Assembly: GCA_027490215.1 (NCBI GenBank)
Contig: JAIXYO010000029.1
Coordinates: 1-64,000, forward strand
From: Rubrivivax sp.
Lineage (GTDB): Bacteria > Pseudomonadota > Gammaproteobacteria > Burkholderiales > Burkholderiaceae_C
DNA length: 64,000 nucleotides
Reading direction: 5' to 3'
The notes below the pieces were generated by a model. It was not told the DNA's origin, ran no database searches, and worked only from the letters and a program-made list of their open reading frames with translations. Made by a program: the position numbers and the translations under genes. Of the stretch, positions 1-64,000 are shown piece by piece (position 1 is the stretch's first letter; the number at the start of each line of letters is the position of its first letter).

Positions 1-213
1 GTAGATCTGCCCCACTTCGACGTACAGCGGGAAGGTGACGTCGTGGCGCTGGAACTCGAAGTACTCGGAGGACAGCAGATGGCGGATGTTGTTGCGGCTG
101 CCGGTGAAGAGGTTGTCGACGCACAGCACGTCGCGCTGGTCCTTGACCAGCCTGTCGCAAAGGTGAGAACCAAGGAAGCCGGCACCGCCGGTGACCATCA
201 CTGTGTCGTTCAT
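1..213 (-). CDS. UDP-glucuronate decarboxylase-type NAD-dependent epimerase, N-terminal part
   Basis: Partial gene: the ATG is at 213 and the reading frame runs off the left edge, leaving 71 residues. The start carries the Rossmann dinucleotide motif VTGGAGFLGSHLCDRL, followed by CVDNLFTGSRNN and RHDVTFPLYVEV, the pattern of extended short-chain dehydrogenases that make UDP-xylose or related sugars from UDP-glucuronate. The likely role is supply of a nucleotide sugar to the adjacent polysaccharide genes. The ATG overlaps the stop of the upstream gene (ATGA), so the two are translationally coupled. UDP-glucose 4-epimerase or dTDP-glucose dehydratase cannot be excluded because the catalytic YxxxK region lies outside the window. 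Confidence 0.85.
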   Translation of the reverse strand, partial: MNDTVMVTGGAGFLGSHLCDRLVKDQRDVLCVDNLFTGSRNNIRHLLSSEYFEFQRHDVTFPLYVEVGQIY

Positions 214-1700
214 TGCAGGCGCTTTCTCAGGGGAATCGGGAATCGAGGGGCATGGCGAATCGCCGTCCGCGGCAGGCGGCTGGACGCATGCGCCTCGCGC
301 GACGCGGCGATACACAGCCCGGCAAACAACCAGGCGTAGGCGTTGATCGAGCCATTGCCGGTGATCTGGCCCGCGAAGATCGTGACGCCAGCGAATGCAT
401 AGAGCATCACCGGCAGCGGGTCGGCGCTGCGACGCGTCGCCCGCATTGCGGCGAAGCCGAGCCACACGACAAACGCCATTCGAAATGCGATGTAGCCCAA
501 CCCGAAGATGGGCCCGAGGTCGACCATCTGTCGCGACAGATCGGCCTCAACCAGCCAGCCTGGCTTGATGCCGTCGACCTCGGCGTTGAGGATGATGCTG
601 GCGTTTCCGCCATAGCCGATGCCGTAACCCAGCAAGGGCACGTCGCCGATGAACCGAACGAAGTCGACCATGCCCAGCGCGGAGCGGAAGAGGATGCCAG
701 CGTCGCCGCCCTCGGAGTCGGCCGCCGCATTCCAGCGCGACATGAAGGTGGCAAAGCCTTCAGGAAAAACGATCGGATACAGGATCGCCGCCGCGACGAC
801 CAGCGCTGCGGGAAGAAACACCGCCTTGGCCTTGAGCGCGGCATTCTTCGACACCAGCGCCACGCTGATGGCCGCCAACCCCACGATCGCGCAATGCAGC
901 ATCGCCCCACGGCTGCCGCTGAGCGCCAGGCAAGTCAACACGCCGCACGCTGTCACCGCAAAGAAAACCAACCCTGATTGCTTTCTGGGCAACAGCAACA
1001 TGGCCAACAGGAGCGCGAAGGCGCTGGCAATGAACTGCTGCTGGCCGGCCGGCGCAGTGAAGGTGCCGGTGGTTCGGATGCGATCAAGCGTGATGCCCAC
1101 GCTCTTGAACTGCAGTGCCTGCTCTTCGGCCACGCCCACGTTGATGGGGGCATTGGGTGGAGAGGCAAACTGCGCCAGCACCAGAGCTCCGATAGGAATT
1201 GCCAGCAGCAGCGTGATGCGAGCGAACAGCAGCAGATCGGCTCGGCGGAACTGCGCGCCGATCAAAAAAGCCAGCGGCAGGTAGAAGAAATAGGCTCGCC
1301 AGCCATACACGCCCAGCAGCAACCGGATGTTGTCCACGCCGAACACGCCCGTTTGCATGAAAAACAGCAATACACCGAACACGCACATGAACAGGCTGAG
1401 TGCAAAGAATCCCCGGTTGGGCGGCCACAGCGCGAATCGCGTGGCAAGGATGTAGGCGTACAGCAGGAACGGATCTCGGACGAAGAAAATGTACTGCCCG
1501 AGCTGTGGCGCGATGTATTTGCGGATGGCGCCTTCGAAGATCGCCAGCAGGTAGATCAGCAACACCGTCCAGACCAGGCGCTTGCGAGCACGCTCGCGCG
1601 CCGGGCTCAGCGCCCCCACCGAAGGGCGACCGACGGCCGACGCCCGCGCCGCCTCAGACAGCTCTCGCGGCGCTCTGCGTGGCAGCGGTGCGGCAAGCAT
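210..1700 (-). CDS. O-antigen ligase / polysaccharide polymerase-like membrane protein
   Basis: A polytopic inner-membrane protein of 496 residues with roughly ten to twelve hydrophobic segments and a larger hydrophilic loop around residues 320-390, the layout of the Wzy/WaaL (O-antigen ligase) family. The short motif LALSGSRGAML near residue 260 resembles the conserved Arg region of these proteins. Expected role: polymerising lipid-linked repeat units on the periplasmic face, or ligating them. It sits between a glycosyltransferase gene and an epimerase gene in one minus-strand run. Its annotated ATG at 1700 overlaps the upstream gene by 47 bases; a GTG at 1619 (residue 28) is a plausible alternative, because the first 35 residues are basic and non-membrane. 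Polymerase and ligase cannot be told apart from sequence alone. Confidence 0.75.
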   Translation of the reverse strand: MLAAPLPRRAPRELSEAARASAVGRPSVGALSPARERARKRLVWTVLLIYLLAIFEGAIRKYIAPQLGQYIFFVRDPFLLYAYILATRFALWPPNRGFFALSLFMCVFGVLLFFMQTGVFGVDNIRLLLGVYGWRAYFFYLPLAFLIGAQFRRADLLLFARITLLLAIPIGALVLAQFASPPNAPINVGVAEEQALQFKSVGITLDRIRTTGTFTAPAGQQQFIASAFALLLAMLLLPRKQSGLVFFAVTACGVLTCLALSGSRGAMLHCAIVGLAAISVALVSKNAALKAKAVFLPAALVVAAAILYPIVFPEGFATFMSRWNAAADSEGGDAGILFRSALGMVDFVRFIGDVPLLGYGIGYGGNASIILNAEVDGIKPGWLVEADLSRQMVDLGPIFGLGYIAFRMAFVVWLGFAAMRATRRSADPLPVMLYAFAGVTIFAGQITGNGSINAYAWLFAGLCIAASREAHASSRLPRTAIRHAPRFPIPLRKRLQ

Positions 1701-2685
1701 CGGTGATCACCTGAAGATAGTCGCGTGCAACGCGATCGGGCGTGTGTCGTTCGAGGTGCGAGGCCGCCTTTGCGCGATAGCACTCCATGGCTGTCGAATC
1801 GCCAAGCAGCTGTTCGATGCCAAGGGCCAGCGCTTCGCTGTCGCCACGCGGCACGACGCGACCGCAATCGCCGACCGCATCAGGCAACCCGCCGCTTCGC
1901 GCGACCAGCGGCACGCAGCCGCAGGCCAGCGCCTCGAGCACGACAACGCCGAACGGTTCTTCCCACATGGAAGGCACAACCAGCAACTGATGTGCATTCA
2001 ACAGGGCGACCAGATCCGAGCCAGTTTGGCGACCGACGAATTCGATCTGATCGGCAAGGCCAAGCGCCGCGGCGCGACAGCGCAATGCAATGAGTTCAGG
2101 GCCATCACCAATGACCGTCAGACCAACCTGACGACCGCGCTTTGCCAGCAGCACCAACGCGTCGATCAGCAGGTCGACTCCCTTGTCGCTGACCAGTCGG
2201 CCGACAAAGACCAACTCGCGTTCGCGGGAAGCGCCATCCATTCGCCTGAACAAATCGTCGGCATACGGATTGGGCACCAACGCACACGGCACGGTCAGAC
2301 TGTCGGCGACCGCCTGACTGACCGCAATGTGGCGTGCCTGCGGCAGCACCCATCGCTTGATTCGTGCCGCCAAACCGCTGGTCGGGATCCAGGTGTGGTG
2401 TGCAACCACCCAGGGCCGGCGAAGCAGAGCCTGCGGCCAGGCGAAGCGCAGGCTGATGTTGTTGTGGAAGACCACGTCGGCCCAACGCACAAGCGCGAAC
2501 AGACGCAGCGCCGACGGTCGGCGAACCACCTCGAAGTCGTCGGTGTCGGGTACGCCGCTGGCGGTCTGTGTCACCAGCACCACCTGATGTCCCGCACGTT
2601 GGAAGCGCTCGGCCAGCAGCGCCGACACGGTTTCGATACCCCCGATCGACGGACGAAACGGGACCGAGCAAAACAGGATGTTCAT
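1654..2685 (-). CDS. Glycosyltransferase, GT4 family
   Basis: A 343-residue retaining glycosyltransferase with GT-B fold. It begins MNILFCSVPFRPSIGGIETV, where the glycine-rich loop near the N-terminus is typical of GT4 enzymes; the C-terminal half has LVFVGRLVSDKGVDLLI and the donor-binding EX7E region EEPFGVVVLEALACG. The start at 2685 was preferred over an in-frame ATG at 2739 because it places the beta-strand and glycine loop at residues 1-15 as in the family. It presumably adds one sugar to a lipid-linked polysaccharide repeat in the cytoplasm. The 3' end overlaps the O-antigen ligase-like gene, indicating a common transcript. Donor and acceptor cannot be predicted. Confidence 0.85.
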   Translation of the reverse strand: MNILFCSVPFRPSIGGIETVSALLAERFQRAGHQVVLVTQTASGVPDTDDFEVVRRPSALRLFALVRWADVVFHNNISLRFAWPQALLRRPWVVAHHTWIPTSGLAARIKRWVLPQARHIAVSQAVADSLTVPCALVPNPYADDLFRRMDGASRERELVFVGRLVSDKGVDLLIDALVLLAKRGRQVGLTVIGDGPELIALRCRAAALGLADQIEFVGRQTGSDLVALLNAHQLLVVPSMWEEPFGVVVLEALACGCVPLVARSGGLPDAVGDCGRVVPRGDSEALALGIEQLLGDSTAMECYRAKAASHLERHTPDRVARDYLQVITDACRTAATQSAARAV

Positions 2686-2876
2686 GGCGCGGTCTGTCGA
2701 AAGGGATTGAGAGGTGTCCACACGTACGGAAGCTGGCAACCCTCCCCGGGGAAGCTAAACCGACTACGCCAATGTAGCGATCAAATATTGCGGTATCGAG
2801 TCAGCGTCCGAGCGGAGACATCAACGCCATTTCGCAGATCAGCCACGGCGAGCGCATGCCCCCCACCCCCACCCTG

Positions 2877-3587
2877 TCAATAGTGCCCGGTGACGCAGGC
2901 AATCTTGTCGTCCAGGCCGGCAGCTGGGCTGCCCTCCGAACAGCGCAGCAACATGCAGAGCTGATCGCCATCGGGGGAGCCCTTTATCCCAATCAATCGG
3001 GCCAGCCCGGCCAATGCGCTCAGTCCCCGTCGCGACGTTGGGCTGGACCCGTCCAGCGGGTACCCCCAGATCTCAGCGATCTCAAAACCGTATCGCTTGA
3101 GCAGGCGGGCAAATGGGAACCTGAAAACCGGGTAGAGGTGCGTCGGGTCGCCGAGCTGGTCGAACTGCTTCAACTGTCCAAGCAGCAGCAAGCGAAGCTT
3201 TGCTTCGACAGAGTGCACGTTGGGAGTCGTCAGGAGAAAGTGGCCCGACGGTCTGAGCGTTCTGCGGATTGCTCCCAACAGGGCGCCAGGATTCTCCATG
3301 TGCTCGATCACTTCCACGGCAAGCGCAAGGTCCACCGATTGGTCGGCGACGGGGAGCAGCGGGCCATCAAGATCCACAGAATGAAAGCCGATGCCAGCCA
3401 CGTCTCTGGGAGGCGAGATGTCCAAGCCGGTCAACTGACGATAGCCACGATCCCGCAATTGGACGAGCAGTGCTCCTGTTCCACAGCCCACATCCAGAAT
3501 GACGCCATCCCTGTCTGGCAGCGCCTTGAGCACATGACTGATCACGTGCGCGTGAAGTCCGTTGTTGGCACGCTCTGAAAGTTCCAT
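2877..3587 (-). CDS. Class I SAM-dependent methyltransferase
   Basis: A 236-residue soluble protein with the SAM-binding motif ILDVGCGTGALLVQL (about residues 29-43), the acidic loop GLDIS, and the motif DLALAVEVIEHMENP followed by LRPSGHFLLTTPN, as in Methyltransf_11/UbiE-like enzymes. It probably methylates a sugar or lipid intermediate of the neighbouring polysaccharide pathway, since it lies between two glycosyltransferase genes, but substrate is inference. It is divergent from the glycosyltransferase starting at 3713; the 125-base gap between them should hold both promoters. About 190 bases separate its stop from the start of the next minus-strand gene, so it may form a separate transcript from the genes to its left. 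Confidence 0.85.
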   Translation of the reverse strand: MELSERANNGLHAHVISHVLKALPDRDGVILDVGCGTGALLVQLRDRGYRQLTGLDISPPRDVAGIGFHSVDLDGPLLPVADQSVDLALAVEVIEHMENPGALLGAIRRTLRPSGHFLLTTPNVHSVEAKLRLLLLGQLKQFDQLGDPTHLYPVFRFPFARLLKRYGFEIAEIWGYPLDGSSPTSRRGLSALAGLARLIGIKGSPDGDQLCMLLRCSEGSPAAGLDDKIACVTGHY

Positions 3588-3712
3588 GCTTGTTTGCGGT
3601 GTGAATGTTCAGTTTGACGCTATCAGGCATTCGTGACAGGGCATCAAGCTCCAGTCATTGACAGTGCCGGCCCAAGCATCGAACCGTCACAAAGCCTGCC
3701 TACGATTCCTCC

Positions 3713-5023
3713 ATGCCCGACGCGCCCATGCCACGCACCCTGGTGGTGAATTTCAATTCGCCCGAATTGAACCAATTGGCGCTGGCGCTGGCCGGCTGCA
3801 ATGGCTTGCAGGCGTATGTTCGGCCCTATGTGAACAAGCAGCGTGGTTGGGAACGGGCCTTGTCAGCCCTGCCGCTGGCGGGTCGCGCCTATTCCCGCAC
3901 CTTCGGTAGGCGGTTGATGAGCGACCCCCGGCTGGCGGCACTCACGCACGAGGCCGGCGTGTGGCCCGACCTCTGCGCCGCAAGCATCGGCAGGCTGCAT
4001 CTGCTGCCGCCGCACACCCGCCATCGCTGGACGAACCGGTTGGTAATGTCGGTACGCGAAGCGGTGGCGCAATCGGCCTGCAAGCATGTGCAGGACGCCG
4101 ACTGCATCGTGGGTTACGAAGGGTTTGCGCTGCCGGCGTTCGAAGCCGCGCGGTCGCTCGGCGGCCGCTCGGCGGTGCTGAACTACCCCGTGGCCCACCA
4201 CCGCCAGCGGCGCCGGGTGCGGCTGGAAGAGAACGAGCGCGAGCCCGAGTTCGCGGTGACCTGGCCAGGCTTCAATGACTGGCCCGAAGGCCACGAAGAA
4301 CGGCTCGACGAGGAAATTCGATTGGCGGACGCGGTGCTGGTCGGCTCTGGCTATGTGGCCGACAGCTTCGTCGCCGAAGGCATAGAACGCTCGAAGATGC
4401 GCGTGGTGCCCTATGGCGTCGACCTTCGAACCTTTACTCCGGCATCACCCGCGGGTAAGCGACCGTCAGACAGGTTCAACGTGATCTACGCCGGGCAGCT
4501 GACCCAGCGCAAGGGCATCGCCTACCTGCTGCGCGGCTACCGCCAGTTCGCCCGCCCCGACTCACAGCTGACGATGGTCGGAAGCATCGTCGGCAGCGAT
4601 GCGCCGCTGCAACCATTCGCAGACCTGTTCGAGCACATCCCTCACCAGACCCGGCCTGCCCTCGCCGAGCGCTACCGGCAAAGCGATGTGTTCGTGCTGC
4701 CGACGCTGATCGAAGGCATGCCGCTGGTGGTGCTCGAAGCGATGGCCTGTGGTCTGCCGGTGATCGTGACGGCCAACGGCCCGGGCGATATCGTGCGCGA
4801 CGGCATCGATGGCTTCGTGATTCCCGAACGCGATGCCGACGCCGTCTGCGACCGGCTCGAGCGCCTGTACCGGGACCCCGAGATGCGTAGAGAGATGGGG
4901 CAACAGGCAGCGCAACGCGCCCGCGAATTCGGATGGGAGGCGTACGCCGCAAAAGCCCGCCGGGTACTGGCGGATCTGGGCGGCGCTACGGAGGTCTGCA
5001 ACTTCCGTTTCGTCGGTGTCTGA
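3713..5023 (+). CDS. Glycosyltransferase, GT4 family
   Basis: A 436-residue GT-B glycosyltransferase. Residues about 240-400 carry the GT4 signature: FNVIYAGQLTQRKGIAYLLRG, then DVFVLPTLIEGMPLVVLEAM, in which EGMPLVVLE is the EX7E nucleotide-sugar site, followed by ACGLPVIVTANGPGDIVRDG. The N-terminal half is a diverged acceptor domain starting TLVVNFNSPELNQLALALAG. ATG 3713 is taken as start; ATG 3728 (residue 6) is equally possible. Cytoplasmic, expected to extend the polysaccharide repeat. The next gene starts one base after its stop, so both are co-transcribed and probably translationally coupled. Confidence 0.85.
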   Translation: MPDAPMPRTLVVNFNSPELNQLALALAGCNGLQAYVRPYVNKQRGWERALSALPLAGRAYSRTFGRRLMSDPRLAALTHEAGVWPDLCAASIGRLHLLPPHTRHRWTNRLVMSVREAVAQSACKHVQDADCIVGYEGFALPAFEAARSLGGRSAVLNYPVAHHRQRRRVRLEENEREPEFAVTWPGFNDWPEGHEERLDEEIRLADAVLVGSGYVADSFVAEGIERSKMRVVPYGVDLRTFTPASPAGKRPSDRFNVIYAGQLTQRKGIAYLLRGYRQFARPDSQLTMVGSIVGSDAPLQPFADLFEHIPHQTRPALAERYRQSDVFVLPTLIEGMPLVVLEAMACGLPVIVTANGPGDIVRDGIDGFVIPERDADAVCDRLERLYRDPEMRREMGQQAAQRAREFGWEAYAAKARRVLADLGGATEVCNFRFVGV

Positions 5024-5024
5024 T

Positions 5025-7433
5025 GTGATTCGCCGGAATGTGCTCTGGGCGTTGTCCGGCGCTGGTACAGCCCTGTTTGCCATCGCGATGCCAGCAGCCG
5101 CCCAGGCTCCCGCGAACAGCAGTGACCAGACGACGCAGAGCATCCCTTGGACATTCAACCTGCCACGGAGCTCGATAACCAGCGCCGGCGTCTTTGACAG
5201 CAGCGGCCGCCTGCTGCGCACGCTGTGGCGTGCCGAGGAATTGCCGGCCGGCCCGGGTCAGCGGACATGGGACGGGCGCGACGACCGAGGACAACCGGTG
5301 GCGGCCCAGGACATCGAGATCCGGCTCGTCCATCACCGTTTGTCTTATGTCTGGGAAGGCGTGATCGGCAACAGCAGTAGTGCCTTCGGTGGACCACAAC
5401 TGCACAAGGCATTTCTGCCGCCTACCAGCATCGCCATTCAGGCCAACCGAGCGTTCTACACGGTGGGCTACAACGAGATGCAAACGGGATTGCACGGCTT
5501 CATGTTGTCCACTCCCAACCAGAACACGCGCCCGCTGGCTTCGAAGGATCCCTTTGCTGGGATGGGGTTGGTCGCGGCGGACTCAAGCCGGCTGTATTGG
5601 GCCAACACCGGCGGCCTGTCGCACACCAGCTTCATTGGCGTTCTCGATCTCGACACCGCGCGCGCCGCGACGTTCTCAGCCGGTGAGTCGGTGTGCCTGA
5701 ACCGTTGGCCGAACTCGACGAGTTGCTATCCGGACCAGAGCTATGCCAGCGCCATCGACGTGAACACTGAGGCGGTCGATGCGCCCACCGGCCTCGCGGT
5801 GCAGCGCAACGGTCGCGTGCTCGCCGTGGCACATGGCGGGCGCAACCTGATCCGCCTTTACGACAAGACCAGCGGTGCGCTGCTGCGAGAGATGTCGGTC
5901 CCGTTGAATGCAAAGGCCCTGAACCAGTTGGCGATGTCGTCTGGCGGCGACCTGTGGGTCGCCTCTGCCAGCAGCGTGCAGCGCTACACCAACCTGGAAC
6001 GCGGCCCGGTGGTCACCACAACGATCAGCGGATTGGCACGGCCACTGGCACTGGCGACAACGCCCGGCACAGACGACGGTGTTTGGATCGCAGATGGCGG
6101 CGCCAGTCAGCAACTCAAGCGTTACGACGCCCAGGGCCAGTTGCTCATCACACTGGGCGCCCTGGGCGGCTATGCCGACGATCCCGCCGTGCACACCGGC
6201 AAGCTGTGCTTCCAGGCCCGCGAGGGCGGAGAGCAGACCGCGCTGGCGGCTGCACCGGACGGCAGCGTGTGGGTGGTCGACACCTGCAACAACCGCATGC
6301 TGCGGCTGTTGACCGATGCTGCAAACGCCGGACGCAGCGATGCGCAGATCGCCTACCTTCCGGCGGTCTACACCGCGACCGTCGATCACGCCAAGCCGCG
6401 CCGCGTGTTCGCGAACTTCCTGGAGTTCGACGTTGACAACACCGCCCCATTGGCGCCCGGCCGCTCGTGGAAGCTGGTGCGCAACTGGCTGGCCGGCTTG
6501 CCCACTGCCTTAAAGGACGACCGTGCATCCCGCGGGGCTTGGGGTGGCTTCTTGACAGTAGAGACGCTGTCCAACGGTCGCACCTACGGCGTCGTGCAGG
6601 CGCAGGGTCGGCAGGTGATCGTGGAACTGCCGGCCGCAGGGCCCTTGCGCGTGGTCAAGTCGCTGGCAGCCCCTTTTCCCGGCACCACGCCCAAAGTCAT
6701 GTACGAGAACGGTGACCTCGGTTATGCGCTGACAGGACCCAGCACGCAATCGGCGATGCGATTGCCACTCACCGGGTTCGACAGCTCAGGCGATCCGGTC
6801 TGGTCAACCGAACCGATCAAGCTGGCCAGCGTGCCCACACTGCCCGGCACTCCCTACTACCGCGGCGCGTTCAGTGGCATGCCGCCGCGCTTTCCCGTGA
6901 CCTCATCAGGGCGGGTGATCTACTTCGACCAATCGGTCATGGGCAACGAAGGCTTTCACCTTGGCGCCGCGGCCATGAATAGCAGCCAGTGGCTGTGGCA
7001 GGCCAGTCCCAGCGGTGCGCTGGACGGCAAGGGCAGCTTCCAGACCAAGGCCATCGATGGATCGACAACCTACGGCGGCAACGCGGTGTGGGCGCACGGG
7101 AGGCACATCGTCTATGGCTACCACGGCGAGTTTTACAAGGACATGCAGACCGGCAAGGTCGGACAAGCCAACCAGTTCATGCACTTCGATGAATCGGGGT
7201 TGTTCCTCGGACAGTTCGGCCAACCATCGACGCGCCCCTCGGATGCGTTGCAGACCGGTCTGAGCGGCAACGCCTTCAGCCCGACGCTGGTGCGCGACGG
7301 CACCCGGCTGTACCTCTATCACAACGACGAATCGAGCCATGGCGGGGTGCACCGCTGGCGCATCGAAGGCTGGGACGACATCGGCGACCTGCGGGGCAGC
7401 GGCCCGATCGGCAGCACGATCGTGCTGCGCTGA
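5025..7433 (+). CDS. Secreted beta-propeller (NHL-like) protein with FlgD-type Ig domain
   Basis: An exported protein of 802 residues when started at GTG 5025. That start gives a clean signal peptide (VIRRNVLWALSGAGTALFAI, then AMPAAAQA), whereas longer in-frame starts would prepend about 64 unconvincing residues. Residues about 45-105 resemble a FlgD/FlgD-like Ig repeat (SSGRLLRTLWRAEELPAG, then WDGRDDRGQPV). The rest looks like repeated propeller blades: NGRVLAVAHGGRNLIRLYD, PDGSVWVVDTCNNRMLRL, GDLWVASASS. It follows a glycosyltransferase gene by one base and lies in the polysaccharide region, so a periplasmic or surface role in polysaccharide handling is reasonable but unproven. No catalytic motif was recognised. 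Confidence 0.7.
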   Translation: MIRRNVLWALSGAGTALFAIAMPAAAQAPANSSDQTTQSIPWTFNLPRSSITSAGVFDSSGRLLRTLWRAEELPAGPGQRTWDGRDDRGQPVAAQDIEIRLVHHRLSYVWEGVIGNSSSAFGGPQLHKAFLPPTSIAIQANRAFYTVGYNEMQTGLHGFMLSTPNQNTRPLASKDPFAGMGLVAADSSRLYWANTGGLSHTSFIGVLDLDTARAATFSAGESVCLNRWPNSTSCYPDQSYASAIDVNTEAVDAPTGLAVQRNGRVLAVAHGGRNLIRLYDKTSGALLREMSVPLNAKALNQLAMSSGGDLWVASASSVQRYTNLERGPVVTTTISGLARPLALATTPGTDDGVWIADGGASQQLKRYDAQGQLLITLGALGGYADDPAVHTGKLCFQAREGGEQTALAAAPDGSVWVVDTCNNRMLRLLTDAANAGRSDAQIAYLPAVYTATVDHAKPRRVFANFLEFDVDNTAPLAPGRSWKLVRNWLAGLPTALKDDRASRGAWGGFLTVETLSNGRTYGVVQAQGRQVIVELPAAGPLRVVKSLAAPFPGTTPKVMYENGDLGYALTGPSTQSAMRLPLTGFDSSGDPVWSTEPIKLASVPTLPGTPYYRGAFSGMPPRFPVTSSGRVIYFDQSVMGNEGFHLGAAAMNSSQWLWQASPSGALDGKGSFQTKAIDGSTTYGGNAVWAHGRHIVYGYHGEFYKDMQTGKVGQANQFMHFDESGLFLGQFGQPSTRPSDALQTGLSGNAFSPTLVRDGTRLYLYHNDESSHGGVHRWRIEGWDDIGDLRGSGPIGSTIVLR

Positions 7434-7445
7434 ACGGCCCCAGAA

Positions 7446-8114
7446 TCAGTCCGGGGACCTGGCTGCCACCAGCATCGACCGCGCGAACATCGGAATGCGG
7501 CCGACGGTCTGGAAATGCAGATCCTGCAACTCGAACTCCGAGATCAACTGCGTCAAGGTAGCGCGCGAAAAAAACTTCACACGGCCATCGTCGAGCAGCG
7601 GATCCCATCGCGCATCAAAGCGGCCTGTCAGCGCGAGTGCGAGGTTCTTGGCGTAGCCGTAGTAGGCGCAGGTCACCACCAACAAGCCCCCGGGCTTCAG
7701 TGCGGCGAGCGCCGTTTCGATCATCCTTCGCGGCAGCGTCACATGGTCGATCAGATCGATCGCAACCACGGCATCGAAGCGCTGCGACAGGCCTGGTGGC
7801 AGCGCCTGCATCACATCCATGGCCTGGAAGCGAACCGACGGTCGCTGCACTTGCGCCTGCTGCAGCACCGCCTCGTTGTGGTCGACACCCAGCACCTCAA
7901 AGCCACACCGCACCAGCGACTGGGTGAACCAGCCGTTGCCGCAGCCCAGGTCGAGCACCGTGTGTGAGCCAGCCTTCGCCAGCTGCTCGACGATCGGCCG
8001 CGTCACATGCGCGTGAATGCTGCGCGGGCCATCGTGGAATCCGGAATCTGTGGTCGAGTCGGGCCAAGCATGCACCGGGGCCGCATCGGGCGACGCCACC
8101 CGATCGGCGCTCAT
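7446..8114 (-). CDS. Class I SAM-dependent methyltransferase
   Basis: A 222-residue methyltransferase with motif I VLDLGCGNGWFTQSL (about residues 50-64), motif II VLGVDHNE, a further DAVVAIDLIDHVTLP and LKPGGLLVVTCAYYGY. It resembles UbiG/Methyltransf_23-like enzymes that act on small molecules or sugars. The start ATG at 8114 overlaps the stop of the acetyltransferase gene (ATGA), which fixes the start and indicates translational coupling. The gene ends 12 bases from the convergent propeller gene, and no terminator hairpin fits in the gap. Substrate unknown; methylation of an exopolysaccharide residue is the contextual guess. Confidence 0.85.
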   Translation of the reverse strand: MSADRVASPDAAPVHAWPDSTTDSGFHDGPRSIHAHVTRPIVEQLAKAGSHTVLDLGCGNGWFTQSLVRCGFEVLGVDHNEAVLQQAQVQRPSVRFQAMDVMQALPPGLSQRFDAVVAIDLIDHVTLPRRMIETALAALKPGGLLVVTCAYYGYAKNLALALTGRFDARWDPLLDDGRVKFFSRATLTQLISEFELQDLHFQTVGRIPMFARSMLVAARSPD

Positions 8115-8704
8115 CGCCGCTTCCTCGCTCGAATCATGCGCGCTGGCACGCCGCCGTAGACGGTCCAGGCCTCGAGATCGTGCGTCGCAACGCCAGCCAG
8201 GCCGAGCACGGCGCCCTCGCCCACGTTCACGCCGGCGCACACCACCGCGCGCGCGCAGATCCATGCATACGGGCCGATCGTGATGGGCGCACTGACCATC
8301 GGAAACGCCGGGTCGTCGATGTCGTGGGTCGCACCGCATAGATAGGCGTCCTGCGACACGACGCAGTGCGAACCGAGGTGCATGGGGGCGGGGTTGTAGA
8401 CCACCACGCCGTCGGCGATGCCAACGGCGTCTTCGCACACGAGGTTCCACGGCGCCCAGATGCGTGCCCGTGGGTAGATGTGGCAGTGCGGACCCAGACG
8501 GGCGCCAAACAAGCGCAGCACCGCCGCCCGCCAGGCGTGACAAGGGCGCGGCGAAAACCGCACCAGCAGAAGACAAGCCACCGCCCAAAGCGCTCGGGCC
8601 GCGCGGTTACCCAGCGACAGGCTGGGCTTCAGGTAGGGGTCTTCGGACGGTGTCGTCGCAGGGCCGGGAATCACGATGGGAACGGGCGAGGACGCGACAG
8701 GCAT
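8111..8704 (-). CDS. WcaF-like putative colanic-acid/EPS acetyltransferase (left-handed beta-helix)
   Basis: A 197-residue hexapeptide-repeat acyltransferase. From about residue 60 it shows imperfect [LIV]GxxxxX repeats: FGARLGPHCHIYPRARIWAP, LVCEDAVGIADGVVVYNP, HLGSHCVVSQDAYLCGATHD, ITIGPYAWICARAVVCAGVN, GEGAVLGLAG. The AYLCGATHDI segment includes the catalytic-type histidine of WcaF/NodL-like acetyltransferases. The C-terminus (YGGVPARMIRARKRR) closes as in that family. Start ATG 8704 is chosen because the upstream in-frame extension is not homologous in character. Likely role: O-acetylation of the exopolysaccharide using acetyl-CoA. Coupled to the following methyltransferase; divergent from the exosortase operon, with a 194-base shared promoter region between them. 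Confidence 0.85.
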   Translation of the reverse strand: MPVASSPVPIVIPGPATTPSEDPYLKPSLSLGNRAARALWAVACLLLVRFSPRPCHAWRAAVLRLFGARLGPHCHIYPRARIWAPWNLVCEDAVGIADGVVVYNPAPMHLGSHCVVSQDAYLCGATHDIDDPAFPMVSAPITIGPYAWICARAVVCAGVNVGEGAVLGLAGVATHDLEAWTVYGGVPARMIRARKRR

Positions 8705-8898
8705 GGAGCGCTGAAATTCAGTCTGGAGAGAATCGATCGGTCGACTGAGCGATATGCGGAACGGTTGAGAGTACGTTCTCAATGTGTCTGAGTCTTGACA
8801 TGGGCGCGGCATGGCTTGGCCACGCCAATGTCACAAAGCGCGACTAACCTATCCCGTTGCATGCGGTTTGGCATGTGCACACGGCGCCAGCAAGCGGC

Positions 8899-10503
8899 AT
8901 GATCAGCTCCTCGGTTTCTCCCGGTTCGATGCCGCAGACCCCCGCACCGGTGTGGCAGGTGCCCAAGGCGCAGTGGCTCGTGGTCGCACTGGTCGGCTTG
9001 GCCCTGATTGCGGCCTTCCTGCCAGGGCTGCGCATCATGGTCGCCAATTGGGAGATGGTCGAGGAGTACAGCTACGGCTACTTCATCCCGCTGATCTCGG
9101 GCTTTCTGATCTGGCAGAAAAGCGACCAACTTCGCCAGATCGAATTGCGCGGGTCATGGGCCGGCTTGCTTTTTGTCGGCGTAGGCCTTCTGCTGGGTGT
9201 GATCGGGGAACTCAGCGCCATTCGATTGTTCGGCCAGTACGGCTTCATCATTGCGCTGGTCGGCCTGTCGGTGGGCTTCATCGGCTGGCGTGGCACGCGG
9301 ATGATTGCAGGGCCGTTGGCCATCCTGCTGTTCATGATCCCTCTGCCGCAGTTCGTGCTGCGCGAGCTCTCGCAGCATTTGCAACTGGTGTCGTCGGAAC
9401 TCGGCGTCGGCCTGATCCGGCTGTTCGGCATCAGTGTGTTCCTCGAAGGCAACGTGATCGACCTCGGCAGCTACAAGCTGCAGGTGGTCGAAGCCTGCAA
9501 CGGGCTGCGCTACCTGTTCCCGTTGATGGTGCTCGGCGTTCTGGCGGCCTATTTCTTTCAGGGTGCAATGTGGAAGCGGGTGCTGATCGTGCTGTCGACG
9601 ATCCCGATGACCGTCGTCATCAACAGCCTGCGCATCGGGCTGATCGGTGTCACCGTCGAGCACTGGGGGCCGGCGATGGCCGAAGGGCTGCTGCACGACC
9701 TGGAAGGCTGGTTCATGTTCATGGTCTGCATGCTGCTTCTGGTCGGCGAGATGGCGTTGCTGGCACGTGTGGGCGGACGGCCGCAGTCATTGCGCGCGGT
9801 GTTCGGCATGGAGGTGCCGGAGCCCGTGGCCGCCGGAACGCCGATCCGGTACCACCGCTTTCCGACCCCGATGCTGGTCGGTGGGCTGCTCCTGTTGAGC
9901 GTGTGGCTGATCGCGCTGTGGTCGCCGCAAGGCCCGCAGATTCAACCGCAACGCACGCCCTATTCACAGTTCTCGATGCACCTGCCCGGCGACTGGGTCG
10001 GCCAGCCCGACCAGCTCGATCGCGATGTACTGGCCACGTTGGCGGTTGACGACTACCTGCTGGTCAACTACAGGCGTGACGGCGAGCCATTCATCAATCT
10101 CTATAGCGCGTATTACGCCAGCCAGAGCAGCGGCGCGTCGTCCCATTCGCCTCGCACCTGCATGCCCGGTGGCGGCTGGAATATCGATCAGATTGCGGAT
10201 ACCGTCTTGACGCTTGCCGGAGGCGCAGGCTCGATGACGGTCAACCGCGCCATCATCCAGAAGGGCGATCAGCGCCAGCTGGTGTATTACTGGTTCGATC
10301 AGCGCGGGCGTGTGCTCACCAATGAGTTCGACGTCAAGTGGTACATCCTTCGCGACGCCATCCTTCGAAACCGAACGGACGGTGCGCTGATGCGGCTGGT
10401 AACGCCGGTCGCCCCCACCGAAGACATCGCTCGCGCCGATCAGCGCCTGACTGGTTTTCTCAGCACCATCGCACCGCGGCTGCGCGAGCACGTGCCCGGC
10501 TGA
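8899..10503 (+). CDS. xrtD: Exosortase with fused EpsI domain, VPLPA-CTERM (XrtD) type
   Basis: A 534-residue inner-membrane transpeptidase. Eight or more hydrophobic segments fill residues about 20-300, containing the exosortase catalytic set: Cys200 in VVEACNGLRYLFPL, Arg245 in INSLRIGLIG and His266 in LLHDLEGWF. The C-terminal ~190 residues are periplasmic and EpsI-like (DUF3485), with SHSPRTCMPGGGW. The fused exosortase-EpsI layout is that of XrtD, which recognises VPLPA-CTERM tails; four such tails are encoded at 16554, 41230, 48962 and 49678, supporting the assignment. A TTG at 8857 is an upstream alternative start. It opens a + strand operon with prsT 23 bases downstream. The exact exosortase letter rests on recalled family definitions. 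Confidence 0.88.
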   Translation: MISSSVSPGSMPQTPAPVWQVPKAQWLVVALVGLALIAAFLPGLRIMVANWEMVEEYSYGYFIPLISGFLIWQKSDQLRQIELRGSWAGLLFVGVGLLLGVIGELSAIRLFGQYGFIIALVGLSVGFIGWRGTRMIAGPLAILLFMIPLPQFVLRELSQHLQLVSSELGVGLIRLFGISVFLEGNVIDLGSYKLQVVEACNGLRYLFPLMVLGVLAAYFFQGAMWKRVLIVLSTIPMTVVINSLRIGLIGVTVEHWGPAMAEGLLHDLEGWFMFMVCMLLLVGEMALLARVGGRPQSLRAVFGMEVPEPVAAGTPIRYHRFPTPMLVGGLLLLSVWLIALWSPQGPQIQPQRTPYSQFSMHLPGDWVGQPDQLDRDVLATLAVDDYLLVNYRRDGEPFINLYSAYYASQSSGASSHSPRTCMPGGGWNIDQIADTVLTLAGGAGSMTVNRAIIQKGDQRQLVYYWFDQRGRVLTNEFDVKWYILRDAILRNRTDGALMRLVTPVAPTEDIARADQRLTGFLSTIAPRLREHVPG

Positions 10504-10526
10504 GCCCTTTCCCTGGACAGCAGAAC

Positions 10527-12923
10527 ATGAACATTCCACACACCCTCCGAGCCCTCGTACTCAGCACCGCCGTGGCCCTGCTGGTTGGCTGCAGCAGCAA
10601 AGAGGAGCGCATGCAGTCCAGTCTGGTCAAAGCTGCGGACTACGTGCGCAATTCCGACTGGGACAAGGCCAACGTCGAGATTCGCAATGTGCTGCAGATC
10701 GACCCGAAGAATGCGCAGGCGTACTTCATCTCGGGCCAGGTTGCCGATGGCAAGCGCGAGTTCCAGCGTGCCTACGGCAGCTACCTGAAGGCCATCGAGC
10801 TCAAGCCTGACCACCTGGAAGCCAAGGTCGGCCTGGCGCGCATCTACCTGCTCGCCGGCGAGATCGAGAAATCTGACAAGTCTGTCGCCGAGGTACTGGC
10901 CGTCGACGCGAAGAACCTCGGGGCACGCACCATCCAGGCCGCCTTGATGGCGCGCAGGAACGACGTGCCCGGTGCCATCGCACAGGCGAAGGCGCTGATC
11001 GCCGAGCAAGCCGCTGCACCGGTCGAAGCCAGCATGCTGCTTGCAGGTCTGTACACCAGCCAGGGCAAGACAGCCGAAGCGCTGGCGGTCATCGAAAGCG
11101 CACTGAAGGGCGACCCGAAGAACCCGTCGCTGATGCAGGTCGCCGCGCAAATCGCCGGCTCCTCGACCGATTCAGCGATGTTTCAAAAGGCGGTTGCCTA
11201 TTTGCGCCAATCGGCCGAGCAGTCACCCAAGAACATCGACTTGTGGAACGCCTGGGCGCTGCACCATACCCGTCACAACGAGCTCGACCTGGCCGAGTCG
11301 GTGCTGCGCGCCTCGGTGAAAGCAGAGCCCGAGGACAGCCAGCGCCAGCTGGTGCTGCTCGACTTCCTGTCGTCGCGTCGCGGTCGGGATGTGGCCGAGA
11401 AGGAGTTTCTCGCGGCCATCGCCGACAAACCGAAGGACACGGTACTGCGCTTCGGGCTGGTCAACCTGTACCGCGCCTCCGATCGTGCCAGTGACGCGCG
11501 CCGCGTCCTGCAGGACATCATCGACCTCGACAAGTTGGCGCCGGCATCCATGGTGGCACGCGATCAACTGGCTGCCGACTGGCTTTCGCAGGGCAAGGTT
11601 GCGCAGGCACGCACACTGGTCGCCGAGGTGCTCGCGGCCAACCCGCGCGACGGCGCCGCGCTGTTGCTGCGCGGGCGCATGCTGCTCGCAGACGGCAAGG
11701 CCAATGACGCCATCATCGACCTGCGCGCCGCTGCGAAAGACCAGCCTGGCTCGCCCGAGGTGGTCAGTCTGCTGGCTGCGGCCCACCGCAAGGCCGGTGA
11801 GCCCCAGTTGGCGCGCGAGGTGCTGAGCGATGCGGTGAAGTTCAAGCCCGACAACGCCGAACTGCGCCTGCTGCTCGCCGCTGACATGGCCGATGCGAAG
11901 GAATACCAGGCCGCCCACAACGAGATCGACAGTGCCCTCAAGTCCGCGCCGCAGAACCTGCGCGCCTATGACTTCAAGGCGCAGCTCGCGCTGGTGCAAA
12001 AAGACATGGCCGGTGCCGAGAAAACCTTTGTTTCGCTGAAGAACCAGTACCCGCAGAACCCGGTGGGCTTCCTGAAGCTCGGCCGCCTGTATGCGGACCA
12101 GAAGAAGTACGACGCCGCCCTGAAGGAATATGACGCCGCCGTCAGTCTGGCGCCGTCATCACCCGAGCCGGTGCTCTGGGGCATCGGCGTGCTGATCGCG
12201 CAACGCCGCTTCGATGAGGCCAACGCCCGCATCGATGCGATGACCCAACGCGAGCCGAAGAACGTGATGCCCTACCAGCTGCGCGGCGAAGTGGCGGTGG
12301 CACGCGCCGATCTGCCACAGGCCGAGTCGGCCTATCGAAAGATGATTGCGTTCGCACCCACTGTTCCCGCGGGCTACCTCAGCCTGGCCCGTGTCAAGGC
12401 GTCGCAAAACGACATCAGCGCAGCGGTCAACGTGCTCGAAGAAGGCGAGAAGGCGATTCCCGCCGACCTGTCGATCCCCGCCACCCGTGCCGAATGGTTA
12501 TCGCGCGTCGGCCGACAGGATGACGCGATCGCCCTCTACGAAGAGCTGGTCAAGCGGGCGCCTGAGGAAGACAGCTACGCCAACAACCTCGCCTACCTGC
12601 TGACCCAGTTCAAGGGCGACAAGGCGAGCCTCGAGCGTGCATTGACGCTGACTCAACGATTCAAGGAATCCAGCAACCCAAGTTATCTCGACAGCCTGGG
12701 CTGGACCCACTACAAGCTGGCTCAGTATGCCGAGGCTGTGCCCGTGCTCGAACGTGCCTTGCAACAGGCACCGGACGCGCCCTTGTTGCAATTGCACCTG
12801 GGCCTGGCGCTGCACAAGAACGGCGAAGCCGAGCGGTCGCGTGAGTTGCTGAAGAAGGCCCTGGACAGCAAGATCACCTCCCCCGAACACGATGAAGCGA
12901 AATTGCTGATCGCGCAGAAGTGA
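10527..12923 (+). CDS. prsT: PEP-CTERM system TPR-repeat lipoprotein PrsT
   Basis: A 798-residue lipoprotein: the N-terminus MNIPHTLRALVLSTAVALLV ends at lipobox LVGC, with the acylated Cys near residue 22. The remainder is about twenty tetratricopeptide repeats (for example NAQAYFISGQVADGKREFQR, NPVGFLKLGRLYADQKKYDA), matching the PEP-CTERM-associated TPR lipoprotein family, usually about 900 residues. It should be periplasmic and membrane-anchored, and is thought to scaffold export of polysaccharide or sorted proteins. ATG 10527 is chosen because it gives the signal peptide. It lies between the two exosortase genes, 23 bases after xrtD and 8 bases before the next gene, so it is firmly in this operon. 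Confidence 0.88.
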   Translation: MNIPHTLRALVLSTAVALLVGCSSKEERMQSSLVKAADYVRNSDWDKANVEIRNVLQIDPKNAQAYFISGQVADGKREFQRAYGSYLKAIELKPDHLEAKVGLARIYLLAGEIEKSDKSVAEVLAVDAKNLGARTIQAALMARRNDVPGAIAQAKALIAEQAAAPVEASMLLAGLYTSQGKTAEALAVIESALKGDPKNPSLMQVAAQIAGSSTDSAMFQKAVAYLRQSAEQSPKNIDLWNAWALHHTRHNELDLAESVLRASVKAEPEDSQRQLVLLDFLSSRRGRDVAEKEFLAAIADKPKDTVLRFGLVNLYRASDRASDARRVLQDIIDLDKLAPASMVARDQLAADWLSQGKVAQARTLVAEVLAANPRDGAALLLRGRMLLADGKANDAIIDLRAAAKDQPGSPEVVSLLAAAHRKAGEPQLAREVLSDAVKFKPDNAELRLLLAADMADAKEYQAAHNEIDSALKSAPQNLRAYDFKAQLALVQKDMAGAEKTFVSLKNQYPQNPVGFLKLGRLYADQKKYDAALKEYDAAVSLAPSSPEPVLWGIGVLIAQRRFDEANARIDAMTQREPKNVMPYQLRGEVAVARADLPQAESAYRKMIAFAPTVPAGYLSLARVKASQNDISAAVNVLEEGEKAIPADLSIPATRAEWLSRVGRQDDAIALYEELVKRAPEEDSYANNLAYLLTQFKGDKASLERALTLTQRFKESSNPSYLDSLGWTHYKLAQYAEAVPVLERALQQAPDAPLLQLHLGLALHKNGEAERSRELLKKALDSKITSPEHDEAKLLIAQK

Positions 12924-12931
12924 GTTGACCG

Positions 12932-13468
12932 GTGGCGCACCGCGCAGGGAGCCCGCTGCGCGACGTGTTGTGGCGTTCGGTGGCGTTCATCGCCGTGTTC
13001 ATGCTGCTGCAAGCCGCCTGGGAAGCTGCACGTGGCAGCTGGATCGAGCGACTGTGGGTGCACGAGCTGACGGTGCGCAGTGCCACCGGGCTCATCAACT
13101 GGCTGACCCCGGACGTGGGCGCGTTACCGCAAGGCACGCGCATCGTCGCACCCGGCGGGGGGCTGAATGTTCTGTTCGGCTGTGAAGGCACCGACGTCGT
13201 GTTCCTGCTGACCGCCGCATTCATGGCGTTCGCGCTGCCGTGGCGTTCGCGGCTGGCCGGCCTTGCGGCGGGACTGGTCTGGGTGTTCGTGCTGAACCAG
13301 TGGCGCATCGTCGGGCTCTTCTATTCGTTTCGTGCCGATCGAGAGTTGTTCGATCTGGTGCATACGACCGCCGCACCGCTGCTGATGATCGTTTTGACTG
13401 GCTTGTTCTTCCACCTGTGGCTGCGTTACTCAGCCCGCAGCACGCCCAGCGACGGCGGCGGATCATGA
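12932..13468 (+). CDS. Small exosortase/archaeosortase family protein, XrtH/XrtM type (IPTL-CTERM)
   Basis: A 178-residue integral membrane protein with about five hydrophobic segments and the complete exosortase catalytic triad: Cys84 in LFGCEGTDVVFL, Arg125 in LNQWRIVGLF and His144 in DLVHTTAAPL. It lacks an EpsI domain, unlike the larger exosortase upstream. The start is GTG 12932, 8 bases after prsT. It overlaps the next gene by ATGA. The cognate substrate is very likely the subtilisin encoded two genes downstream, whose C-terminus begins IPTLPEWA, the tail type sorted by XrtH. XrtM or another small exosortase class is the main alternative; the presence of the triad makes enzymatic function likely. 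Confidence 0.8.
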   Translation: MAHRAGSPLRDVLWRSVAFIAVFMLLQAAWEAARGSWIERLWVHELTVRSATGLINWLTPDVGALPQGTRIVAPGGGLNVLFGCEGTDVVFLLTAAFMAFALPWRSRLAGLAAGLVWVFVLNQWRIVGLFYSFRADRELFDLVHTTAAPLLMIVLTGLFFHLWLRYSARSTPSDGGGS

Positions 13469-14091
13469 TGACTGCGCCTCAGCATGCCGCCAGCAGTGCG
13501 ACGCATATCGCGCTACGGCTGGTGCTGGCGACCGCGCTGGTGCTGACGGCGGCGTACTTTTTCTCGCGTGATGCGGTGCGGCTGCTGATGCCGATGCTGG
13601 AGTCGGCGCTGAGCTCTGTCGCCAGCGACTACAAGATCCTGCGCTTCGATTTCTTCGACGAACGCAACAACACCTCGATCGGCGCGATCGTTCGGCTCGA
13701 GCACACGCTGGTGCTGGGTGGCCGCGCGATCGTGCCCGACGGGCAATCGGTGATGGGCGTGGGTGCAACCATCGGCACCGTGCTCCAACCGGTGTGCGTG
13801 GCGATGGTGCTGGTGCTGGCCTGGCCTGCGCACTGGCGCGAGATGCTGCTGCGCCTGTTGATCATCGCACCGCTGCTCACGGCGGTGTTGCTGGTCGATA
13901 CCCCACTGTCGATGGCTGCTTGGCTGTGGGACGTGCAGCTGCGCATGCACGAGCCCGGCCGCGCCTCGCCGCTGGTGTGGTGGAACGTGTTCCTCAACGG
14001 GGGCGGCCGGTTGGCGCTGGGGCTGATCGCCGCGGCGCTGTCCATCGCGCTGGCGCGGCGCCTGGTGCACCCATCAACTCTGGTTCGGTGA
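13465..14091 (+). CDS. Exosortase-associated membrane protein of unknown function
   Basis: A 208-residue membrane protein with an N-terminal segment (residues about 14-30), a periplasmic loop of about 75 residues, then three hydrophobic segments (VCVAMVLVLAWPA, LLIIAPLLTAVLLV, LALGLIAAALSIAL). It does not carry a recognisable catalytic motif. Its ATG overlaps the exosortase stop and its own stop overlaps the protease ATG, so three proteins are made in a tightly coupled order: exosortase, this protein, substrate. That context suggests an accessory or chaperone factor dedicated to the small exosortase, perhaps taking the place of the EpsI domain found in the larger exosortase. This is inference; no family was recognised. 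Confidence 0.65.
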   Translation: MMTAPQHAASSATHIALRLVLATALVLTAAYFFSRDAVRLLMPMLESALSSVASDYKILRFDFFDERNNTSIGAIVRLEHTLVLGGRAIVPDGQSVMGVGATIGTVLQPVCVAMVLVLAWPAHWREMLLRLLIIAPLLTAVLLVDTPLSMAAWLWDVQLRMHEPGRASPLVWWNVFLNGGGRLALGLIAAALSIALARRLVHPSTLVR

Positions 14092-16265
14092 TGTGGCGCC
14101 GAATCGCCCTCGCCGCGCTGCTGCTGTCTGCAGCCATGCACAGCTTCGCCGCGCCCTTGCCCGACGAGCTGTTGCTCACGGTGCGCAACGTAGGCGCGGT
14201 GGACGTGATCGTCGAGCTCGACGCCAGCGCCATCGACCGCAGTGCTGCCACGCGCCGTGCGCGGCTGCCACGGCGCATCGACGACGACGCCGCCCTGGCG
14301 AGCCTCGCCGGCCGATACCGCAGGCTGAAAGACCAGACGATGCGTCCGCTGCAAGGCCCCGACATCGACGAACGGCTCGATTACAGCCACCTGCCGATGC
14401 GTGCCATGCACGTGCGATCGGAAGCAGCGCTGCGTGCGCTGGCCGTAGCGCCCGGTGTGCGAGCCCTTTACCCCGACGTCGAGCACCGCACGGTGCTGGC
14501 CGAATCGCTGCCGCAGACCGGCCAACCCGCAGTCGCAGCGGCGGGCTACGGCGGCAACGGCGCCACGGTCGCGGTGATCGACAACGGCATCGACCGCGAC
14601 CAGACCGCGTTCGGTGGCTGCACCGCGGTCGGCGTGCCGGCGAGCTGCCGGGTCGTCGTAGAACAGACCTTCGCAACCGCACCAGCCACCGACAGCCGCC
14701 ACGGTACCAACGTCGCGGCGATCGTCGCCGGCGTGGCGCCGCAGGCTCGAATCGCGGCGCTCAATGTGTTCGAGGACACCGGGGGCGCCTACACCAGCAG
14801 CATCCTTTCGGCGATCAACTGGGCGATTGCCAACCGAAGCGCGTACGGCATCGTGGCGATCAACATGAGCCTGGGTGACACGAGCCGTAACGCGGCGCAG
14901 TGCACCAGCAGCAGTTACACGACCCCGATCGCCAATGCCCGCGCGGCCGGCATCCACGTGGTCGTGTCAGCGGGCAATGCAGGCTACGTCAACGGCGCCT
15001 TCTCAGCCGGACTTGCGAGCCCCGCCTGCACGCCCGGCGCGGTGTCGGTCGGCGCGGTCTATGACGCCAATGTCGGCGGCCTGATCTGGGGCAGTTCGCC
15101 CAACCAGTGCACCGACAACACGAGCCGGGCCGACCAGATCACTTGCTTCTCGATGAGCAGCACCTACCTGTCGCTGCTGGCGCCGGGCGCACTGATCAGC
15201 GCCGGTGGTTTCGCCCTGGGCGGCACCTCGCAGGCGGCGCCGCACGTGGCCGGTGCGCTGGCGGTGCTGCGCTCGGCGTTCGCCGGCGAGACGCTCGCGG
15301 CGGCCGAGTCACGCCTCACTGCCAACGGCACCCCGATCTTCGACAGCAGGATCAACCGCAGCTTTCCGCGCTTGAACCTCGCAGCCGCGGCGCGTCCGGC
15401 CAACGACGATTTCGCCGCTGCGACAGTGCTGTCGGGCACGAGCGGATCGGCAGGTGGCAGCAACCGGCTCGCCACACTGCAATCGGGCGAACCGGTGCCG
15501 GCCGGCAGCGGTGGCAGCTCGGTGTGGTGGACATGGACCGCGGCTGCGGCCGGGCAGGTGAGCCTGAGCACGGCGGGCAGCAGCTTCGATACCCGCCTGG
15601 ACGTCTACACCGGTGCTGCGGTCAGCGGTCTGAGCGCGGTCGCCGCGAACGACAACGCCGATACCGGCACGACGAGCTCGTCGCTGCGCTTTCAGGCTGC
15701 GGCGGGGCTGACCTATCGGATCGCGGTCAGTGGCGTCGGCGGCGCATCGGGCAATGTCGCTCTCGGCTGGTCGCTCAACACCGCCGCCCAGGCCAATCTC
15801 TCGGTGGCGCTGACGGGCCCAGGCAGCGCGCTGCCGGGCAGCGTGGTTGTCTACACATTGATAGTGGCGAACGCGGGGCCGCAGTCGGCGACCGGGGTCG
15901 TAGCGACGGTCTCGCTGCCCGCCGGGCTGTCGGTGGACAGCATCGCCGAGGGCTGCGTTGCGCAGCCCGGGTCAGTGGTCTGCAGCGTCGGCGAACTGGC
16001 CGCCGCAGCGCAGACCCAGTTCTCGATCGCCCTCCTGGTCGACAGCCTGACGGGACCGGTCAGCCTGAGCGCGAGCCTGGACGCTGACCTGCCCGACCCG
16101 GTGACGGGCGACAACACCACCAGCACCCCGCTCGACCCGGCTGCCAGCGGCGAAGGCGATATCCCGACGCTGCCCGAATGGGCACTGCTGCTGCTCGGTG
16201 GCTGGCTCCTCGCGCGCATCGCGGCAGGAGATCGGCAAAAACATGCAAGGGCTCACCGCAGTTGA
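14091..16265 (+). CDS. Subtilisin-like S8 serine protease with IPTL-CTERM sorting tail
   Basis: A 724-residue secreted protease. Signal peptide at residues 1-20 (MWRRIALAALLLSAAMHSFA); propeptide-like region to about 150; S8 catalytic domain with Asp164 (VAVIDNGID), His204 (DSRHGTNVAAI) and Ser380 (GGTSQAAPHVAG). Next come a beta-sandwich region resembling bacterial pre-peptidase C-terminal domains (VWWTWTAAAAGQVSLSTAG, DTRLDVYTG) and a DUF11-like repeat (NLSVALTGPGSALPGSVVV, VANAGPQSATGVVA). The C-terminus from residue 691 is a sorting signal: IPTLPEWALLLLGGWLLARI followed by a basic stretch. It should be cut and anchored or released by the small exosortase of the same operon. ATG 14091 overlaps the preceding stop. 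Confidence 0.92.
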   Translation: MWRRIALAALLLSAAMHSFAAPLPDELLLTVRNVGAVDVIVELDASAIDRSAATRRARLPRRIDDDAALASLAGRYRRLKDQTMRPLQGPDIDERLDYSHLPMRAMHVRSEAALRALAVAPGVRALYPDVEHRTVLAESLPQTGQPAVAAAGYGGNGATVAVIDNGIDRDQTAFGGCTAVGVPASCRVVVEQTFATAPATDSRHGTNVAAIVAGVAPQARIAALNVFEDTGGAYTSSILSAINWAIANRSAYGIVAINMSLGDTSRNAAQCTSSSYTTPIANARAAGIHVVVSAGNAGYVNGAFSAGLASPACTPGAVSVGAVYDANVGGLIWGSSPNQCTDNTSRADQITCFSMSSTYLSLLAPGALISAGGFALGGTSQAAPHVAGALAVLRSAFAGETLAAAESRLTANGTPIFDSRINRSFPRLNLAAAARPANDDFAAATVLSGTSGSAGGSNRLATLQSGEPVPAGSGGSSVWWTWTAAAAGQVSLSTAGSSFDTRLDVYTGAAVSGLSAVAANDNADTGTTSSSLRFQAAAGLTYRIAVSGVGGASGNVALGWSLNTAAQANLSVALTGPGSALPGSVVVYTLIVANAGPQSATGVVATVSLPAGLSVDSIAEGCVAQPGSVVCSVGELAAAAQTQFSIALLVDSLTGPVSLSASLDADLPDPVTGDNTTSTPLDPAASGEGDIPTLPEWALLLLGGWLLARIAAGDRQKHARAHRS

Positions 16266-16269
16266 ACGC

Positions 16270-16299
16270 GATCGGCCGCGCGCGGGGCGGTGGCCGATC
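16270..16299. terminator. Inverted repeat between convergent genes
   Basis: The 8-base arms GATCGGCC (16270-16277) and GGCCGATC (16292-16299) are perfect inverses around a 14-base GC-rich loop. They lie directly after the protease stop (16265) and before the end of the convergent small gene (16316), so a bidirectional terminator is plausible. There is no T-tract on either side, so this is weaker than a canonical intrinsic terminator. Confidence 0.4.
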
Positions 16300-16315
16300 C
16301 AGCCCCGCGCCCGCG

Positions 16316-16519
16316 TCAGGTGGGGGACACCGCCACCGGCTGCTCGATCGAGGTACTGATTTGTGCCAGCTGTTCAAGGACGGCGCGCGCGCAGACCAGC
16401 GCTTTCAGCGCCTCATCCACGCGTTCGCTTTCTGCAGGTGCGGCCGACTGCGCACGCACGTGCTGTTCCAGCCAGGCCAGTTGTTCGGCGATCAACGAGA
16501 ACTCTTCAATGTGGGTCAT
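16316..16519 (-). CDS. Small hypothetical protein (67 aa)
   Basis: A short acidic, helical, cytoplasmic protein starting MTHIEEFSLIAEQLAWLEQ and rich in Ala, Glu and Leu; no signal peptide or membrane segment. The ATG is preceded by a GAGG sequence at a suitable distance, which supports translation. It lies 34 bases downstream of a VPLPA-CTERM gene on the same strand and is presumably co-transcribed with it. A short coiled-coil or partner-binding protein is all that can be suggested; no family was recognised. Confidence 0.5.
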   Translation of the reverse strand: MTHIEEFSLIAEQLAWLEQHVRAQSAAPAESERVDEALKALVCARAVLEQLAQISTSIEQPVAVSPT

Positions 16520-16553
16520 GGGAACCTCGAAAGAAACAAGGCTGAGCGGTCAC

Positions 16554-17141
16554 TCAAGCTGCCACCGCAGTTCGCTTGCGGGCGCCCTTGATGCCGACAA
16601 GCACGCCCAGACCGCCCAGAAACAGCGGCAACGCCGCAGGCAATGGCACGGCGTTGGCAATGACCGTACCGCCGTATGACCCCGGTGAAGCAAGCGTGCC
16701 GCGAATATCCAGCTTGTAATTGCCAGCGAGCAACGGCGAAGCCGGAATCAGCGCCACCGATGAGGTGAAGCCAGGGCCAGCCGGGGTCACGGTGAGCCAC
16801 GACACAAGCGGCGATCCTGAACCCGGATTCGTGCTGAGCCTGACCTGAAGGTTCGAAATCCCGAACGTGGGCGGCGCACTCGGCGTGGTTGCTCCGAAAT
16901 CGAAAGTCGTAGTGATGCTTCCCAACAGGGCATCACCGGTCAGGGTGAAGATCCAGGTGTCGAGAAAGTTGTAGGTGATCGGGCCCACGGTGGTTGTGGT
17001 CCCAGTCGTTACCGCCGTATTGCTGAACGCAGCAGTCGCAGGTGGTGTGATCGAGCCCAAGGAGCCGACGAAGTCGGCATGTGCCAACCCGGAGCCGCCC
17101 AATGCAGCGGCCAGACACAAAGGACGCAAGTAAGCATTCAT
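16554..17141 (-). CDS. VPLPA-CTERM sorting domain-containing secreted protein
   Basis: A 195-residue exported protein: signal peptide MNAYLRPLCLAAALGGSGLA with cleavage near AHA-DFVG, a Thr/Ser/Gly-rich beta-type middle (domain not recognised) and a C-terminal sorting tail, AVPLPAALPLFLGGLGVLVG, followed by the basic stretch KGARKR. The tripartite tail (VPLPA motif, hydrophobic helix, Arg/Lys cluster) is the substrate signature of XrtD-type exosortases. ATG 17141 is chosen because a GGGAG Shine-Dalgarno precedes it by about nine bases and it starts the signal peptide. It lies beside the polysaccharide export genes and is preceded by a CTAGTC-centred motif at 17273. Confidence 0.88.
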   Translation of the reverse strand: MNAYLRPLCLAAALGGSGLAHADFVGSLGSITPPATAAFSNTAVTTGTTTTVGPITYNFLDTWIFTLTGDALLGSITTTFDFGATTPSAPPTFGISNLQVRLSTNPGSGSPLVSWLTVTPAGPGFTSSVALIPASPLLAGNYKLDIRGTLASPGSYGGTVIANAVPLPAALPLFLGGLGVLVGIKGARKRTAVAA

Positions 17142-17272
17142 GGCACGACTCCCAGGAGTGGAGGGACAAGGTAACGGGTGTGGTGTGCCTACTGTGACCC
17201 CGCGTGATGACAGGCTCACGCGCAACTGCGTGTGGATCGATGATCCGAACGAGCCAGCCTCTCCCCCCACCC

Positions 17273-17281
17273 GGCTAGTCT
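17273..17281 (-). promoter_or_regulatory. CTAGTC-centred motif upstream of a VPLPA-CTERM gene
   Basis: GGCTAGTCT on the + strand, about 130 bases before the ATG of the VPLPA-CTERM gene at 17141. Closely related sequences occur at 42236, 42361 and 50667, all ahead of other VPLPA-CTERM units. CTAG is rare in this GC-rich sequence. Function as an operator is inference. Confidence 0.4.
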
Positions 17282-17322
17282 GATGCGGAAGGGTTGCCGC
17301 CTCGGTAGCCCGCTCGTGAACC

Positions 17323-18207
17323 CTAAATCAGTCGCCGGTACCACGGCACCTTGCGTGCCTTGTCGGCACCTGAGAGCACGCCCTTCTCGGTCTGCCGTGC
17401 CTGGCTCATGACCGTGCCGATCAGGTTGAACGGCGCCAGCAATTCGGCCATGCTCTCCATGTCCTGGATCGAGGTCGTGTGCTCCTCCACCACCACCAGC
17501 GTGGTGTCGACCTGCGGCAGGAAGGCCAGCGCATCGGCTGTGTCGAGCAGCGGTGGCAGGTCGACGATGATGTAGCGGTCGGCGTAGCGATGCTTCATCT
17601 CGGAGATCAGCTTCTGCGCCAGCTTGGTCGCCAGCAACTCGGCCGAGTTCAGCACGGCCTGCTGCCCGGCTGGCAACAACACGAAGCGCGCAAGACCCGG
17701 GTTGACCAGCAGTTCGGAGATCGGCGCCCCATTCATCAGGTAGTCACTCAAGCCACGCACACCATCGAGGCCGAACATCGATTGCAGGCCGCCGCCACCC
17801 AGATCGGCATCGACCAGCAGCACCGCCGAGTCGTAGTCGGCCGCAATCGTCAGCGCCAGGTTGACGGCAGTCAGCGACTTGCCCTCGATGCGCCTGGGGC
17901 TGGTGACCGCCAGCAGCTTGTGGCCGTCGGCACGCAAGCGTTGCAGCACCTGGTTGCGCAGCATCTTGAACGACTCGGACAGCACCGAGCGGTCCGGCTT
18001 CACAACGCCGTGCGTGCGTTGGAGCCGCACCAGTGCATCGGCCATGACCTGCGTCGTCGAATACTCGATGTGCAGCGGCGCGCTGCGCGCCTCTGTCTCG
18101 GCCGCCTGCGGCAGGCCCTTGACGACATGCACATTGGCACCGTGACCGGCGCTGGACTCATCCATGCCGGAAGGAGTTTCGTTCTGGAACTTCATCGGCA
18201 CCTTCAT
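17323..18207 (-). CDS. Exosortase-associated tyrosine autokinase (CpsD/BY-kinase family)
   Basis: A 294-residue cytoplasmic P-loop protein of the kind paired with Wzz/GNVR proteins in PEP-CTERM polysaccharide loci. The Walker A-like stretch is SPRRIEGKSLTAVNLA (about residue 104), Walker A' is VLLVDADLGGGG and Walker B is YIIVDLPPLLDT. Compared with typical BY-kinases (PGEGKST), the nucleotide loop lacks the first glycine and the C-terminal tyrosine cluster is reduced to a single Tyr in VPWYRRLI, so autophosphorylation may be weak or different. The start at 18207 overlaps the GNVR stop (ATGA); a second Met at 18195 is possible. Expected role: modulating chain length and export by interaction with the upstream membrane protein. 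Confidence 0.82.
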   Translation of the reverse strand: MKVPMKFQNETPSGMDESSAGHGANVHVVKGLPQAAETEARSAPLHIEYSTTQVMADALVRLQRTHGVVKPDRSVLSESFKMLRNQVLQRLRADGHKLLAVTSPRRIEGKSLTAVNLALTIAADYDSAVLLVDADLGGGGLQSMFGLDGVRGLSDYLMNGAPISELLVNPGLARFVLLPAGQQAVLNSAELLATKLAQKLISEMKHRYADRYIIVDLPPLLDTADALAFLPQVDTTLVVVEEHTTSIQDMESMAELLAPFNLIGTVMSQARQTEKGVLSGADKARKVPWYRRLI

Positions 18208-20000
18208 TGGGTGAGCCGCCGCAACAAGCCGTACCAGGCGATATCGATCGGCATCACGACATGATGAAAGGCCGCCAGCCCCACGCCGATCAGTACCAGC
18301 ACACCGGTGGCGACGATCCAACGCAGCCGTGAACGGCGGCGCAACAGCACCGGGCTCGGCAGCGCCGGCAGCACCGCCAGCATCGGCACCTGCATCACGC
18401 GGACCACATCACGGGCGCTGTGCACCGTCTGATCGATCGTCTCGCGCAGCGCGGCGGCGCCAATGCCACCAGCCAGCGCGAGCATCACGCCCATCATCAG
18501 GATCAGGCCGCGGTTCGGGCGGTACGGCTTCTCCGGAAAGATCGGTGGCTCGATCAGGGTGAAGCGCTCGGCCTTGCGACCGCGCTCAAGCTGTTCGGCT
18601 ACCTGGGCCTGCATCTGCTTGTCGCGCAACTCGCGAAAGCGGCCCCGCGAGCTGTCGAGGTCGCGCGCCAGTTCCAGATACTCCCGCTCAACCTCCGGCG
18701 ATTGACTGACCCGCAGGTCCAGCAGTTCGAGCTTGCCGCGCATTTCGCGGCGCTCGCTGCGCAGCGACTCGATCTGCGCAGTGGTGGTTTCGATCTGCGA
18801 CTTGAGGTTCAGATACACAGGGTTGTCGGGCTTGCGGGTACGCACGGCCTCGTTGGCCCGGACTTCTGGAGCAACAGCGTTGGTGCGCAGCGCCGTGTCA
18901 AGTGTCTCGATCGCGCGCTTGATTTGCACGACATCCGGGTGGTCTTCACCGTACTTCTGTCGCAACAGCGAGAGCTGCTGCTGCAGCTGCAGCAGCTTGT
19001 TCGAGCGATCGGTCGCGTCGTCCTGCAGGCCAGTTTCGACCTTCAGCGTCGCGATCTCGCGGCGCAGGCGCTTCACGTCCGGATGGTCGTCGCTGTAGAT
19101 GCCGGTCAGGCTGGTCAGCTGAAGCTGCAGAGACTTCAGTCGGTCTTCGGGTTCGAGGATAGTGCCGCCATTGCCGAGGACAGGTGCGGAGGGCTTGGTG
19201 TCGGCCAGTTGGCCCTCCAGGGCCAACTTTCGTTCCTCCAGGAAGGTGATCTCGCGTTCGATGCGCTGGACCTCGGCACTGACACGCTCACTGCCCATCT
19301 GATTGGACAAGCTCAGGTCGGGCGTTCTCCCCTGGTTGCGCGCCTTGAAAGCAGCGAGATTCTGTTCGCTCTCCGAGATGTGTTCGGTGACGCGCGCCAG
19401 TTCCTCGTCCAGGAACAGCGTGGTCTCGGCGGCTTTCTGCTGCCGGTTCTTGACGTTCTCGTTCAGGTACAGGGTGGTGAGTTCGTTGGCGATCTTCTGG
19501 GCGTTGGCAGCCACCTCGCTGTCGTAGGATAGGCTGAAGGCGATCGTCGATTTCACCGGCGAGCCGCTGCGCCGGTCGGTTACTTCGGCGCTGATCGGCG
19601 TCAGCTTGATGTCGCGCCGCATGCGGTCGAGGATTTCCTCGCTGGTTTCCTTCTGGCGCGCGTTGCCGTAGAGACCGTACTTGTCGACCAGGTCGAGCAG
19701 TGTCGACCGCGTCATGACCTGCTGGCTGATGACCTGAATGCGTTCGTCGGCAAAGCTGGTGACGGTGGAGCGCACGAACTCCTGCGGGATCTCCTGCTCC
19801 TTGATCAGGATCGTCGCGGTCGACCGGTACACCGGGGGCAGCGCGACGGCGACGATTGCAGCGATGACGAACAGCACGGCGAACACCAGGCTGATCAGGC
19901 CCCGCCGCCGGCGCAGGATGCCGAGGTAGTCGCCGAGGGACTTGCCCGTATCGAGTCCGGCATCGCTGCCAGGGTAGAGGTCTTGCGCAACGGCTGACAT
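18204..20000 (-). CDS. Wzz/GNVR polysaccharide chain-length determinant protein
   Basis: A 598-residue inner-membrane protein. N-terminal Wzz-type segment LRRRRGLISLVFAVLFVIAA (first membrane helix about residues 37-56), a long periplasmic coiled-coil region (residues about 170-480), and PIFPEKPYRPNRGLILMM leading into the second membrane helix near 525, where the Pro-rich GNVR/PEKPYRPN motif is diagnostic. A further hydrophobic stretch (WIVATGVLVLIGVGLAAF) lies near the C-terminus. ATG 20000 begins MSAVAQDLYPG, eight bases after the preceding gene, and fits family length. It partners with the kinase gene overlapping its 3' end to control polymer length and pass polymer to the Wza-like protein. 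Confidence 0.9.
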   Translation of the reverse strand: MSAVAQDLYPGSDAGLDTGKSLGDYLGILRRRRGLISLVFAVLFVIAAIVAVALPPVYRSTATILIKEQEIPQEFVRSTVTSFADERIQVISQQVMTRSTLLDLVDKYGLYGNARQKETSEEILDRMRRDIKLTPISAEVTDRRSGSPVKSTIAFSLSYDSEVAANAQKIANELTTLYLNENVKNRQQKAAETTLFLDEELARVTEHISESEQNLAAFKARNQGRTPDLSLSNQMGSERVSAEVQRIEREITFLEERKLALEGQLADTKPSAPVLGNGGTILEPEDRLKSLQLQLTSLTGIYSDDHPDVKRLRREIATLKVETGLQDDATDRSNKLLQLQQQLSLLRQKYGEDHPDVVQIKRAIETLDTALRTNAVAPEVRANEAVRTRKPDNPVYLNLKSQIETTTAQIESLRSERREMRGKLELLDLRVSQSPEVEREYLELARDLDSSRGRFRELRDKQMQAQVAEQLERGRKAERFTLIEPPIFPEKPYRPNRGLILMMGVMLALAGGIGAAALRETIDQTVHSARDVVRVMQVPMLAVLPALPSPVLLRRRSRLRWIVATGVLVLIGVGLAAFHHVVMPIDIAWYGLLRRLTQ

Positions 20001-20008
20001 GACGTTCC

Positions 20009-21283
20009 TTAACGCGACGCTTGGAAGGTGGGCCAGGCGTAACTCAGCGCAACGCTGATGCTGTTCGACCGCGCCTTGCCACCACCCCCGACGTTGTCCG
20101 CCTGGGTCCATTGGTAGTTCGACTGCAGGCTGAAATCGCGAGACAGTTGCCTGGACAGCGACATGCCCAGTGTCCTGCGCTGCGCCCCCTGGTTAGCGAC
20201 AGACGTCTGGCCCGTCGAACGTGACAGGCCAAAGCTCATCGCCCCATTGAGCGTCTCGGAAAAACTGTGGCTCAAGCCCAGGTTAAAGGTCTTGCTCTTG
20301 ACCACCCCGTCCGCACCACTGGGGGACTGTTGGCTGCTCGAGGAGAACGAAAAAGACGATGACTCTCCGAGCTGATAACGGTAGCTCGCACCGTAGCTCA
20401 GGCCGGTGCCTGAAGTCTTGGCCTGGTCGCGGATCTGGATCAGCGGCACCAGGCCCAGCTGGCACAGCACCAGATCCGTCGGGCAAGCAAAGCGAATCCG
20501 CGGCGAGCTGCTGTCGGTCTGATAGACGCCCAATTGAAGCGACGCGCTGCTGCGCTCGCCCAACACACGGGATGCGCTGACGCTGACCTCATTGGTCGAC
20601 GAGGTGGTGTCCGCGGCAGCTCTGCGATAGTCGGAATGGCTCGTCTGCACCGACACGGTATCGACCTCGGTGACCGCATACGACAGTCCGGCAGACACCG
20701 AGGTGTTGCGGAAACTGTTGCTGCTGGCAACAGCGGCTGAGCTCTGCTGGCCGTAGCTGGTCTGCGAGGTGTTCACCTGGGTGTTCGCGCTGAGCCGCTC
20801 GGTCAGCGCGCGAGCCCAGCTGGCCGACACGCTGGTGGTGCGGCGCAGGCCCGGGTTGACCGTCACGTCGGCGTTTTGCACCGTGTTGTTGAAGTCCTGG
20901 GCGTATCGCACCGACGCGGTCAAGGTGTTCAAGTCGTCATTGAACGACTGTGTCAGACCGACACTGCCGTCGAGGCGGTCATTGCCACGACGGCCCCATT
21001 GCTGCAACGCAGTGACACTCGCGTTCAGCAGCGTGGCCGAGTTTTCGGCCCGGCGCGATGCGCCGACGGTGGTCGACAAGGCGAGGGTCTTCACGATTCC
21101 GGGCGAACGCGGTAGCAGGGAAATGTTGTCATTCGCTTCGACGCTGACATTGGAGCTGCTCTCGATCGAATAACTCTCGGCAAGTGCCGCGCTCGGCATG
21201 CCGAGCCACGCGAGCACCACGCCGCAAAGCAGCGCGACACCACGGGAAACCTCACGGACTCGATCACAGCCACCAGCGTTCAC
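20009..21283 (-). CDS. Outer-membrane beta-barrel protein of the exosortase/EPS locus
   Basis: A 424-residue exported protein with signal peptide (VALLCGVVLAWLGMPSAALA) and alternating polar/hydrophobic strands throughout (SVSVEANDNISLLPRS-like, TLNGAMSFGLS, SISVALSYAW), typical of the TIGR03016-like outer-membrane proteins encoded beside PEP-CTERM polysaccharide genes. It probably forms an outer-membrane barrel for secretion or anchoring of polysaccharide. The start is GTG 21283, which overlaps the stop of the Wza-like gene (GTGA), fixing the start. The C-terminus ends TFQASR rather than in phenylalanine, which is unusual for BAM substrates. Pore versus assembly role is undecided. Confidence 0.75.
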   Translation of the reverse strand: MNAGGCDRVREVSRGVALLCGVVLAWLGMPSAALAESYSIESSSNVSVEANDNISLLPRSPGIVKTLALSTTVGASRRAENSATLLNASVTALQQWGRRGNDRLDGSVGLTQSFNDDLNTLTASVRYAQDFNNTVQNADVTVNPGLRRTTSVSASWARALTERLSANTQVNTSQTSYGQQSSAAVASSNSFRNTSVSAGLSYAVTEVDTVSVQTSHSDYRRAAADTTSSTNEVSVSASRVLGERSSASLQLGVYQTDSSSPRIRFACPTDLVLCQLGLVPLIQIRDQAKTSGTGLSYGASYRYQLGESSSFSFSSSSQQSPSGADGVVKSKTFNLGLSHSFSETLNGAMSFGLSRSTGQTSVANQGAQRRTLGMSLSRQLSRDFSLQSNYQWTQADNVGGGGKARSNSISVALSYAWPTFQASR

Positions 21284-21939
21284 GGCACCAGCAGCACGTC
21301 TCCGCTTTTCAGCGTGATGTTCTGCGACAGGTCCCCGCCCTTGCGGATGCGGGAATACTCGAACGGAATGGACACCGTCTTGCCGTCGACCTTGCGGATG
21401 ATCCGGATGTCGTCTTCCGACGCGAACGGCGTCATGCCGCCGGCGATGCTGAGTGCCTGCAACACATCGATGTTGCGGCCGGTCTGGATATCGCCGGGCT
21501 TGTTGACACGGCCGATCACATAGACGCGATAACTCGCCACGCGCACCACCGACACCGTGACCACCGGCTCGGGGATGAATTTCTCAAGGCGCTTGACCAG
21601 TTCGTCGCGCACCTGCGAGGCAGTCTTGCCGGCGACGATGAAGTCGCCCGCCAGCGGAAACGAGATGCCACCGTCGGGGCGCACCAGCGCTGCGGATTTC
21701 AGCGTCTCGTCTTTCCATACCGAGATGTCCAGCGCGTCTTCCGGCCCGATCACGTAGGCTGGATCGGTGATGACCACCCCGCCTGTCAAGTCCACGCGTT
21801 CTTCCCCTTTCGGGGATGCACCGCCGGACACGGTTGGCAAGCTGGAACAAGCGGCAAGCAGGCTGAGGCTGAACGTCGCGGCAATCACGCGAAGCGGGAT
21901 CGAGCGCGGGACGAACTTCAGTGCGCACAAGGGGATCAT
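21280..21939 (-). CDS. Wza-like polysaccharide export lipoprotein
   Basis: A 219-residue lipoprotein with lipobox LLAACSS (Cys about residue 30). Residues 58-150 form the polysaccharide biosynthesis/export (Poly_export) domain, with YVIGPEDALDISVWKDETL, SFPLAGDFIVAGKTASQV and EPVVTVSVVRVASYRVYVIG; a SLBB domain follows (GRVNKPGDIQTGRNIDVLQA). It is the outer-membrane export component for the polymer controlled by the GNVR/kinase pair. ATG 21939 is preferred over the ATG at 22011 because it puts a normal signal peptide at the N-terminus. It is shorter than Wza itself, as usual for exosortase-locus versions. Coupled to the barrel protein gene by a GTGA overlap. Confidence 0.9.
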   Translation of the reverse strand: MIPLCALKFVPRSIPLRVIAATFSLSLLAACSSLPTVSGGASPKGEERVDLTGGVVITDPAYVIGPEDALDISVWKDETLKSAALVRPDGGISFPLAGDFIVAGKTASQVRDELVKRLEKFIPEPVVTVSVVRVASYRVYVIGRVNKPGDIQTGRNIDVLQALSIAGGMTPFASEDDIRIIRKVDGKTVSIPFEYSRIRKGGDLSQNITLKSGDVLLVP

Positions 21940-21949
21940 TTCGCTGGGG

Positions 21950-22624
21950 TCACCTGTTGGCGGAAGGGGCGGCAGGCGTTGGCGAGGCGGATGGGGTAAA
22001 GCGCTCGGCATCGGCTCGGTCGCGGTACTCCTGGACGAGGTTGAACATCTGCACGTCGCCGAGCCCCAGCACCGGCTCGCGCTGCGTCAGCACGTCCTTG
22101 ACCGTTTTGCCGCGGTAGCGATCGAGCAGCTCACCGCTGAGGCGGATCAGCTTCGTGTTCTTGGAAGTGCACTCGGTGACCTGCGTGACCTGTTCGTCAT
22201 GCTTGCGCTGGAGCGTCGCCTGCTGCTCGTCGCGCAGCCGGGTGTAGGCCACCAGTTCACGTGCCTTCAGGGCGGCCGCTTCTTCATGATTGCGCTTTTC
22301 ATCGGCAAGCTGCTTGTCGAGTGCGGAGACATTGGCAGCCAGCTGCGCGCGCGTAGCGTCCGATGACTTGAGGCTTTCACTCCCCTTGCGCAATGCGGCC
22401 GTCAGCTTCGTGACCTGCTCGGTCTGCTCGAGCAATTGCTTCTCGACTTCGGCCTTGGCGGACTCGGCCTTGGCCTTGGCATCCTGCGCCTCCTGCAGCT
22501 GTTGCTGCAGGTTCTGAAGCTGGAGTTGAAGTCGGCGTGTCGCCTTGTCGGTGGTCTGCGCAGACGCGCTGACAGACAGGACCAAGGCCAGCAGGCCAAG
22601 CAGGATCGGGCGCGTCACGTTCAT
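21950..22624 (-). CDS. Periplasmic coiled-coil protein
   Basis: A 224-residue exported protein with signal peptide MNVTRPILLGLLALVLSVSA and a long heptad-rich coiled coil (about residues 28-140) rich in Gln, Glu, Lys and Ala, followed by a conserved-looking segment (KNTKLIRLSGELLDRYRGKT) and a Pro/Ala/Ser-rich tail. No catalytic motif. It lies 13 bases downstream of the porin gene in a run that continues upstream with tonB, exbD and exbB-type genes, so it is best read as a periplasmic partner of that energised system. The function is not known; a structural spacer or an adaptor to the inner-membrane complex are possibilities. Confidence 0.75.
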   Translation of the reverse strand: MNVTRPILLGLLALVLSVSASAQTTDKATRRLQLQLQNLQQQLQEAQDAKAKAESAKAEVEKQLLEQTEQVTKLTAALRKGSESLKSSDATRAQLAANVSALDKQLADEKRNHEEAAALKARELVAYTRLRDEQQATLQRKHDEQVTQVTECTSKNTKLIRLSGELLDRYRGKTVKDVLTQREPVLGLGDVQMFNLVQEYRDRADAERFTPSASPTPAAPSANR

Positions 22625-22637
22625 GGTGCGACGACCC

Positions 22638-24251
22638 TCAGAACTTGACGCTCAGGTCGAACTGGAACACGTCGATCGACAGCGGCGCGCCCGAAATCGA
22701 ATCGCCGCTGAAGTAGCGAACTGCCGCCGAGATGTTCTTGCCCAGGCCGTAGCTGCCGCTGAGGATGTAGCCACGCGCATCCGTGCCGCCGAGGCGGAAA
22801 TCACTGTCGGTGAACGCGTCAAGCAGGGCATCGCGCTCGACACGCTTGTAGCCTGCAAACACCTGCCAGTCATGCATGGCCTTGAGCTCTGCGTCGCCAA
22901 ACGCCACCCGCAGGTGGTAGGCATTGACCTCCGCGTCGACATTGGTGCCGACACGCTGGCTCACTGCTGCCCGATCGAAGCCGAAGTTGTGAACATAGTC
23001 AGCCGTGACGATCACCCGCTTGCCGGCGATCGACGGCAGGTCGACCTGACCGGTCAGGTTCAGCAGCTGGTAGTCGGAGGCCAGGCCGAGCAATGGCCGG
23101 GCCAGATCGGACGAGATGTTGTAGTAGGTGTTGCCCTTCTGGGCAAACGCCGGCGCGGTGAACTCGTTCACCGTCGAGCCGGTTGGGCTCGTCTTGCCCC
23201 GCAGGTTGGAGTAGTGGAAATAGGCCAGACCCAGCTTGGCACCCATGGTCCGCGGCGATGCGGCCAGCGTGGCGCCGATCTGCCCGCCGAACAACCACTT
23301 GTCGGCAGAGGCCAACTCGACTTCCTGGATCGGCAGTGCCGCCAGCGTGGCGAAGCCGCTGATGTCGGAAGTGATCTTCGGCGTCCATTGCAGGGCCACG
23401 CCATCGAAGCTCAGGTCGTTGGCCCACATCAGGTCGGTGCCGAACCAGGGGTTGGCCATGCGCCCGGCCACGGCGCTGTAGTCACCCAGGCGGTAGCGGA
23501 TGTACGCCCGATCGATCAGCACGGTAAAGCGGTTGTTGTAGGTGCCCAGCGTCTGGTTCGACGACAGCGGATCGGTCGCGCTGCCGGTGGTCAGCCGCAC
23601 ACCACCCGACCAGTTCCCGTCGATCTTCGCCGTCAGGCCGAGGCGGGCACGAAACCGAAAACGTTCGCGGTCTTCAGACGTGTTCGCCAGAGCGAGCGCG
23701 CGTGTGCGGTTGGTGTCGGTGATGCTGATCTGCGGTGCGTTGCCGTTGGCGAAGCGATCGAGCTGCGTTCGAAATCGCAGGTCACCGTCCCATTGCAGCT
23801 TGCGCACCCAGGCGGGCACCGAACCTGGTCCGGTCCAGCCTTCGCGGAACGCCTGTGCGGCCAGCTCGAGCCGAATTTCATCCTTCAATTCCTTGCGCAC
23901 GAACTCGGGGATGTAAGGCACGCGCACCGTGGCTGGCGCAGGCTGGGTGGCGCCCTTCGCTGCATTGCCTGCCGGCGTCGGCGCGGCAGCCCATGCAGGC
24001 GCGGCGGGAGACGCGGCTGCCGCTCCGGAGGGAGGCGCCACCGGCGCCACACCTGCTTCGCTCAGCAAGGCATTGCCCGCCTCGCGAGCCAGGACCCCTT
24101 GTGCGACGAGCTGAGAGATCAGTTTGGACATCGTCGCGCGCACCTTGTCGACTTCGGACTCCTGGGCGAAGGCCGGCGACGCGACACAGGTGGTCACGGC
24201 CAGTGCTGCGGCGATATGGTGCGAGGCGAACTTCAAGCGGTGTCGTGACAT
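22638..24251 (-). CDS. Putative outer-membrane porin (large, with Ala/Pro-rich linker)
   Basis: A 537-residue outer-membrane protein: signal peptide MSRHRLKFASHHIAAALAVT, a helical segment (VDKVRATMSKLISQLVAQ), an Ala/Pro-rich linker (about residues 70-105), then a beta-barrel of about 400 residues ending in phenylalanine (FQFDLSVKF), the usual BAM signal. Motifs such as GDLRFRTQLDRFANG, VLIDRAYIRYRLGDYSAVAG and ARGYILSGSYGLGKNISAAV resemble the putative-porin (Porin_5-like) family. ATG 24251 gives the cleanest signal peptide; ATG 24287 adds 12 residues. It is flanked by tonB-type and coiled-coil genes, suggesting it is the outer-membrane partner of the energised complex, though porins of this type are not normally TonB-dependent and it shows no plug domain. 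Confidence 0.8.
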   Translation of the reverse strand: MSRHRLKFASHHIAAALAVTTCVASPAFAQESEVDKVRATMSKLISQLVAQGVLAREAGNALLSEAGVAPVAPPSGAAAASPAAPAWAAAPTPAGNAAKGATQPAPATVRVPYIPEFVRKELKDEIRLELAAQAFREGWTGPGSVPAWVRKLQWDGDLRFRTQLDRFANGNAPQISITDTNRTRALALANTSEDRERFRFRARLGLTAKIDGNWSGGVRLTTGSATDPLSSNQTLGTYNNRFTVLIDRAYIRYRLGDYSAVAGRMANPWFGTDLMWANDLSFDGVALQWTPKITSDISGFATLAALPIQEVELASADKWLFGGQIGATLAASPRTMGAKLGLAYFHYSNLRGKTSPTGSTVNEFTAPAFAQKGNTYYNISSDLARPLLGLASDYQLLNLTGQVDLPSIAGKRVIVTADYVHNFGFDRAAVSQRVGTNVDAEVNAYHLRVAFGDAELKAMHDWQVFAGYKRVERDALLDAFTDSDFRLGGTDARGYILSGSYGLGKNISAAVRYFSGDSISGAPLSIDVFQFDLSVKF

Positions 24252-24298
24252 GAGAACGAGGGGGAAGATGGATCGTGTCGGATGCATGGTCGGCGCGG

Positions 24299-24979
24299 TC
24301 AGGAGCGGTTACTGAGCCGCAATTGCATCGGGCGCATGGAACTGGGCGGGATGTCTTTGAGCGGGGTCATGTCGAGCAGCGTCAACTGGATCAGGTCATC
24401 GACCTTGGGGTTGCCGGAGCCGCTGACGATGTCGGCCTTCTGCACTCGCCCGTCATCGCCGAGCCAGATCTTGACGACCACCCTGAACTCTTCCTTCAGG
24501 ACCTTGCGGTTGCGCGACAAGGCTTCATGGAACTGGCGCTGCAGCAAGCCCGAGTAATACGCGCCACCTCCGCCGCCAGTGGTCAGGAAATCGCGACCGC
24601 CCTTGTTGCCCGCCAGCCCGAAACCGTCGGAACCGGCGCCGCCTTCCGCATCAACACCGAGCGGCTTGTCCGACGCGGGCTTGTCGTCGGCCGCCTTCGG
24701 TTCATCGGGCTTGGGCTCGTCCTTCGGCTGATCGATCTTGACTTCTTCCTTCACCTTCGGCGGCTCGGGCAGCTTTTCGGGCGGCTTGGGCGGCGGCGGT
24801 GGTGGCGGCTGCTTGATCAGTGCGACCTGTCGTATGCCGGATGGCTTGGCCGTTGGCCCCGAAAGGAACTTCATCAGCAGCAGCGCCGCAACAACGAGCA
24901 GCGCCAAGCCGCCGAGCGCAAACGCAGCCGTCTTAAGCGAGGAGCGGCGGGGCTCCGTATCGTCGTCGTAGTCGTCCAT
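24299..24979 (-). CDS. TonB family protein
   Basis: A 226-residue inner-membrane-anchored protein: cytoplasmic acidic start (MDDYDDDTEPRRSS), one membrane helix (about 17-38), a periplasmic Pro/Lys-rich region with eight consecutive prolines and an EPK/DEPKP-like stretch (58-105), a Gly-rich linker, and a C-terminal TonB-like domain (FRVVVKIWLGDDGRVQKADI, then GNPKVDDLIQLTLLDM). It should transmit proton-motive energy from the ExbB/ExbD-type motor to an outer-membrane component. It lies 27 bases after exbD and upstream of the porin and coiled-coil genes. Its C-terminal domain is closer to TonB/TolA-C-like family variants than to E. coli TonB. Confidence 0.85.
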   Translation of the reverse strand: MDDYDDDTEPRRSSLKTAAFALGGLALLVVAALLLMKFLSGPTAKPSGIRQVALIKQPPPPPPPKPPEKLPEPPKVKEEVKIDQPKDEPKPDEPKAADDKPASDKPLGVDAEGGAGSDGFGLAGNKGGRDFLTTGGGGGAYYSGLLQRQFHEALSRNRKVLKEEFRVVVKIWLGDDGRVQKADIVSGSGNPKVDDLIQLTLLDMTPLKDIPPSSMRPMQLRLSNRS

Positions 24980-25006
24980 CGTCGGTCGCCCGCGCGCCGC
25001 GGCGCG

Positions 25007-25411
25007 CTACTTCACCAGGCGCTGGGTGACCAGGCCGAGTTGGGTGATGTCGAGCCGTCCCATGAGGTCGAGCACATCGACGACCTTTTCGTAGTGAACT
25101 TTCGCGTCGCCCTTGATGACCACCGGGAAGCTCGGATTCACCGCCTTCAGCTGACGAAGGCGGTCTTCGAGCTCCTGCATGCTCACCGGGTAGGTGTCGA
25201 GGTAGATCTGACCGTCGTCGCGAATGGTGATGGCCTTGGTCTGCGGTTTTGCCAGGCTCGGTGCAGCACTCGCCTTCGGCAGATTGACCTTGATCCCCTG
25301 AACCGAAGCGGTGGTCATGATGATGAAGATCACCAGCAGCACATAGCTGAGGTCGAGCATCGGCACGACGTTGATCTCGTCGTAGGGCTTGCCACCGGCT
25401 TGCATCTTCAT
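25007..25411 (-). CDS. exbD: ExbD/TolR-type biopolymer transport protein
   Basis: A 134-residue protein with one membrane helix near the N-terminus, preceded by EINVVPMLDLSYVLLVIFI. The Asp in PMLDLSYVLL (about residue 19) is the conserved proton-path residue of ExbD/TolR. The periplasmic domain (TIRDDGQIYLDTYPVSMQEL, VVIKGDAKVHYEKVVDVLDL) is typical. It lies 10 bases downstream of the ExbB-type gene and 27 bases upstream of tonB, so a complete motor is encoded together. ExbD and TolR are hard to separate by sequence; the adjacent tonB-like gene favours ExbD. Confidence 0.92.
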   Translation of the reverse strand: MKMQAGGKPYDEINVVPMLDLSYVLLVIFIIMTTASVQGIKVNLPKASAAPSLAKPQTKAITIRDDGQIYLDTYPVSMQELEDRLRQLKAVNPSFPVVIKGDAKVHYEKVVDVLDLMGRLDITQLGLVTQRLVK

Positions 25412-25421
25412 GGTGTGGGCC

Positions 25422-27170
25422 TCAGACCGAGTGGTTCTCGGCGATGCGAGTGATGAACTCGTCGACGAACACCTGCATGTCCGAGGTCAGCTCGGAGATC
25501 TTGCTCTGCAGGTAGTTGTAGCCAAAGAGACAGGGAATGGCGACAGCCAGACCAGCCACGGTGGCGACCAGCGCCGCGGCGATGCCCGGAGCAATGGCGT
25601 TCACATTCACGTCGCCTGCCGCAGCAATGGCGGCGAAGGTGATCATCACACCCACCACCGTGCCAAGCAGACCCAGGAAGGGGCCACCGGCGATCGATAT
25701 GGTGAGCACCACCATCTGGGAGTTGAGACGCTGCAGTTCGCGCACGAGTCGTGCATCAATGGTCGCGCGGATCGCATTGAGCGAGGGATCGGTGAGCGTC
25801 GGGGCGCGCCCCTCCTCCGCATAGACGGAAAAGCGTTTCCGCAATTCGTGGGCGCCGGCGGCATACAGGCGATAAAGCGAGGAGTTCCGGTAGGCCTTGG
25901 CCGCGGCCTTCTCGGCCTTCTCCACGGCGGCGTCCTGTTCGCCGGGTTGGATCGAATTCACCAGCTTCTCGAACTGGGCCTTGAAAAGCTCGTTGTCCTT
26001 GGCCGCCTTGTTCACGAGCATGGCCTTGGTGAACATCACCCAGAAGCTGAGTACGAACATCACGCCCAGGATCGCGATGACCACCCAGCCGTCGATCGTC
26101 ACTGCGTCGAGCAAGATCTTCAGGTACGAGGGGCCGGTGTCACCCTCACCATCGCCTTCGGCCGGGCCATAGACCACCAGCTTCTGATCCTGACCCTGCG
26201 ATTGCGCAGCGGTCTTGATCCAGTCGGCGGAGCGCGCCGTGGTCGACACCTGCAGCTCGTCGATCTCGCCCTTGAAGCCCTTGCCGATGACAGCGCCACC
26301 GCTCAGGTCAGCCACGGCGCCAGCAGCTTTGGCGACCTCCTGCCCGTTCAGATACATCGTCAGCCCGTCTTTCACCACGATGGCGACATGCTGCCAGGCA
26401 CCAGGAACGAGCGGCGCCGAAGCGGTGGCGGTCAGCGTGCCCGACTGCGCCTCCAGCTTGCCGCCGCGCATCGTGATCGACAGCGGTGCTGCGCCTTCGG
26501 TCTGGGTGTAGACCGGCGCATCGGCTGCGTCGGTCGGCTTGATCCAGAAAGACAGCGACAGCCCGTTGGCCCCCGACTTCAAAGAAGGCGTCGACGGCAG
26601 CGCCAATTCGGCAGTGCCATCGAACGAGAGCGCGCCGCCAATCAGACCGGCGCCAATGGCCTTGGCCGTTGAGCTCGCGGCGTGGTTCGCGTTGGCAGTG
26701 GAATCCTGCGGCAGCGTCTCGCGCTCGTTGAAGTGATAGATCAGCCCCTGCGCGGCGTCGTAGCTGCCCTTGACGTCATCGCCTGCGGCCGCATCGGGGT
26801 TGCCGTAATAGAGCCAGATGAAGGCGTCCTTGGCACCCGGCTCGAGCTTCGGCACCTGCACCCAGACGAACGCGAGTTCATTCAGGCCATCGAACTTCTC
26901 GATGTGGTACTTCAGCGGCGTCTTGTCGTCGCTGGCGATGAATCGCAGGTCGGTGCCATCGGGCTTGGCTTCCAGGAATTGAAAGTTGCCCGTGTGGAGC
27001 CGGATCAACACGGCAGGCGAATCGACCGCCGAGGTGATGGCCAGGCCATCAGCAGCCGTGTTCAGACCAATCTTGACGCGCTGCGTCCAGTCGGGATTCC
27101 ATGCGGCGTGGGACAAGCCCGCCATCATCAGGGTCGTCAGCATGACGACCAGCATTGCGATTTTTTTCAT
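25422..27170 (-). CDS. DUF2341-LamG-MotA/TolQ/ExbB fusion protein
   Basis: A 582-residue protein joining a secreted sensor-like region to a proton-channel subunit. Signal peptide MKKIAMLVVMLTTLMMAGLS; DUF2341-like region at about 23-115 (WNPDWTQRVKIGLN, FIWLYYGNPDAAAG); LamG/concanavalin-like region at about 135-315 (GLSLSFWIKPTD, HVAIVVKDGLTMYLNGQEV); a membrane helix at about 358-380; then the ExbB/TolQ core with GGPFLGLLGTVVGVM (about 493) and IAAALVATVAGLAVAIPCLF. Ordinary ExbB is about 240 residues and lacks such a periplasmic head. The head looks like a carbohydrate-binding module coupled to an ExbD/TonB motor. An in-frame ATG at 27212 sits in a duplicated leader and would add 14 residues. 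Confidence 0.88.
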   Translation of the reverse strand: MKKIAMLVVMLTTLMMAGLSHAAWNPDWTQRVKIGLNTAADGLAITSAVDSPAVLIRLHTGNFQFLEAKPDGTDLRFIASDDKTPLKYHIEKFDGLNELAFVWVQVPKLEPGAKDAFIWLYYGNPDAAAGDDVKGSYDAAQGLIYHFNERETLPQDSTANANHAASSTAKAIGAGLIGGALSFDGTAELALPSTPSLKSGANGLSLSFWIKPTDAADAPVYTQTEGAAPLSITMRGGKLEAQSGTLTATASAPLVPGAWQHVAIVVKDGLTMYLNGQEVAKAAGAVADLSGGAVIGKGFKGEIDELQVSTTARSADWIKTAAQSQGQDQKLVVYGPAEGDGEGDTGPSYLKILLDAVTIDGWVVIAILGVMFVLSFWVMFTKAMLVNKAAKDNELFKAQFEKLVNSIQPGEQDAAVEKAEKAAAKAYRNSSLYRLYAAGAHELRKRFSVYAEEGRAPTLTDPSLNAIRATIDARLVRELQRLNSQMVVLTISIAGGPFLGLLGTVVGVMITFAAIAAAGDVNVNAIAPGIAAALVATVAGLAVAIPCLFGYNYLQSKISELTSDMQVFVDEFITRIAENHSV

Positions 27171-27246
27171 GACTGGCGGGAACGACTGTTTCTTATGAAC
27201 AACATTTTTCATGACAGGCGGAAACGACTGTTTCTGATTAACAACG
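27163..27246. repeat. 42-bp tandem duplication covering the start region of the ExbB fusion gene
   Basis: Two adjacent 42-base copies, 27163-27204 and 27205-27246, agree at 37 of 42 positions by eye. Each contains, on the minus strand, the same leader (ending GCCAGTC or GCCTGTC) followed by ATGAAAAA. The result is two in-frame ATG codons 42 bases apart, at 27170 and 27212, with near-identical upstream sequence; translated in frame the peptide KQSFPPVMK occurs at both junctions. It is a direct tandem duplication of 14 codons or of an untranslated leader, depending on which start is used. Confidence 0.9.
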
Positions 27247-27305
27247 GTCGACCTTAGCCAGCGTTTGTTTCAGCGCTGTGAATCGTGACCTGCGACCAGC
27301 GCACT

Positions 27306-28493
27306 CTAGGTGACAGTGCGGATGTCAGCGGCGTGAAGTCGATATGACGAAATCGTGTCGTACAAACGCTTCGTGGCCGCCTTCATGCGGAAGTGGCGCT
27401 CGTAACAATCAGCTGCGTGCTGACGCATTGCGGCACGGCTCTCTGGGTCCATGTTCAGCCAACCCGTCAGCGTCTCGAGGGTACCCCCCAGGGTGTCGCT
27501 GCCAACGAGGCCGGCTCCGTCTGCGAGGATCTCCCGCCAGATGTTGATCTTGTCGGAAATCAGCACCGGCAAGCCAGACGCCAGCGCTTCGGCCACGGCG
27601 ATGCCGAAGTTCTCTTGATGCGAGGGCAGCGCAAAAACCTCTGCCGCTTTCAGGGCCGACCACTTGGCCTTGCCCTGGAGCATGCCGGTCCAAGTGATCC
27701 GATCGGCCACGCCCAGCTCGGCCGCCATTCTTTCCAGGCCCGCGCGGGTTTGTGCGGCATCATCGGGCCCGGCCATCACCAGGTGCAGGTTCGGCTCGCT
27801 CTTCGCCAGCATGGCAAAGGCCTGGATCAACAGGTCACAGCCCTTCTTGGGATGGATGCGGCCCAGGAACAGGATGTTGCGCCTTCCGCGAGTGGCCGGC
27901 CATGCCGCCCAGAATGTCTCGGGATCGGCGAGCGCAGCGGTGTCGCTGATCTCAGTGCCGTAGCCAACCACGGCTTCACGCACCCGGTACATCGGCGAGA
28001 AGGTCTGGCGCGCCAGACGCGCCTCGTCTTCGGCCGTGAACAGCAGCGCTGCAGCATCGCGCAGCACCCGGTACTCGGCCCATGGCCAGTAAAGCAACTT
28101 CTTCAGGTGCTTCAGCGGGTACTCACGCCGGAACCAGGGGTCGAGCATGCCATGCGGGAACACGAAGTAGGGTATGCCTGTGCCCTGGAGCGCGTTGCGG
28201 GTCGCCAGACCGTGCCACTGCCAGAGTCCGTGGATAACCACTGCGTCGTACTCATGCCCGTGCTTCCGCAGCCAGGGAGTCAGCTCTGGGGTGTAGCCGT
28301 AGGTGCCCCTTCCCGGGCCGACAGCGTGGGTCACGGTCGGGAAGTCCAACAGCCAGGGTTCGCCCGGCGCATCGAGCGTCAGCACTTCCTGGTCCTGCCC
28401 CAACTCGCGCGAGGCAATAGCGATCTGCCGCAGGCCCTCGGCTGGTCCGCCGTTGACCGGATTGAGCGATCGGATGATGTTCAGCAGTCGCAT
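27306..28493 (-). CDS. Glycosyltransferase, GT4 family
   Basis: A 395-residue GT-B enzyme. The N-terminus MRLLNIIRSLNPVNGGPAEG has the GT4 glycine-rich loop; the C-terminal half has NILFLGRIHPKKGCDLLIQA and ALPSHQENFGIAVAEALASG, in which ENFGIAVAE is the EX7E donor-binding motif. Start ATG 28493 is the first residue of the family core. It lies 16 bases downstream of the giant adhesin gene on the same strand and is probably co-transcribed with it, so it could act on the adhesin or on a polysaccharide; the family as a whole favours lipid-linked or polysaccharide acceptors. Donor unknown. Confidence 0.85.
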   Translation of the reverse strand: MRLLNIIRSLNPVNGGPAEGLRQIAIASRELGQDQEVLTLDAPGEPWLLDFPTVTHAVGPGRGTYGYTPELTPWLRKHGHEYDAVVIHGLWQWHGLATRNALQGTGIPYFVFPHGMLDPWFRREYPLKHLKKLLYWPWAEYRVLRDAAALLFTAEDEARLARQTFSPMYRVREAVVGYGTEISDTAALADPETFWAAWPATRGRRNILFLGRIHPKKGCDLLIQAFAMLAKSEPNLHLVMAGPDDAAQTRAGLERMAAELGVADRITWTGMLQGKAKWSALKAAEVFALPSHQENFGIAVAEALASGLPVLISDKINIWREILADGAGLVGSDTLGGTLETLTGWLNMDPESRAAMRQHAADCYERHFRMKAATKRLYDTISSYRLHAADIRTVT

Positions 28494-28509
28494 CGATGCT
28501 TCCGCTGAC

Positions 28510-31500
28510 TCATTTCACGAAACAGTCCTTCTGCTGCTCCTTGCAGTTCTTGTCGCCAAAGCCCAGCACCTCGACGGTCAGGATGGTCGGCTTCTGCATT
28601 CCATCGGCGGAGGCTGCCTTGGCGGCAGCGGCGGCGGCCTTGCCGGCCTCGTCGGCCGAGTTGCCGCCCGACTGGGTATTGCTGCCACTGGTGGCCACGC
28701 TGGAGGCCAGGCTGCCTGCCACACTGACCGGCACGCCAACCGCTGGCCCACCCGAGGAAATGTTGCTGGCGTTGAGGACCGCTTGCGCATCCACGAAGAT
28801 GGCGCCGCCCGAGCGGATGCCGGCCTCCCCGGCGTCGACCACCCCTGCCAGCGTGATCAATGTCGTGGACCCGGCACTCGGTGCTGTCAGCGGCCCGAGT
28901 CCGTCGGGATCGGACGTCAGGGTCTGGATGCCGCTGCCGGCGGCGCTCGCCGGCAACGTGTAGGTGAAGCCCACGACGACCGGCTCGGTGGCCCCCTCGG
29001 GCGTCACCAGGATCGGTGTTCGCGTCGGTGGCGGGGTGCTCAGCGAGGTCAGCGCACCGCGCCCAGCATCGATGTTGGCGTCGGTGCTGAGGATGAGGAT
29101 GTCACCGCCCTGGGCCGTGAGCACCTTACCCTGGTTGATGCTGAAGTTGCCACCCACCACGCCGCGAATCCCGCCCCCTGCATTGGTGAGCACGCCAATC
29201 GTTCGGCCTTCACCTGGCGTCGTCAGGCCCACCACGATCTTGCCATTCGGCGCCCACAACTCGATACCGCCGCCTGCGTAGCTCTGAATGGACGTCAGGT
29301 AGCTGCTGATGTCGCCCTGAGCGACAGACGCCTGCGGAATGGCCTCCGCGATGACACTCTTGAATACATCCGCGTAGACCACGCGGACCGGGTCTAATGT
29401 CAGTGGAAGCGGAACGCCATTGCCCAGACGCAGCTGGTATTCGTCGAGCACGCGCGGGTATTTCCGGTCAAGTTCCGCGTAGGCGAGATAGGCCGATCCG
29501 CCCTGCGTGCCCGACACCAGGTCGGCCACCGAGCCAGCAGCAAGGATGGCCTGCCTGTTGCTCTCGCCGTTGAGCAAGGCGTACAAGCTCTCCACCTGTG
29601 GCCGGAGGGCTGCCCCACCAAGAGGCAGCGCCTTCGGCCCACCCAGAGGCGAGCTTGCGGCTTGCTGATAGGTCGCCAGCAGTTGCGGGTACTCGGATGC
29701 GAGCGCGGTGAAGGGCGCGTAGGCAGGGTCCACTGCGGCCAGCTCGGCCACGCTGTTTGCCGACAGCACCCTGGCCTGCTGCGGGTCGGTATCAAGCAGC
29801 CGGAACAGCTTGAACACGTCGGGGTTGCTGGCGCTGATGCCAGTGATCTTGGCGTACGTGGCGTCGAGCTTGGCGAGATCCACATTGCCAGTGGCGCCCG
29901 CAATCAGCGTCACCAGCGCGCCTTTATCGCTGCCGAGGCTCGGGTTGAACACATTGCCCGTGGAGACCACCCCGCCCAGACGCGAGCTGCCACGCACGAT
30001 GTCAGCAGAGCCCAGGTCAACGTTGCGTCCGGCCTGGACGACAAGGCGTCCGGGACCGGCAATCTCAATGCCCGCTGGCCGCACGTCGCCAACCTCGGCC
30101 CGCACGACGCTCACATCGGAGCTGTTCAGGTTCTGCAGAAGCAAGGCCACATTGCCGATGTCCCGTCCTGCACTGACCCGGCTTACGGCCGGCAGGGACA
30201 TCGTCACCGTATTGCTGGTACTCGACCCCACATCGCCGGTCAGCGCCTGGAGGTCGAACACATAGCCGTCCACGGGGCTCCGGTTCACCAGTCTGCCCTC
30301 GCTAGCAGCCGGGAGCAAGGCCGAACCCGACAAGCTGCGCGGGCCTCGTGACGGTTGCGCCACGCCAGGTACTGCCGAGGGAAGTCGATCCGAAGCCGAG
30401 AAAGCGAGGTCGCGCAGCGAGCCCTGGGCCAACGCGGAAACTTGCGCCGATGCCGATGGGAAGGACACGATGCCTTCGAAGCTGTCGTTCGAGATGTCAC
30501 CCTCGAACGCCGCAGCTCGGATTGACGCAGGATAGGCGCCCGCCCCGCTCAGCTGAGTGCTGGTCAGGGCCTGCGAAGGCACGACAGTCCGCGCTGCGGC
30601 GAGCTGGCTACCGAGGACGATATCTCCCGACTTGGCGGTCACGTCCACGGCACTGTTGCCGGAATAGCTGAAGAATGTCCTCACGCTGGAGCCGGTCCCG
30701 GCAAAGCTCGGGCCGCAGGCGAGGCAGTTGGCCGGGAGGCCGGCCGAGGTCCGGTCCTCGGCGCGGGAGTTGTTCATCCACACCGCAGTGGGATCGTTCA
30801 CGCTCTGCAGTGCGACTGTGCCGCCGGCCTCCACTTGCAGGGTCGCCTCGGCAGGCACGTCGCCGCTGCTGGTCCCCTGCAGGTAAAGCTGCGTACGGGC
30901 ACCCGAACCCACCGCACCACCGGCTTCGATGCGTCCCGTTCCGCGCCCGACCAGGTAGGAACCGCCCTTGACGTCGCCGCCTGCCGTGACGCGAAGGTCG
31001 CCGCCTCCCTGCACGTCCAGCACCGTGCCACTGCCCTGCACCACGTTCCGACCGCTGGTCGGCAGCATGGCCGAGAGACCGTCCACGTTTCGGCCCGCCG
31101 CGAGCTGGATATCACCGCCGCCGAGGGTGCCAACGCCCTGCTGGAAGTTCGGTCGGTAAGCCCACCAATCCGCATTGGCCGTTCCGCTGGTACTGGTGCG
31201 CGGCCGGCGCAGCCACTCGGTGATCCACTGGTTGGAGTTGCCCACTGCATCGCGGCCGGCCGCAATCGAGATGCTGCCGCCCTCCTTCGCCCAGCGGTTG
31301 TTGCCGTTCGCCTCGGTGTCGGCCGCCCCGATCTTGCCAGCGGTGTAGACCACGCTTCGCAGCGCATCCATCCGGAAATCCGCTGCCGCGGCGATTTCGA
31401 TGCTGCCGGTCCCCGTGCGCACCTTGCCGCCGTCGGTGCTGATGGTGACATTGCCACTGGATGCCCCGGCTCCGCCCTCAAGTGCCTGGGCCGTCAGCGA

Positions 31501-34500
31501 TCGTTGGGTCGCCAGCGGATTGGCGGCACCCAGGTCGGCCCCGCCAACCAGCCGAAGGTTCCAGCTGTCGCCGGCCAACAGGTTGTCGTTCGGGTTGCCG
31601 AGCGCTCGGCTCACCGTCAGGTCACCTGCGGCACGCAGCGAAAGGGTACCCGTCCGGCCGATCGTCGCTGCGCCGCTGGCGCCGGCTGCCAGCCACTGGC
31701 TCGTGGTCAAGTCCCACGGCTGCGCCAAGGTCAAATTGCCCTGGGCCTGAATTTCGGTCGCTCCTCGTACGCTCGCCCGCACATCGCCCTTGAGGCCAGC
31801 CATGAGCGCAGGGTTGGCAGCTGCAATGAAGGCGGCGTGATTGGCGGCGTAGCTGGCAATGCTGGAGGCGCTGATGCTGCCGGCAGCCTGGTAAACCCGC
31901 TGGGCCTGCAGCGCCACGTCGGCTGCGGTGCCATTGCCGCCCCGCACACCGCGCACCGTACCAGCCAGCGCCACTGGCGCCACCACGTTGGCGGCGTTGC
32001 GGGCCACGGTGAAGGTGACGCTGCCGGTCCGGCCCTTGACGCCGGGCCTGACGTCGATCTCGGACGCTGCATCGAAGCTCAGTGCTCCACTGGTCGTGGA
32101 CAGGCGCACCTGCCCGCCGTGGGCCGCAGGTGCCTGCGCTGAAGCGTTCGTGCTGGTGCCGTCGGCCCACACCCGGGCGCCCGTCAGCGCCAGGCCGTTG
32201 GCCGCCCAGACATCTACCTTGGCGCCGCCATCCACCGTGCGTGCGTTCAGGGTGCCCTCGATGTCGATGCGGCCGGCGTCTGCCGCCAGACTGATCTCGC
32301 GCGCGGTCACCATGTCGGTGCTCTGAACGCGCAGGTCGCCACTGCGAACCCGGATATCGCGGCGCGCATTGAAGCCACCGTCATTCAAGGCTGTGTTGAT
32401 GTCGCTGAATTCAGCCAGCGTGCCCGCATCAAGCTCAAAGCGGCCGCCGGCTCCGCCCGCTTCGGCGCCGCCACGCAGCGATCCGTCCAGCGCGAGGGTC
32501 TGCGCCGCGACCTGCACGCTGCCGGCACTGCCGCCAGCCACGCCGCGCACATCGACGACTGCCCCGTCGGCGATCGCCACGGCACCTGCATCGGAGGCCA
32601 GATCCACCCGGCCCGCACCGGCAACCACCTGTTTGCCGTTGTAGTTCTTCGCCACACCGCGCACATCGAGCATGGCGCCCGCACCAAGCATCACGCTGCC
32701 CGTGTCAGCTTCACTGCCTTTCGCGGCGATCGCGATCTCGCCCGATCGGGCCTGGATCGTCGTCGTGACATCGACACTGCGACCTTCGAGTGTCAAGCGC
32801 CCACCAGCCGCCTGACTGTCGGTCACCGCCGTGCCGCTGCCACCCACCGACTTCTCGACAGTCATCGCCCGGTAGTCCGCTGTGCCCGAGCGGCCGTCGA
32901 CGGCCTGCCAGGTCTGCTTTGCGCCTGCGGCCACTCCGACGCGAGGCGCCTGGAGAGTCCAGTCCGCAGCCACCTGCAGACTGCCTTGGTCTTCACCTCT
33001 GATTTCGCTGGCTGCGGTGGTGGTCACCGAAGCAAATCCGCTGATGGTCTTGTCGCCCTGGCCGAGGATCAGGCGCTCGGCACTGACCTTCAGTTCGCCA
33101 ACCGACTCGGTCGACGCCAAGGGCGCGGTCGACCCGGTGTTGACAAGCCTGACCTCGCGCGCCGCAATCGTCGGCGCCGACGGCCCCACGCCTGTCACCG
33201 CCAGACCGCGCAGCGCGTTGGCGTCCAGCGTCAGCCTGCCGAGGTCCGTGCTGCCGAGCACCGCGGAGCCGAACAGGTCGATGCCGTCGTAGCCCTTGAT
33301 CGTCAACGAATCGACCGACGTCAGGGCGAGCAAGTTGGCATTGGACAGCGCCAGCCCGCTGTCAAGGCCGGCGATCCCGTCGATCTGGCCCAGACTTACC
33401 TGTGAAGAGGCCAGCGACAGATCGCCACCGACCCGTTTGGTCTGGTTGTTGACCATCGTCGAGCGGCCCACCAGCAGATTGCCCTGCGAACGGGTGCTGC
33501 TCGTCGCATCGAGCAGCAGGGCACCGTCGGCCTGGAGCGTGGCGCCTTGCGCGACGCTGATGGTGCCAACCGAACGGTTGGTCGAGCCGCCGCGGTCCAC
33601 TTCAGCTTGCGGGCCGCTGGAGAGTCTCAGCAGCGCACCACCGGACTCCGTGCGGTAGGTCGGCGTTTCGCCAACGGCGGCCACACCTGCGCCCGTGATC
33701 AGGCTGCCTTCGCGAACCTCGATGTCTTCGCTGGCGGCAATCAGCAATTCCGGGGCACGCAGTTCGGTCGCGGCCTGATTGGCCACCAGCACCCTGCTGG
33801 CGCCGGTCGTGATCTGCGTCGAGCCGTCGGCGTTGTCGCTGCGGCGGCCACCGATCAGAACGCTGCCGCCGATGCGCGAGATGCCGCCGGCGCTAACCTG
33901 CAGGTAGTCGGCGTCGATACCGGCCTGCCCCACTGCATCGACCACCGCAATGCGGTCGGCGCTCAGATCGACCGTCGCGGAGCGACCCGTGCGGGTGCCC
34001 GTCGCGCCGGTCACCGCTCCCGCCTGCGTCCGGAAGCTGCCATCGAGCGTGAGCGCGGACACGTCGGCGATGGTCAGTCGGCCCGCATCGATCGGAAGCC
34101 GCGGGACGGGCTTGCGGTCGCGCGTGGCCGCATCGGCAAAGAAGGCTGAATCCGACAAGGTGTAGTCTGACTCGCGCAGCGCATCGGAGCCGGGGCGAAC
34201 CAGCACGCCGACGGTGGTGGACTCGCGCACGTTCGTTCCGGCCGCGGTGCGGTATCCCGCCACCACCGTTTGTCCGTTGAGCAATGGCGTCGTCTGGCCG
34301 GGCTTCATGTTGCTGAAGGTACTGCCGGTCTGCAGCTGTACCAGGAAGGCGCCCGGCACCAGGGCATAGCGCCCCGGCAGCAGTACGTACTCGCCCTCGG
34401 GCACGACGGCGCCGGCGCCGATGTAGAGGCTGTTGTAGACGCTCGTGTCTCGACTGGCCGTCTGAGGCCCAAAGCCAAGGTCCTGGCGCGAGGCAATGTC

Positions 34501-37500
34501 GGTATCTACCGGTAGGCTGCCGAGCCTGGACTTCGGAATGATCGCGAAGGTATTTGGCTTCAGCAGCGTGTCGGTCGCCCCCCCGGCGCCAGGAACGAAC
34601 TCGATGGCCTGCACTTCGCCGCCGCCCGCGAGGTTGACAGTGGCTTGCGGCCGAACGTCCACCTCCCGGCCCGAGAGTTCAATGCCTTTGTTCACCGTGC
34701 TCGGCTGCGTCAAGGTGCTTCTGGATGATCCGTCGTCCGCATACACCCAAGTGATGCCCGACGACGTCGTGCCCAGCGGTACGGTCAGACCATCGGCCGA
34801 TACCGAGCTCAGGCTGCCGGGTGCCAACTCGAGCCGGGACTGAGCGCTCAGGCGCAGTTCGCCCTGGGGTGCTTTCAGCGTGCCGCCCTGCTCGATGGTG
34901 TCGGCCTTGAGCGTCAGCCTGCCGCCCGCGGAGTAGACGTCTGCAACCTCCCGGCCGCTTTGAGCCACCCTGATCACACCGCCGGGGATCACGGTCCCCG
35001 ACGGCTGGTCGACGACGTTGAAGGAGAAATCGGTCCGTGTGCTGGGATAGACCTGTGAAGCCGTCAAGGACAGATTCCCCGCCGTCGTGAGACCCCCCAC
35101 CGTGCCGGGGGCACCGTCGATCCTTCGGCCCGACAGCTGAATGTCGCCCTGCGCCAACAGGCGCGTCTCGGCGACGCCGTTCACGCTGGTGGAACCGAAC
35201 AGATCAATACGCTCTGCCAGCACGGTGAGCAGCCCGCCACCCCCTCGCGTGGCCAGCACCGGCGAAATGCTGTTGGGCTCCACCTCGAAAGACACGCCTT
35301 GGAAAACCCGTGGCCCCAGAGACTGCCCGATTTCCACGTCAGCTGCCGCCACATTCACCTGCGCACCGTTGTACACATCGATCAGCGGAGCATCGAGCCG
35401 CACCCCGCGCTCGAATGCCAGCGTCGCGTCGGTGTCGAAGCGGATGCTGTTCTCGGCGAGCAGCCGCAGCTTGTCGAAGCCGGCCTGCTGCAGTGCGTCG
35501 ACCGAGATCGCCGCATCCACGAAACCCGCTTTGGCAGCGGGCAAAGTGCTAGGCTGTGTGATCACGATTCGCCGTTCTTCTGGCTGTGTGGTGCGGCCGT
35601 TCGGCGTCGTCAATTCCAGCGCGAAGCTGCCCCCGGCACTGGTCGCGGAAGCCTTGGCCGCCGATATCGTGCCCTCGAGCCTCGCCGTCTCCTGGCTCTT
35701 GACCACGAGCGTGCCCGCATTGCCGTCGAGCCGCCGCTGCGACGTGCCCGACGCTCGTGACGGATCGACGTCGTCCACCATCTGCGACACGCCACTGAGA
35801 TCGAGCCGAGAGCCTGCCGTCACGAGGATGCCCGCGTTGACCGATTCCAGCGCAATCGTGCCGGCACCCACCACAGCGCCTTGCACCAGCCCGTTGTCGT
35901 TCGGACTGGGCACGAAGGTCCCTGCCACGGAAATCTCCGCGGACGATCCGAGCGTCAAGTCGGGTATCTTGAAGAAACCATTGCCCGCCAGCCGCAGGGC
36001 CACGTTCCCTCCCGGGGCGCTGATGCGGCCATCGATCAGCATGCCGTCACTGGCCGTCAGGGTCACGCGGCCACGCGGGTCGGTGGTGATCGACGCGTCG
36101 GCGGCGAGGCCGAGTGTGGCCGGCGTGATGCCCGCGCCGGTCGTAGTCGTGGCCAGTGTCAGGTTGGCCGCTTGGCGAAGGTGGTCTGGACGGCGTTCGA
36201 CGCGGCTCACCGATGCCAGATCGCCGCCGGTCGTCAGTGCCAACGCCGCCACCGGGTCGATCACGAGATTCTTCTGCGACACCACCAGGTCAGCTCCAGC
36301 ACGGATCTCAATGCCCTCGCTGCTGCTGATCTGGAAACTGGCGAAGCCGTACTGCGCGAACAATTCGGGAGACAGGCGCGTGGTGTTGGCCGGCAGCGTG
36401 CCATTGGCGCCAAGCGCGTCGATCACGACGCGCGGCGTGCCGATGTTCAACGATCCGCCGTTGCCGGGCGCAATGCCATTCAGATCGGCCTGCAGCCAGT
36501 CGGAACTCAGGTCCGCGGACAGGGCATTGGTCAGGCTGATCGAACCGCCGTTGCCACCGGTCACGCGGCGACTGCGATCGAGCGCGGCACCCCCGCCGAC
36601 GTCGAGCGTCGAGCCCCGCTCCAGGCGCGTGGTCGAATCAACAGGCCCGGCAATCGTGATGCTGCCGCCATTCAAGGTGGAGCTGGTGCTGCCATTTGCA
36701 TTCAAGAGTCCAGTCGGCAGCACATCACCCACGTAGGAACCGTCTGCACTGGCTGTGTTGACCCACACCCCATTCGTCGACAGTGTCGCGCCGCTGCGAA
36801 TCGTGGTGCCGAAGCTCTGCGCCGTATCGATCGGTGCAACGGTTCGTTGGGGCCGCAACGCGATCTGGCCGGCTGGCATATCGATCGAGCCGGCCACCTC
36901 GAGCGTCGGCGCACGCAGCAGCAGCGACGAGCCCGGCGCTCCTTCGATGCTCACGCCGCCAGGCACGAAGACCTTGCCGTTGGAGTTGACTTCCACGCTG
37001 CCGAAGGCGGTCTGCTGCAACGTGTTGGCGGCGACGACCGTGGAAGCGCCGAACAGCTGGCTGGCGGCCAGCCTGACCTGGTCCTTCTGCGACTGGCTCA
37101 AGGCGGTGTCGATGCCGAAGCCCGCTCCAAGGGTATCGACCGCGGTCTGGCCGAAGCTCACGTTGCCGATGCGTTGCCCTTCGACAAAGTCGGTGCCCTC
37201 GTTGTTCAGGCTGCCAATCTTGAGCGTGGCGCCGCGCGGCGCACGCGCGAGCTGGTTCGGCCCCACGGTGGAGCCGCCCTTCAGGGTGCCGTCCAGTACC
37301 AGCCCGGCGCCCGAGTTCACGAGGATGCTGCCGCCGGCCTTGCCTTCTACATAGGCCGCTTCCCGCGGCGCCAGTCCGTAAAGCAGACCCTGGTGGGCGA
37401 CGGTCTGCCCCCACCGGTCATAGGTCTTCGTGAAGGTGTCTGCCACGGCCGTGTACGAACGGTCCTTGGCTGCCGTGCCGATGTCGTACAGCCTGCCATC

Positions 37501-39084
37501 GTTACCCAGCAGCCGCGACGTATCTACCGCCCCGGCCGCATAACGGTAGCCACCGCCCGAGGCATCCAGCGTCGCGCCCGCGCGCTGGATCACTGCCCCA
37601 CCAGAGTTCACGCTGAGCTCGCCGCCGACAGCCGTCTTCTCGCTGACCGTGCGCGCTTTGCTGTTGATGTACCCGGTGAGGTCAAAGATCGGGTTGGACC
37701 TGCGCAGATCCACGGTCACAGTGGCGCCGCGCAGCACGCCGTTCTTCTGGTCTGGTGAGTCCTTCAATTCGTTGGAGGTCACGCGGAAAGTCAGCAGGTT
37801 GCTTTCGGCCGCGAGGTCGGCCCAGTTGCCGGCCACGCTGGTGACGCTCCCCTCACCGAGGTACACGCGGGCCGACGACGGGTCTGAAGCGTCTACCGCG
37901 TTCAGTGCGATGCGCCCGCCGGCCGCCTTCACTGCACCGTGGTTCTCGATCCGCCCGCCGTCGACCTGGATCACGCCACGCCGAGCGGCGAAGCTTTCGC
38001 TCTCCGGAATGGAACTACGGTCGCGAGTGTCTGGCAGCACCTCGGTCACGCTGCCGCGTCCGAAACTCACCGTGCCAGCCTGTGCCGCGGCCGTGGCCGT
38101 GGCCTGGCTTCGGGCCTGCAGGTAGATGGAGCCGTTGGCCTGCACAGCGGTGTTGGCCGACACGCGGCCGTCCTGGTTGACAGCCAGCCCAGCCAGGGTC
38201 ACGTTGCCGCGATCTGCGCTGATCGTGCCCAGGTTGCGGATCAGGCTGCTCAGGTTGACAGAACTCCCCTCGGGCGCCTCCACCTCCACCCGCAGGCCCC
38301 GAAGCGTCGTGTCGCTGTCGTCGGGCAGGGCGAAGTAAACCTTGCCACCTGCCGCCAGGATCACCTGCCCGTCGGGTGCAGTGATCAGCGCATTCTGGTT
38401 CTCGATGCGCGGCGCCACCAGGATGATGGAGCCGCCGGGCCGGGCCTCCAGGCTCGGAAGAGGGGCCGTGCCTGAACCGCCCAGGGTGATGCTGCCTGGG
38501 GGCAGACTGCCGGGCAGGGTGTTGCCCTGAGCGTCGTAGCCGCCGGCGAAGGCGGGCGTGGTGAGGCCACCGGTGGTGATCGCACCACTGTTGAAGCGGT
38601 CGTTGCTGATGTTGAGCGTGGAGGCCACCAGCGACTGCATGTTGATCTGCGCGCCGCGGTCGAACAGGATGCCGTTCTGGTTGATCAGCAGCACCTGCCC
38701 GTTGGCCGAGATGCGGCCCTGGATGACGCTCGGGTCGGCGCTGTAGATGCGGTTGAGCACCGAGGCCGTGGAACTGGGCTGGTTGAAGCGCACCTCGCTG
38801 TCGCGGGACACATTGAACGAATTCCAGTCGAGGATGGCCCGCTGCGTGGCCTGGTTGATGGTCAGCGTCGGGCGGGCGCTACCCGGTGTGGGGGCCTGAA
38901 ACGTAGCCTGGCCCGAGACCACGCCACGCAGCACCGGCAACGTGCCCGGCGGCAGCGCCTTGGTCTGCGCCCGCGCCTGCGGCAGGTAGCTCAGCAGGCC
39001 CAGCGCGGCCAGCACCAGCAGGCTGCAACTGGTGGTGGCACGCGGAAAGCGAAGGGACAGGGCCTGGAGCTTGGTGGATTTCAT
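28510..39084 (-). CDS. Two-partner secretion exoprotein (TpsA), filamentous hemagglutinin family
   Basis: A 3524-residue secreted protein, the largest gene in the window. Signal peptide region at 1-40 (LVLAALGLLSYLPQARAQ); TPS secretion domain at about 45-300 with the hallmark ANGQVLLINQNGILFDRGAQ and LVAST; then over 2500 residues of Gly/Ser/Thr/Val-rich beta-helix repeats (GGSILV, GGSITIAG types) and a C-terminal region resembling the DUF3739 hemagglutinin-associated domain (GRNVDLGSADIVRG, NPDVFKLFRLLDTD). Cysteines are very few: a pair near residue 2790 (ANCLACG) and a terminal pair, Cys3514 and Cys3521, in DKNCKEQQKDCFVK. The partner TpsB is at 46770. Expected to be a surface adhesin or matrix fibre. 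Confidence 0.92.
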   Translation of the reverse strand: MKSTKLQALSLRFPRATTSCSLLVLAALGLLSYLPQARAQTKALPPGTLPVLRGVVSGQATFQAPTPGSARPTLTINQATQRAILDWNSFNVSRDSEVRFNQPSSTASVLNRIYSADPSVIQGRISANGQVLLINQNGILFDRGAQINMQSLVASTLNISNDRFNSGAITTGGLTTPAFAGGYDAQGNTLPGSLPPGSITLGGSGTAPLPSLEARPGGSIILVAPRIENQNALITAPDGQVILAAGGKVYFALPDDSDTTLRGLRVEVEAPEGSSVNLSSLIRNLGTISADRGNVTLAGLAVNQDGRVSANTAVQANGSIYLQARSQATATAAAQAGTVSFGRGSVTEVLPDTRDRSSIPESESFAARRGVIQVDGGRIENHGAVKAAGGRIALNAVDASDPSSARVYLGEGSVTSVAGNWADLAAESNLLTFRVTSNELKDSPDQKNGVLRGATVTVDLRRSNPIFDLTGYINSKARTVSEKTAVGGELSVNSGGAVIQRAGATLDASGGGYRYAAGAVDTSRLLGNDGRLYDIGTAAKDRSYTAVADTFTKTYDRWGQTVAHQGLLYGLAPREAAYVEGKAGGSILVNSGAGLVLDGTLKGGSTVGPNQLARAPRGATLKIGSLNNEGTDFVEGQRIGNVSFGQTAVDTLGAGFGIDTALSQSQKDQVRLAASQLFGASTVVAANTLQQTAFGSVEVNSNGKVFVPGGVSIEGAPGSSLLLRAPTLEVAGSIDMPAGQIALRPQRTVAPIDTAQSFGTTIRSGATLSTNGVWVNTASADGSYVGDVLPTGLLNANGSTSSTLNGGSITIAGPVDSTTRLERGSTLDVGGGAALDRSRRVTGGNGGSISLTNALSADLSSDWLQADLNGIAPGNGGSLNIGTPRVVIDALGANGTLPANTTRLSPELFAQYGFASFQISSSEGIEIRAGADLVVSQKNLVIDPVAALALTTGGDLASVSRVERRPDHLRQAANLTLATTTTGAGITPATLGLAADASITTDPRGRVTLTASDGMLIDGRISAPGGNVALRLAGNGFFKIPDLTLGSSAEISVAGTFVPSPNDNGLVQGAVVGAGTIALESVNAGILVTAGSRLDLSGVSQMVDDVDPSRASGTSQRRLDGNAGTLVVKSQETARLEGTISAAKASATSAGGSFALELTTPNGRTTQPEERRIVITQPSTLPAAKAGFVDAAISVDALQQAGFDKLRLLAENSIRFDTDATLAFERGVRLDAPLIDVYNGAQVNVAAADVEIGQSLGPRVFQGVSFEVEPNSISPVLATRGGGGLLTVLAERIDLFGSTSVNGVAETRLLAQGDIQLSGRRIDGAPGTVGGLTTAGNLSLTASQVYPSTRTDFSFNVVDQPSGTVIPGGVIRVAQSGREVADVYSAGGRLTLKADTIEQGGTLKAPQGELRLSAQSRLELAPGSLSSVSADGLTVPLGTTSSGITWVYADDGSSRSTLTQPSTVNKGIELSGREVDVRPQATVNLAGGGEVQAIEFVPGAGGATDTLLKPNTFAIIPKSRLGSLPVDTDIASRQDLGFGPQTASRDTSVYNSLYIGAGAVVPEGEYVLLPGRYALVPGAFLVQLQTGSTFSNMKPGQTTPLLNGQTVVAGYRTAAGTNVRESTTVGVLVRPGSDALRESDYTLSDSAFFADAATRDRKPVPRLPIDAGRLTIADVSALTLDGSFRTQAGAVTGATGTRTGRSATVDLSADRIAVVDAVGQAGIDADYLQVSAGGISRIGGSVLIGGRRSDNADGSTQITTGASRVLVANQAATELRAPELLIAASEDIEVREGSLITGAGVAAVGETPTYRTESGGALLRLSSGPQAEVDRGGSTNRSVGTISVAQGATLQADGALLLDATSSTRSQGNLLVGRSTMVNNQTKRVGGDLSLASSQVSLGQIDGIAGLDSGLALSNANLLALTSVDSLTIKGYDGIDLFGSAVLGSTDLGRLTLDANALRGLAVTGVGPSAPTIAAREVRLVNTGSTAPLASTESVGELKVSAERLILGQGDKTISGFASVTTTAASEIRGEDQGSLQVAADWTLQAPRVGVAAGAKQTWQAVDGRSGTADYRAMTVEKSVGGSGTAVTDSQAAGGRLTLEGRSVDVTTTIQARSGEIAIAAKGSEADTGSVMLGAGAMLDVRGVAKNYNGKQVVAGAGRVDLASDAGAVAIADGAVVDVRGVAGGSAGSVQVAAQTLALDGSLRGGAEAGGAGGRFELDAGTLAEFSDINTALNDGGFNARRDIRVRSGDLRVQSTDMVTAREISLAADAGRIDIEGTLNARTVDGGAKVDVWAANGLALTGARVWADGTSTNASAQAPAAHGGQVRLSTTSGALSFDAASEIDVRPGVKGRTGSVTFTVARNAANVVAPVALAGTVRGVRGGNGTAADVALQAQRVYQAAGSISASSIASYAANHAAFIAAANPALMAGLKGDVRASVRGATEIQAQGNLTLAQPWDLTTSQWLAAGASGAATIGRTGTLSLRAAGDLTVSRALGNPNDNLLAGDSWNLRLVGGADLGAANPLATQRSLTAQALEGGAGASSGNVTISTDGGKVRTGTGSIEIAAAADFRMDALRSVVYTAGKIGAADTEANGNNRWAKEGGSISIAAGRDAVGNSNQWITEWLRRPRTSTSGTANADWWAYRPNFQQGVGTLGGGDIQLAAGRNVDGLSAMLPTSGRNVVQGSGTVLDVQGGGDLRVTAGGDVKGGSYLVGRGTGRIEAGGAVGSGARTQLYLQGTSSGDVPAEATLQVEAGGTVALQSVNDPTAVWMNNSRAEDRTSAGLPANCLACGPSFAGTGSSVRTFFSYSGNSAVDVTAKSGDIVLGSQLAAARTVVPSQALTSTQLSGAGAYPASIRAAAFEGDISNDSFEGIVSFPSASAQVSALAQGSLRDLAFSASDRLPSAVPGVAQPSRGPRSLSGSALLPAASEGRLVNRSPVDGYVFDLQALTGDVGSSTSNTVTMSLPAVSRVSAGRDIGNVALLLQNLNSSDVSVVRAEVGDVRPAGIEIAGPGRLVVQAGRNVDLGSADIVRGSSRLGGVVSTGNVFNPSLGSDKGALVTLIAGATGNVDLAKLDATYAKITGISASNPDVFKLFRLLDTDPQQARVLSANSVAELAAVDPAYAPFTALASEYPQLLATYQQAASSPLGGPKALPLGGAALRPQVESLYALLNGESNRQAILAAGSVADLVSGTQGGSAYLAYAELDRKYPRVLDEYQLRLGNGVPLPLTLDPVRVVYADVFKSVIAEAIPQASVAQGDISSYLTSIQSYAGGGIELWAPNGKIVVGLTTPGEGRTIGVLTNAGGGIRGVVGGNFSINQGKVLTAQGGDILILSTDANIDAGRGALTSLSTPPPTRTPILVTPEGATEPVVVGFTYTLPASAAGSGIQTLTSDPDGLGPLTAPSAGSTTLITLAGVVDAGEAGIRSGGAIFVDAQAVLNASNISSGGPAVGVPVSVAGSLASSVATSGSNTQSGGNSADEAGKAAAAAAKAASADGMQKPTILTVEVLGFGDKNCKEQQKDCFVK

Positions 39085-39137
39085 GGCAAGGTATGTTTAC
39101 CCCCGACTTGAGCCGCAATAGCTCACACGGGCCGGAG

Positions 39138-39420
39138 TTATCTCGAAAGATTGTCCGAAGTTTTCGTGACACTTCGCCCCGCCTGCACCCACCGGGTTGA
39201 GGGGTTGACCTGGGACTCGGTGCTACCTGTGATCGGGCCGAAGGTGGCGCCGATATCGATGCCCTGCTGGCCGGGCTGCAACACCTGGCGGAGAAACCGG
39301 ATGTCGTCCTCGAACCAGTCTTGTTGCTCCAGCAGCATGTAGGTCGTGATCTTGTTGAGGTCGTCGGGAACGACGATCCGAACCCCGTCGACGACGGCTG
39401 ATGGTGAATGGGGCGCTCAT
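39138..39420 (-). pseudogene. Decayed fragment of an FkbM-family methyltransferase
   Basis: Read on the minus strand from ATG 39420, the start MSAPFTIS is followed after one apparent extra base (near 39400) by SAVVDGVRIVVPDDLNKITT, then YMLLEQQDWFEDDIRFLRQV, then LQPGQQGIDIGATFG. This is the N-terminal signature of FkbM methyltransferases (PDDL, LLEQEDWFEDEIRF, DIGANFG). After DIGATFG the similarity stops and the frame ends at 39138 without the catalytic domain. Frameshift plus truncation mark it as a pseudogene. The intact gene may have belonged to the adhesin or polysaccharide set. No intact copy is present in the window. Confidence 0.72.
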
Positions 39421-39466
39421 GGCCTTGAATAAGGGGGGGTTGGAACTGCGCAGGCTTCGCGCATGT

Positions 39467-39497
39467 AAAAAGGCCAGCACCCGTTAGGGCGCTGGCC
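39467..39497 (-). terminator. Intrinsic terminator of the secreted-protein gene at 39551
   Basis: On the minus strand the arm GGCCAGCGCCC pairs with GGGTGCTGGCC (one mismatch) around a short loop and is followed by TTTTT (39467-39471 as AAAAA on the + strand). It lies 54 bases after the stop of the gene ending at 39551 and isolates that transcript from tpsA. A second imperfect hairpin (CTGTTCCCAC with GTGGGAAACAG, 39503-39536) precedes it. Confidence 0.8.
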
Positions 39498-39550
39498 TCA
39501 CGCTGTTCCCACCACCCGAAGGGGAGTGGGAAACAGGATGCTGATTCCGA

Positions 39551-41104
39551 TTAGAACGGAGCCTTCGGAGCCTGGCAGTTATCGATCGCAGATCCGCCGA
39601 CGAGGCGGTTCCACGGGTTCACAGGCGTGGCGCCGGTGAAGTCGGGAGTGCCACCTGTCGTGAACGAAGCCATCAGACCCGACTTGCCGAAGGTCTGGTC
39701 GGAGCCGTTGATCAGGTTGATGATCGTCGGGTTCTTGATATCGCTCTTGAAGCGGGTCAGGAAAGCCGCGTAGCCCAGAGCGGTGGCCGTCGGCAGGGTG
39801 GCACCCGTACGGGTGTTGATCGAGGCATCGGTGTAGAACTGGTACTTGCCCGCAGCCACATCGGCGTGGATCGGCGCATTGCCGTCCACCTTGACGAAGC
39901 GCCAGCCGCTCGCGCCCGGCTTGACCTCGCCGGTCTGCATGCCGATCGCACCGCGCAATTGCGTCTGGTGGTTGTTCATGCAGGTCGACACGTCGCCGCC
40001 GCCGGAGCCCGCGAACACCGCTGGAGCGGTCGGATCAGCACTGTCAGCCAGATTGCAGACTGCCGCCGCGTCACCCGTGGTGGTGCCGCTATCGGGCGTC
40101 ACGAATGGGTCCACCGTACCGCCCGGGCAGCTCTTGAATGCCGGCTGGCCATTGCCAGTGCGCGCCACCAAGGCTTCAAAGGTCTTCTGCGTACCCGACG
40201 AATCCACGCGGCGAGCCACGTAGATGGTGTCGTTCGCGAGGCCTGATGTCACGCCGATACCGGCCCAGGTCTGGCCGGCAGCGGTAAAGGCCGAAGTGAG
40301 CTGCCCGCGGGTGAGCGAGGGCATGCAGTCCAGCGTATCCAAGCCGACGCAGCCGGCAGCCAGGTTACCGATCTTCGGAACCGCAGTGGCGAGTTGCTGC
40401 GTCTGCAGGGCATTGCGGATGTTGGTGGTCACCGGCACGCCGAAGATCAACGCGCTCAGCGGCTCTGAGGCCAGGTTGGTCGTGGTGTTGGTGAAGAAGC
40501 CCGGCTCGACGTCTGACAGCCCGATGTACGACACGCGACCGGAGGTCAGCAACGTGCTGGTGGCGGAGGTCGCCAAGGCGCCGCTGGTAGCAACGGTGTT
40601 GCAGACCACGTTGACGTAGGTCGCCAGGGGGCCGGTGCCATCGAAATCAACCGTGCTGGTGGCAGCGTTGGTACCGGTACAGGCCGGTGCGGTGGCCAGC
40701 TTGGCGAGGTCCAGGAAGGCCAGGGTCGAAGCCAGGTTCACCGGGTCCACACCGGCGCCGGAGCCGCCAACCGAGTACTTGTAGATGGCGAGCTTGGTCT
40801 TGGCCGGGACCGTGACTGGCAGGTTGATCTGGCCTGCGCCGGCGCCGACGTCGGGGGTGCAGAAGAACACCACATTGTTGGTCGTCAGCTGGTAACGGTG
40901 CAGCGATCCAGCGGTGCAATACGAGAGGGCAGAGCCCAGCACGCCATTGTCCTGCGCGGTCGCACCGGAGATGCGGATGTTGAACGTGTCGCCAGTGACC
41001 TCATCGGTGTTCGTGTACGAGCTGGCAGGCAGCGCGAAGGCCGAGGCCGAAGCGAGTGCGCCGCAAATCACGCCGACGGCTTGGGAAATCTTTGAGAGTT
41101 TCAT
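39551..41104 (-). CDS. Secreted protein of unknown function, Cys-containing
   Basis: A 517-residue exported protein: signal peptide MKLSKISQAVGVICGALASA with cleavage near AFA-LPASS. The mature part starts NIRISGATAQDNGVLGSA, which vaguely recalls the first strand and helix of PstS-like periplasmic binding proteins (SGATA at the ligand loop), but no family was firmly recognised. It has about ten cysteines in apparent pairs (SYCTAG, FFCTPDV, AGCVGL, DCMPSL, SCPGG, VCNLA, TCMNN, NCQAP), suggesting disulfides. ATG 41104 gives the signal peptide. It lies between the VPLPA-CTERM gene and tpsA, has its own terminator, and may be an abundant envelope protein. No exosortase tail. Confidence 0.75.
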   Translation of the reverse strand: MKLSKISQAVGVICGALASASAFALPASSYTNTDEVTGDTFNIRISGATAQDNGVLGSALSYCTAGSLHRYQLTTNNVVFFCTPDVGAGAGQINLPVTVPAKTKLAIYKYSVGGSGAGVDPVNLASTLAFLDLAKLATAPACTGTNAATSTVDFDGTGPLATYVNVVCNTVATSGALATSATSTLLTSGRVSYIGLSDVEPGFFTNTTTNLASEPLSALIFGVPVTTNIRNALQTQQLATAVPKIGNLAAGCVGLDTLDCMPSLTRGQLTSAFTAAGQTWAGIGVTSGLANDTIYVARRVDSSGTQKTFEALVARTGNGQPAFKSCPGGTVDPFVTPDSGTTTGDAAAVCNLADSADPTAPAVFAGSGGGDVSTCMNNHQTQLRGAIGMQTGEVKPGASGWRFVKVDGNAPIHADVAAGKYQFYTDASINTRTGATLPTATALGYAAFLTRFKSDIKNPTIINLINGSDQTFGKSGLMASFTTGGTPDFTGATPVNPWNRLVGGSAIDNCQAPKAPF

Positions 41105-41164
41105 GGAGGTGTCCTCAGAAGGATTGAAGGTGTAGATAGATCTGTCAGTCATGGCTCCGCCCTG

Positions 41165-41190
41165 CACCGGGGAACTCGCGTTCCCCGGTG
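41165..41190 (-). terminator. Strong hairpin downstream of a VPLPA-CTERM gene
   Basis: Perfect 11-base arms CACCGGGGAAC (41165-41175) and GTTCCCCGGTG (41180-41190) around a 4-base loop, 40 bases after the stop of the gene ending at 41230 and about 60 bases before the ATG at 41104. No T-tract follows on the minus strand, so it may be a partial terminator, an mRNA-stabilising hairpin, or an attenuator between the two genes. Confidence 0.5.
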
Positions 41191-41229
41191 AACAAGGCAG
41201 GAGAGAGCCTCAGGACGAGGCGGGCAGCG

Positions 41230-42057
41230 TCAGGCCTGCGCGGCGGCCTTGCGGCGGCGGATCATGCCGCCCAGACCCACCAGACCAGCGCCCATCAGCC
41301 AAGCGGCAGCAGGCAACGGCACAGCACTGACGGGGGCCAGAGCCGTGTAAGTGAAATCGCCGTTGCTGGCCAACTGCACCGTAGCCAAACCATTAACGTT
41401 GCTGAAGATTTGCTGGTTTGCCGCAGACCCGTTTGCCGTGTTGCCAGACCACGTCCAGTAGTACAGGTTGGCTTCCGAGCCGATTGCAGTGGTCAGGCCA
41501 GTCTGGTTGATGTAGTTGCCGTTCGCAGAGGCCAACTGCCCCACATTGAATGTGCCCGTCGTGGACAGGCCGAATCCGGCGTCGTTGAAGCCTGTCGTGG
41601 CAATCGTTCCCGCATTCACGGCGCTGTTGGTCACCGTGGTGGGGCTGACGTTTTCGTCGATGGCTGCCACCAGCCGGCGACGGTTGCCAGTCGTGTTCGA
41701 ACTGGTATCAGCTGCGATCACGGTCCATTTGACATTCGCCTTGCCGGTGAGCCAAGAGGAGAAGGAGGCATCCGCAAAGCTGGTTGTCGTCGTCTTGTCG
41801 AGCAGCAGACCCGTTGCCGGCGTCTTGTCGAAGGTCGCGCCCCCTGTGACTTCGTTTGCTTGGGTGATTGATGAGCCGCTGTTCGGCAGGAAAGTGTTGA
41901 GGGTGAAGCCGGTGTCCCTCAGGTAGTAGTCACCGGTGACGGTATCGAAAGCAAGCACGGCAAACGTGCCGCTTGCGCTTGATTGGAATGCTGCGTTGGC
42001 GCTGCCGGCAGCGACGAGCGCAGCGGCGATGGCCAGAGTCTTGAGATTGAATTTCAT
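41230..42057 (-). CDS. VPLPA-CTERM sorting domain-containing secreted protein
   Basis: A 275-residue exported protein with signal peptide MKFNLKTLAIAAALVAAGSA (cleavage near ANA-AFQSS), a Thr/Asn-rich beta-type mature region without a recognised domain, and a terminal exosortase signal SAVPLPAAAWLMGAGLVGLG followed by MIRRRKAAAQA. ATG 42057 is fixed by an AGGAGA Shine-Dalgarno (42066-42071) eight bases upstream. It is inserted within the two-partner secretion locus, between the GT41 genes and the secreted-protein gene, and is preceded by a 357-base control region with two CTAG motifs. Expected to be cleaved and released or anchored by the XrtD-type exosortase. Confidence 0.9.
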   Translation of the reverse strand: MKFNLKTLAIAAALVAAGSANAAFQSSASGTFAVLAFDTVTGDYYLRDTGFTLNTFLPNSGSSITQANEVTGGATFDKTPATGLLLDKTTTTSFADASFSSWLTGKANVKWTVIAADTSSNTTGNRRRLVAAIDENVSPTTVTNSAVNAGTIATTGFNDAGFGLSTTGTFNVGQLASANGNYINQTGLTTAIGSEANLYYWTWSGNTANGSAANQQIFSNVNGLATVQLASNGDFTYTALAPVSAVPLPAAAWLMGAGLVGLGGMIRRRKAAAQA

Positions 42058-42235
42058 GTGAAGTCTCTCCTGGGTTGAATTAGAAAAATGTCTGTCAAGC
42101 AAGGAGCTTGGGTTGGAAAGCCCTTGATCTCCCCTATCAGGCAAGCCCGACCTCAATCTGCCTTGCTGATGTCGTTACTTTAGAAATCCAGCGTGTCGTG
42201 CGTGTGTGCGTGATCGCTGACTTCGTAGCTCGTTT

Positions 42236-42245
42236 GGCCTAGTCC
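42236..42245 (-). promoter_or_regulatory. GGCCTAGTCC motif, copy A
   Basis: Ten-base motif about 180 bases before the VPLPA-CTERM start at 42057; the exact reverse complement of copy B at 42361. Shares CTAGTC with motifs at 17273 and 50667. Proposed operator; binding protein unknown. Confidence 0.45.
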
Positions 42246-42360
42246 TTGCGCTGGAATCCAGGAACCCAGCGCACGCCTAGAACCGCCCTTACACCGCAGG
42301 AGAATAGGCCGGCAGCGTGACATGGGCACGTAGCTCAGGGGCTGCATTCATAGCCCGTAC

Positions 42361-42370
42361 GGACTAGGCC
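42361..42370 (-). promoter_or_regulatory. GGACTAGGCC motif, copy B
   Basis: The exact reverse complement of copy A, 125 bases away, in the same intergenic region. Such spaced inverted pairs suit a dimeric regulator that loops DNA, but no binding is shown by sequence alone. Confidence 0.45.
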
Positions 42371-42414
42371 TTAGGGGTGGTCCGGCGCTGAGGGCCGCTC
42401 AATCAGGTCGAAGC

Positions 42415-44445
42415 TCAACCCACGGTGCCCGACGCGCCGATCCGCAGTGGCGCAGGCAGCTGACCAGCGCGCGCGCGCGCAACCATGGCCTCGTAGGCAG
42501 ATTCGATATGGCGAGCCAGTCGCGGAGTGTCGAACAGCGGTGCCTTGGCGCGGTTCGAGGCGAGGCGCTGCCGCAGACCGCCCAGCAGCGCCGGTTCTCG
42601 CGCCAGCCGCAGCGCCAGCGCCTCGTAATCCGCGAGCGAGTGCGTGATGAGCTCAGGCAACCCCACGGCCGACAGCAAGCTGGCACCCACCCGGCTGGGG
42701 AAGGTGTCGCCAGTGCAGGTGAGCACCGGCAGGCCGGCCCACAACGCATCGCTGCCGGTGGTGTGGGCGTTGTAGGGCCAGGTGTCGAGGAAGAGGTCGG
42801 CCAGTCGGATGCGCGCAAGGTGCCGCTCAAGCGGCCAGAAAGGTGCCATGACGATGCGCCCGGATTCGATGCCATGGTCGCGGCAATGACCGGCCAGGTT
42901 GAGAGCGGCTTCGGGCACCCACCCAAAGAACCAGAGCACGCTACCCGGTACCTGCTTCAGCAACCGCGCCCAGACCGCGAAGACCTGCGGCGTGAGCTTG
43001 TAGGTGTTGTTGAAGCAGCAGAAGACGAAGCCGGTGTCGGGAAGTCCGACGTCGCGCCGCGTCAGCACGTCCGGGCTGATGCTGCGCTGCCGATCGTTGG
43101 GCTGGTAGCAATCGGGCAACGTGACAATGGCCTCGCTGTAGTGGGCGTGGCTGCTTTCCGGGATCACCAGACGGTCGGCGACGAGGTAATCCATGAACGG
43201 CGCACCCATGGTGCCGGGAAATCCGAGGTAGTTCACCTGCACCGGCGCCGGCCGCAGGCTGAACAGGTCGGTGCGCATATGGCCAAAGAAGCCATTGAGA
43301 TTGACCAGCACATCGATACCCCGCTCGCGCACCGCTTGGGCTGCGGGAAGGGCCTCGAGCCTGGCAATGGGCACCAGTGCGTCCACCGCCGCCTCGATGC
43401 GCCGGCGCAAGAGGCTGCCGTCGTCGTGGCCATTGTCAAAGGCCACCACCTCAAAGCGGCTGTGATCGTGCAGTTCGAGCAGCTCGGTGATGAGGATGGA
43501 TGTGGCCTGGTGGCGGAACTCGCCGGAGACATAGCCGATGCAGATCTTGTCGCGGCCACGGGCATGCACGACGGGCGGCGGCATTTCGGACGCGCGGTCC
43601 GGAAAGGAACTGCGGATGAAGGTCTCTGCCGCCCGGCGCGCCGTGGCCGGCGAAGTGCACCAGCCTTGCAGGCCGAAGGGTGACGCGGCGGTCCGGCCGG
43701 CGTCGACTTCGGCCTGCACGCGCTGGCAGAGAGAATCGAACTGCAGCCAGTCGCAGATCATCATCTTGCAGTGCAGCATGTGCCCGGCAGCAAATGGCGC
43801 GTCCGGCCAGACCTGCCAGAGCCGCTCGTACACCAGCGCGGCGTCTTCGTAGCGGTGCAAGTGCTGCATCACCTGGGCAAAGTTGTTCAGCGCCAGGCGG
43901 TGGGCAGGATCGGCCTGCAGGGCTCGCCGAAAGCTCTCGAGCGCGGCGTCGTACTGTTCCAGGCCGCGCTGCACAGCACCCAGTTCGTTCCAAGCCTCGG
44001 CGTGCTCAGGGATCTGCTGCAGCGTCTGCTCCCACACGACAAGCGTCTCTTCAGGCGTGCGCCCGTGCGTCAGTGCCGCCGCGCGGGCCATGTGAGTCGC
44101 CGCATCCTGCGGGCGCAGCGCCCTGGCGCGGTCAGCGGCAGTGAGGGCCGCATCGGGACGACCCATCATCAGCTCGGCGCGAGAGAGATTGAGCCAGGCG
44201 TCGGCATGCTGCGCGTCGGCCGCCAGTGCCTTGCGGAGCCATTGCAGACCTTCTTCAAGCTCGCCTCGACCCAGTGCGATCAAACCCAGGCCGTGGAGCG
44301 CGACGAAATTCCGCGGAGCCAAGCCCAGCACCTTGCGATAGCCAGCTTCGGCCTCAGTCAACCTATCGGCTTCATGCAGAGCCTGCGCGGGGATCAGCTC
44401 CGCGAGGACACTGGCAGAGAGGTCCCTGGCGTGGATCCCGCTCAT
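42415..44445 (-). CDS. TPR-containing GT41 (O-GlcNAc-transferase-like) glycosyltransferase
   Basis: A 676-residue cytoplasmic protein: about six TPR units (residues 15-260; RNFVALHGLGLIALGRGELE, HAEAWNELGAVQRGLEQYDA), then the GT41 catalytic region from about 295 with ICIGYVSGEFRHQATSI, DVLVNLNGFFGHMRTDLFS and PVQVNYLGFPGTMGAPFMDY. The nucleotide-sugar half has FVFCCFNNTYKLTPQVF (with the conserved Lys) and LDTWPYNAHTTGSDALWAG. This arrangement matches bacterial SPINDLY/OGT-like proteins and the HMW1C class in function. It is coupled by ATGA to a second GT41 gene and lies beside tpsB, so glycosylation of TpsA before secretion is the leading hypothesis. Confidence 0.88.
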   Translation of the reverse strand: MSGIHARDLSASVLAELIPAQALHEADRLTEAEAGYRKVLGLAPRNFVALHGLGLIALGRGELEEGLQWLRKALAADAQHADAWLNLSRAELMMGRPDAALTAADRARALRPQDAATHMARAAALTHGRTPEETLVVWEQTLQQIPEHAEAWNELGAVQRGLEQYDAALESFRRALQADPAHRLALNNFAQVMQHLHRYEDAALVYERLWQVWPDAPFAAGHMLHCKMMICDWLQFDSLCQRVQAEVDAGRTAASPFGLQGWCTSPATARRAAETFIRSSFPDRASEMPPPVVHARGRDKICIGYVSGEFRHQATSILITELLELHDHSRFEVVAFDNGHDDGSLLRRRIEAAVDALVPIARLEALPAAQAVRERGIDVLVNLNGFFGHMRTDLFSLRPAPVQVNYLGFPGTMGAPFMDYLVADRLVIPESSHAHYSEAIVTLPDCYQPNDRQRSISPDVLTRRDVGLPDTGFVFCCFNNTYKLTPQVFAVWARLLKQVPGSVLWFFGWVPEAALNLAGHCRDHGIESGRIVMAPFWPLERHLARIRLADLFLDTWPYNAHTTGSDALWAGLPVLTCTGDTFPSRVGASLLSAVGLPELITHSLADYEALALRLAREPALLGGLRQRLASNRAKAPLFDTPRLARHIESAYEAMVARARAGQLPAPLRIGASGTVG

Positions 44446-46754
44446 GCCGGCTCCGCCTGGGCGCTCGGCGCAACCTCGACGCGCCGCCTCGCCCAAGCTT
44501 CGTCGAGCGCCGCCTCGAAAGCTCGTGCGAAGCCGATGGCGTCGAACAGTTCGCTGGACTGCAGAAGCTGGCGCGATCCAGCGCGCCACACGGCCAGTTC
44601 CTGAGTATCAGCGGCTAGGCGCGCTGCGGCGCAGGCAAACGCCTCATCGGAGTCGGCCAGCCAATCCGGGCGCCCAATGGCGCCCAGCACTGAAGCCCCC
44701 ATCCGCGAGGTGTGGGTGGCACCGCGGCGGCTGATGACCGGCACACCCATCCACAGCGCTTCACATGTGGTGGTGGCGCCGTTGTAGGGAAAAGTGTCGA
44801 GTGCGATGTCGATCTGGTTGTAGAGGTCAAGGTGGCCGTTCTTGTCGGCCATCCAGGCCACAAGCTGCAGGCGATCGGCGTGGATACCGCGCTCGGCCAT
44901 GAAGTCCACGATGCTGGCGCTGTTGCTGGCTTGCGCCATGGCGGTGGCCTTCAGCAGAAGGCGCGAGCCAGGCACAGCGTTCATCGCTGCGGCCCACAGC
45001 GCCAGGGTGTGGTCTGTGACCTTGGCAATGTTATTGAATGATCCGAAGGTGATGTGCCCCCTGGCCAGCACTGGCGGTGGTGCGAGTGGCGTGGGAGTGT
45101 CGGGCCGGTAACAGAACATGCTGCGAGTCAGCCGCAACGGCCGGTCGTGCGGCAGCGCCGGCTGGTCGCCTGGGTCATCAGGATTCAGCGGCTGGCCGGG
45201 ATCGATCGCAGTGTCGGTGATGCGGAAATCCATGGCCGGCACCCCGCTGATCGTGGGGTAGCCGAGGTAGGCCACCTGGACTGGCGCGGCGCCCTTGGCG
45301 AACATGAGAAAGCGGGTGTGCGCCGTGTGGCCTGACAGGTCGACGAGCACGTCGATCTCGTCGGCCACGATTCGGCGGCGCAGAGCATCGTCGGACAGGC
45401 CATCGCAGGCGACCCACCTGTCGGCGCACGCCTTGAAGCGTTCGGTCACCGGATCGACGCGCGGGTTGGTGTGGTAACAAAAGACCTCGAAACGCTCCTT
45501 GTCGTGCCGTTCGATGAGGCCTGCGGTGAAGAACGAGACGGAGTGCCGCACGAAGTCGCCCGAGACATATCCGACCCGCAGCCGGGCCGGTCGCGACTCT
45601 CCAGCCGGGCGCTGTGGCCGCTCGGGTGCAGCTGGCAAGCGGCTTGCAAGCTCGGCGTGAGCATCTGCGATCGCACGAGGGTCTTCATGCAGGTAATTCA
45701 TGCCAAGCAGCAGCGACGAGTAGGCGTCTGGGCGACGACCGCTCATCTCAATGCCTTCGCGGCAGTGCGCGAGAGACTCTTCCAGCCGGCGCATCTGCAT
45801 CAGTGTCGAGCCAAGACTGAGCAACGCATTGGCATCTCGGTCGAGGGCGAGCGCCTTCTCGGACCAGTCGAGCGCGACATCCACCTCGCCATCGCGTGTG
45901 AGCAGCCAAGCCAGCGCCCTCATCACCGGCGCCTGAGGCGGGTTGGCTTCCAGCCACTTCTTGTAGGTCTCGCGCGCCAGGCGTGTGTCGCCAATGCCGG
46001 TGAGCGCAGCCCCCAGTCGAAGGCAGCACTCCAAATCGGTGGGGTCGAGTGTGAGCGTTTCGGTGTAAGCCGCGAGCGCTTCTCGGTGGCGGCCAGCCCG
46101 TTCAAGCAGCACGCCATAGTTGCGGTGCAGCGTGGCATTTTTCACGTCCAGCGCCACCGCGCGGCCGACAGCGTCCAGGCTGTCCTCGTCAGGCCTTTCG
46201 TCGAAAGTCTCCGCTGCCTTCTTCTCGGCACGCAAGGCCAGTGCGTTCGACAGGTTGGCGAAGGCGGACACCATGCGAGGCTGCAGGCGCAGCGCCGCCT
46301 CGTAGAGATCGATCGCCTCGTCGATACGCTCCTGGTTCTTCAGCACGATGCCCAGGCTGACCATCGCCTCGACGTAGCTTGGCGCGAGTGCCAGGGCTTG
46401 CCGGTAGGCGGCCTCGGCAGCCGCGAGGTCGCCCAGGGCCTTCAGCGCGCGACCCAGCGTGAACTGGTAGCGCGCATCGCCAGGCCGCGCCGCCACCGCT
46501 TGCCGAGCGTGCGGCAGGGCGTCTGCCGCCTGCTCACGCATCAGCGCCGAGATGGCCAGCAGGTTGCTTGCCTCCGGGTTCAGATCTGCATGGCCAAGCG
46601 CCATCTGCAGCAGACGACCGGCCTTGTCGTGCTCGCCTGCGACCAGCAACTGTTGTGCTTCGACCAGAAGCATCGGGCCGACAGATGGCCGGGCCTGAAG
46701 CCTCAGCGGCGCCAGTGGGGCGACCGGGCGCGCGGTTTTGCGTGGTTTGGCCAT
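44442..46754 (-). CDS. TPR-containing GT41 (O-GlcNAc-transferase-like) glycosyltransferase
   Basis: A 770-residue cytoplasmic protein with about nine TPR units (residues 30-370; ARYQFTLGRALKALGDLAAA, YVEAMVSLGIVLKNQERIDE) and a GT41 catalytic region from about 388: LRVGYVSGDFVRHSVSFFTA, DVLVDLSGHTAHTRFLMFAK, APVQVAYLGYPTISGVPAMD. The donor half has ITFGSFNNIAKVTDHTLALW, with the Lys equivalent to the essential OGT lysine, and LDTFPYNGATTTCEALWMG. It is longer than its neighbour and clearly a diverged paralogue. It starts 15 bases after the tpsB stop and overlaps the second GT41 gene. Two paralogues may act sequentially or use different donors on the adhesin. Confidence 0.9.
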   Translation of the reverse strand: MAKPRKTARPVAPLAPLRLQARPSVGPMLLVEAQQLLVAGEHDKAGRLLQMALGHADLNPEASNLLAISALMREQAADALPHARQAVAARPGDARYQFTLGRALKALGDLAAAEAAYRQALALAPSYVEAMVSLGIVLKNQERIDEAIDLYEAALRLQPRMVSAFANLSNALALRAEKKAAETFDERPDEDSLDAVGRAVALDVKNATLHRNYGVLLERAGRHREALAAYTETLTLDPTDLECCLRLGAALTGIGDTRLARETYKKWLEANPPQAPVMRALAWLLTRDGEVDVALDWSEKALALDRDANALLSLGSTLMQMRRLEESLAHCREGIEMSGRRPDAYSSLLLGMNYLHEDPRAIADAHAELASRLPAAPERPQRPAGESRPARLRVGYVSGDFVRHSVSFFTAGLIERHDKERFEVFCYHTNPRVDPVTERFKACADRWVACDGLSDDALRRRIVADEIDVLVDLSGHTAHTRFLMFAKGAAPVQVAYLGYPTISGVPAMDFRITDTAIDPGQPLNPDDPGDQPALPHDRPLRLTRSMFCYRPDTPTPLAPPPVLARGHITFGSFNNIAKVTDHTLALWAAAMNAVPGSRLLLKATAMAQASNSASIVDFMAERGIHADRLQLVAWMADKNGHLDLYNQIDIALDTFPYNGATTTCEALWMGVPVISRRGATHTSRMGASVLGAIGRPDWLADSDEAFACAAARLAADTQELAVWRAGSRQLLQSSELFDAIGFARAFEAALDEAWARRRVEVAPSAQAEPA

Positions 46755-46769
46755 GGGGCTGATGCCGGG

Positions 46770-48383
46770 CTAGAACTCGATCACGCCGCTGACCTGGAGC
46801 CGCAGGTCGCCCTTATTCGTCCTTCCGGAGTCGTGCAGCGCCCACCCGAGATCGAGCGAGACGCTGGCCGCGTCGCGCGCCTTCAGGCGCAGGCCCAAGC
46901 CGGTGCCGAAGAGCCGGAAGTTGGAAGTCTGCCCCGGCAGCGGATCGTTGAGCCACAGCGCCGCGCCATCGAAGAAGGCATGGGTGCGCAGGTCGCCCAG
47001 CCAGGGGCTCCAGGTCGCGGGCGCCAGGTTGTCCGAGCGCAGCTCCAGGCTGCCGCGCAAGGCCTTGTCGCCAACTTGGGTGGCTTCAAGGTAGCCGCGC
47101 ACGCTGTCCACGCCGCCGGCCACGAACTGCTCGTTGCTGATCAGCGGCTGATCGGTCAGCTGGCCTTCGATCTTTCCGAAGAGGGTGAGGCCGTTGCCCA
47201 GGTTATGGGTGCGCGCCGCGTCGAGCTTGAGGATGGCGAAATTGCTCTGCGCCTTGAAGCGCTTGTCCTCGAACTGCCGCTCCTTGCTGGCCAGTCCGCG
47301 GATGGCGAAGGTGATGCCGCCGCCGAACTGCCAGTAGCCGCTCTTGTCGCTCAGCGTTGAGGAGTAGGCGGCGCTGAAGGGCAGGTAGCTGATGGGCGTG
47401 TCGAAGCCCTGGTCGGCGCCGAACAGGGTTTTTTCCTTGAAGTCCTTGTAGTCGACGCCGAGCGTGACCGAGTGCGACATCGTGTCGGTGCCTTCCAGCA
47501 GGATGATGCTGCGCAGCCCGTAGATGTTGCCGATACCGAACACCGAGGTGCCGGCCACGCTGGAGACGGTATTGCTGTCCGAGCGGATGACCGAGGCGAT
47601 GAGCAGGCCCGATCCCGTAGGGACGGTGTAGGTGCCAGAGAACACCTTCACCTCGTCGGTGTCTTCCGGAGATACCTGCACCTGCACGCCAATGCTGTGC
47701 TCGAGCTGCCACAGGTTGTCGTAGCGCAGCGAGGCCTGCAGGCGGCTCTTGGTGGTGTCGGCGCTGTAGCGGTTGTTGAGCTCCAGGCTCCCGTGCAGCG
47801 GAGACTTGTCTTCGACCGTCAAATCGACTTCGGTGGTGCCGGGCGCCTTGCCCGGGCGCAGCAATGGCGTGACGCGGCGGTCGGCCGAGCGGTTGACGGT
47901 GGCGAGTTGCTCGGTCACCACATTGAAATTGGGCACCGTGCCTTCGGCCAGCGCAGGCACCTTGTCGAGGATGCGGCCTTGCGAGTAGTACTGCGCGCCC
48001 ACCACGCGAAGCCGTGACACCGGCGCCTGCAATACCTGCAGGGTCACCACGCCGTCGGTGATGCGTTGCTCGGGCGTGTCGACCACCACCGTGCCGTAGC
48101 CCGCATTGCGGTAAGCGGCCTCGAGCGCGACACGGGCCGATTCGACGTCGGCAACCGTGCGTTGCTCCCCCAGGAACGGATAGACCGCGCGCTCTATGCG
48201 CTCAGGGGGCAACACCGAGTTGCCTTCGACGCGGTACTCGAACACGTCGAAGCGAGGCGTGGGAGGGTCTGCGGGCGGATCTGCCTGTGCGTGCACGCCG
48301 AAAGCGATGGACAGCAACAGGAAAGCAGCGAGACGTCGCCAGGCTGACGGCGACGGAAATCCATGACGACGGGAAACGGCCAT
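46770..48383 (-). CDS. TpsB outer-membrane transporter (ShlB/FhaC/HecB family)
   Basis: A 537-residue outer-membrane protein with signal peptide (LAAFLLLSIAFGVHAQA), two POTRA-like units at about 45-200 (FDVFEYRVEGNSVLPPERIE, VTLQVLQAPVSRLRVVGAQY) and a 16-stranded Omp85-type barrel. The barrel includes HGSLELNNRYSADTTKSRLQ, FVAGGVDSVRGYLEATQVGD (the conserved VRGY of the L6 loop, which plugs the pore) and LRTHAFFDGAALW. It ends in phenylalanine (VSGVIEF). It should recognise the TPS domain of the adhesin at 28510 and secrete it. It is first in the run tpsB-GT41-GT41; a GTCAC-ATC-GTGAC palindrome lies just upstream of its start. Confidence 0.93.
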   Translation of the reverse strand: MAVSRRHGFPSPSAWRRLAAFLLLSIAFGVHAQADPPADPPTPRFDVFEYRVEGNSVLPPERIERAVYPFLGEQRTVADVESARVALEAAYRNAGYGTVVVDTPEQRITDGVVTLQVLQAPVSRLRVVGAQYYSQGRILDKVPALAEGTVPNFNVVTEQLATVNRSADRRVTPLLRPGKAPGTTEVDLTVEDKSPLHGSLELNNRYSADTTKSRLQASLRYDNLWQLEHSIGVQVQVSPEDTDEVKVFSGTYTVPTGSGLLIASVIRSDSNTVSSVAGTSVFGIGNIYGLRSIILLEGTDTMSHSVTLGVDYKDFKEKTLFGADQGFDTPISYLPFSAAYSSTLSDKSGYWQFGGGITFAIRGLASKERQFEDKRFKAQSNFAILKLDAARTHNLGNGLTLFGKIEGQLTDQPLISNEQFVAGGVDSVRGYLEATQVGDKALRGSLELRSDNLAPATWSPWLGDLRTHAFFDGAALWLNDPLPGQTSNFRLFGTGLGLRLKARDAASVSLDLGWALHDSGRTNKGDLRLQVSGVIEF

Positions 48384-48397
48384 TAATGCATTATTTC

Positions 48398-48410
48398 GTC
48401 ACATCGTGAC
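48398..48410. promoter_or_regulatory. GTCAC-N3-GTGAC palindrome upstream of tpsB
   Basis: A perfect 5+5 palindrome 15 bases before the tpsB ATG, in an AT-rich stretch between that gene and the pseudopilin gene ending at 48439. Position close to the start suggests a repressor-type operator or part of the leader. Short palindromes arise by chance, so confidence is low. Confidence 0.3.
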
Positions 48411-48438
48411 AATTCGTCGAGGCCAAGCGGCAGAGGGG

Positions 48439-48957
48439 CTACCGCGAGGCCCCCGATTTGGGCACCGTGATCGCTGCCACCGTATCGGCCGCGCTCGGCG
48501 CAACGAATCGCCATTCCTGATACGAGGTCGACGAAGGCGCCGGAAACCCGGCGACCACGAAGGCGCGCGGATAAGGCTTGCGATCAGACAGGCTGTGCAC
48601 GCCGACGATGCCACCGTCCGGCAAGCGGATCAGCCCCCATTTCGAGTCGCCGGTCATCGGGTCGACATAGAGGCGGCGCAAGTGGTGTCGCGGGGTGATG
48701 CTGCGGTCATCGCGCAGCAGGTCTTCGAGCTGGCGTGGATAAGTGAGCACGGGATCCGTCGAACGCGCCCGATAGCTTTCGATGGCAGCGGCGAACTGAC
48801 GGCCCATGAAGACCAGTTCGCGCTCGGCATCGCGCTGCGCCGCGATATTCCACACCACGCTGGCCGCGGAGGCAGTGATCCCCAGCACGCTGATGAGGAA
48901 CAGCACCCCGAGGTAGGTGAAGCCCCTGGGGCGCGCTCTGGTGGTGCTCAGATGCAT
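48439..48957 (-). CDS. Type II secretion-like pseudopilin, unusual (no Glu5)
   Basis: A 172-residue protein with a prepilin leader: after the basic MHLSTTRARPRG comes FTYLGVLFLISVLGITASAA, the hydrophobic N-terminal helix. The Gly-Phe cleavage site is present, but position +5 is Gly in place of the conserved Glu, a feature seen in GspK-like minor pseudopilins. The mature domain (AERELVFMGRQFAAAIESYR, LRRLYVDPMTGDSKWGLIRL) resembles the GspG-like class. ATG 48957 lies 4 bases after the VPLPA-CTERM gene ending at 48962, so it is co-transcribed with exosortase substrates and sits about 2.8 kb from the main pilin operon. Possibly a tip or initiating subunit. Confidence 0.8.
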   Translation of the reverse strand: MHLSTTRARPRGFTYLGVLFLISVLGITASAASVVWNIAAQRDAERELVFMGRQFAAAIESYRARSTDPVLTYPRQLEDLLRDDRSITPRHHLRRLYVDPMTGDSKWGLIRLPDGGIVGVHSLSDRKPYPRAFVVAGFPAPSSTSYQEWRFVAPSAADTVAAITVPKSGASR

Positions 48958-48961
48958 GGCC

Positions 48962-49624
48962 TCAAGCGCGCTTGCGGCGCCAGACAGCGCCGAGCGCGAC
49001 AAGCCCCGAGCCGAACAACAGTGCGGATGCCGGCACAGGCACAGCCGAGACTGCGTCGTAGTCGTAGCGGACCGTGAATGATCCATCAGCCACCGCCGAG
49101 CCGCCGAAGAACAGGCCCGGTACTGACGTACCGCCATAGGTGCCGCCCGTGCTGCTCGCCGTGAACAGCGCGCTGCCCCCACCCACGCCGATGTAGGAGG
49201 CGAAGTTCACTGGCAACACATTGACCGAGTTGGAGGCGCTTACAGAAATCCCCGGGAACGAGCTGATCGGGAAACCCGGTGTCGCGGTACCGCTTGCCAA
49301 CAAGGCGGTGGCGACCGCGGTGACTGAGGTCGCATCCGGCGTGCTTGATGTCACCGTGACCGGTATCGCCGCGAATGCGTTGGTGAAGCCCTGCGACGTG
49401 CTGAGGTTGTTGAAGACGTCAATGCGGCCAACGATGTTCGACGCCAGCGACAGGGTCACGCCATTCAGCGTCCCCAGGCTGCTGTTGAACAGTGGAACGG
49501 AAAACGTCGTCGAAAACGGCGTCGGATTCGACGCGAGAACGGTGCTGTGTTCGACAAACGCGGCGCTGGCACCACCGGCGCACAGCGCCAGGCTTCCAGC
49601 GAAAACGATCGATCGGATGTTCAT
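48962..49624 (-). CDS. Choice-of-anchor E domain protein with VPxPA-CTERM tail
   Basis: A 220-residue exported protein: signal peptide MNIRSIVFAGSLALCAGGAS (cleavage near ASA-AFVEH), a mature region with FSTTFSVPLFNSSLGTLNGV and SNIVGRIDVFNN that fits the choice-of-anchor E domain pattern, and the tail AVPVPASALLFGSGLVALGA followed by VWRRKRA. VPVPA replaces VPLPA, still matching the PEP-CTERM class. ATG 49624 gives the signal peptide. It is the middle gene of a three-gene minus-strand run: VPLPP-CTERM protein, this protein, pseudopilin. The name choice-of-anchor reflects domains found with different surface anchors in different genomes. Confidence 0.85.
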   Translation of the reverse strand: MNIRSIVFAGSLALCAGGASAAFVEHSTVLASNPTPFSTTFSVPLFNSSLGTLNGVTLSLASNIVGRIDVFNNLSTSQGFTNAFAAIPVTVTSSTPDATSVTAVATALLASGTATPGFPISSFPGISVSASNSVNVLPVNFASYIGVGGGSALFTASSTGGTYGGTSVPGLFFGGSAVADGSFTVRYDYDAVSAVPVPASALLFGSGLVALGAVWRRKRA

Positions 49625-49677
49625 TCGGCTCTTTCGCAAGGATGTCGGGGATGCCACGGCGGAAAGGTGGACGCGTT

Positions 49678-50232
49678 TCATGCGGGAACGGCTCCGCCGA
49701 AGCCTGGTGATCGGTCGCGTGCGGGCGCAGGCTTGCCCGCCCTGCTACCACCGCCCGTCATTCCGGTGATGCGCGTGCCCGCCAACCCCAGCAGACCCAT
49801 CACAAACAGCCAAATGGCCGGCGGCAGCGGCACAGCCGAGACCGGAGCGCCATTGGTTTGCGACAACGGGAGCACCGCCACCCTGAATTCGGCGAGATCG
49901 AACGAGTCGCCTCGCTTTTGGGCGTTCACTGCGGCCATCAAATTCCACAAAGAGATGTCCAGGCCGCGGCGCAGGCTTCCTGACAGCGGATAGCGAGGCA
50001 CCGCATGCGAGGGCACGAACTTCGGCAACGCGAAGGCGGCAATGAACGAAATGCGCGGCACCGATGCGGACCTCAAGGACTGGCTGGCGATGGGCGCCAG
50101 AAAGTCTGGAAGCTTCAGTGCTTCGTGGCCTTGCGTGCTGCTCACGCTGACCATGGATGCGGCCGACACGGCGGGCATCAGCACGAGCGCTGCCATCACG
50201 ACGAGAAGACGGGTCTTGACCGTATTGAACAT
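49678..50232 (-). CDS. VPLPP-CTERM secreted protein with extended C-terminus
   Basis: A 184-residue exported protein with signal peptide MFNTVKTRLLVVMAALVLMP (cleavage near VSA-ASMVS), a mature region with no recognised domain (SFDLAEFRVAVLPLSQTNG), and a sorting tail SAVPLPPAIWLFVMGLLGLA. After the hydrophobic helix there are about 30 further residues (TRITGMTGGGSRAGK and a basic Ser/Gly/Pro stretch), whereas normal tails end within about ten residues of the helix. The motif also has VPLPP for VPLPA. ATG 50232 is preceded by an AAGGT sequence. The extended cytoplasmic tail could alter recognition or come from a frameshifted end. It is read after the ribbon-helix-helix gene. Confidence 0.78.
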   Translation of the reverse strand: MFNTVKTRLLVVMAALVLMPAVSAASMVSVSSTQGHEALKLPDFLAPIASQSLRSASVPRISFIAAFALPKFVPSHAVPRYPLSGSLRRGLDISLWNLMAAVNAQKRGDSFDLAEFRVAVLPLSQTNGAPVSAVPLPPAIWLFVMGLLGLAGTRITGMTGGGSRAGKPAPARDRSPGFGGAVPA

Positions 50233-50259
50233 GTGAAACCTTGATGGATCGGATCAACC

Positions 50260-50303
50260 GGCCGCGCGCGCCGGACCCCGAAGCGGGTCCGGCGCACGCG
50301 GCC
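50260..50303 (-). terminator. Long GC hairpin after the ribbon-helix-helix gene
   Basis: Perfect 11-base arms GCGCCGGACCC (50268-50278) and GGGTCCGGCGC (50285-50295) around a 6-base loop, extended by GGCCGC (50260-50265) and GCGGCC (50298-50303). It starts 8 bases after the stop at 50312. No T-run follows on the minus strand, so termination may be partial and let transcription continue into the VPLPP-CTERM gene; an RNA-stability element is the alternative. Confidence 0.6.
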
Positions 50304-50311
50304 TTCGATCT

Positions 50312-50533
50312 TTAAATGGCCGATCTCGACGAACTGTTCGAGCCGGCATACCCCTCTAACACTGCCTCGATTTGCTTGCGCTTCTGGCCGGCATGACCGA
50401 CCCGAAGTAGCAGCGCCTCCTCAAGCAAGGCGATGGCCTCCTGATTGACCGACCGGCGGTTTTCGAAAGCCTCGCGGCTGATCAAGTCCTTCACCACCCG
50501 CGGCATCTTCTTGATGAACAAATCAACATCCAC
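50312..50533 (-). CDS. Ribbon-helix-helix (Arc/FitA-like) protein
   Basis: A 73-residue protein: VDVDLFIKKMPRVVKDLISR, then EAFENRRSVNQEAIALLEEA, fits the Arc/MetJ fold: a short strand, then helix-turn-helix with the RRSVNQEAIALLEEAL pattern of FitA/Arc-type regulators. The GTG at 50533 is chosen over the ATG at 50572 because GGAG (50541-50544) lies seven bases upstream. Such proteins usually act as antitoxins or small repressors. No toxin gene (PIN or other) is adjacent, so a solo transcriptional role is more likely. It sits between the LuxR regulator and the VPLPA-CTERM run, with CTAG motifs in the region before it. Confidence 0.72.
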   Translation of the reverse strand: MDVDLFIKKMPRVVKDLISREAFENRRSVNQEAIALLEEALLLRVGHAGQKRKQIEAVLEGYAGSNSSSRSAI

Positions 50534-50666
50534 AGCGTTTCTCCACGAAAGCGTTGATAAATGGCACCACACCGTTACCTAGCCCCCACCCAAGAGATGG
50601 CAAAGGAATACTAGAACGGCACCATGACGACACCAAGAAGATAACTCGGCACTAACGACCCGAAAT

Positions 50667-50676
50667 AGCTAGTCCG
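50667..50676 (-). promoter_or_regulatory. AGCTAGTCCG motif upstream of the RHH/VPLPA run
   Basis: Shares CTAGTCC with the pair at 42236/42361 and CTAGTC with 17273. It lies about 135 bases before the GTG of the ribbon-helix-helix gene, and further CTAG occurrences are at 50580 and 50613. The 266-base gap 50534-50799 holds no gene. Confidence 0.4.
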
Positions 50677-50799
50677 GGGCCGGTGGTGTTTCAGTTCGGG
50701 AATGCCAATGGATCAGGGCCTGCCGATGCCAGCGGAACGGATTCCGGTGACACCGACAGGCCCTGGGCCGGTCAGCAGGAGGAGCGCTTCAGCGCATCG

Positions 50800-51573
50800 T
50801 CAGTCGGGGTGCAGGATGCCCAGGCTCATGGCACGCGAGATGGCATGCGTGCGGGTGTTCGAGTCGAGCTTGCGCAGGATCGCCTGGATGTGGTTCTTGA
50901 TCGTCCAGGGGCTGCAGCTCAGCAGCTCGGCAATTTCGGAATTGGTCTTGCCGCTCTTGATGAGGTTGAGGATCTCTTCCTGCCTGGGCGTGACCAGGCG
51001 ACCCGAGCGCTGCGTATTGGAGCCGGCGGCTTCGCGTTCGGCGGCCAGCACTCGCAGGAAAGCACTGTGCAGGTGCGGCACCAGCAACTCGATGATGTAG
51101 CCCAGGCGTTCGTCGAGTTGTCCCGACAGCCGCGAGAACACATAGAAAGCCTCGTACTTGCCGCGCGTACCCCTCACCAGTTGCGCGGCCAGGTTCTTCA
51201 ACTCGTTGCCGCGCACCAGCGTCAGCAGTTCGTCATCTGCCGACTTGCCGCTGGCGAAGGGACAGAAGATGACGCTGGATCGGTTGCCTTCCGCGACAGC
51301 CATCAGCCGCGGCATCAAGCCGGTCATCGGGTCGGCGACGATGTCGAAGTGTTCCTGCCGGAAGTACCGGCTGGCGGTGAATCGATGCACTGACATGCCC
51401 TGTCGGGAGCCATCTTCGATGCCGCAGATCAGGATTTCATGAGGGATCAGCGCCTGAACAGAACTTTGGCTCCAGACAAAGAACTGTTGTCGGCTCGACA
51501 CCAGGAACGACGCCTCGACCGCATCTGCGTATCGGCCGCGATCGGCGTCATTCAGCCTGGGGGTTTCACTCAC
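50800..51573 (-). CDS. epsA: LuxR-family transcriptional regulator, EpsA-like
   Basis: A 257-residue regulator resembling the PEP-CTERM/exosortase-associated EpsA family. The N-terminal 170 residues hold the family-like sensor region (FFVWSQSSVQALIPHEILIC, then FTASRYFRQEHFDIVADPMT); the C-terminal LuxR helix-turn-helix spans about 190-250 (LVTPRQEEILNLIKSGKTNS, EIAELLSCSPWTIKNHIQAI). GTG 51573 is chosen because GAGGA lies about nine bases upstream; an ATG at 51597 has no such site. EpsA-type proteins are proposed controllers of extracellular polysaccharide and sorted-protein genes. It lies between the pilin operon and the VPLPA run, both on the same strand. Targets are inferred only from context. 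Confidence 0.8.
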   Translation of the reverse strand: MSETPRLNDADRGRYADAVEASFLVSSRQQFFVWSQSSVQALIPHEILICGIEDGSRQGMSVHRFTASRYFRQEHFDIVADPMTGLMPRLMAVAEGNRSSVIFCPFASGKSADDELLTLVRGNELKNLAAQLVRGTRGKYEAFYVFSRLSGQLDERLGYIIELLVPHLHSAFLRVLAAEREAAGSNTQRSGRLVTPRQEEILNLIKSGKTNSEIAELLSCSPWTIKNHIQAILRKLDSNTRTHAISRAMSLGILHPD

Positions 51574-51719
51574 GTTGGAACATCCTCGTATACACATGCG
51601 CAGCGCGAGCGAGGAACGTCACGCATTGGCACTTTGTGTAAGTCCCTGACGGTAAACGTCGATAGTGACAGTTTGTTGATTAACGGCACCCCCGGATCGC
51701 GCCGTTAGCGGCACGTCAA

Positions 51720-52130
51720 TCACCAGCTTTCATAAGGTTCGCCATCGAGGCTGTTGCCGGGCGCTCCGCTGCGCACGTCGTACACGCCTTCGCGCACTTC
51801 ACCTTCCGGCGGTGGCAAGGTGATCCAGGTCGATGAGCTTTCGGTGATGGGGTCTGGCGGGACGCTGCGCAGATAGCGCTTTTCCGCCAGTTCGTCCAGG
51901 GTCTGCGGATAGCGGCCACGATCCGCGAGGTACTTGTCGATCGCGTCGCGCATGATGTGAAGGTCCTGCTTCAGCACCGCTTCGCGGCTGCGTTCAACGC
52001 TGTTGAAATAGCGCGGCAAGGCCAGCGTCAGCAGGGTCGCGATGATGGACATCACCACCATCAACTCGATCAGGGTGAAGCCCGTTGTGCGGGTCAACCG
52101 CGTCGACCTGAGATGCACGCTGCTCACCAC
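51720..52130 (-). CDS. Type II secretion-like pseudopilin (GspG-like)
   Basis: A 136-residue protein with prepilin leader and cleavage site TRTTG-FTLIELMVVMSIIATLL, where Glu at +5 is conserved. The mature part (AVLKQDLHIMRDAIDKYLAD, RGRYPQTLDELAEKRYLRSV, PPDPITESSSTWITL) is GspG-like. ATG 52130 overlaps the preceding gene by seven bases. It is the last gene of the ten-gene secretion operon; a TAACGGC/GCCGTTA repeat (51681-51707) lies just downstream. A true start a few codons later (a GTG within HLRSTRL) is possible. Confidence 0.85.
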   Translation of the reverse strand: MVSSVHLRSTRLTRTTGFTLIELMVVMSIIATLLTLALPRYFNSVERSREAVLKQDLHIMRDAIDKYLADRGRYPQTLDELAEKRYLRSVPPDPITESSSTWITLPPPEGEVREGVYDVRSGAPGNSLDGEPYESW

Positions 52131-52645
52131 TCACGGTACGGCCGACCGCCGATGCTGGTCTTCGGCGACAGCGAATACACATCGAACACATCGGGGCCGG
52201 GCTGTGGGTTGCTGGCGTCGCTTTCGTAGCTGCGCAGGCCCCATGACGCATCTGCCGGCAGTGCCGGATCGGCCATCGGATCGCGTGGCAGGCGCCTCAT
52301 GAAGTAGAGCTTCTTCGCCTGTGGGCTGCCGGCATCGGGCACACCCTCGACCAATGCGCTCAGCGTCGGCGGGTAGCCCGACGCGTCGGCAGCCTTCGCA
52401 ATGCGCCCGGTGTCGGCTGCCACCTTGTAGGCATCGATCGCCTCCCGGATCTGCCGCAACGCACTGCGCAATTCCTGCTCCTGAGTGCGCTGAACCGCCA
52501 GGCTGGCAAGACTCATCGCACCACCGGCCAGCATCGCCAGGATGGCGACGGTGATCAACAACTCGATCAGCGTGAAGCCACGAGCGCGGGGGGCCAGGGC
52601 GCGCCGATTGGCAGCTCGACCGTCGGAGATGGCGAGCGATGTCAT
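52124..52645 (-). CDS. Type II secretion-like pseudopilin
   Basis: A 173-residue protein with prepilin leader ending APRARG and helix FTLIELLITVAILAMLAGGA, with Glu5 conserved. The mature domain continues with VQRTQEQELRSALRQIREAI, then DPMADPALPADASWGLRSYE, a GspG/H-like fold with the conserved loop region near the C-terminus (KTSIGGRPYREW). Its start overlaps the secretin stop by ATGA, so translation is coupled. With the neighbouring pseudopilins it would form the periplasmic pseudopilus of the secretion system. Which minor subunit it is cannot be decided from sequence. Confidence 0.85.
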   Translation of the reverse strand: MTSLAISDGRAANRRALAPRARGFTLIELLITVAILAMLAGGAMSLASLAVQRTQEQELRSALRQIREAIDAYKVAADTGRIAKAADASGYPPTLSALVEGVPDAGSPQAKKLYFMRRLPRDPMADPALPADASWGLRSYESDASNPQPGPDVFDVYSLSPKTSIGGRPYREW

Positions 52646-54621
52646 GGCGAAGTGGGAGGTGGCGGCGGTGGCACATCGGGCACCGGCTCTGGCTCTGGCG
52701 TTTGAACTTGCTCAGTGTTCTGTGCATCGCTTGTGCGACGCGCGCCACCGCCCGCCGGCATCGCCAACTTTCCTGCACCCTGAATGCGCAGTGGCAGTGC
52801 GCCGACCGCGGCCTCGGTACCACCCAGGTGCTCATTGCGATCAGGCGTGGCAATGGCCAGGTTGCGCACCACACGCGGCGTGATGAGCAGCACGATCTCG
52901 GTCTTGCTGCGGTCGTTCTTCTCGCTGGAGAACAAGCGACCGAGCACCGGCAAGTCGATCAACCAGGGCAGACCGGTCGCCGCCTGGCGGTCTTCGTCGC
53001 TGATCAGCCCGGCCAGGGCCTGGGTTTCGCCATCCTTCAGGCGCAGCGTGGTGGTCGCGAGGCGGGTGCCGATCTGGTAAGTCAGGCCACCCGAACGGCT
53101 GCGCACTTCACGCACGATGTTGCTGACTTCCAGGTTGACCTTGACGCCGACCTCGTTGTCGAGGAACACGTTCGGCTCGACGTCCAGCTTCAGTCCGACA
53201 TCCAGGTAAGTCACCGATTCGGAGACACCGACGTTGGCTGTGGCGGTGGTGGTGATCACCGGCACGCGATCGCCGATCAGGATCTGCGCCTTCTCGCGGT
53301 TACGCACCCGGATGCGCGGGTTGGCGAGGATGTTGGTGTCACCGTTCTCGGCGCGCAGGTTCACAGACGGGTTGTCGATGCCGATGCTGGAGCCGCGGAT
53401 ACCGCGCAGCCGATTCGCCGTCAACTGCGTGGTCGTCAGCGTGTTGTTCTGCACCGTGGTGTTGCCGGTGGCGGTGGACACCACCGTCGCCGGGTTCTGC
53501 ACGATGTTCAGCAGCGTGAACTTGCCCGGCGGTTCGACGCCGATCTCCGTCAAGCGCGAGCGCTTGACTTCCAGCACTTCGACATCGAGCAGCACTTCCG
53601 GCTGGGCCAGGTCCTGCTGCGCGATCAGCTTGCCGGCCAGCGCGATCGCGTTGGGCGTGTCTCGCATCGTGAGGCTGTTGAGCTTTTCGTCCGCGTACAA
53701 GTCCTTGGTCTTGAGCACGGTCTTGAGCATCGTGAACACCGTCTTGGCTTCGGCGTTCGCCAGGTAGAAGGTCTTGACGCTCAAGTCCAGATAGTCCTTT
53801 TGCTTGGCGGCGGTGTTCGGGTAGATCAGCACCGTGTTGTCGTTGAGCACCTTGCGCTCGAGCTGGTTGGTGACGGTGAGCACGCCCACCACGTCATCGA
53901 TGCTGAGGTTGGCCACCGACAAGGTGACCTTGATGTCGGGCTTCACTTCGCGATCGAACACGAAATTGATGCCGGTGGTGCGCGACAGCGCGTCGAACAC
54001 CGCCTTCAGGTTCGCGTCGCGGAAGTCGAGCGTGACGGGCTTGCGCAGGCTGGCTTTCAGCGCGGGCGGCAGCACCTCGGCAGATCGTCCGGCCTGTTCA
54101 TCAATCTGGCGCTTCAAGGCCAGCGCACGCACATGGGTCGGGTTCTCGGACAGCACCTGGCGCAGGCGCTGCATCGCCTCGTCACGCCGGTCCTGTGCGA
54201 TCAGCGATTGCGCCTCATCGACACGCTGCTGCTGGCGGCGCAGCGACTCCACTTCGTCCAGACCCGTTCGCCCGCGCAGGTTGCCAGCATCGAGGCCAAG
54301 GACCCGGCGGTAAAGCACGGCAGCGTCTTCCAGCTGGCCACCGTCGCGCAGGCCATCGGCCTTGACCAGCAGCTGGCCGATCTGTGTTTCGCGCTGGCGA
54401 ATCACCAGCATCCGGTACTGTCGGTTGTCAGGTTCGAGGCCGATGCCCTTCTCGATCTGCGACAGGCCCTCCTCGACCTGGCCCTTGTCGATCAGCTGCT
54501 GGCCCTGGCGCACGAATTCGCTGCCTGGTGCGCAGGCGGTCAGCGCGACAACGACGATCAAGGCGAGGCAGCCTCCGGTGATCGAGCGCCCGCGTGAAGG
54601 TGGACTGCGCAGCATGCTCAT
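52642..54621 (-). CDS. Secretin (GspD/PilQ/MshL-like) with TPR-like N-terminus
   Basis: A 659-residue outer-membrane secretin lipoprotein: N-terminal lipobox VALTACAPG (Cys about residue 30), a helical repeat region (residues 33-180; QGQQLIDKGQVEEGLSQIEK, EDAAVLYRRVLGLDAG), an STN-like domain (VTLDFRDANLKAVFDALSRT), NolW-like N-domains (VKTFYLANAEAKTVFTMLKT) and a secretin core (EVLLDVEVLEVKRSRLTEIG, TNILANPRIRVRNREKAQIL, TYLDVGLKLDVEPNVFLDNE, PWLIDLPVLGRLFSS). It ends in a Pro-rich tail. The TPR-like front resembles MshL/BfpB-type secretins more than classical GspD. It forms the outer-membrane gate for the operon's product. ATG 54621 overlaps the preceding stop. Confidence 0.9.
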   Translation of the reverse strand: MSMLRSPPSRGRSITGGCLALIVVVALTACAPGSEFVRQGQQLIDKGQVEEGLSQIEKGIGLEPDNRQYRMLVIRQRETQIGQLLVKADGLRDGGQLEDAAVLYRRVLGLDAGNLRGRTGLDEVESLRRQQQRVDEAQSLIAQDRRDEAMQRLRQVLSENPTHVRALALKRQIDEQAGRSAEVLPPALKASLRKPVTLDFRDANLKAVFDALSRTTGINFVFDREVKPDIKVTLSVANLSIDDVVGVLTVTNQLERKVLNDNTVLIYPNTAAKQKDYLDLSVKTFYLANAEAKTVFTMLKTVLKTKDLYADEKLNSLTMRDTPNAIALAGKLIAQQDLAQPEVLLDVEVLEVKRSRLTEIGVEPPGKFTLLNIVQNPATVVSTATGNTTVQNNTLTTTQLTANRLRGIRGSSIGIDNPSVNLRAENGDTNILANPRIRVRNREKAQILIGDRVPVITTTATANVGVSESVTYLDVGLKLDVEPNVFLDNEVGVKVNLEVSNIVREVRSRSGGLTYQIGTRLATTTLRLKDGETQALAGLISDEDRQAATGLPWLIDLPVLGRLFSSEKNDRSKTEIVLLITPRVVRNLAIATPDRNEHLGGTEAAVGALPLRIQGAGKLAMPAGGGARRTSDAQNTEQVQTPEPEPVPDVPPPPPPTSP

Positions 54622-55178
54622 CTGCCGCTCCGGAAGGTGACGGTCAGGCTCTCGTTGAGCGGAAGGTAGGTCAACGTCATGTTCTTCTCATTCATCTGCT
54701 CGACGCGATAGACCGCATCGACGGTGTCGCCGGCCTTGACGGGCAGGACGCGGTCGCCCTGGGTGAAAAATGTGGTGCGCACGCCCTCTTCCGACAGGCC
54801 GCCCAGGTACGCATAGGGGAATGGCGGTGCGACAGGATCCGGTGGCCGCTCGGCGGCAACCTTGGCAGCAGGCGGTTGCCACGACACTGCGTCGAACAAG
54901 GTCGTCGGCGTTGCGCTGTCGTCATCGGCATCTTCGGCCAGTGAGCGCTGCCGCGCGTCGAGCCGGCCGAGCTGCACGCCAACGGCCGAGGCGTCGGGCG
55001 CGGCATTCGATGCCGTGTCGCGCGACTTGGCACGCAGGCGGGTCGGCGATTTCGCGCTGGGCTCGACCACCTCGGCGTCGTCGCCCATCAGCGCGACCAC
55101 GCGCTCACCGATCAAGGCACTGCCGACGACCACGATCATGATGGCAATGCGCTTGCGCGCGGGGCTCAGCTCGGCCAT
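54618..55178 (-). CDS. GspC/PilP-like inner-membrane pilotin-linker protein
   Basis: A 186-residue protein: one N-terminal membrane helix (RIAIMIVVVGSALIGERVVA), a long charged periplasmic linker, and a C-terminal beta domain (PFPYAYLGGLSEEGVRTTFF, GDRVLPVKAGDTVDAVYRVE) resembling the homology region of GspC/PilP that contacts the secretin. ATG 55178 starts MAELSPARKR. Role: linking the inner-membrane assembly platform to the outer-membrane secretin, which is encoded immediately downstream with an ATGA overlap. Overall sequence similarity to named family members is modest; assignment leans on position and topology. Confidence 0.68.
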   Translation of the reverse strand: MAELSPARKRIAIMIVVVGSALIGERVVALMGDDAEVVEPSAKSPTRLRAKSRDTASNAAPDASAVGVQLGRLDARQRSLAEDADDDSATPTTLFDAVSWQPPAAKVAAERPPDPVAPPFPYAYLGGLSEEGVRTTFFTQGDRVLPVKAGDTVDAVYRVEQMNEKNMTLTYLPLNESLTVTFRSGR

Positions 55179-55188
55179 CGCGTCCTGC

Positions 55189-55812
55189 TCAGTTCGTAGT
55201 GGCCGCGGCGACGCTCGCCGAGCCCACCACCGCCACACTGGCCGACGAGGTCGGGGGCTTGGTCAGGAAAAGCACGAAGCGCAGCTGCGCGTCGAGCAGC
55301 GGCGATTTCGGATCGCTGCGGCGCAGGCTCACTTCATCGAGTGCCAAACCTGGCATTTCGCGCAGCGCATCGTGGCTGAACCGGCGCAGCGCTCGGTAAT
55401 CGGCCTTGATCGGCAGCAGGATCGAATAGCGCGCCAAGGGCTCGGCGGTCTCGCTGGACAGCTTGAACTCGGCCTGGTCGAGGACGAATCCCCGCCGCTG
55501 CGCGGCCGCCTGCAGGCGTGCCACTGATGGCGCAATCGTGCGCTCGCCCGCAAAGCGCTGCTCGAACAGGACCAGCTGCTGCTGTGGCGTCGAATCGGCT
55601 GCTGGGGTCGACGCCGTGCGCGCCGCAGCGCGTTGCGCCAGCAGATCGCTCTCGGCATCGAGTTGCTGCGCTTCGGTATGCATGGGTTCGATCAGGGCCC
55701 AGGCGGAGACCACACAGAGAAACCCGAGTGCGAGCCCGACCCAGCCTGGCAGGCCGATGCCACGCAGCCATTGCGCGCCCTGCCAGCGCGCCCGAGTCAG
55801 GGCTGTCGCCAT
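55189..55812 (-). CDS. PilO/GspM-like inner-membrane assembly protein
   Basis: A 207-residue protein with one N-terminal membrane helix (WVGLALGFLCVVSAWALIEP), a coiled-coil stalk (EAQQLDAESDLLAQRAAART) and a compact C-terminal ferredoxin-like domain (AQRRGFVLDQAEFKLSSETA, ARYSILLPIKADYRALRRFS), as in PilO/GspM. It probably dimerises with the PilN/GspL-like protein encoded just upstream, with which it overlaps by 16 bases. Acts at the inner-membrane platform of the secretion system. Confidence 0.72.
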   Translation of the reverse strand: MATALTRARWQGAQWLRGIGLPGWVGLALGFLCVVSAWALIEPMHTEAQQLDAESDLLAQRAAARTASTPAADSTPQQQLVLFEQRFAGERTIAPSVARLQAAAQRRGFVLDQAEFKLSSETAEPLARYSILLPIKADYRALRRFSHDALREMPGLALDEVSLRRSDPKSPLLDAQLRFVLFLTKPPTSSASVAVVGSASVAAATTN

Positions 55813-56336
55813 GTTGCCGCCAAGGTGAACGAGACCACCGACACGCCATCGCGCACGGACGTGCTGTAGCCCAGCAGGTGAACTTGCCGCAGCGCAGGCT
55901 GGGCGGCCATGCGCTCCACATACGACAGAAGCTCGCCCATCGAACGCGCTTCACCTGCCAGACGCAGGGTCCGGTCGCGCGCGTTCGGCGTCAGGGACAG
56001 CACACCGAGCCCGCGCGCATCGGCGGCCTCGACCGCCTGGAACAAATCAGCCCAGGGCACCGAGAGCTGATCGATCACCGCATTGGCGCGCCGGATCGCG
56101 GCCAGCGTCGCCGCGTCGGGCGGCACGAACTTGCGCTGCGGACTGTCGGCCCTCAAGCGGCCCTGCAGATGCTCATGTCGGCTTTGCGCCAGCTCCCAGG
56201 TCTGGTCGGCTCGGCTGTAGGCCTCGGATGTCAGAACAACCACGGGCACGGCCACCGCCAGCACCAGCCAGCCGAGCCATCGCACGCGCGAGGCTGGCGG
56301 TTGCGCAAAGTCGAGCTGCAATGCGGCGGTCGTCAT
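55797..56336 (-). CDS. PilN/GspL-like inner-membrane assembly protein
   Basis: A 179-residue protein with a short cytoplasmic tail, one membrane helix (WLGWLVLAVAVPVVVLTSEA), a helical stalk and a C-terminal alpha/beta domain (NARDRTLRLAGEARSMGELL, SYVERMAAQPALRQVHLLGY). This matches PilN or the periplasmic half of GspL. The ATG overlaps the preceding gene by four bases and the stop overlaps the PilO-like gene. It would connect the cytoplasmic ATPase-binding factor to the periplasmic domains. Confidence 0.72.
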   Translation of the reverse strand: MTTAALQLDFAQPPASRVRWLGWLVLAVAVPVVVLTSEAYSRADQTWELAQSRHEHLQGRLRADSPQRKFVPPDAATLAAIRRANAVIDQLSVPWADLFQAVEAADARGLGVLSLTPNARDRTLRLAGEARSMGELLSYVERMAAQPALRQVHLLGYSTSVRDGVSVVSFTLAATWRQP

Positions 56337-57097
56337 GCCGTCACAACCTTGGGCATGGCCGCGGGGAGCGGCGCCGTTGAGGCCGGGCCTGATGGCGTCA
56401 GATCAACGAACGACCAAGAGGATGCGTCGCCTTGATGCGACGGCAGTGGAACCGAGTCCGACCCCGAACGCACGACATAGACGGCACAGGGGGGCGCCTC
56501 CATGCCCAGCGCGAACCATTCACGATCGAGCGTGTCCGACAGGTCGAGCGCAGACGACGGAACTCGCTTCACCAGCAGTGGCTCGGTCGGTGACTGCAGC
56601 AGCAGCGTTGTCGAGACGGCGTCGAGGGACACAAACCAGTGCAGGCCCGCCGACATCGTGTGGCGCGCGAGGTTGTAGCTTTGCATCAGAGCCGGTTGCA
56701 CGCTCGCGAGAGTCAGGCGACGCGCTTTCGACTGCGCAGTGAGCTGGTCGAGCACAGCGGTGTCGATGGCGCACGCCAACGTCGCGGCGCCGTACCGGGT
56801 CGCATGCTGTCGGACCGTCCAGCCGCGTGCCGCGTCGCCATAGGCTTCAAGGAAGCATTGCTCGGCCAGCAGTTGGCGCTGTGCCGGGCGGCTCAGTTCG
56901 TCGCGCCATGGCACGATCCGATAGCGCACGCCCTCACCCGCCAAGATGCAGGTGAGTCGGGTGCCAGCAGGCAGCGCCAACGCGTCAAGCTGCTGTTCGA
57001 TGCCTTCTGGTCGCGGGTCGGTGAGTCGCAACTCGACCGCAGACCGCCGGCCTGTCGGCAGCAGGGCGCGCAGGCGATCAGGCAACGAGCGTGACAC
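56333..57097 (-). CDS. Cytoplasmic GspL/PilM/MshI-like assembly protein
   Basis: A 254-residue soluble protein starting at GTG 57097 (VSRSLPDRLRALLPTGRR), which lies 20 bases inside the ATPase gene end; TTG 57085 is another option. It lies at the position of the actin-like subunit of type II and type IV systems (cytoplasmic GspL or PilM/MshI), but is shorter than usual and only weakly similar: stretches such as RLTCILAGEGVRYRIVPW, CAIDTAVLDQLTAQSKA and LTLASVQPALMQSYNLAR fit the second actin-like subdomain. The first subdomain's nucleotide loop is not clear. Assignment is mainly by operon position. Confidence 0.6.
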   Translation of the reverse strand: MSRSLPDRLRALLPTGRRSAVELRLTDPRPEGIEQQLDALALPAGTRLTCILAGEGVRYRIVPWRDELSRPAQRQLLAEQCFLEAYGDAARGWTVRQHATRYGAATLACAIDTAVLDQLTAQSKARRLTLASVQPALMQSYNLARHTMSAGLHWFVSLDAVSTTLLLQSPTEPLLVKRVPSSALDLSDTLDREWFALGMEAPPCAVYVVRSGSDSVPLPSHQGDASSWSFVDLTPSGPASTAPLPAAMPKVVTA

Positions 57098-58784
57098 GGT
57101 TGACCTCGTCCAGCGTAGTGAGCCCGTCCAGGAACAGTTCGACCGCCGCATCACGCAGGAAGCGCGTGCCATTGCGCCGCGCCGCCTCCTTGATTTGCCG
57201 CACCGGCGCGCGGGCGACGATCAACTCGCGCAGCGCGTCGTCGAGCATCAGCAGCTCACCAACCGCCTTGCGCCCCTTGAAGCCGGTGCCGCGACACTTG
57301 CCACAGCCGCGGCCCGCTTTCAGCACACGGCCCTCGATGCGTACCGGGTCGATCAGCGCCTCTTGCAATGCTTGTTCGCCAACCGTCACCGGCTCGCTGC
57401 AGTGCACGCAGTTGACGCGCACCAGCCGCTGCGCCAGCACGCCGGTCAGCGCCGACACGAAGCTGTACGGGTCGACATCCATGTGTGTGAAACGGCCGAT
57501 CACGTCGAACACGTTGTTGGCGTGCACGGTCGACAGCACCAGGTGACCGGTCAGTGCGGCCTGGATGGCGATCTGCGCGGTTTCGGGGTCGCGGATCTCG
57601 CCGACCATGATGCGGTCCGGGTCGTGACGCAGGATGGAGCGCAACCCCCGCGCGAAGGTCAACCCCTTCTTCTCGTTGACCGGGATCTGCAGCACCCCTT
57701 GCAGCTGGTACTCGACCGGGTCTTCGATCGTGATGATCTTGTCGTGGCCGTGGTTGATTTCCGAGATCGCGGCATACAACGTCGTTGTCTTGCCGCTCCC
57801 TGTGGGCCCGGTCACCAGCAGCAGTCCGTACGGGTCGCGTGCCATCCGTCGAAACGCCGTCAACGTCGCCTCGTCGAAGCCCAGAACGTCCAGGCGCAGC
57901 CCGGACACCTGGTCGGCCAGCGATTGCTTGTCGAGCACCCGCACCACCGCGTCCTCGCCATGGATGCTGGGCATGATCGACACCCGGAAATCGATCTCGC
58001 GACCGAGTGCCTTGACGCGGAAGCGCCCGTCCTGCGGCACGCGGCGCTCGGCGATGTCGAGTTCGGACATCACCTTCAGGCGCGACAGCACCTGCTCGGC
58101 GAGTTCGCGGCCGTCGATCGCGCCGACCTGTGTCAGCGTGCCGTCGAGCCGGTACTTGATGACCAGGCCATTCAGGTTTGACTCGACGTGGATGTCACTG
58201 ACACCGCTCTTCAGCGCGTCATACAGCGTGGAGTGCACCAGCTTGACGACAACGCTGGTGCCTTCGCCGATCGAGCGGATCGAGAGGTCTTCGAGATCGC
58301 CGCTGCTGGCCTGCGCGCCCTCCCGGGTGGGCAGCGCGGTGTCGATCGCGCGCATCGACTCTTCATGGCGCGACAGGAAGGCCGCGATGTCGTCGGCAGC
58401 GGCGAGGCGAATCTCGTGCGGTGCGGCCAAGCGCTCGACACACCAGGCCTGCAGGCCGTTGTCGAACGGGTCTGAAATGACGACGATGAGTTCGCTGTTG
58501 TCGCGAAACGCGAGGCAACCGCGTTTGGCCGCATCGCCATAGCCGATCAAGTCAAATGCCGGCGTCAGCTTCGACAGCGAGCCACTGCCAAGCACCTCAT
58601 GCTGCATGCGGCGACCCAGCGCCTGCAGCAGCAAATCGGGCGATAGCGTCAACTCGTCCTGCAATACCGCACAAACGCTTTGCTGGCCTTGTGCTGCACG
58701 CGAACGGGCAGCGCGAATGACCGCCGGCGTCAGCAGCGCCACGGCGGCTTCCAGCTCGAGCTGAGGCTCGGTGAGCGAGTTCAT
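57078..58784 (-). CDS. gspE: GspE/PilB-type secretion ATPase
   Basis: A 568-residue hexameric ATPase: N-terminal GspE-N-like domain (to about 150), then the ATPase core with Walker A GPTGSGKTTTLY (about residue 325), an Asp box (DKIITIEDPVEYQL), Walker B with RIMVGEIRDPETA, and a His box (GHLVLSTVHANN). A zinc tetracysteine motif follows (CVHC and CGKC), as in GspE and PilB. Start ATG 58784 overlaps the GspF gene (ATGA). It powers pseudopilus assembly from the cytoplasm. The ATPase alone does not distinguish secretion from pilus function; partners in the operon suggest a hybrid system. Confidence 0.95.
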   Translation of the reverse strand: MNSLTEPQLELEAAVALLTPAVIRAARSRAAQGQQSVCAVLQDELTLSPDLLLQALGRRMQHEVLGSGSLSKLTPAFDLIGYGDAAKRGCLAFRDNSELIVVISDPFDNGLQAWCVERLAAPHEIRLAAADDIAAFLSRHEESMRAIDTALPTREGAQASSGDLEDLSIRSIGEGTSVVVKLVHSTLYDALKSGVSDIHVESNLNGLVIKYRLDGTLTQVGAIDGRELAEQVLSRLKVMSELDIAERRVPQDGRFRVKALGREIDFRVSIMPSIHGEDAVVRVLDKQSLADQVSGLRLDVLGFDEATLTAFRRMARDPYGLLLVTGPTGSGKTTTLYAAISEINHGHDKIITIEDPVEYQLQGVLQIPVNEKKGLTFARGLRSILRHDPDRIMVGEIRDPETAQIAIQAALTGHLVLSTVHANNVFDVIGRFTHMDVDPYSFVSALTGVLAQRLVRVNCVHCSEPVTVGEQALQEALIDPVRIEGRVLKAGRGCGKCRGTGFKGRKAVGELLMLDDALRELIVARAPVRQIKEAARRNGTRFLRDAAVELFLDGLTTLDEVNRVTLVA

Positions 58785-59968
58785 TGGATGCTGCCCGCCA
58801 GCTCGAAGATCGGCGCGTACATCAACAGCACCACCACACCAATGACCAGACCGATCGCGATCATCAGCAGCGGCTCGAACAGGCGAATGAACCAGTCGAT
58901 CGCCTGCGCGATGTCCTCTTCGTGGAAGCTGGCCGTTCGCTCCAGCATCTCGCCCATCTGGCCGGTGCGCTCGGCCACGCGCAGCAGGCGCAGCGATACC
59001 GCGGTGGTGAGGCCGTGGGTCTCGAACGCGGCGGAAATCGAGCGGCCTTCACCGATGTCGCGGCGTGCAGCAGCCAATGCGCCATGCAGCGTCACCGGCA
59101 ACAGGCCGGTCACCATGTCGAGGGCGACGAGGATCGGGATGCCCGCCTGCAGCAACATGCCCAGTGCGCGGTAGAAGCGCGCCAGCTGGTAGACCCGAAC
59201 GATCTCGCCGATGCGGGGAATGCGCTGGATCTGCTGGGCCACTGCCAGCCGCACCCGGGGGCGGCCCGACGCGTAAGCGCAGGCCACGGCGAGCAAGGCC
59301 GCACCGCCCAGCAGCTCGAGCCAGTGCGCGTTCGCGAACTGGCCCCACTGCAGCAACAGGCGAGACATCAGCGGAATGCGATCCCCGAGGTCCTGGAACA
59401 CCAGGCTGAACCGCGGCACCACATACAACAGCAGGAACGCGATCACCAGCGATCCCACACCAAGGATCATGGCGGGGTAGATGGCCGCCCCGACGACGCG
59501 CTTGCGCAGCAGATCGGCCTGGGCACGGTAAACAATGAAGCGCTCGATGGCTTCGGTGAGTGCGCCGGTTTTTTCGTTGGCGCGCACGCTGGCCACATAC
59601 AACGGCGGAAACATCGCCGGTTGCGCCTCGAGCGCCGCCGAAAGCGACAGACCAACCTTCAACTGGTCATGCAGGCGTACCAGCACCTGCTTGGCTTCAC
59701 CGCGGCTTTCGCGATCGGCGAGGGTCTCGATCGCCTCGACCACTGACAAACCTGCCCGCAGCAGGATCAGCAGGCTTTGATTGAACTGCAGCAGTGGAAA
59801 GTCAGGCGCCTTGCGCCAAGCGACAGGCCCCGGGCCTTTCGCAGCCTTGATCGCGACAACGGCATATCCCTGTGCCTCGGCCTGACGCCGCGCGTCGGCA
59901 GGGTTGCTGGCGTCCAGCGTGATGGACACCGCTTGCGTGCGACGTATGGCGCTGATGGCGTACTGCAT
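58781..59968 (-). CDS. gspF: GspF/PilC-type inner-membrane platform protein
   Basis: A 395-residue protein with two T2SSF domains (about 60-185 and 265-385) around three membrane helices (VIAFLLLYVVPRFSLVFQDL, LELLGGAALLAVACAYASG, LLMIAIGLVIGVVVLLMYAP). Conserved features include FNQSLLILLRAGLSVVEAIE, FPPLYVASVRANEKTGALTE and RFYRALGMLLQAGIPILVAL. ATG 59968 is chosen because the longer in-frame start is only TTG (59977). It anchors the ATPase at the membrane. Located between gspG and gspE with a 4-base overlap on the ATPase side. Confidence 0.94.
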   Translation of the reverse strand: MQYAISAIRRTQAVSITLDASNPADARRQAEAQGYAVVAIKAAKGPGPVAWRKAPDFPLLQFNQSLLILLRAGLSVVEAIETLADRESRGEAKQVLVRLHDQLKVGLSLSAALEAQPAMFPPLYVASVRANEKTGALTEAIERFIVYRAQADLLRKRVVGAAIYPAMILGVGSLVIAFLLLYVVPRFSLVFQDLGDRIPLMSRLLLQWGQFANAHWLELLGGAALLAVACAYASGRPRVRLAVAQQIQRIPRIGEIVRVYQLARFYRALGMLLQAGIPILVALDMVTGLLPVTLHGALAAARRDIGEGRSISAAFETHGLTTAVSLRLLRVAERTGQMGEMLERTASFHEEDIAQAIDWFIRLFEPLLMIAIGLVIGVVVLLMYAPIFELAGSIQ

Positions 59969-59998
59969 CGGAGGCAAGTGCGGGGGCGCGCAGGCACA

Positions 59999-60415
59999 TC
60001 ACCAGCTGGTGATGTCGGCGTCGAGGCCATCGCCGCCCGGACGCCCGTCGCGGCCGGTCGAACTGATGTCGACATCACCGTGCTCGCCAGGCGAGACGTA
60101 AACGTAAGGGTGACCCCAGGGGTCCAGTGGCAGCGTCTTTTCCAGGTACGGGCCATCCCATTTGGCAACGGTGGCGGGCTTGCTCACCAGTGCCTGCAAG
60201 CCCTGCTCGGTGGAGGGGAAACGACCCACGTCGAGTCGGTACTGCTGCAGCGCCTTCTCGAAGCCGACGATCTGCGCTCGCGTGGTCTTGACCTCGGATT
60301 TGCCGACTTGGGAGAAATACTTGGGACCGACGTAGGCGGCCAGCAGCCCGATGATGACCATGACGACCAACAGTTCGAGCAGCGTAAATCCGCGGTGAGA
60401 GCGGACGTGGTTCAT
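59999..60415 (-). CDS. gspG: Major pseudopilin GspG
   Basis: A 138-residue major pseudopilin: leader MNHVRSHRG, cleavage before FTLLELLVVMVIIGLLAAYV with Glu5 present. The mature domain has the GspG signature YRLDVGRFPSTEQGLQALV and the C-terminal loop DPWGHPYVYVSPGEHGDVD with DISSTGRDGRPGGDG, which binds calcium in characterised GspG. It is the first gene of the operon and would polymerise into the pseudopilus that pushes substrates through the secretin. No prepilin peptidase gene is visible in the window, so processing depends on one elsewhere. Confidence 0.95.
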   Translation of the reverse strand: MNHVRSHRGFTLLELLVVMVIIGLLAAYVGPKYFSQVGKSEVKTTRAQIVGFEKALQQYRLDVGRFPSTEQGLQALVSKPATVAKWDGPYLEKTLPLDPWGHPYVYVSPGEHGDVDISSTGRDGRPGGDGLDADITSW

Positions 60416-60749
60416 GGCAATGGCAGTCTCGTTCGTTGAGCAGCCTTGCAGTGTGACAAGCGAATGTGACGCTCAAGTGAACCCGCCGCTGGAGCCGCCA
60501 TGCAGAGCTCAGCGCCAGCTCGCCAGGAGCTGTCGATCAGTCATGAACCGAAGGGAGGGCGTATGTTGGCGCAGCTGCGTGACGCGACGGTGTCATTGGG
60601 AATGATCCGGACGTACCAGTCCCGCGTGACCGCTGCCCGGCCGCAGGACAAAGGGAAACGGAATCAAAGCCGCTGTCCTACACCACCACCGTGTCGCCGA
60701 ATTCACACTTTCTACAGGCGTAGAACAACCCAAACTCTCTTGGCACCCC
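60416..60749. other. Intergenic region between gspG and the small secreted-protein gene
   Basis: A 334-base divergent spacer that should carry promoters for the pilin operon (minus) and the gene at 60750 (plus). No gene with a convincing start or family match was seen. No strong inverted repeat was noted by eye. The + strand ATG codons inside it (60500, 60563) open short, unconvincing frames. Confidence 0.4.
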
Positions 60750-61196
60750 ATGAAAAAGACCATTGCACTTCTCGTCGCCGTCGCAGCGATGTCCTCATCC
60801 CACGCAGAAACCAGCATTGGCGTGTCGATCGGCATCAACCAACCAGGCGTGTATGGCCGCATCAACATCGGCGATGTGCCGAGGCCCGCTCTGGTTTACG
60901 CGCAGCCAGTGATCATTGCGCAGCCGACGATCCCCTACGAACGCCGACCGATCTACCTGTATGTGCCGCCACAGCATCAGCAGGATTGGCGCCGCTACTG
61001 CGGCCGCTACAGCGCCTGCGGACAGCCGGTCTACTTTGTGCAGGACCAATGGGTGCGTGATCGCTACCAGCAAGAGCACCCCGGCTGGGACCGTGGACGC
61101 AAACGCGGCTGGGACAAGCATGACGACCGTGGTGACGATCGCGGCCGCGGCAATGGACGTGGCAACGGCAAAGACCATCGCGGTCGCGACCACTGA
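60750..61196 (+). CDS. Small secreted, basic Gly/Arg/Asp-rich protein
   Basis: A 148-residue exported protein with signal peptide MKKTIALLVAVAAMSSSHAE, a Tyr/Pro/Gln-rich middle (RRPIYLYVPPQHQQDW, RYCGRYSACGQPVYFVQDQW) with one CysX6Cys pair, and a highly charged tail of Asp, Arg, Lys, Gly and His (GNGRGNGKDHRGRDH). Similar short proteins occur in many betaproteobacteria, but no function is established. It stands alone between the pilin operon and the helicase gene and is closed by a strong terminator at 61251. Confidence 0.75.
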   Translation: MKKTIALLVAVAAMSSSHAETSIGVSIGINQPGVYGRINIGDVPRPALVYAQPVIIAQPTIPYERRPIYLYVPPQHQQDWRRYCGRYSACGQPVYFVQDQWVRDRYQQEHPGWDRGRKRGWDKHDDRGDDRGRGNGRGNGKDHRGRDH

Positions 61197-61250
61197 TCGA
61201 CAGAGCGCCGGCGGTCATCGACTATCCTCAGGCGATCCCGCCGACCTCCC

Positions 61251-61277
61251 AAGGCCTTGATATTCAAGGCCTTTTTT
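61251..61277 (+). terminator. Intrinsic terminator with T-tract
   Basis: Perfect 10-base arms AAGGCCTTGA (61251-61260) and TCAAGGCCTT (61264-61273) around TAT, followed by a T6 tract (61272-61277). It ends the transcript of the small secreted protein and stops only two bases before the GTG start of the helicase gene. Confidence 0.85.
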
Positions 61278-61279
61278 CT

Positions 61280-63502
61280 GTGTCCGACACCCTGAACCTG
61301 CCCAATCCGCGCCATGCGGCGCGTCTGCCTGCGAACATTGGCAAAGCCCAGTTCGAGCGCATCCGCCAGGCGGCTTACAGGCTTCCACAGGTCGTGAAGC
61401 CGGGCGACTTCATTGCCGAGCGCAGTGCGGGCTTCGAGGAACACCTCGACAAGCTCGGGCTGGTGCTGCTGCAAAAGCCGGTGGCAGGCGCGCGCCCCAG
61501 CCGCTGGATTGCGCCCGAGCTGATGGACAGCGCGCTGGCTCACCTCGATGCGGTTGGCAACGGGCCCGATGTGCGTGCGCTGATGCTGGAACGCACCGCG
61601 GCACTGGAGGCCATGGGCGTGTCGCGCAACGCCGGCGTGTGGACACGGCTGATCAGCCACGCGCTGACGCTGGCGGAAGCAGGCTGGAAAGCGCCGGTGC
61701 TGTTTCGGGTACCGGTCGATGCCACGGCCGTTTGGGCCTTCTACCGCGACGGTGACAAGGCCACGCTGCTGGCTGCGCTGGGCGCACCACCGCCCTATGC
61801 GCATGCGGCGGAGCTGATCGTGCACCTCGACGACCTGGTGGCACGCAGCCGCGCGTTCAAGCCGCATCACCTCGAATCGCTGCTGCCGCGCCTGCAGTCT
61901 GAATGCGCGACGCCACAGCCCCTGTCTGATTTGAAGGCAGCGCTGTTGCGCGCACAGGACCGCTGGGAACACCGGGCCGCCGAGCTCGACACGATCGAAG
62001 GCCTGAACAGCGAGCTGGCCTTTCAGGGTTATCCCGATACCTTCGAGAAAGCACGACGCCTGCAACGCAGCGTCACGCTCTACGTCGGCCCGCCGAACAG
62101 CGGCAAGACCCACGCAGCGTTCGAGCGTCTGGCGCAGGCTCATGATGGCGCTTACCTGGCGCCGCTGCGTTTGCTGGCGCTGGAAGGCCGCGACCGGCTG
62201 GTCGGCCGCGGCGTGCCGTGCTCGCTGCTGACCGGCGAGGAAAACGTGCCGGCCGATGGCGCGAGGGTGGTGTCCAGCACCATCGAGATGGTGGGCACCA
62301 ACAAACCCATCGATGTGGCCGTGATCGACGAGGCGCAGATGATCTTCGATCCGTCGCGCGGCTGGGCCTGGACGCAGGCCATCGTCGCGGTGCCGGCCAA
62401 CGAGGTCATCATCATTTGCTCGGCGTATGCGGTGCCGGCGATCGAGAACCTGCTGGGTCTCTGCGGCGAGCGCTGCACCGTGCGGCATTTCGACCGCAAG
62501 CAGCACGTTGATCTGCTGCCGCAGCCGGTCCCGATCTCGGCATTGAAGCTGGGCGACGCGGTGGTCGCATTCAGCCGCCGCGACGTGCTGACGCTGCGCG
62601 ATCAGATCGCTGCCAACGGTCATCCGGTGTCGGTGATCTATGGCGCGCTGCCGCCCGAAGTGCGGCGCCGGGAGGCCGAGCGCTTCGCGACGGGCGAGTC
62701 GCACATCCTGGTCGCCACCGACGCGATCGGCATGGGGCTGAACCTGCCGATTCGACGCGTGCTGTTCAGCACGATGACCAAGTTCGACGGCACGGCTGAT
62801 CGACCGCTCAATGAATCGGAGGTGCACCAGATTGCCGGCCGCGCCGGGCGCTTCGGCATCCACGAAGAAGGCTTCGTCGGCGTGCTGAAGGATGCGGAGC
62901 CCCAGGCCGCGCGGATGCTGAAAGAGTTGCTGCCAAAGACACCCCGCGCGCCACATGACTTCAAGGCGCCCGTGGCACCGAACGGCTGGCATGTCGACAC
63001 CATCGCCTCACGCCTGCACAAGACCAAGCTGCGCGAAGTGCTGGGCGTGTTCGTCGAGCAGTTGAAGCTCGATGACGCACATTTCGCGGTGGCCGAACTT
63101 GACCAGATGCTCGATCTGGCCGAACAGCTCGACCGCTGCGCGCCGGGCCTGACGCTGAAGGAGCGCTTCACCTACGCACAGGCCCCGGTCGACACCCGCA
63201 CCGACACGCAAGTGCAGGAGTTTCTCGACTGGACCAGCAGCCACGCGCTGACCGGCCACGCCGGCACCCCGTGGTTCCTGAAAGACGTCGATGGTCACAG
63301 CCGCCTCGATCGGATGGAACAGGCCCTGCGCGCCGTCACGCTGTGGCTCTGGCTTGATCTGCGCTTCCCTGGCGTCTACGGCCACCTCGACGCGGTACTC
63401 GAATTGCGGCGCCAGCTCAACGACGGCATCGAGCAGCAGCTGAAGGGCAAGCGGCCGCTGGCGCAGGTGCGGCACCGGGCACCGCACAGAGCCCCCCGAT
63501 GA
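61280..63502 (+). CDS. SUV3-like DExH RNA helicase
   Basis: A 740-residue superfamily-2 helicase close in type to mitochondrial SUV3. Core motifs: Walker A GPPNSGKTHAAFERL (about residue 275), LAPLRLLALEGRDRL, DEAQM box VIDEAQMIFDPSRGWAW, a segment with ICSAYAVPA, then the second RecA domain with VSVIYGALPPEVRRREAERF and ILVATDAIGMGLNLPIRRVL, and the motif VI-like QIAGRAGRFG. The first 270 residues and the C-terminal part (from about 560) are additional domains typical of SUV3-type proteins. GTG 61280 is the only start that keeps full length, yet it directly abuts a terminator T-tract, so it lacks a normal ribosome-binding site. RNA decay or remodelling is the likely role. Confidence 0.88.
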   Translation: MSDTLNLPNPRHAARLPANIGKAQFERIRQAAYRLPQVVKPGDFIAERSAGFEEHLDKLGLVLLQKPVAGARPSRWIAPELMDSALAHLDAVGNGPDVRALMLERTAALEAMGVSRNAGVWTRLISHALTLAEAGWKAPVLFRVPVDATAVWAFYRDGDKATLLAALGAPPPYAHAAELIVHLDDLVARSRAFKPHHLESLLPRLQSECATPQPLSDLKAALLRAQDRWEHRAAELDTIEGLNSELAFQGYPDTFEKARRLQRSVTLYVGPPNSGKTHAAFERLAQAHDGAYLAPLRLLALEGRDRLVGRGVPCSLLTGEENVPADGARVVSSTIEMVGTNKPIDVAVIDEAQMIFDPSRGWAWTQAIVAVPANEVIIICSAYAVPAIENLLGLCGERCTVRHFDRKQHVDLLPQPVPISALKLGDAVVAFSRRDVLTLRDQIAANGHPVSVIYGALPPEVRRREAERFATGESHILVATDAIGMGLNLPIRRVLFSTMTKFDGTADRPLNESEVHQIAGRAGRFGIHEEGFVGVLKDAEPQAARMLKELLPKTPRAPHDFKAPVAPNGWHVDTIASRLHKTKLREVLGVFVEQLKLDDAHFAVAELDQMLDLAEQLDRCAPGLTLKERFTYAQAPVDTRTDTQVQEFLDWTSSHALTGHAGTPWFLKDVDGHSRLDRMEQALRAVTLWLWLDLRFPGVYGHLDAVLELRRQLNDGIEQQLKGKRPLAQVRHRAPHRAPR

Positions 63503-64000
63503 AACCCCCTGCCCGCCTTCAACCGCTGATCGACGAAGGCCTGATCGACAGCGTCGTTCGGCAACTGATGAGCGGCAAGGAGGCGATGGTGTTCGTGGTG
63601 CGCTGCGGCGACGACACGCGCTGCGCGAAGGTCTACAAGGAAGCCACGCAGCGCAGTTTCCGGCAGGCGGTCGACTACACCGAGAACCGCAAGGTCAAGA
63701 ACTCGCGCCAGGCGCGCGCGATGGCCAAGGGCACGCGCTACGGCCGCGAATCCCAGGAAGCCGCCTGGCAAAGCGCCGAGGTCGATGCGTTGTACCGGTT
63801 GGCTGCGGCTGGCGTGCGGGTGCCCAAGCCGTACAACTTCCACGACGGCGTGCTGCTGATGGAGCTGGTGACCGATGCCGACGGCGACGCCGCTCCACGC
63901 CTGAACGACGTGGCCTTCACGCCCGAGGACGCGCGAGCGCACCATGCGAGCCTGCTGGTCGAGGTCGTGCGGATGCTGTGCGCCGGCGTCGTGCACGGCG
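63499..64000 (+). CDS. RIO1-family serine protein kinase, N-terminal part
   Basis: Partial gene: ATG 63499 overlaps the helicase stop (ATGA) and the frame leaves the window at 64000, giving 167 residues. It shows RIO kinase features: VRQLMSGKEAMVFVVRCGDD, with the nucleotide loop SGKEA and the catalytic-lysine region CAKVYKEA, then the RIO insertion RSFRQAVDYTENRKVKNSRQ and the hinge GVLLMELVTD. The catalytic HxD (from VVHGD) begins at the very edge. RIO1 proteins act in ribosome maturation in archaea and eukaryotes; bacterial copies are poorly understood. The coupling to a SUV3-like helicase suggests an RNA-related role. Confidence 0.88.
   Translation, partial: MKPPARLQPLIDEGLIDSVVRQLMSGKEAMVFVVRCGDDTRCAKVYKEATQRSFRQAVDYTENRKVKNSRQARAMAKGTRYGRESQEAAWQSAEVDALYRLAAAGVRVPKPYNFHDGVLLMELVTDADGDAAPRLNDVAFTPEDARAHHASLLVEVVRMLCAGVVHG

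Follow-up and report, generated by a model that had tools for sequence, protein, structure and literature searches.

On the minus strand of the window, the 64,000-nucleotide stretch of Rubrivivax sp. DNA analysed here, positions 21950-27212 are occupied by five adjacent open genes encoding, in order, an ExbB-type fusion, ExbD, a TonB-like protein, a Porin_5 barrel and an exported coiled-coil protein (Table 1). The first-pass annotation of this DNA had recognised the same set, whose genes proved to be real, all open, adjacent and on one strand. It had placed the set at 21950-27170, of which the lower limit was exact and the upper one fell short, as the ExbB gene reaches 27212, and the unit it delimited was correct in its five genes but omitted the giant TpsA gene upstream and the TpsB gene. 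It had rightly reported no TonB-dependent receptor: a PF00593 barrel is absent from the window, the genome encoding six at other places.

Table 1. Positions of the features discussed, numbered from the first nucleotide of the window
Feature	Position	Strand	Support
Exported coiled-coil protein	21950..22624	-	alignment of 62 sequences
Porin_5 barrel	22638..24287	-	PF16930 E 8.7e-152
TonB-like protein	24299..24979	-	PF13103 (TonB_2) E 4.6e-5; 23.9 bits vs cut-off 22
ExbD	25007..25411	-	PF02472 E 5.6e-29
ExbB-type fusion channel, 596 aa	25422..27212	-	Pfam matches; motifs in 74-sequence alignment
MotA_ExbB channel of fusion, residues 476-580	about 25473-25787	-	PF01618 E 1.5e-27
Laminin_G_3 (LamG) of fusion, residues 198-333	about 26214-26621	-	Pfam E 1.9e-16
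DUF2341 of fusion, residues 85-170	about 26703-26960	-	Pfam E 1.7e-16
GT4 glycosyltransferase between TpsA and ExbB	27306..28493	-	
Giant TpsA, 3524 aa	28510..39084	-	PF05860 E 4.6e-24; PF12545 E 3.9e-23
TonB-box-like C-terminal motif LTVEVLGFGD of TpsA, residues 3502-3511	28552..28581	-	
PstS-like binding protein adjoining TpsA	39551..41167	-	PF12849 E 0.0015; TIGR02136 E 3.6e-4; both below cut-off
Two overlapping TPR + Glyco_transf_41 genes	42415..46754	-	PF13844 E 2.9e-82 and 5.7e-48
TpsB outer-membrane transporter (POTRA_2 + ShlB)	46770..48383	-	PF03865 E 7.5e-21; PF08479 E 1.5e-16

The ExbB-type protein is organised as a signal-like N terminus followed by DUF2341, LamG, a membrane region and the MotA_ExbB channel, the closest relatives of which are TolQ/ExbB structures and the motifs of which, GPFLGLLGTVVGVMITF and AALVATVAGLAVAIP, are kept across an alignment of 74 sequences. 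The Pfam matches and this alignment bear out the earlier description of the protein as a stator-type subunit which, unlike normal ExbB, carries an exported N-terminal head. An origin of the head as a fusion artefact of a single assembly was ruled out, as 74 sequences, including that of the window, align across both head and channel. The genome encodes nine MotA/ExbB proteins, only two of which lie in frames of fusion size; a second set in the same genome (L003) possesses two ExbD genes and a TonB_2 match just under the cut-off.

The membrane segment of ExbD, PMLDLSYVLLVIFIIM, retains its acidic residue, and the PMLDL segment is kept across 61 aligned sequences. The TonB-like protein consists of a hydrophobic membrane segment, a proline-rich spacer and a short C-terminal TonB_2 domain, with a match to TIGR01352 below the NCBIfam cut-off. 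As ExbB, ExbD and TonB each match the respective NCBIfam models (TolQ/ExbB, TolR/ExbD and TonB) below cut-off, the best scores being 123 bits for TolQ (cut-off, 221) and 97 bits for TolR (cut-off, 127), the three form a group of their own. Compared with the TonB-ExbB-ExbD energiser of TonB-dependent receptors, the set shares the ExbB channel motifs, the ExbD membrane Asp and the presence of a TonB-like protein, but differs in the exported DUF2341-LamG head of its ExbB, in scores below the NCBIfam ExbB/ExbD cut-offs, in a window without a receptor, in a barrel of the Porin_5 family and in its occurrence with two-partner secretion (TPS) genes. TtpC, associated with Vibrio TonB2, is another ExbB-type protein that bears a long extension at its N terminus, and serves siderophore uptake, with no TPS partner known. 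The likeness of the fusion to TtpC and to DUF3450 ExbB-type proteins lies in the size of the extension, the domain within which is different. Published work names DUF3450 and already describes DUF2341 attached to the N terminus of ExbB-type subunits (PMC12505986).

Alignment of the Porin_5 protein revealed a periplasmic N-terminal stretch harbouring a conserved strand-like motif, V-P/T-Y-V/I-P-E, and a helix; the motif was detected in 53 of 69 sequences by a regular expression not covering the valine variant, which the alignment then includes. No plug domain was present among the Pfam matches of this protein, and PDB sequence searches with it returned no usable match. The coiled-coil protein matched no Pfam family; a C-x3-N segment is conserved at its C terminus across 62 sequences, and by position it is the counterpart of Pseudomonas aeruginosa PA0697. 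Directly 3′ of the coiled-coil gene, 12 of 80 related loci encode members of an isomerase family, three of which were checked against Pfam and are all of the PPIC type.

TpsA bears its TPS secretion domain at residues 73 to 327 and DUF3739 at residues 3326 to 3453, and the structures matched by its N terminus are those of EtpA, the haem/haemopexin-binding protein and a further entry named Adhesin, presumably HMW1. With this N-terminal domain and a linked POTRA_2/ShlB transporter, TpsB, the pair belongs to two-partner secretion (type Vb) and resembles FhaB/FhaC, HMW1 and HxuA/HxuB in both respects; here, unlike in those systems, the TpsA protein also carries DUF3739 and a tail motif, and a dedicated motor is encoded beside it. 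The N-terminal plug helix of TpsB was suspected to be missing, a point too uncertain to claim. A search of the open-access literature for DUF3739 found no paper.

Conservation and co-occurrence with two-partner secretion genes

Of 80 related loci, 67 encode all five genes in order, and a contig end truncates 12 of the remaining 13; the thirteenth (L068) has 4.8 kb of downstream DNA with ExbD and TonB and no porin match. The energised envelope system envisaged in the first-pass annotation looks real and conserved, and its constituents do occur together in other genomes. That annotation had further proposed to ask whether the set tracks with exosortase or TPS loci, and it is the latter of these two options that was borne out, both by the class-wide co-occurrence described below and by the presence of TPS genes in 71 of the 80 loci. 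In 69 of the loci a TPS gene (TpsA in 35, TpsB in 34) shares the strand of ExbB and ends no more than 1.7 kb upstream of it. Ten kilobases of upstream DNA are free of TPS genes in L013, L014, L023 and L067; among six TPS-less loci tested, DUF3739 was encoded elsewhere in the genome for five, while no match was found anywhere in the genome of L014. Three loci (L103 to L105) represent a three-gene ExbB-ExbD-TonB variant, with neither a porin nor a complete TPS gene in the DNA examined there. Most loci showed no further conserved partner gene.

Among 184 genomes of the window's class, DUF3739 is encoded in 11, and full-length Porin_5 in exactly the same 11; DUF2341 occurs in these and in four others (15 genomes), and generic TPS domains in 63. 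The co-occurrence in this sample gave Fisher p values of 9e-15 and 7e-18, uncorrected for kinship. One of the 11, G096, encodes DUF3739 (at a contig end) and Porin_5, while its sole DUF2341 match lies in an open frame of 1631 aa that lacks an ExbB part; the ExbB fusion is thus shown in 10 of the 11. TpsB was linked in all 10 class genomes examined besides that of the window, in G043 by a partial match only, about 14 kb away. In a phylum-wide sample of 397 genomes, which shares five positive genomes with the class sample (G000, G088, G101, G112 and G129), DUF3739 was present in 19 and DUF2341 in 18, all within those 19, leaving G412 with DUF3739 and no DUF2341 match. Chance clustering was ruled out by the order in 67 of 80 loci and the co-occurrence of DUF3739, DUF2341 and Porin_5 in the class sample.

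The C-terminal tail of TpsA

The TpsA protein of the window ends in a TonB-box-like motif (Table 1), a likeness judged by eye against the TonB-box consensus. Its conservation was assessed with a profile trained on 45 tails (those of the window, L003 and L004 to L083, the L068 tail being a fragment of a broken frame), which replaces a regular expression drawn up after the tails had been seen. A held-out set of 27 tails was obtained by thinning 32 others, six of which (L084 to L089) belong to TpsA proteins from genomes with a motor locus among the 80, their tails being absent from the training set. Of the held-out tails, 21 scored above the 99.9th percentile of shuffled sequences, and the remaining 6 fell under this threshold, with shuffles reaching four of them. 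Among TPS proteins that lack DUF3739, none of 17 complete tails passed; these controls derive from 20 places chosen from the generic TPS list, less three at which the frame continued beyond the available stretch, and include L183, which has masked bases. An association of the motor with TPS in general was ruled out by this result, coupled with the presence of TPS domains in 63 of 184 genomes.

The TpsA tail and the porin motif, each of them conserved, are both altered in the six loci of Nitrospirota or Deltaproteobacteria type (L065, L068, L070, L071, L072 and L074): the TpsA tail is a different one there, and the motif is missing from the porin wherever that region is readable.

The Pseudomonas aeruginosa counterpart

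The cluster is partly known. Its P. aeruginosa version was already recognised as a gene cluster in 2009, when an association of TPS, ExbBD and PA0696 homologues was also noted in other species (PMC2729926). As annotated, this PUMA3 or sigma-VreI cluster includes pdtA, phdA, pdtB, exbB2-exbD2-tonB4, PA0696 (a putative porin), PA0697, PA0698 (YbjN), PA0699 (PpiC) and PA0701 (LysR) (PMC7035377). The genes phdA, pdtB, exbB2D2, tonB4 and PA0696 to PA0701 are transcribed from one promoter (PMC4971064), and the cluster is PhoB controlled, induced by phosphate starvation and located near an alkaline phosphatase gene (PMC4971064, PMC7035377, PMC9769906). Insertion mutants in tpsA, tpsB, tonB (PA0695) and PA0696 were each as virulent as the wild type in zebrafish (PMC2729926).

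Judged by published annotation (PMC7035377), the window possesses genes of corresponding kinds in a matching order. The order from ExbB to the coiled-coil gene, set against that annotation, recurs in 67 of 80 loci and a longer one in L163, a Klebsiella plasmid copy which shows the PUMA3 order, the headed ExbB and a DUF3739 reading frame and in which YbjN was confirmed. The window differs from PUMA3 in that TpsA is the TPS gene directly upstream of the motor, TpsB lying at a distance, in that a Wza-type gene, instead of YbjN or the isomerase, follows the coiled-coil gene, and in that the set is flanked by GT41 and exopolysaccharide genes.

Proposed function and its alternatives

We propose, with a probability of roughly 0.58, that the five genes encode a dedicated energiser, driven by the ion-motive force, which serves two-partner secretion of a giant TpsA of the DUF3739 type. 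The motor probably helps to export or handle the giant secreted protein, because the two regularly occur together in related bacteria. Gene content and order argue for this proposal, as do the near-perfect co-occurrence of DUF3739 TpsA, headed ExbB and full-length Porin_5 in the class, the intact-looking channel motifs and a TpsA tail motif not found in the TPS proteins without DUF3739. The TpsB linkage in 10 of 10 class genomes, the PPIC-type isomerase of 12 of 80 loci, the restriction of fusion-size frames to two of nine MotA/ExbB proteins and the single promoter spanning phdA to PA0701 (PMC4971064) also count in its favour. Against it stand the unaltered virulence of the P. aeruginosa mutants in zebrafish (PMC2729926), the weak TonB_2 match, the TonB-box likeness judged by eye, the 6 failing tails of 27, the altered tails and porin motifs of the six Nitrospirota- or Deltaproteobacteria-type loci, the TPS-less loci, and G096, G412 and L103 to L105. 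Furthermore, type V secretion is regarded as working without an energy source, TPS export running in vitro without external energy (PMC5422565), a view which the proposed motor, if real, would challenge. Such a motor would also help to make sense of three poorly understood families, namely DUF3739, DUF2341 on ExbB and Porin_5, and to the uncharacterised exbB2-exbD2-tonB4-PA0696-PA0697 of P. aeruginosa; as the motor is genetically all but inseparable from one TPS class with a matching cargo tail motif, the view that no energy source is needed is directly testable.

More tentatively, and with the odds somewhat against this specific form, one TPS class may be actively powered, its own ExbB-ExbD-TonB motor gripping the TonB-box-like TpsA tail and working across the outer membrane in export, retention or release, with an ExbB ring that bears a load- or ligand-sensing head. 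In the main proposal, we infer that the motor acts on TpsA at the outer membrane: the protein would exit through TpsB N terminus first, leaving DUF3739 and the flexible tail in the periplasm, where the TonB-like protein would grip the tail, or the porin VPYVPE motif, by beta-augmentation. ExbB and ExbD would then pull at the expense of the proton (or sodium) gradient, either completing export or holding, releasing or clearing TpsA at the surface. The DUF2341-LamG heads could form a periplasmic ring which couples load to the motor and has TpsA (or glycans on it), the coiled-coil protein or the cell wall as its binding partner, while the coiled-coil protein, aided in some loci by the PpiC-type isomerase, may guide the chain.

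Because the porin has a conserved periplasmic motif of its own, TonB may act there instead of on the TpsA tail. An alternative, which we regard as rather unlikely, is an HxuCBA-like uptake system in which TpsA would act as a capture protein, either at the surface or released, and Porin_5 as an unplugged, TonB-driven importer of what it captures, on which the motor acts via the VPYVPE motif. HxuCBA uses the general TonB of the cell, no motor of its own being known, and its barrel is a TonB-dependent transporter, unlike the Porin_5 barrel found here. The cargo would perhaps be a phosphorus compound, as suggested by the phosphate-starvation induction of the P. aeruginosa cluster; its PhoB control and the nearby alkaline phosphatase gene (PMC4971064, PMC7035377, PMC9769906) fit such a role, as does the PstS-like gene which adjoins TpsA in the window and the relatives of which do so in 4 of 10 genomes. 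The perfect co-occurrence of Porin_5 with TpsA in the class sample, the strong conservation of its N-terminal motif and the precedent of HxuA/HxuB/HxuC, alike in pairing TPS proteins with a TonB-energised outer-membrane barrel (PMC5422565), point in the same direction. Uptake, however, leaves both the class-specific conserved TpsA tail motif and the isomerase gene unexplained, and neither a plug domain in the Pfam matches of Porin_5 nor a TonB-dependent receptor in the window was found.

A mechanical use, in which the motor would move or tension displayed TpsA for adhesion-based movement or retraction, as AglRQS/Glt and GldLM/SprB do in gliding, is improbable. The set presumably resembles the Agl/Glt and Gld systems in its parts (an ExbB/D-type motor, a TonB-like arm, an outer-membrane barrel, a periplasmic coiled coil and a giant adhesin-like protein), but the five proteins gave no gliding-family match in Pfam or NCBIfam, and most loci showed no additional conserved partner gene.

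The polymer-moving role put forward in the first-pass annotation, taken here as that of an energised machine which exports or senses polysaccharide in connection with the XrtA exopolysaccharide cluster, is very unlikely and was dismissed as the main function. A Wza-type gene follows the set in the window and lies in the examined DNA of 9 of 80 related loci (L005, L008, L010, L012, L013, L014, L018, L029 and L054), an exosortase gene occupies positions 8857 to 10503 of the window and the upstream DNA of L013 and L014, together with the L014 genome, fits this role, but TPS genes occur in 71 of the 80 loci, and for five of the six tested loci that lack TPS genes the genome encodes DUF3739 at another place.

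Regarding the remaining neighbours of the motor, the PstS-like protein is possibly a LapA/LapB counterpart. A GT4 gene is situated just upstream of ExbB in only 4 of 80 relatives (L004, L005, L008 and L010) and is thus considered accessory, while the Glyco_transf_41 genes possibly encode glycosyltransferases of TpsA.

Organization of the headed motor set and the upstream secretion genes

The motor set was found to encode, as the first-pass annotation had proposed, an ExbB-type channel bearing an exported DUF2341-LamG head. It is followed in order by genes for ExbD and a TonB-like protein, then by those for a Porin_5 barrel and an exported coiled-coil protein. From the N to the C terminus, the ExbB-type protein comprises a signal-like segment, DUF2341, LamG (whose sequence profile also fits solved LamG and pentraxin-like folds), a membrane segment, and a channel domain for which TolQ and ExbB are the nearest solved structures. 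Its best matches are in Burkholderiales metagenome-assembled genomes, with 95% identity to that of CANHNO010000137 (L004). None of the window's motor proteins reached the NCBIfam cut-offs for TolQ/ExbB, TolR/ExbD, or TonB; at the sequence level the motor looks functional, since an alignment of relatives shows conservation both of the motifs in the channel and of the membrane Asp in ExbD. MotA/ExbB proteins number nine in the source genome (3.5 Mb in 72 contigs, 99.6% complete, of which the window represents 64 kb), and just two of them occupy frames as long as the fusion; its six TonB-dependent receptor barrels all lie outside the window, in agreement with the earlier remark that no such receptor adjoins the set. 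Based on these counts, the set looks like a dedicated, extra motor.

Absent from the earlier description were the two-partner secretion (TPS) genes upstream, which encode a giant TpsA and its transporter, TpsB. In L003 (G000:C44:170000-188000), the genome's other motor set similarly lies directly after another giant DUF3739 protein. This set carries two tandem ExbD genes, as do L027 and L203.

Features of the window discussed in this section
Feature	Position	Strand or location	Content
Motor set	27212 to 21950	minus	ExbB-type (596 aa), ExbD, TonB-like, Porin_5, coiled coil
TpsA	28510-39084	upstream of motor set	3524 aa; TPS secretion domain near N terminus, DUF3739 near C terminus
TpsB	46770-48383	upstream of motor set, beyond TpsA	POTRA_2 and ShlB domains
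PstS-like protein	39551-41167	adjoins TpsA	exported, weakly PstS-like
VPLPA-CTERM protein	41230-42156	beside TPS genes	
TPR-GT41 genes	42415-46754	between TpsA and TpsB	two overlapping glycosyltransferase genes
Type II secretion genes	51720-60415	near TPS locus	secretin, GspE, GspF, pseudopilins
Exosortase	8857-10503		with DUF3485

Conservation and co-occurrence of motor and TPS genes

Among related loci (the best 80 of 91 confirmed candidates), the five-gene order suggested for examination elsewhere was retained in 67; of the other 13, 12 stop short of the full set, and L068 extends far enough downstream but gave no porin match. The association with TPS loci, one of two that had been proposed for testing, was likewise evident, as TPS genes were present in 71 of the 80. 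In 69 loci, a TPS gene (35 TpsA, 34 TpsB) in the same orientation as ExbB ends upstream of it by no more than 1.7 kb; in L030 and L073, the upstream TpsB is overlapped by over-long predicted ExbB starts. No TPS gene was found in the available DNA of nine loci (L008, L012, L013, L014, L023, L028, L062, L067, and L077). Genome-wide searches covering six of these (L008, L012, L013, L014, L023, and L067) detected DUF3739 in five, the L014 genome giving no match; across the whole query, 9 of 10 genomes were positive.

A class-wide sample of 184 genomes contained DUF3739 in 11, DUF2341 in 15, Porin_5 in 24, and generic TPS domains in 63. All 11 DUF3739 genomes contained DUF2341, and Porin_5 matches at E <1e-130 occurred in exactly these 11, the others being partial (E 1.8e-34 or worse). 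The four further DUF2341 genomes carry the domain in frames of 1093 to 4506 aa. Fisher tests against DUF3739, uncorrected for kinship, gave 9e-15 (DUF2341) and 7e-18 (Porin_5). Because the DUF2341 match of G096 is not an ExbB fusion and its TpsA lies at a contig end, the fusion is demonstrated in 10 of the 11. Across the phylum sample (397 genomes; five positives, G000, G088, G101, G112, and G129, shared with the class sample), DUF3739 was present in 19 and DUF2341 in 18, all within those 19, with G412 as the sole exception. DUF3739 proteins outnumber motors in several genomes (3:1 in G358 and G507), and one motor may, therefore, serve several TpsA proteins.

A conserved TpsA tail and a proposed mechanism

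Following DUF3739, TpsA proteins carry a low-complexity linker and then a strand-like motif that is short and conserved (window sequence, LTVEVLGFGD) and starts 10 to 74 residues before the C-terminal end. With a profile trained on 45 tails, 21 of 27 nonredundant held-out tails exceeded the 99.9th percentile set by shuffled tails; for 23, none of 200 shuffles scored as high. L099, L112, L123, and L129 failed both tests, while L095 and L124 fell short of the percentile only. The held-out median was 20.4 bits, versus 12.4 bits for the best of 980 internal windows from the same proteins. None of 17 complete tails of TPS proteins lacking DUF3739, three of them from genomes also possessing the system, reached the threshold (top score, approximately 0 bits). 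By eye, the motif resembles the TonB box consensus. The Porin_5 proteins display another conserved motif in the periplasm, V-[PT]-Y-[VI]-P-E, with a helix after it; the TonB protein may grip the tail, the porin motif, or neither.

Alongside the observed composition, gene order, co-occurrence, and conserved motor and tail motifs, we infer a scheme in which TpsA would be exported via TpsB with its tail remaining periplasmic, where either the tail or the porin would be gripped by the TonB-like arm. Energy from the ion gradient would serve to finish export or to hold or release the adhesin, with the ExbB head coupling to the cargo or the cell wall. In the strongest rival explanation, TpsA would capture a nutrient and Porin_5 would import it with motor energy. 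Single tpsA, tpsB, tonB, and PA0696 mutants of Pseudomonas aeruginosa matched the wild type in zebrafish virulence (Llamas et al. 2009, PMC2729926); since the passages on these mutants give no measurement of secretion, this result weighs strongly against none of these readings.

The motor-TPS system is real, widespread, and largely uncharacterized, and part of it has already been published as a gene cluster of P. aeruginosa. It combines known kinds, TPS and a TonB-type motor. What we claim as new is a putative powered handling of type Vb cargo via the tail motif. Searches of an open-access library, with most hits judged from their listings, found no paper tying DUF2341-ExbB to DUF3739 and Porin_5 or proposing energised TPS.

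Known relatives, accessory genes, and variants

In the published annotation of P. aeruginosa (PMC7035377), the related genes run pdtA, phdA, pdtB, exbB2, exbD2, tonB4, PA0696 (a putative porin), PA0697, PA0698 (YbjN), PA0699 (PpiC), and PA0701 (LysR). There, phdA to PA0701 are transcribed from one promoter (PMC4971064), and the proteins most strongly enriched at phosphate limitation include PdtA, PA0696, and PA0698 (PMC9769906). Co-travel of TPS, ExbBD, and PA0696 homologues in several species was described by Llamas et al. (PMC2729926), and DUF2341 has been reported as an appendage of ExbB-type subunits with unknown function (PMC12505986). Judging from gene order, the PAO1 ExbB2 head and PdtA tail would be the counterparts of those in the window. 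A Klebsiella plasmid (L163) presents the same order, namely, DUF3739 frame, TpsB, headed ExbB, ExbD, TonB, porin, coiled coil, YbjN, isomerase, and LysR, the last two named from the record's annotation. YbjN genes also occur in L043. In 12 of the 80 loci (L018, L038, L040, L043, L044, L045, L065, L070, L071, L079, L080, and L083), the gene immediately after the coiled-coil gene belongs to a PPIC-type isomerase family (three members checked with Pfam).

The proximity of type II secretion genes to the TPS locus resembles P. aeruginosa, where lapA and the genes for Hxc type II secretion neighbor pdtA (PMC7035377, PMC2729926). Of 10 class genomes, four (L192, L195, L196, and L197) encode a relative of the PstS-like protein next to TpsA, and type II genes were present in two of the same 10 (L191 and L195), plus G521 and L164, in examined stretches of unequal length. 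These neighbors may mark a recurring island. The TPR-GT41 genes are candidates for TpsA glycosylation enzymes. L048, L061, and L064 also give GT41 matches beyond the coiled-coil gene, and relatives of the VPLPA-CTERM protein lie near TpsA in L193, L196, and L198. The window additionally encodes an exosortase.

A three-gene variant (headed ExbB, ExbD with PLMDLAW, and TonB) was observed in L103, L104, and L105, where neither porin nor coiled coil was found within the available DNA; in L105, the three genes are surrounded by pseudopilin/type II secretion-like genes, as judged by eye. FecR-like and ECF-sigma families (one member of each confirmed) surround mainly alphaproteobacterial loci (L038, L040, L041, L043, L079, L080, and L083), together with extra TonB-domain genes, among them L043:4426-5253, which weakly matches STN. 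VreA combines a signalling domain with a TolA/TonB-like domain (PMC2729926), and proteins of this kind might perceive the same TpsA tail as a signal.
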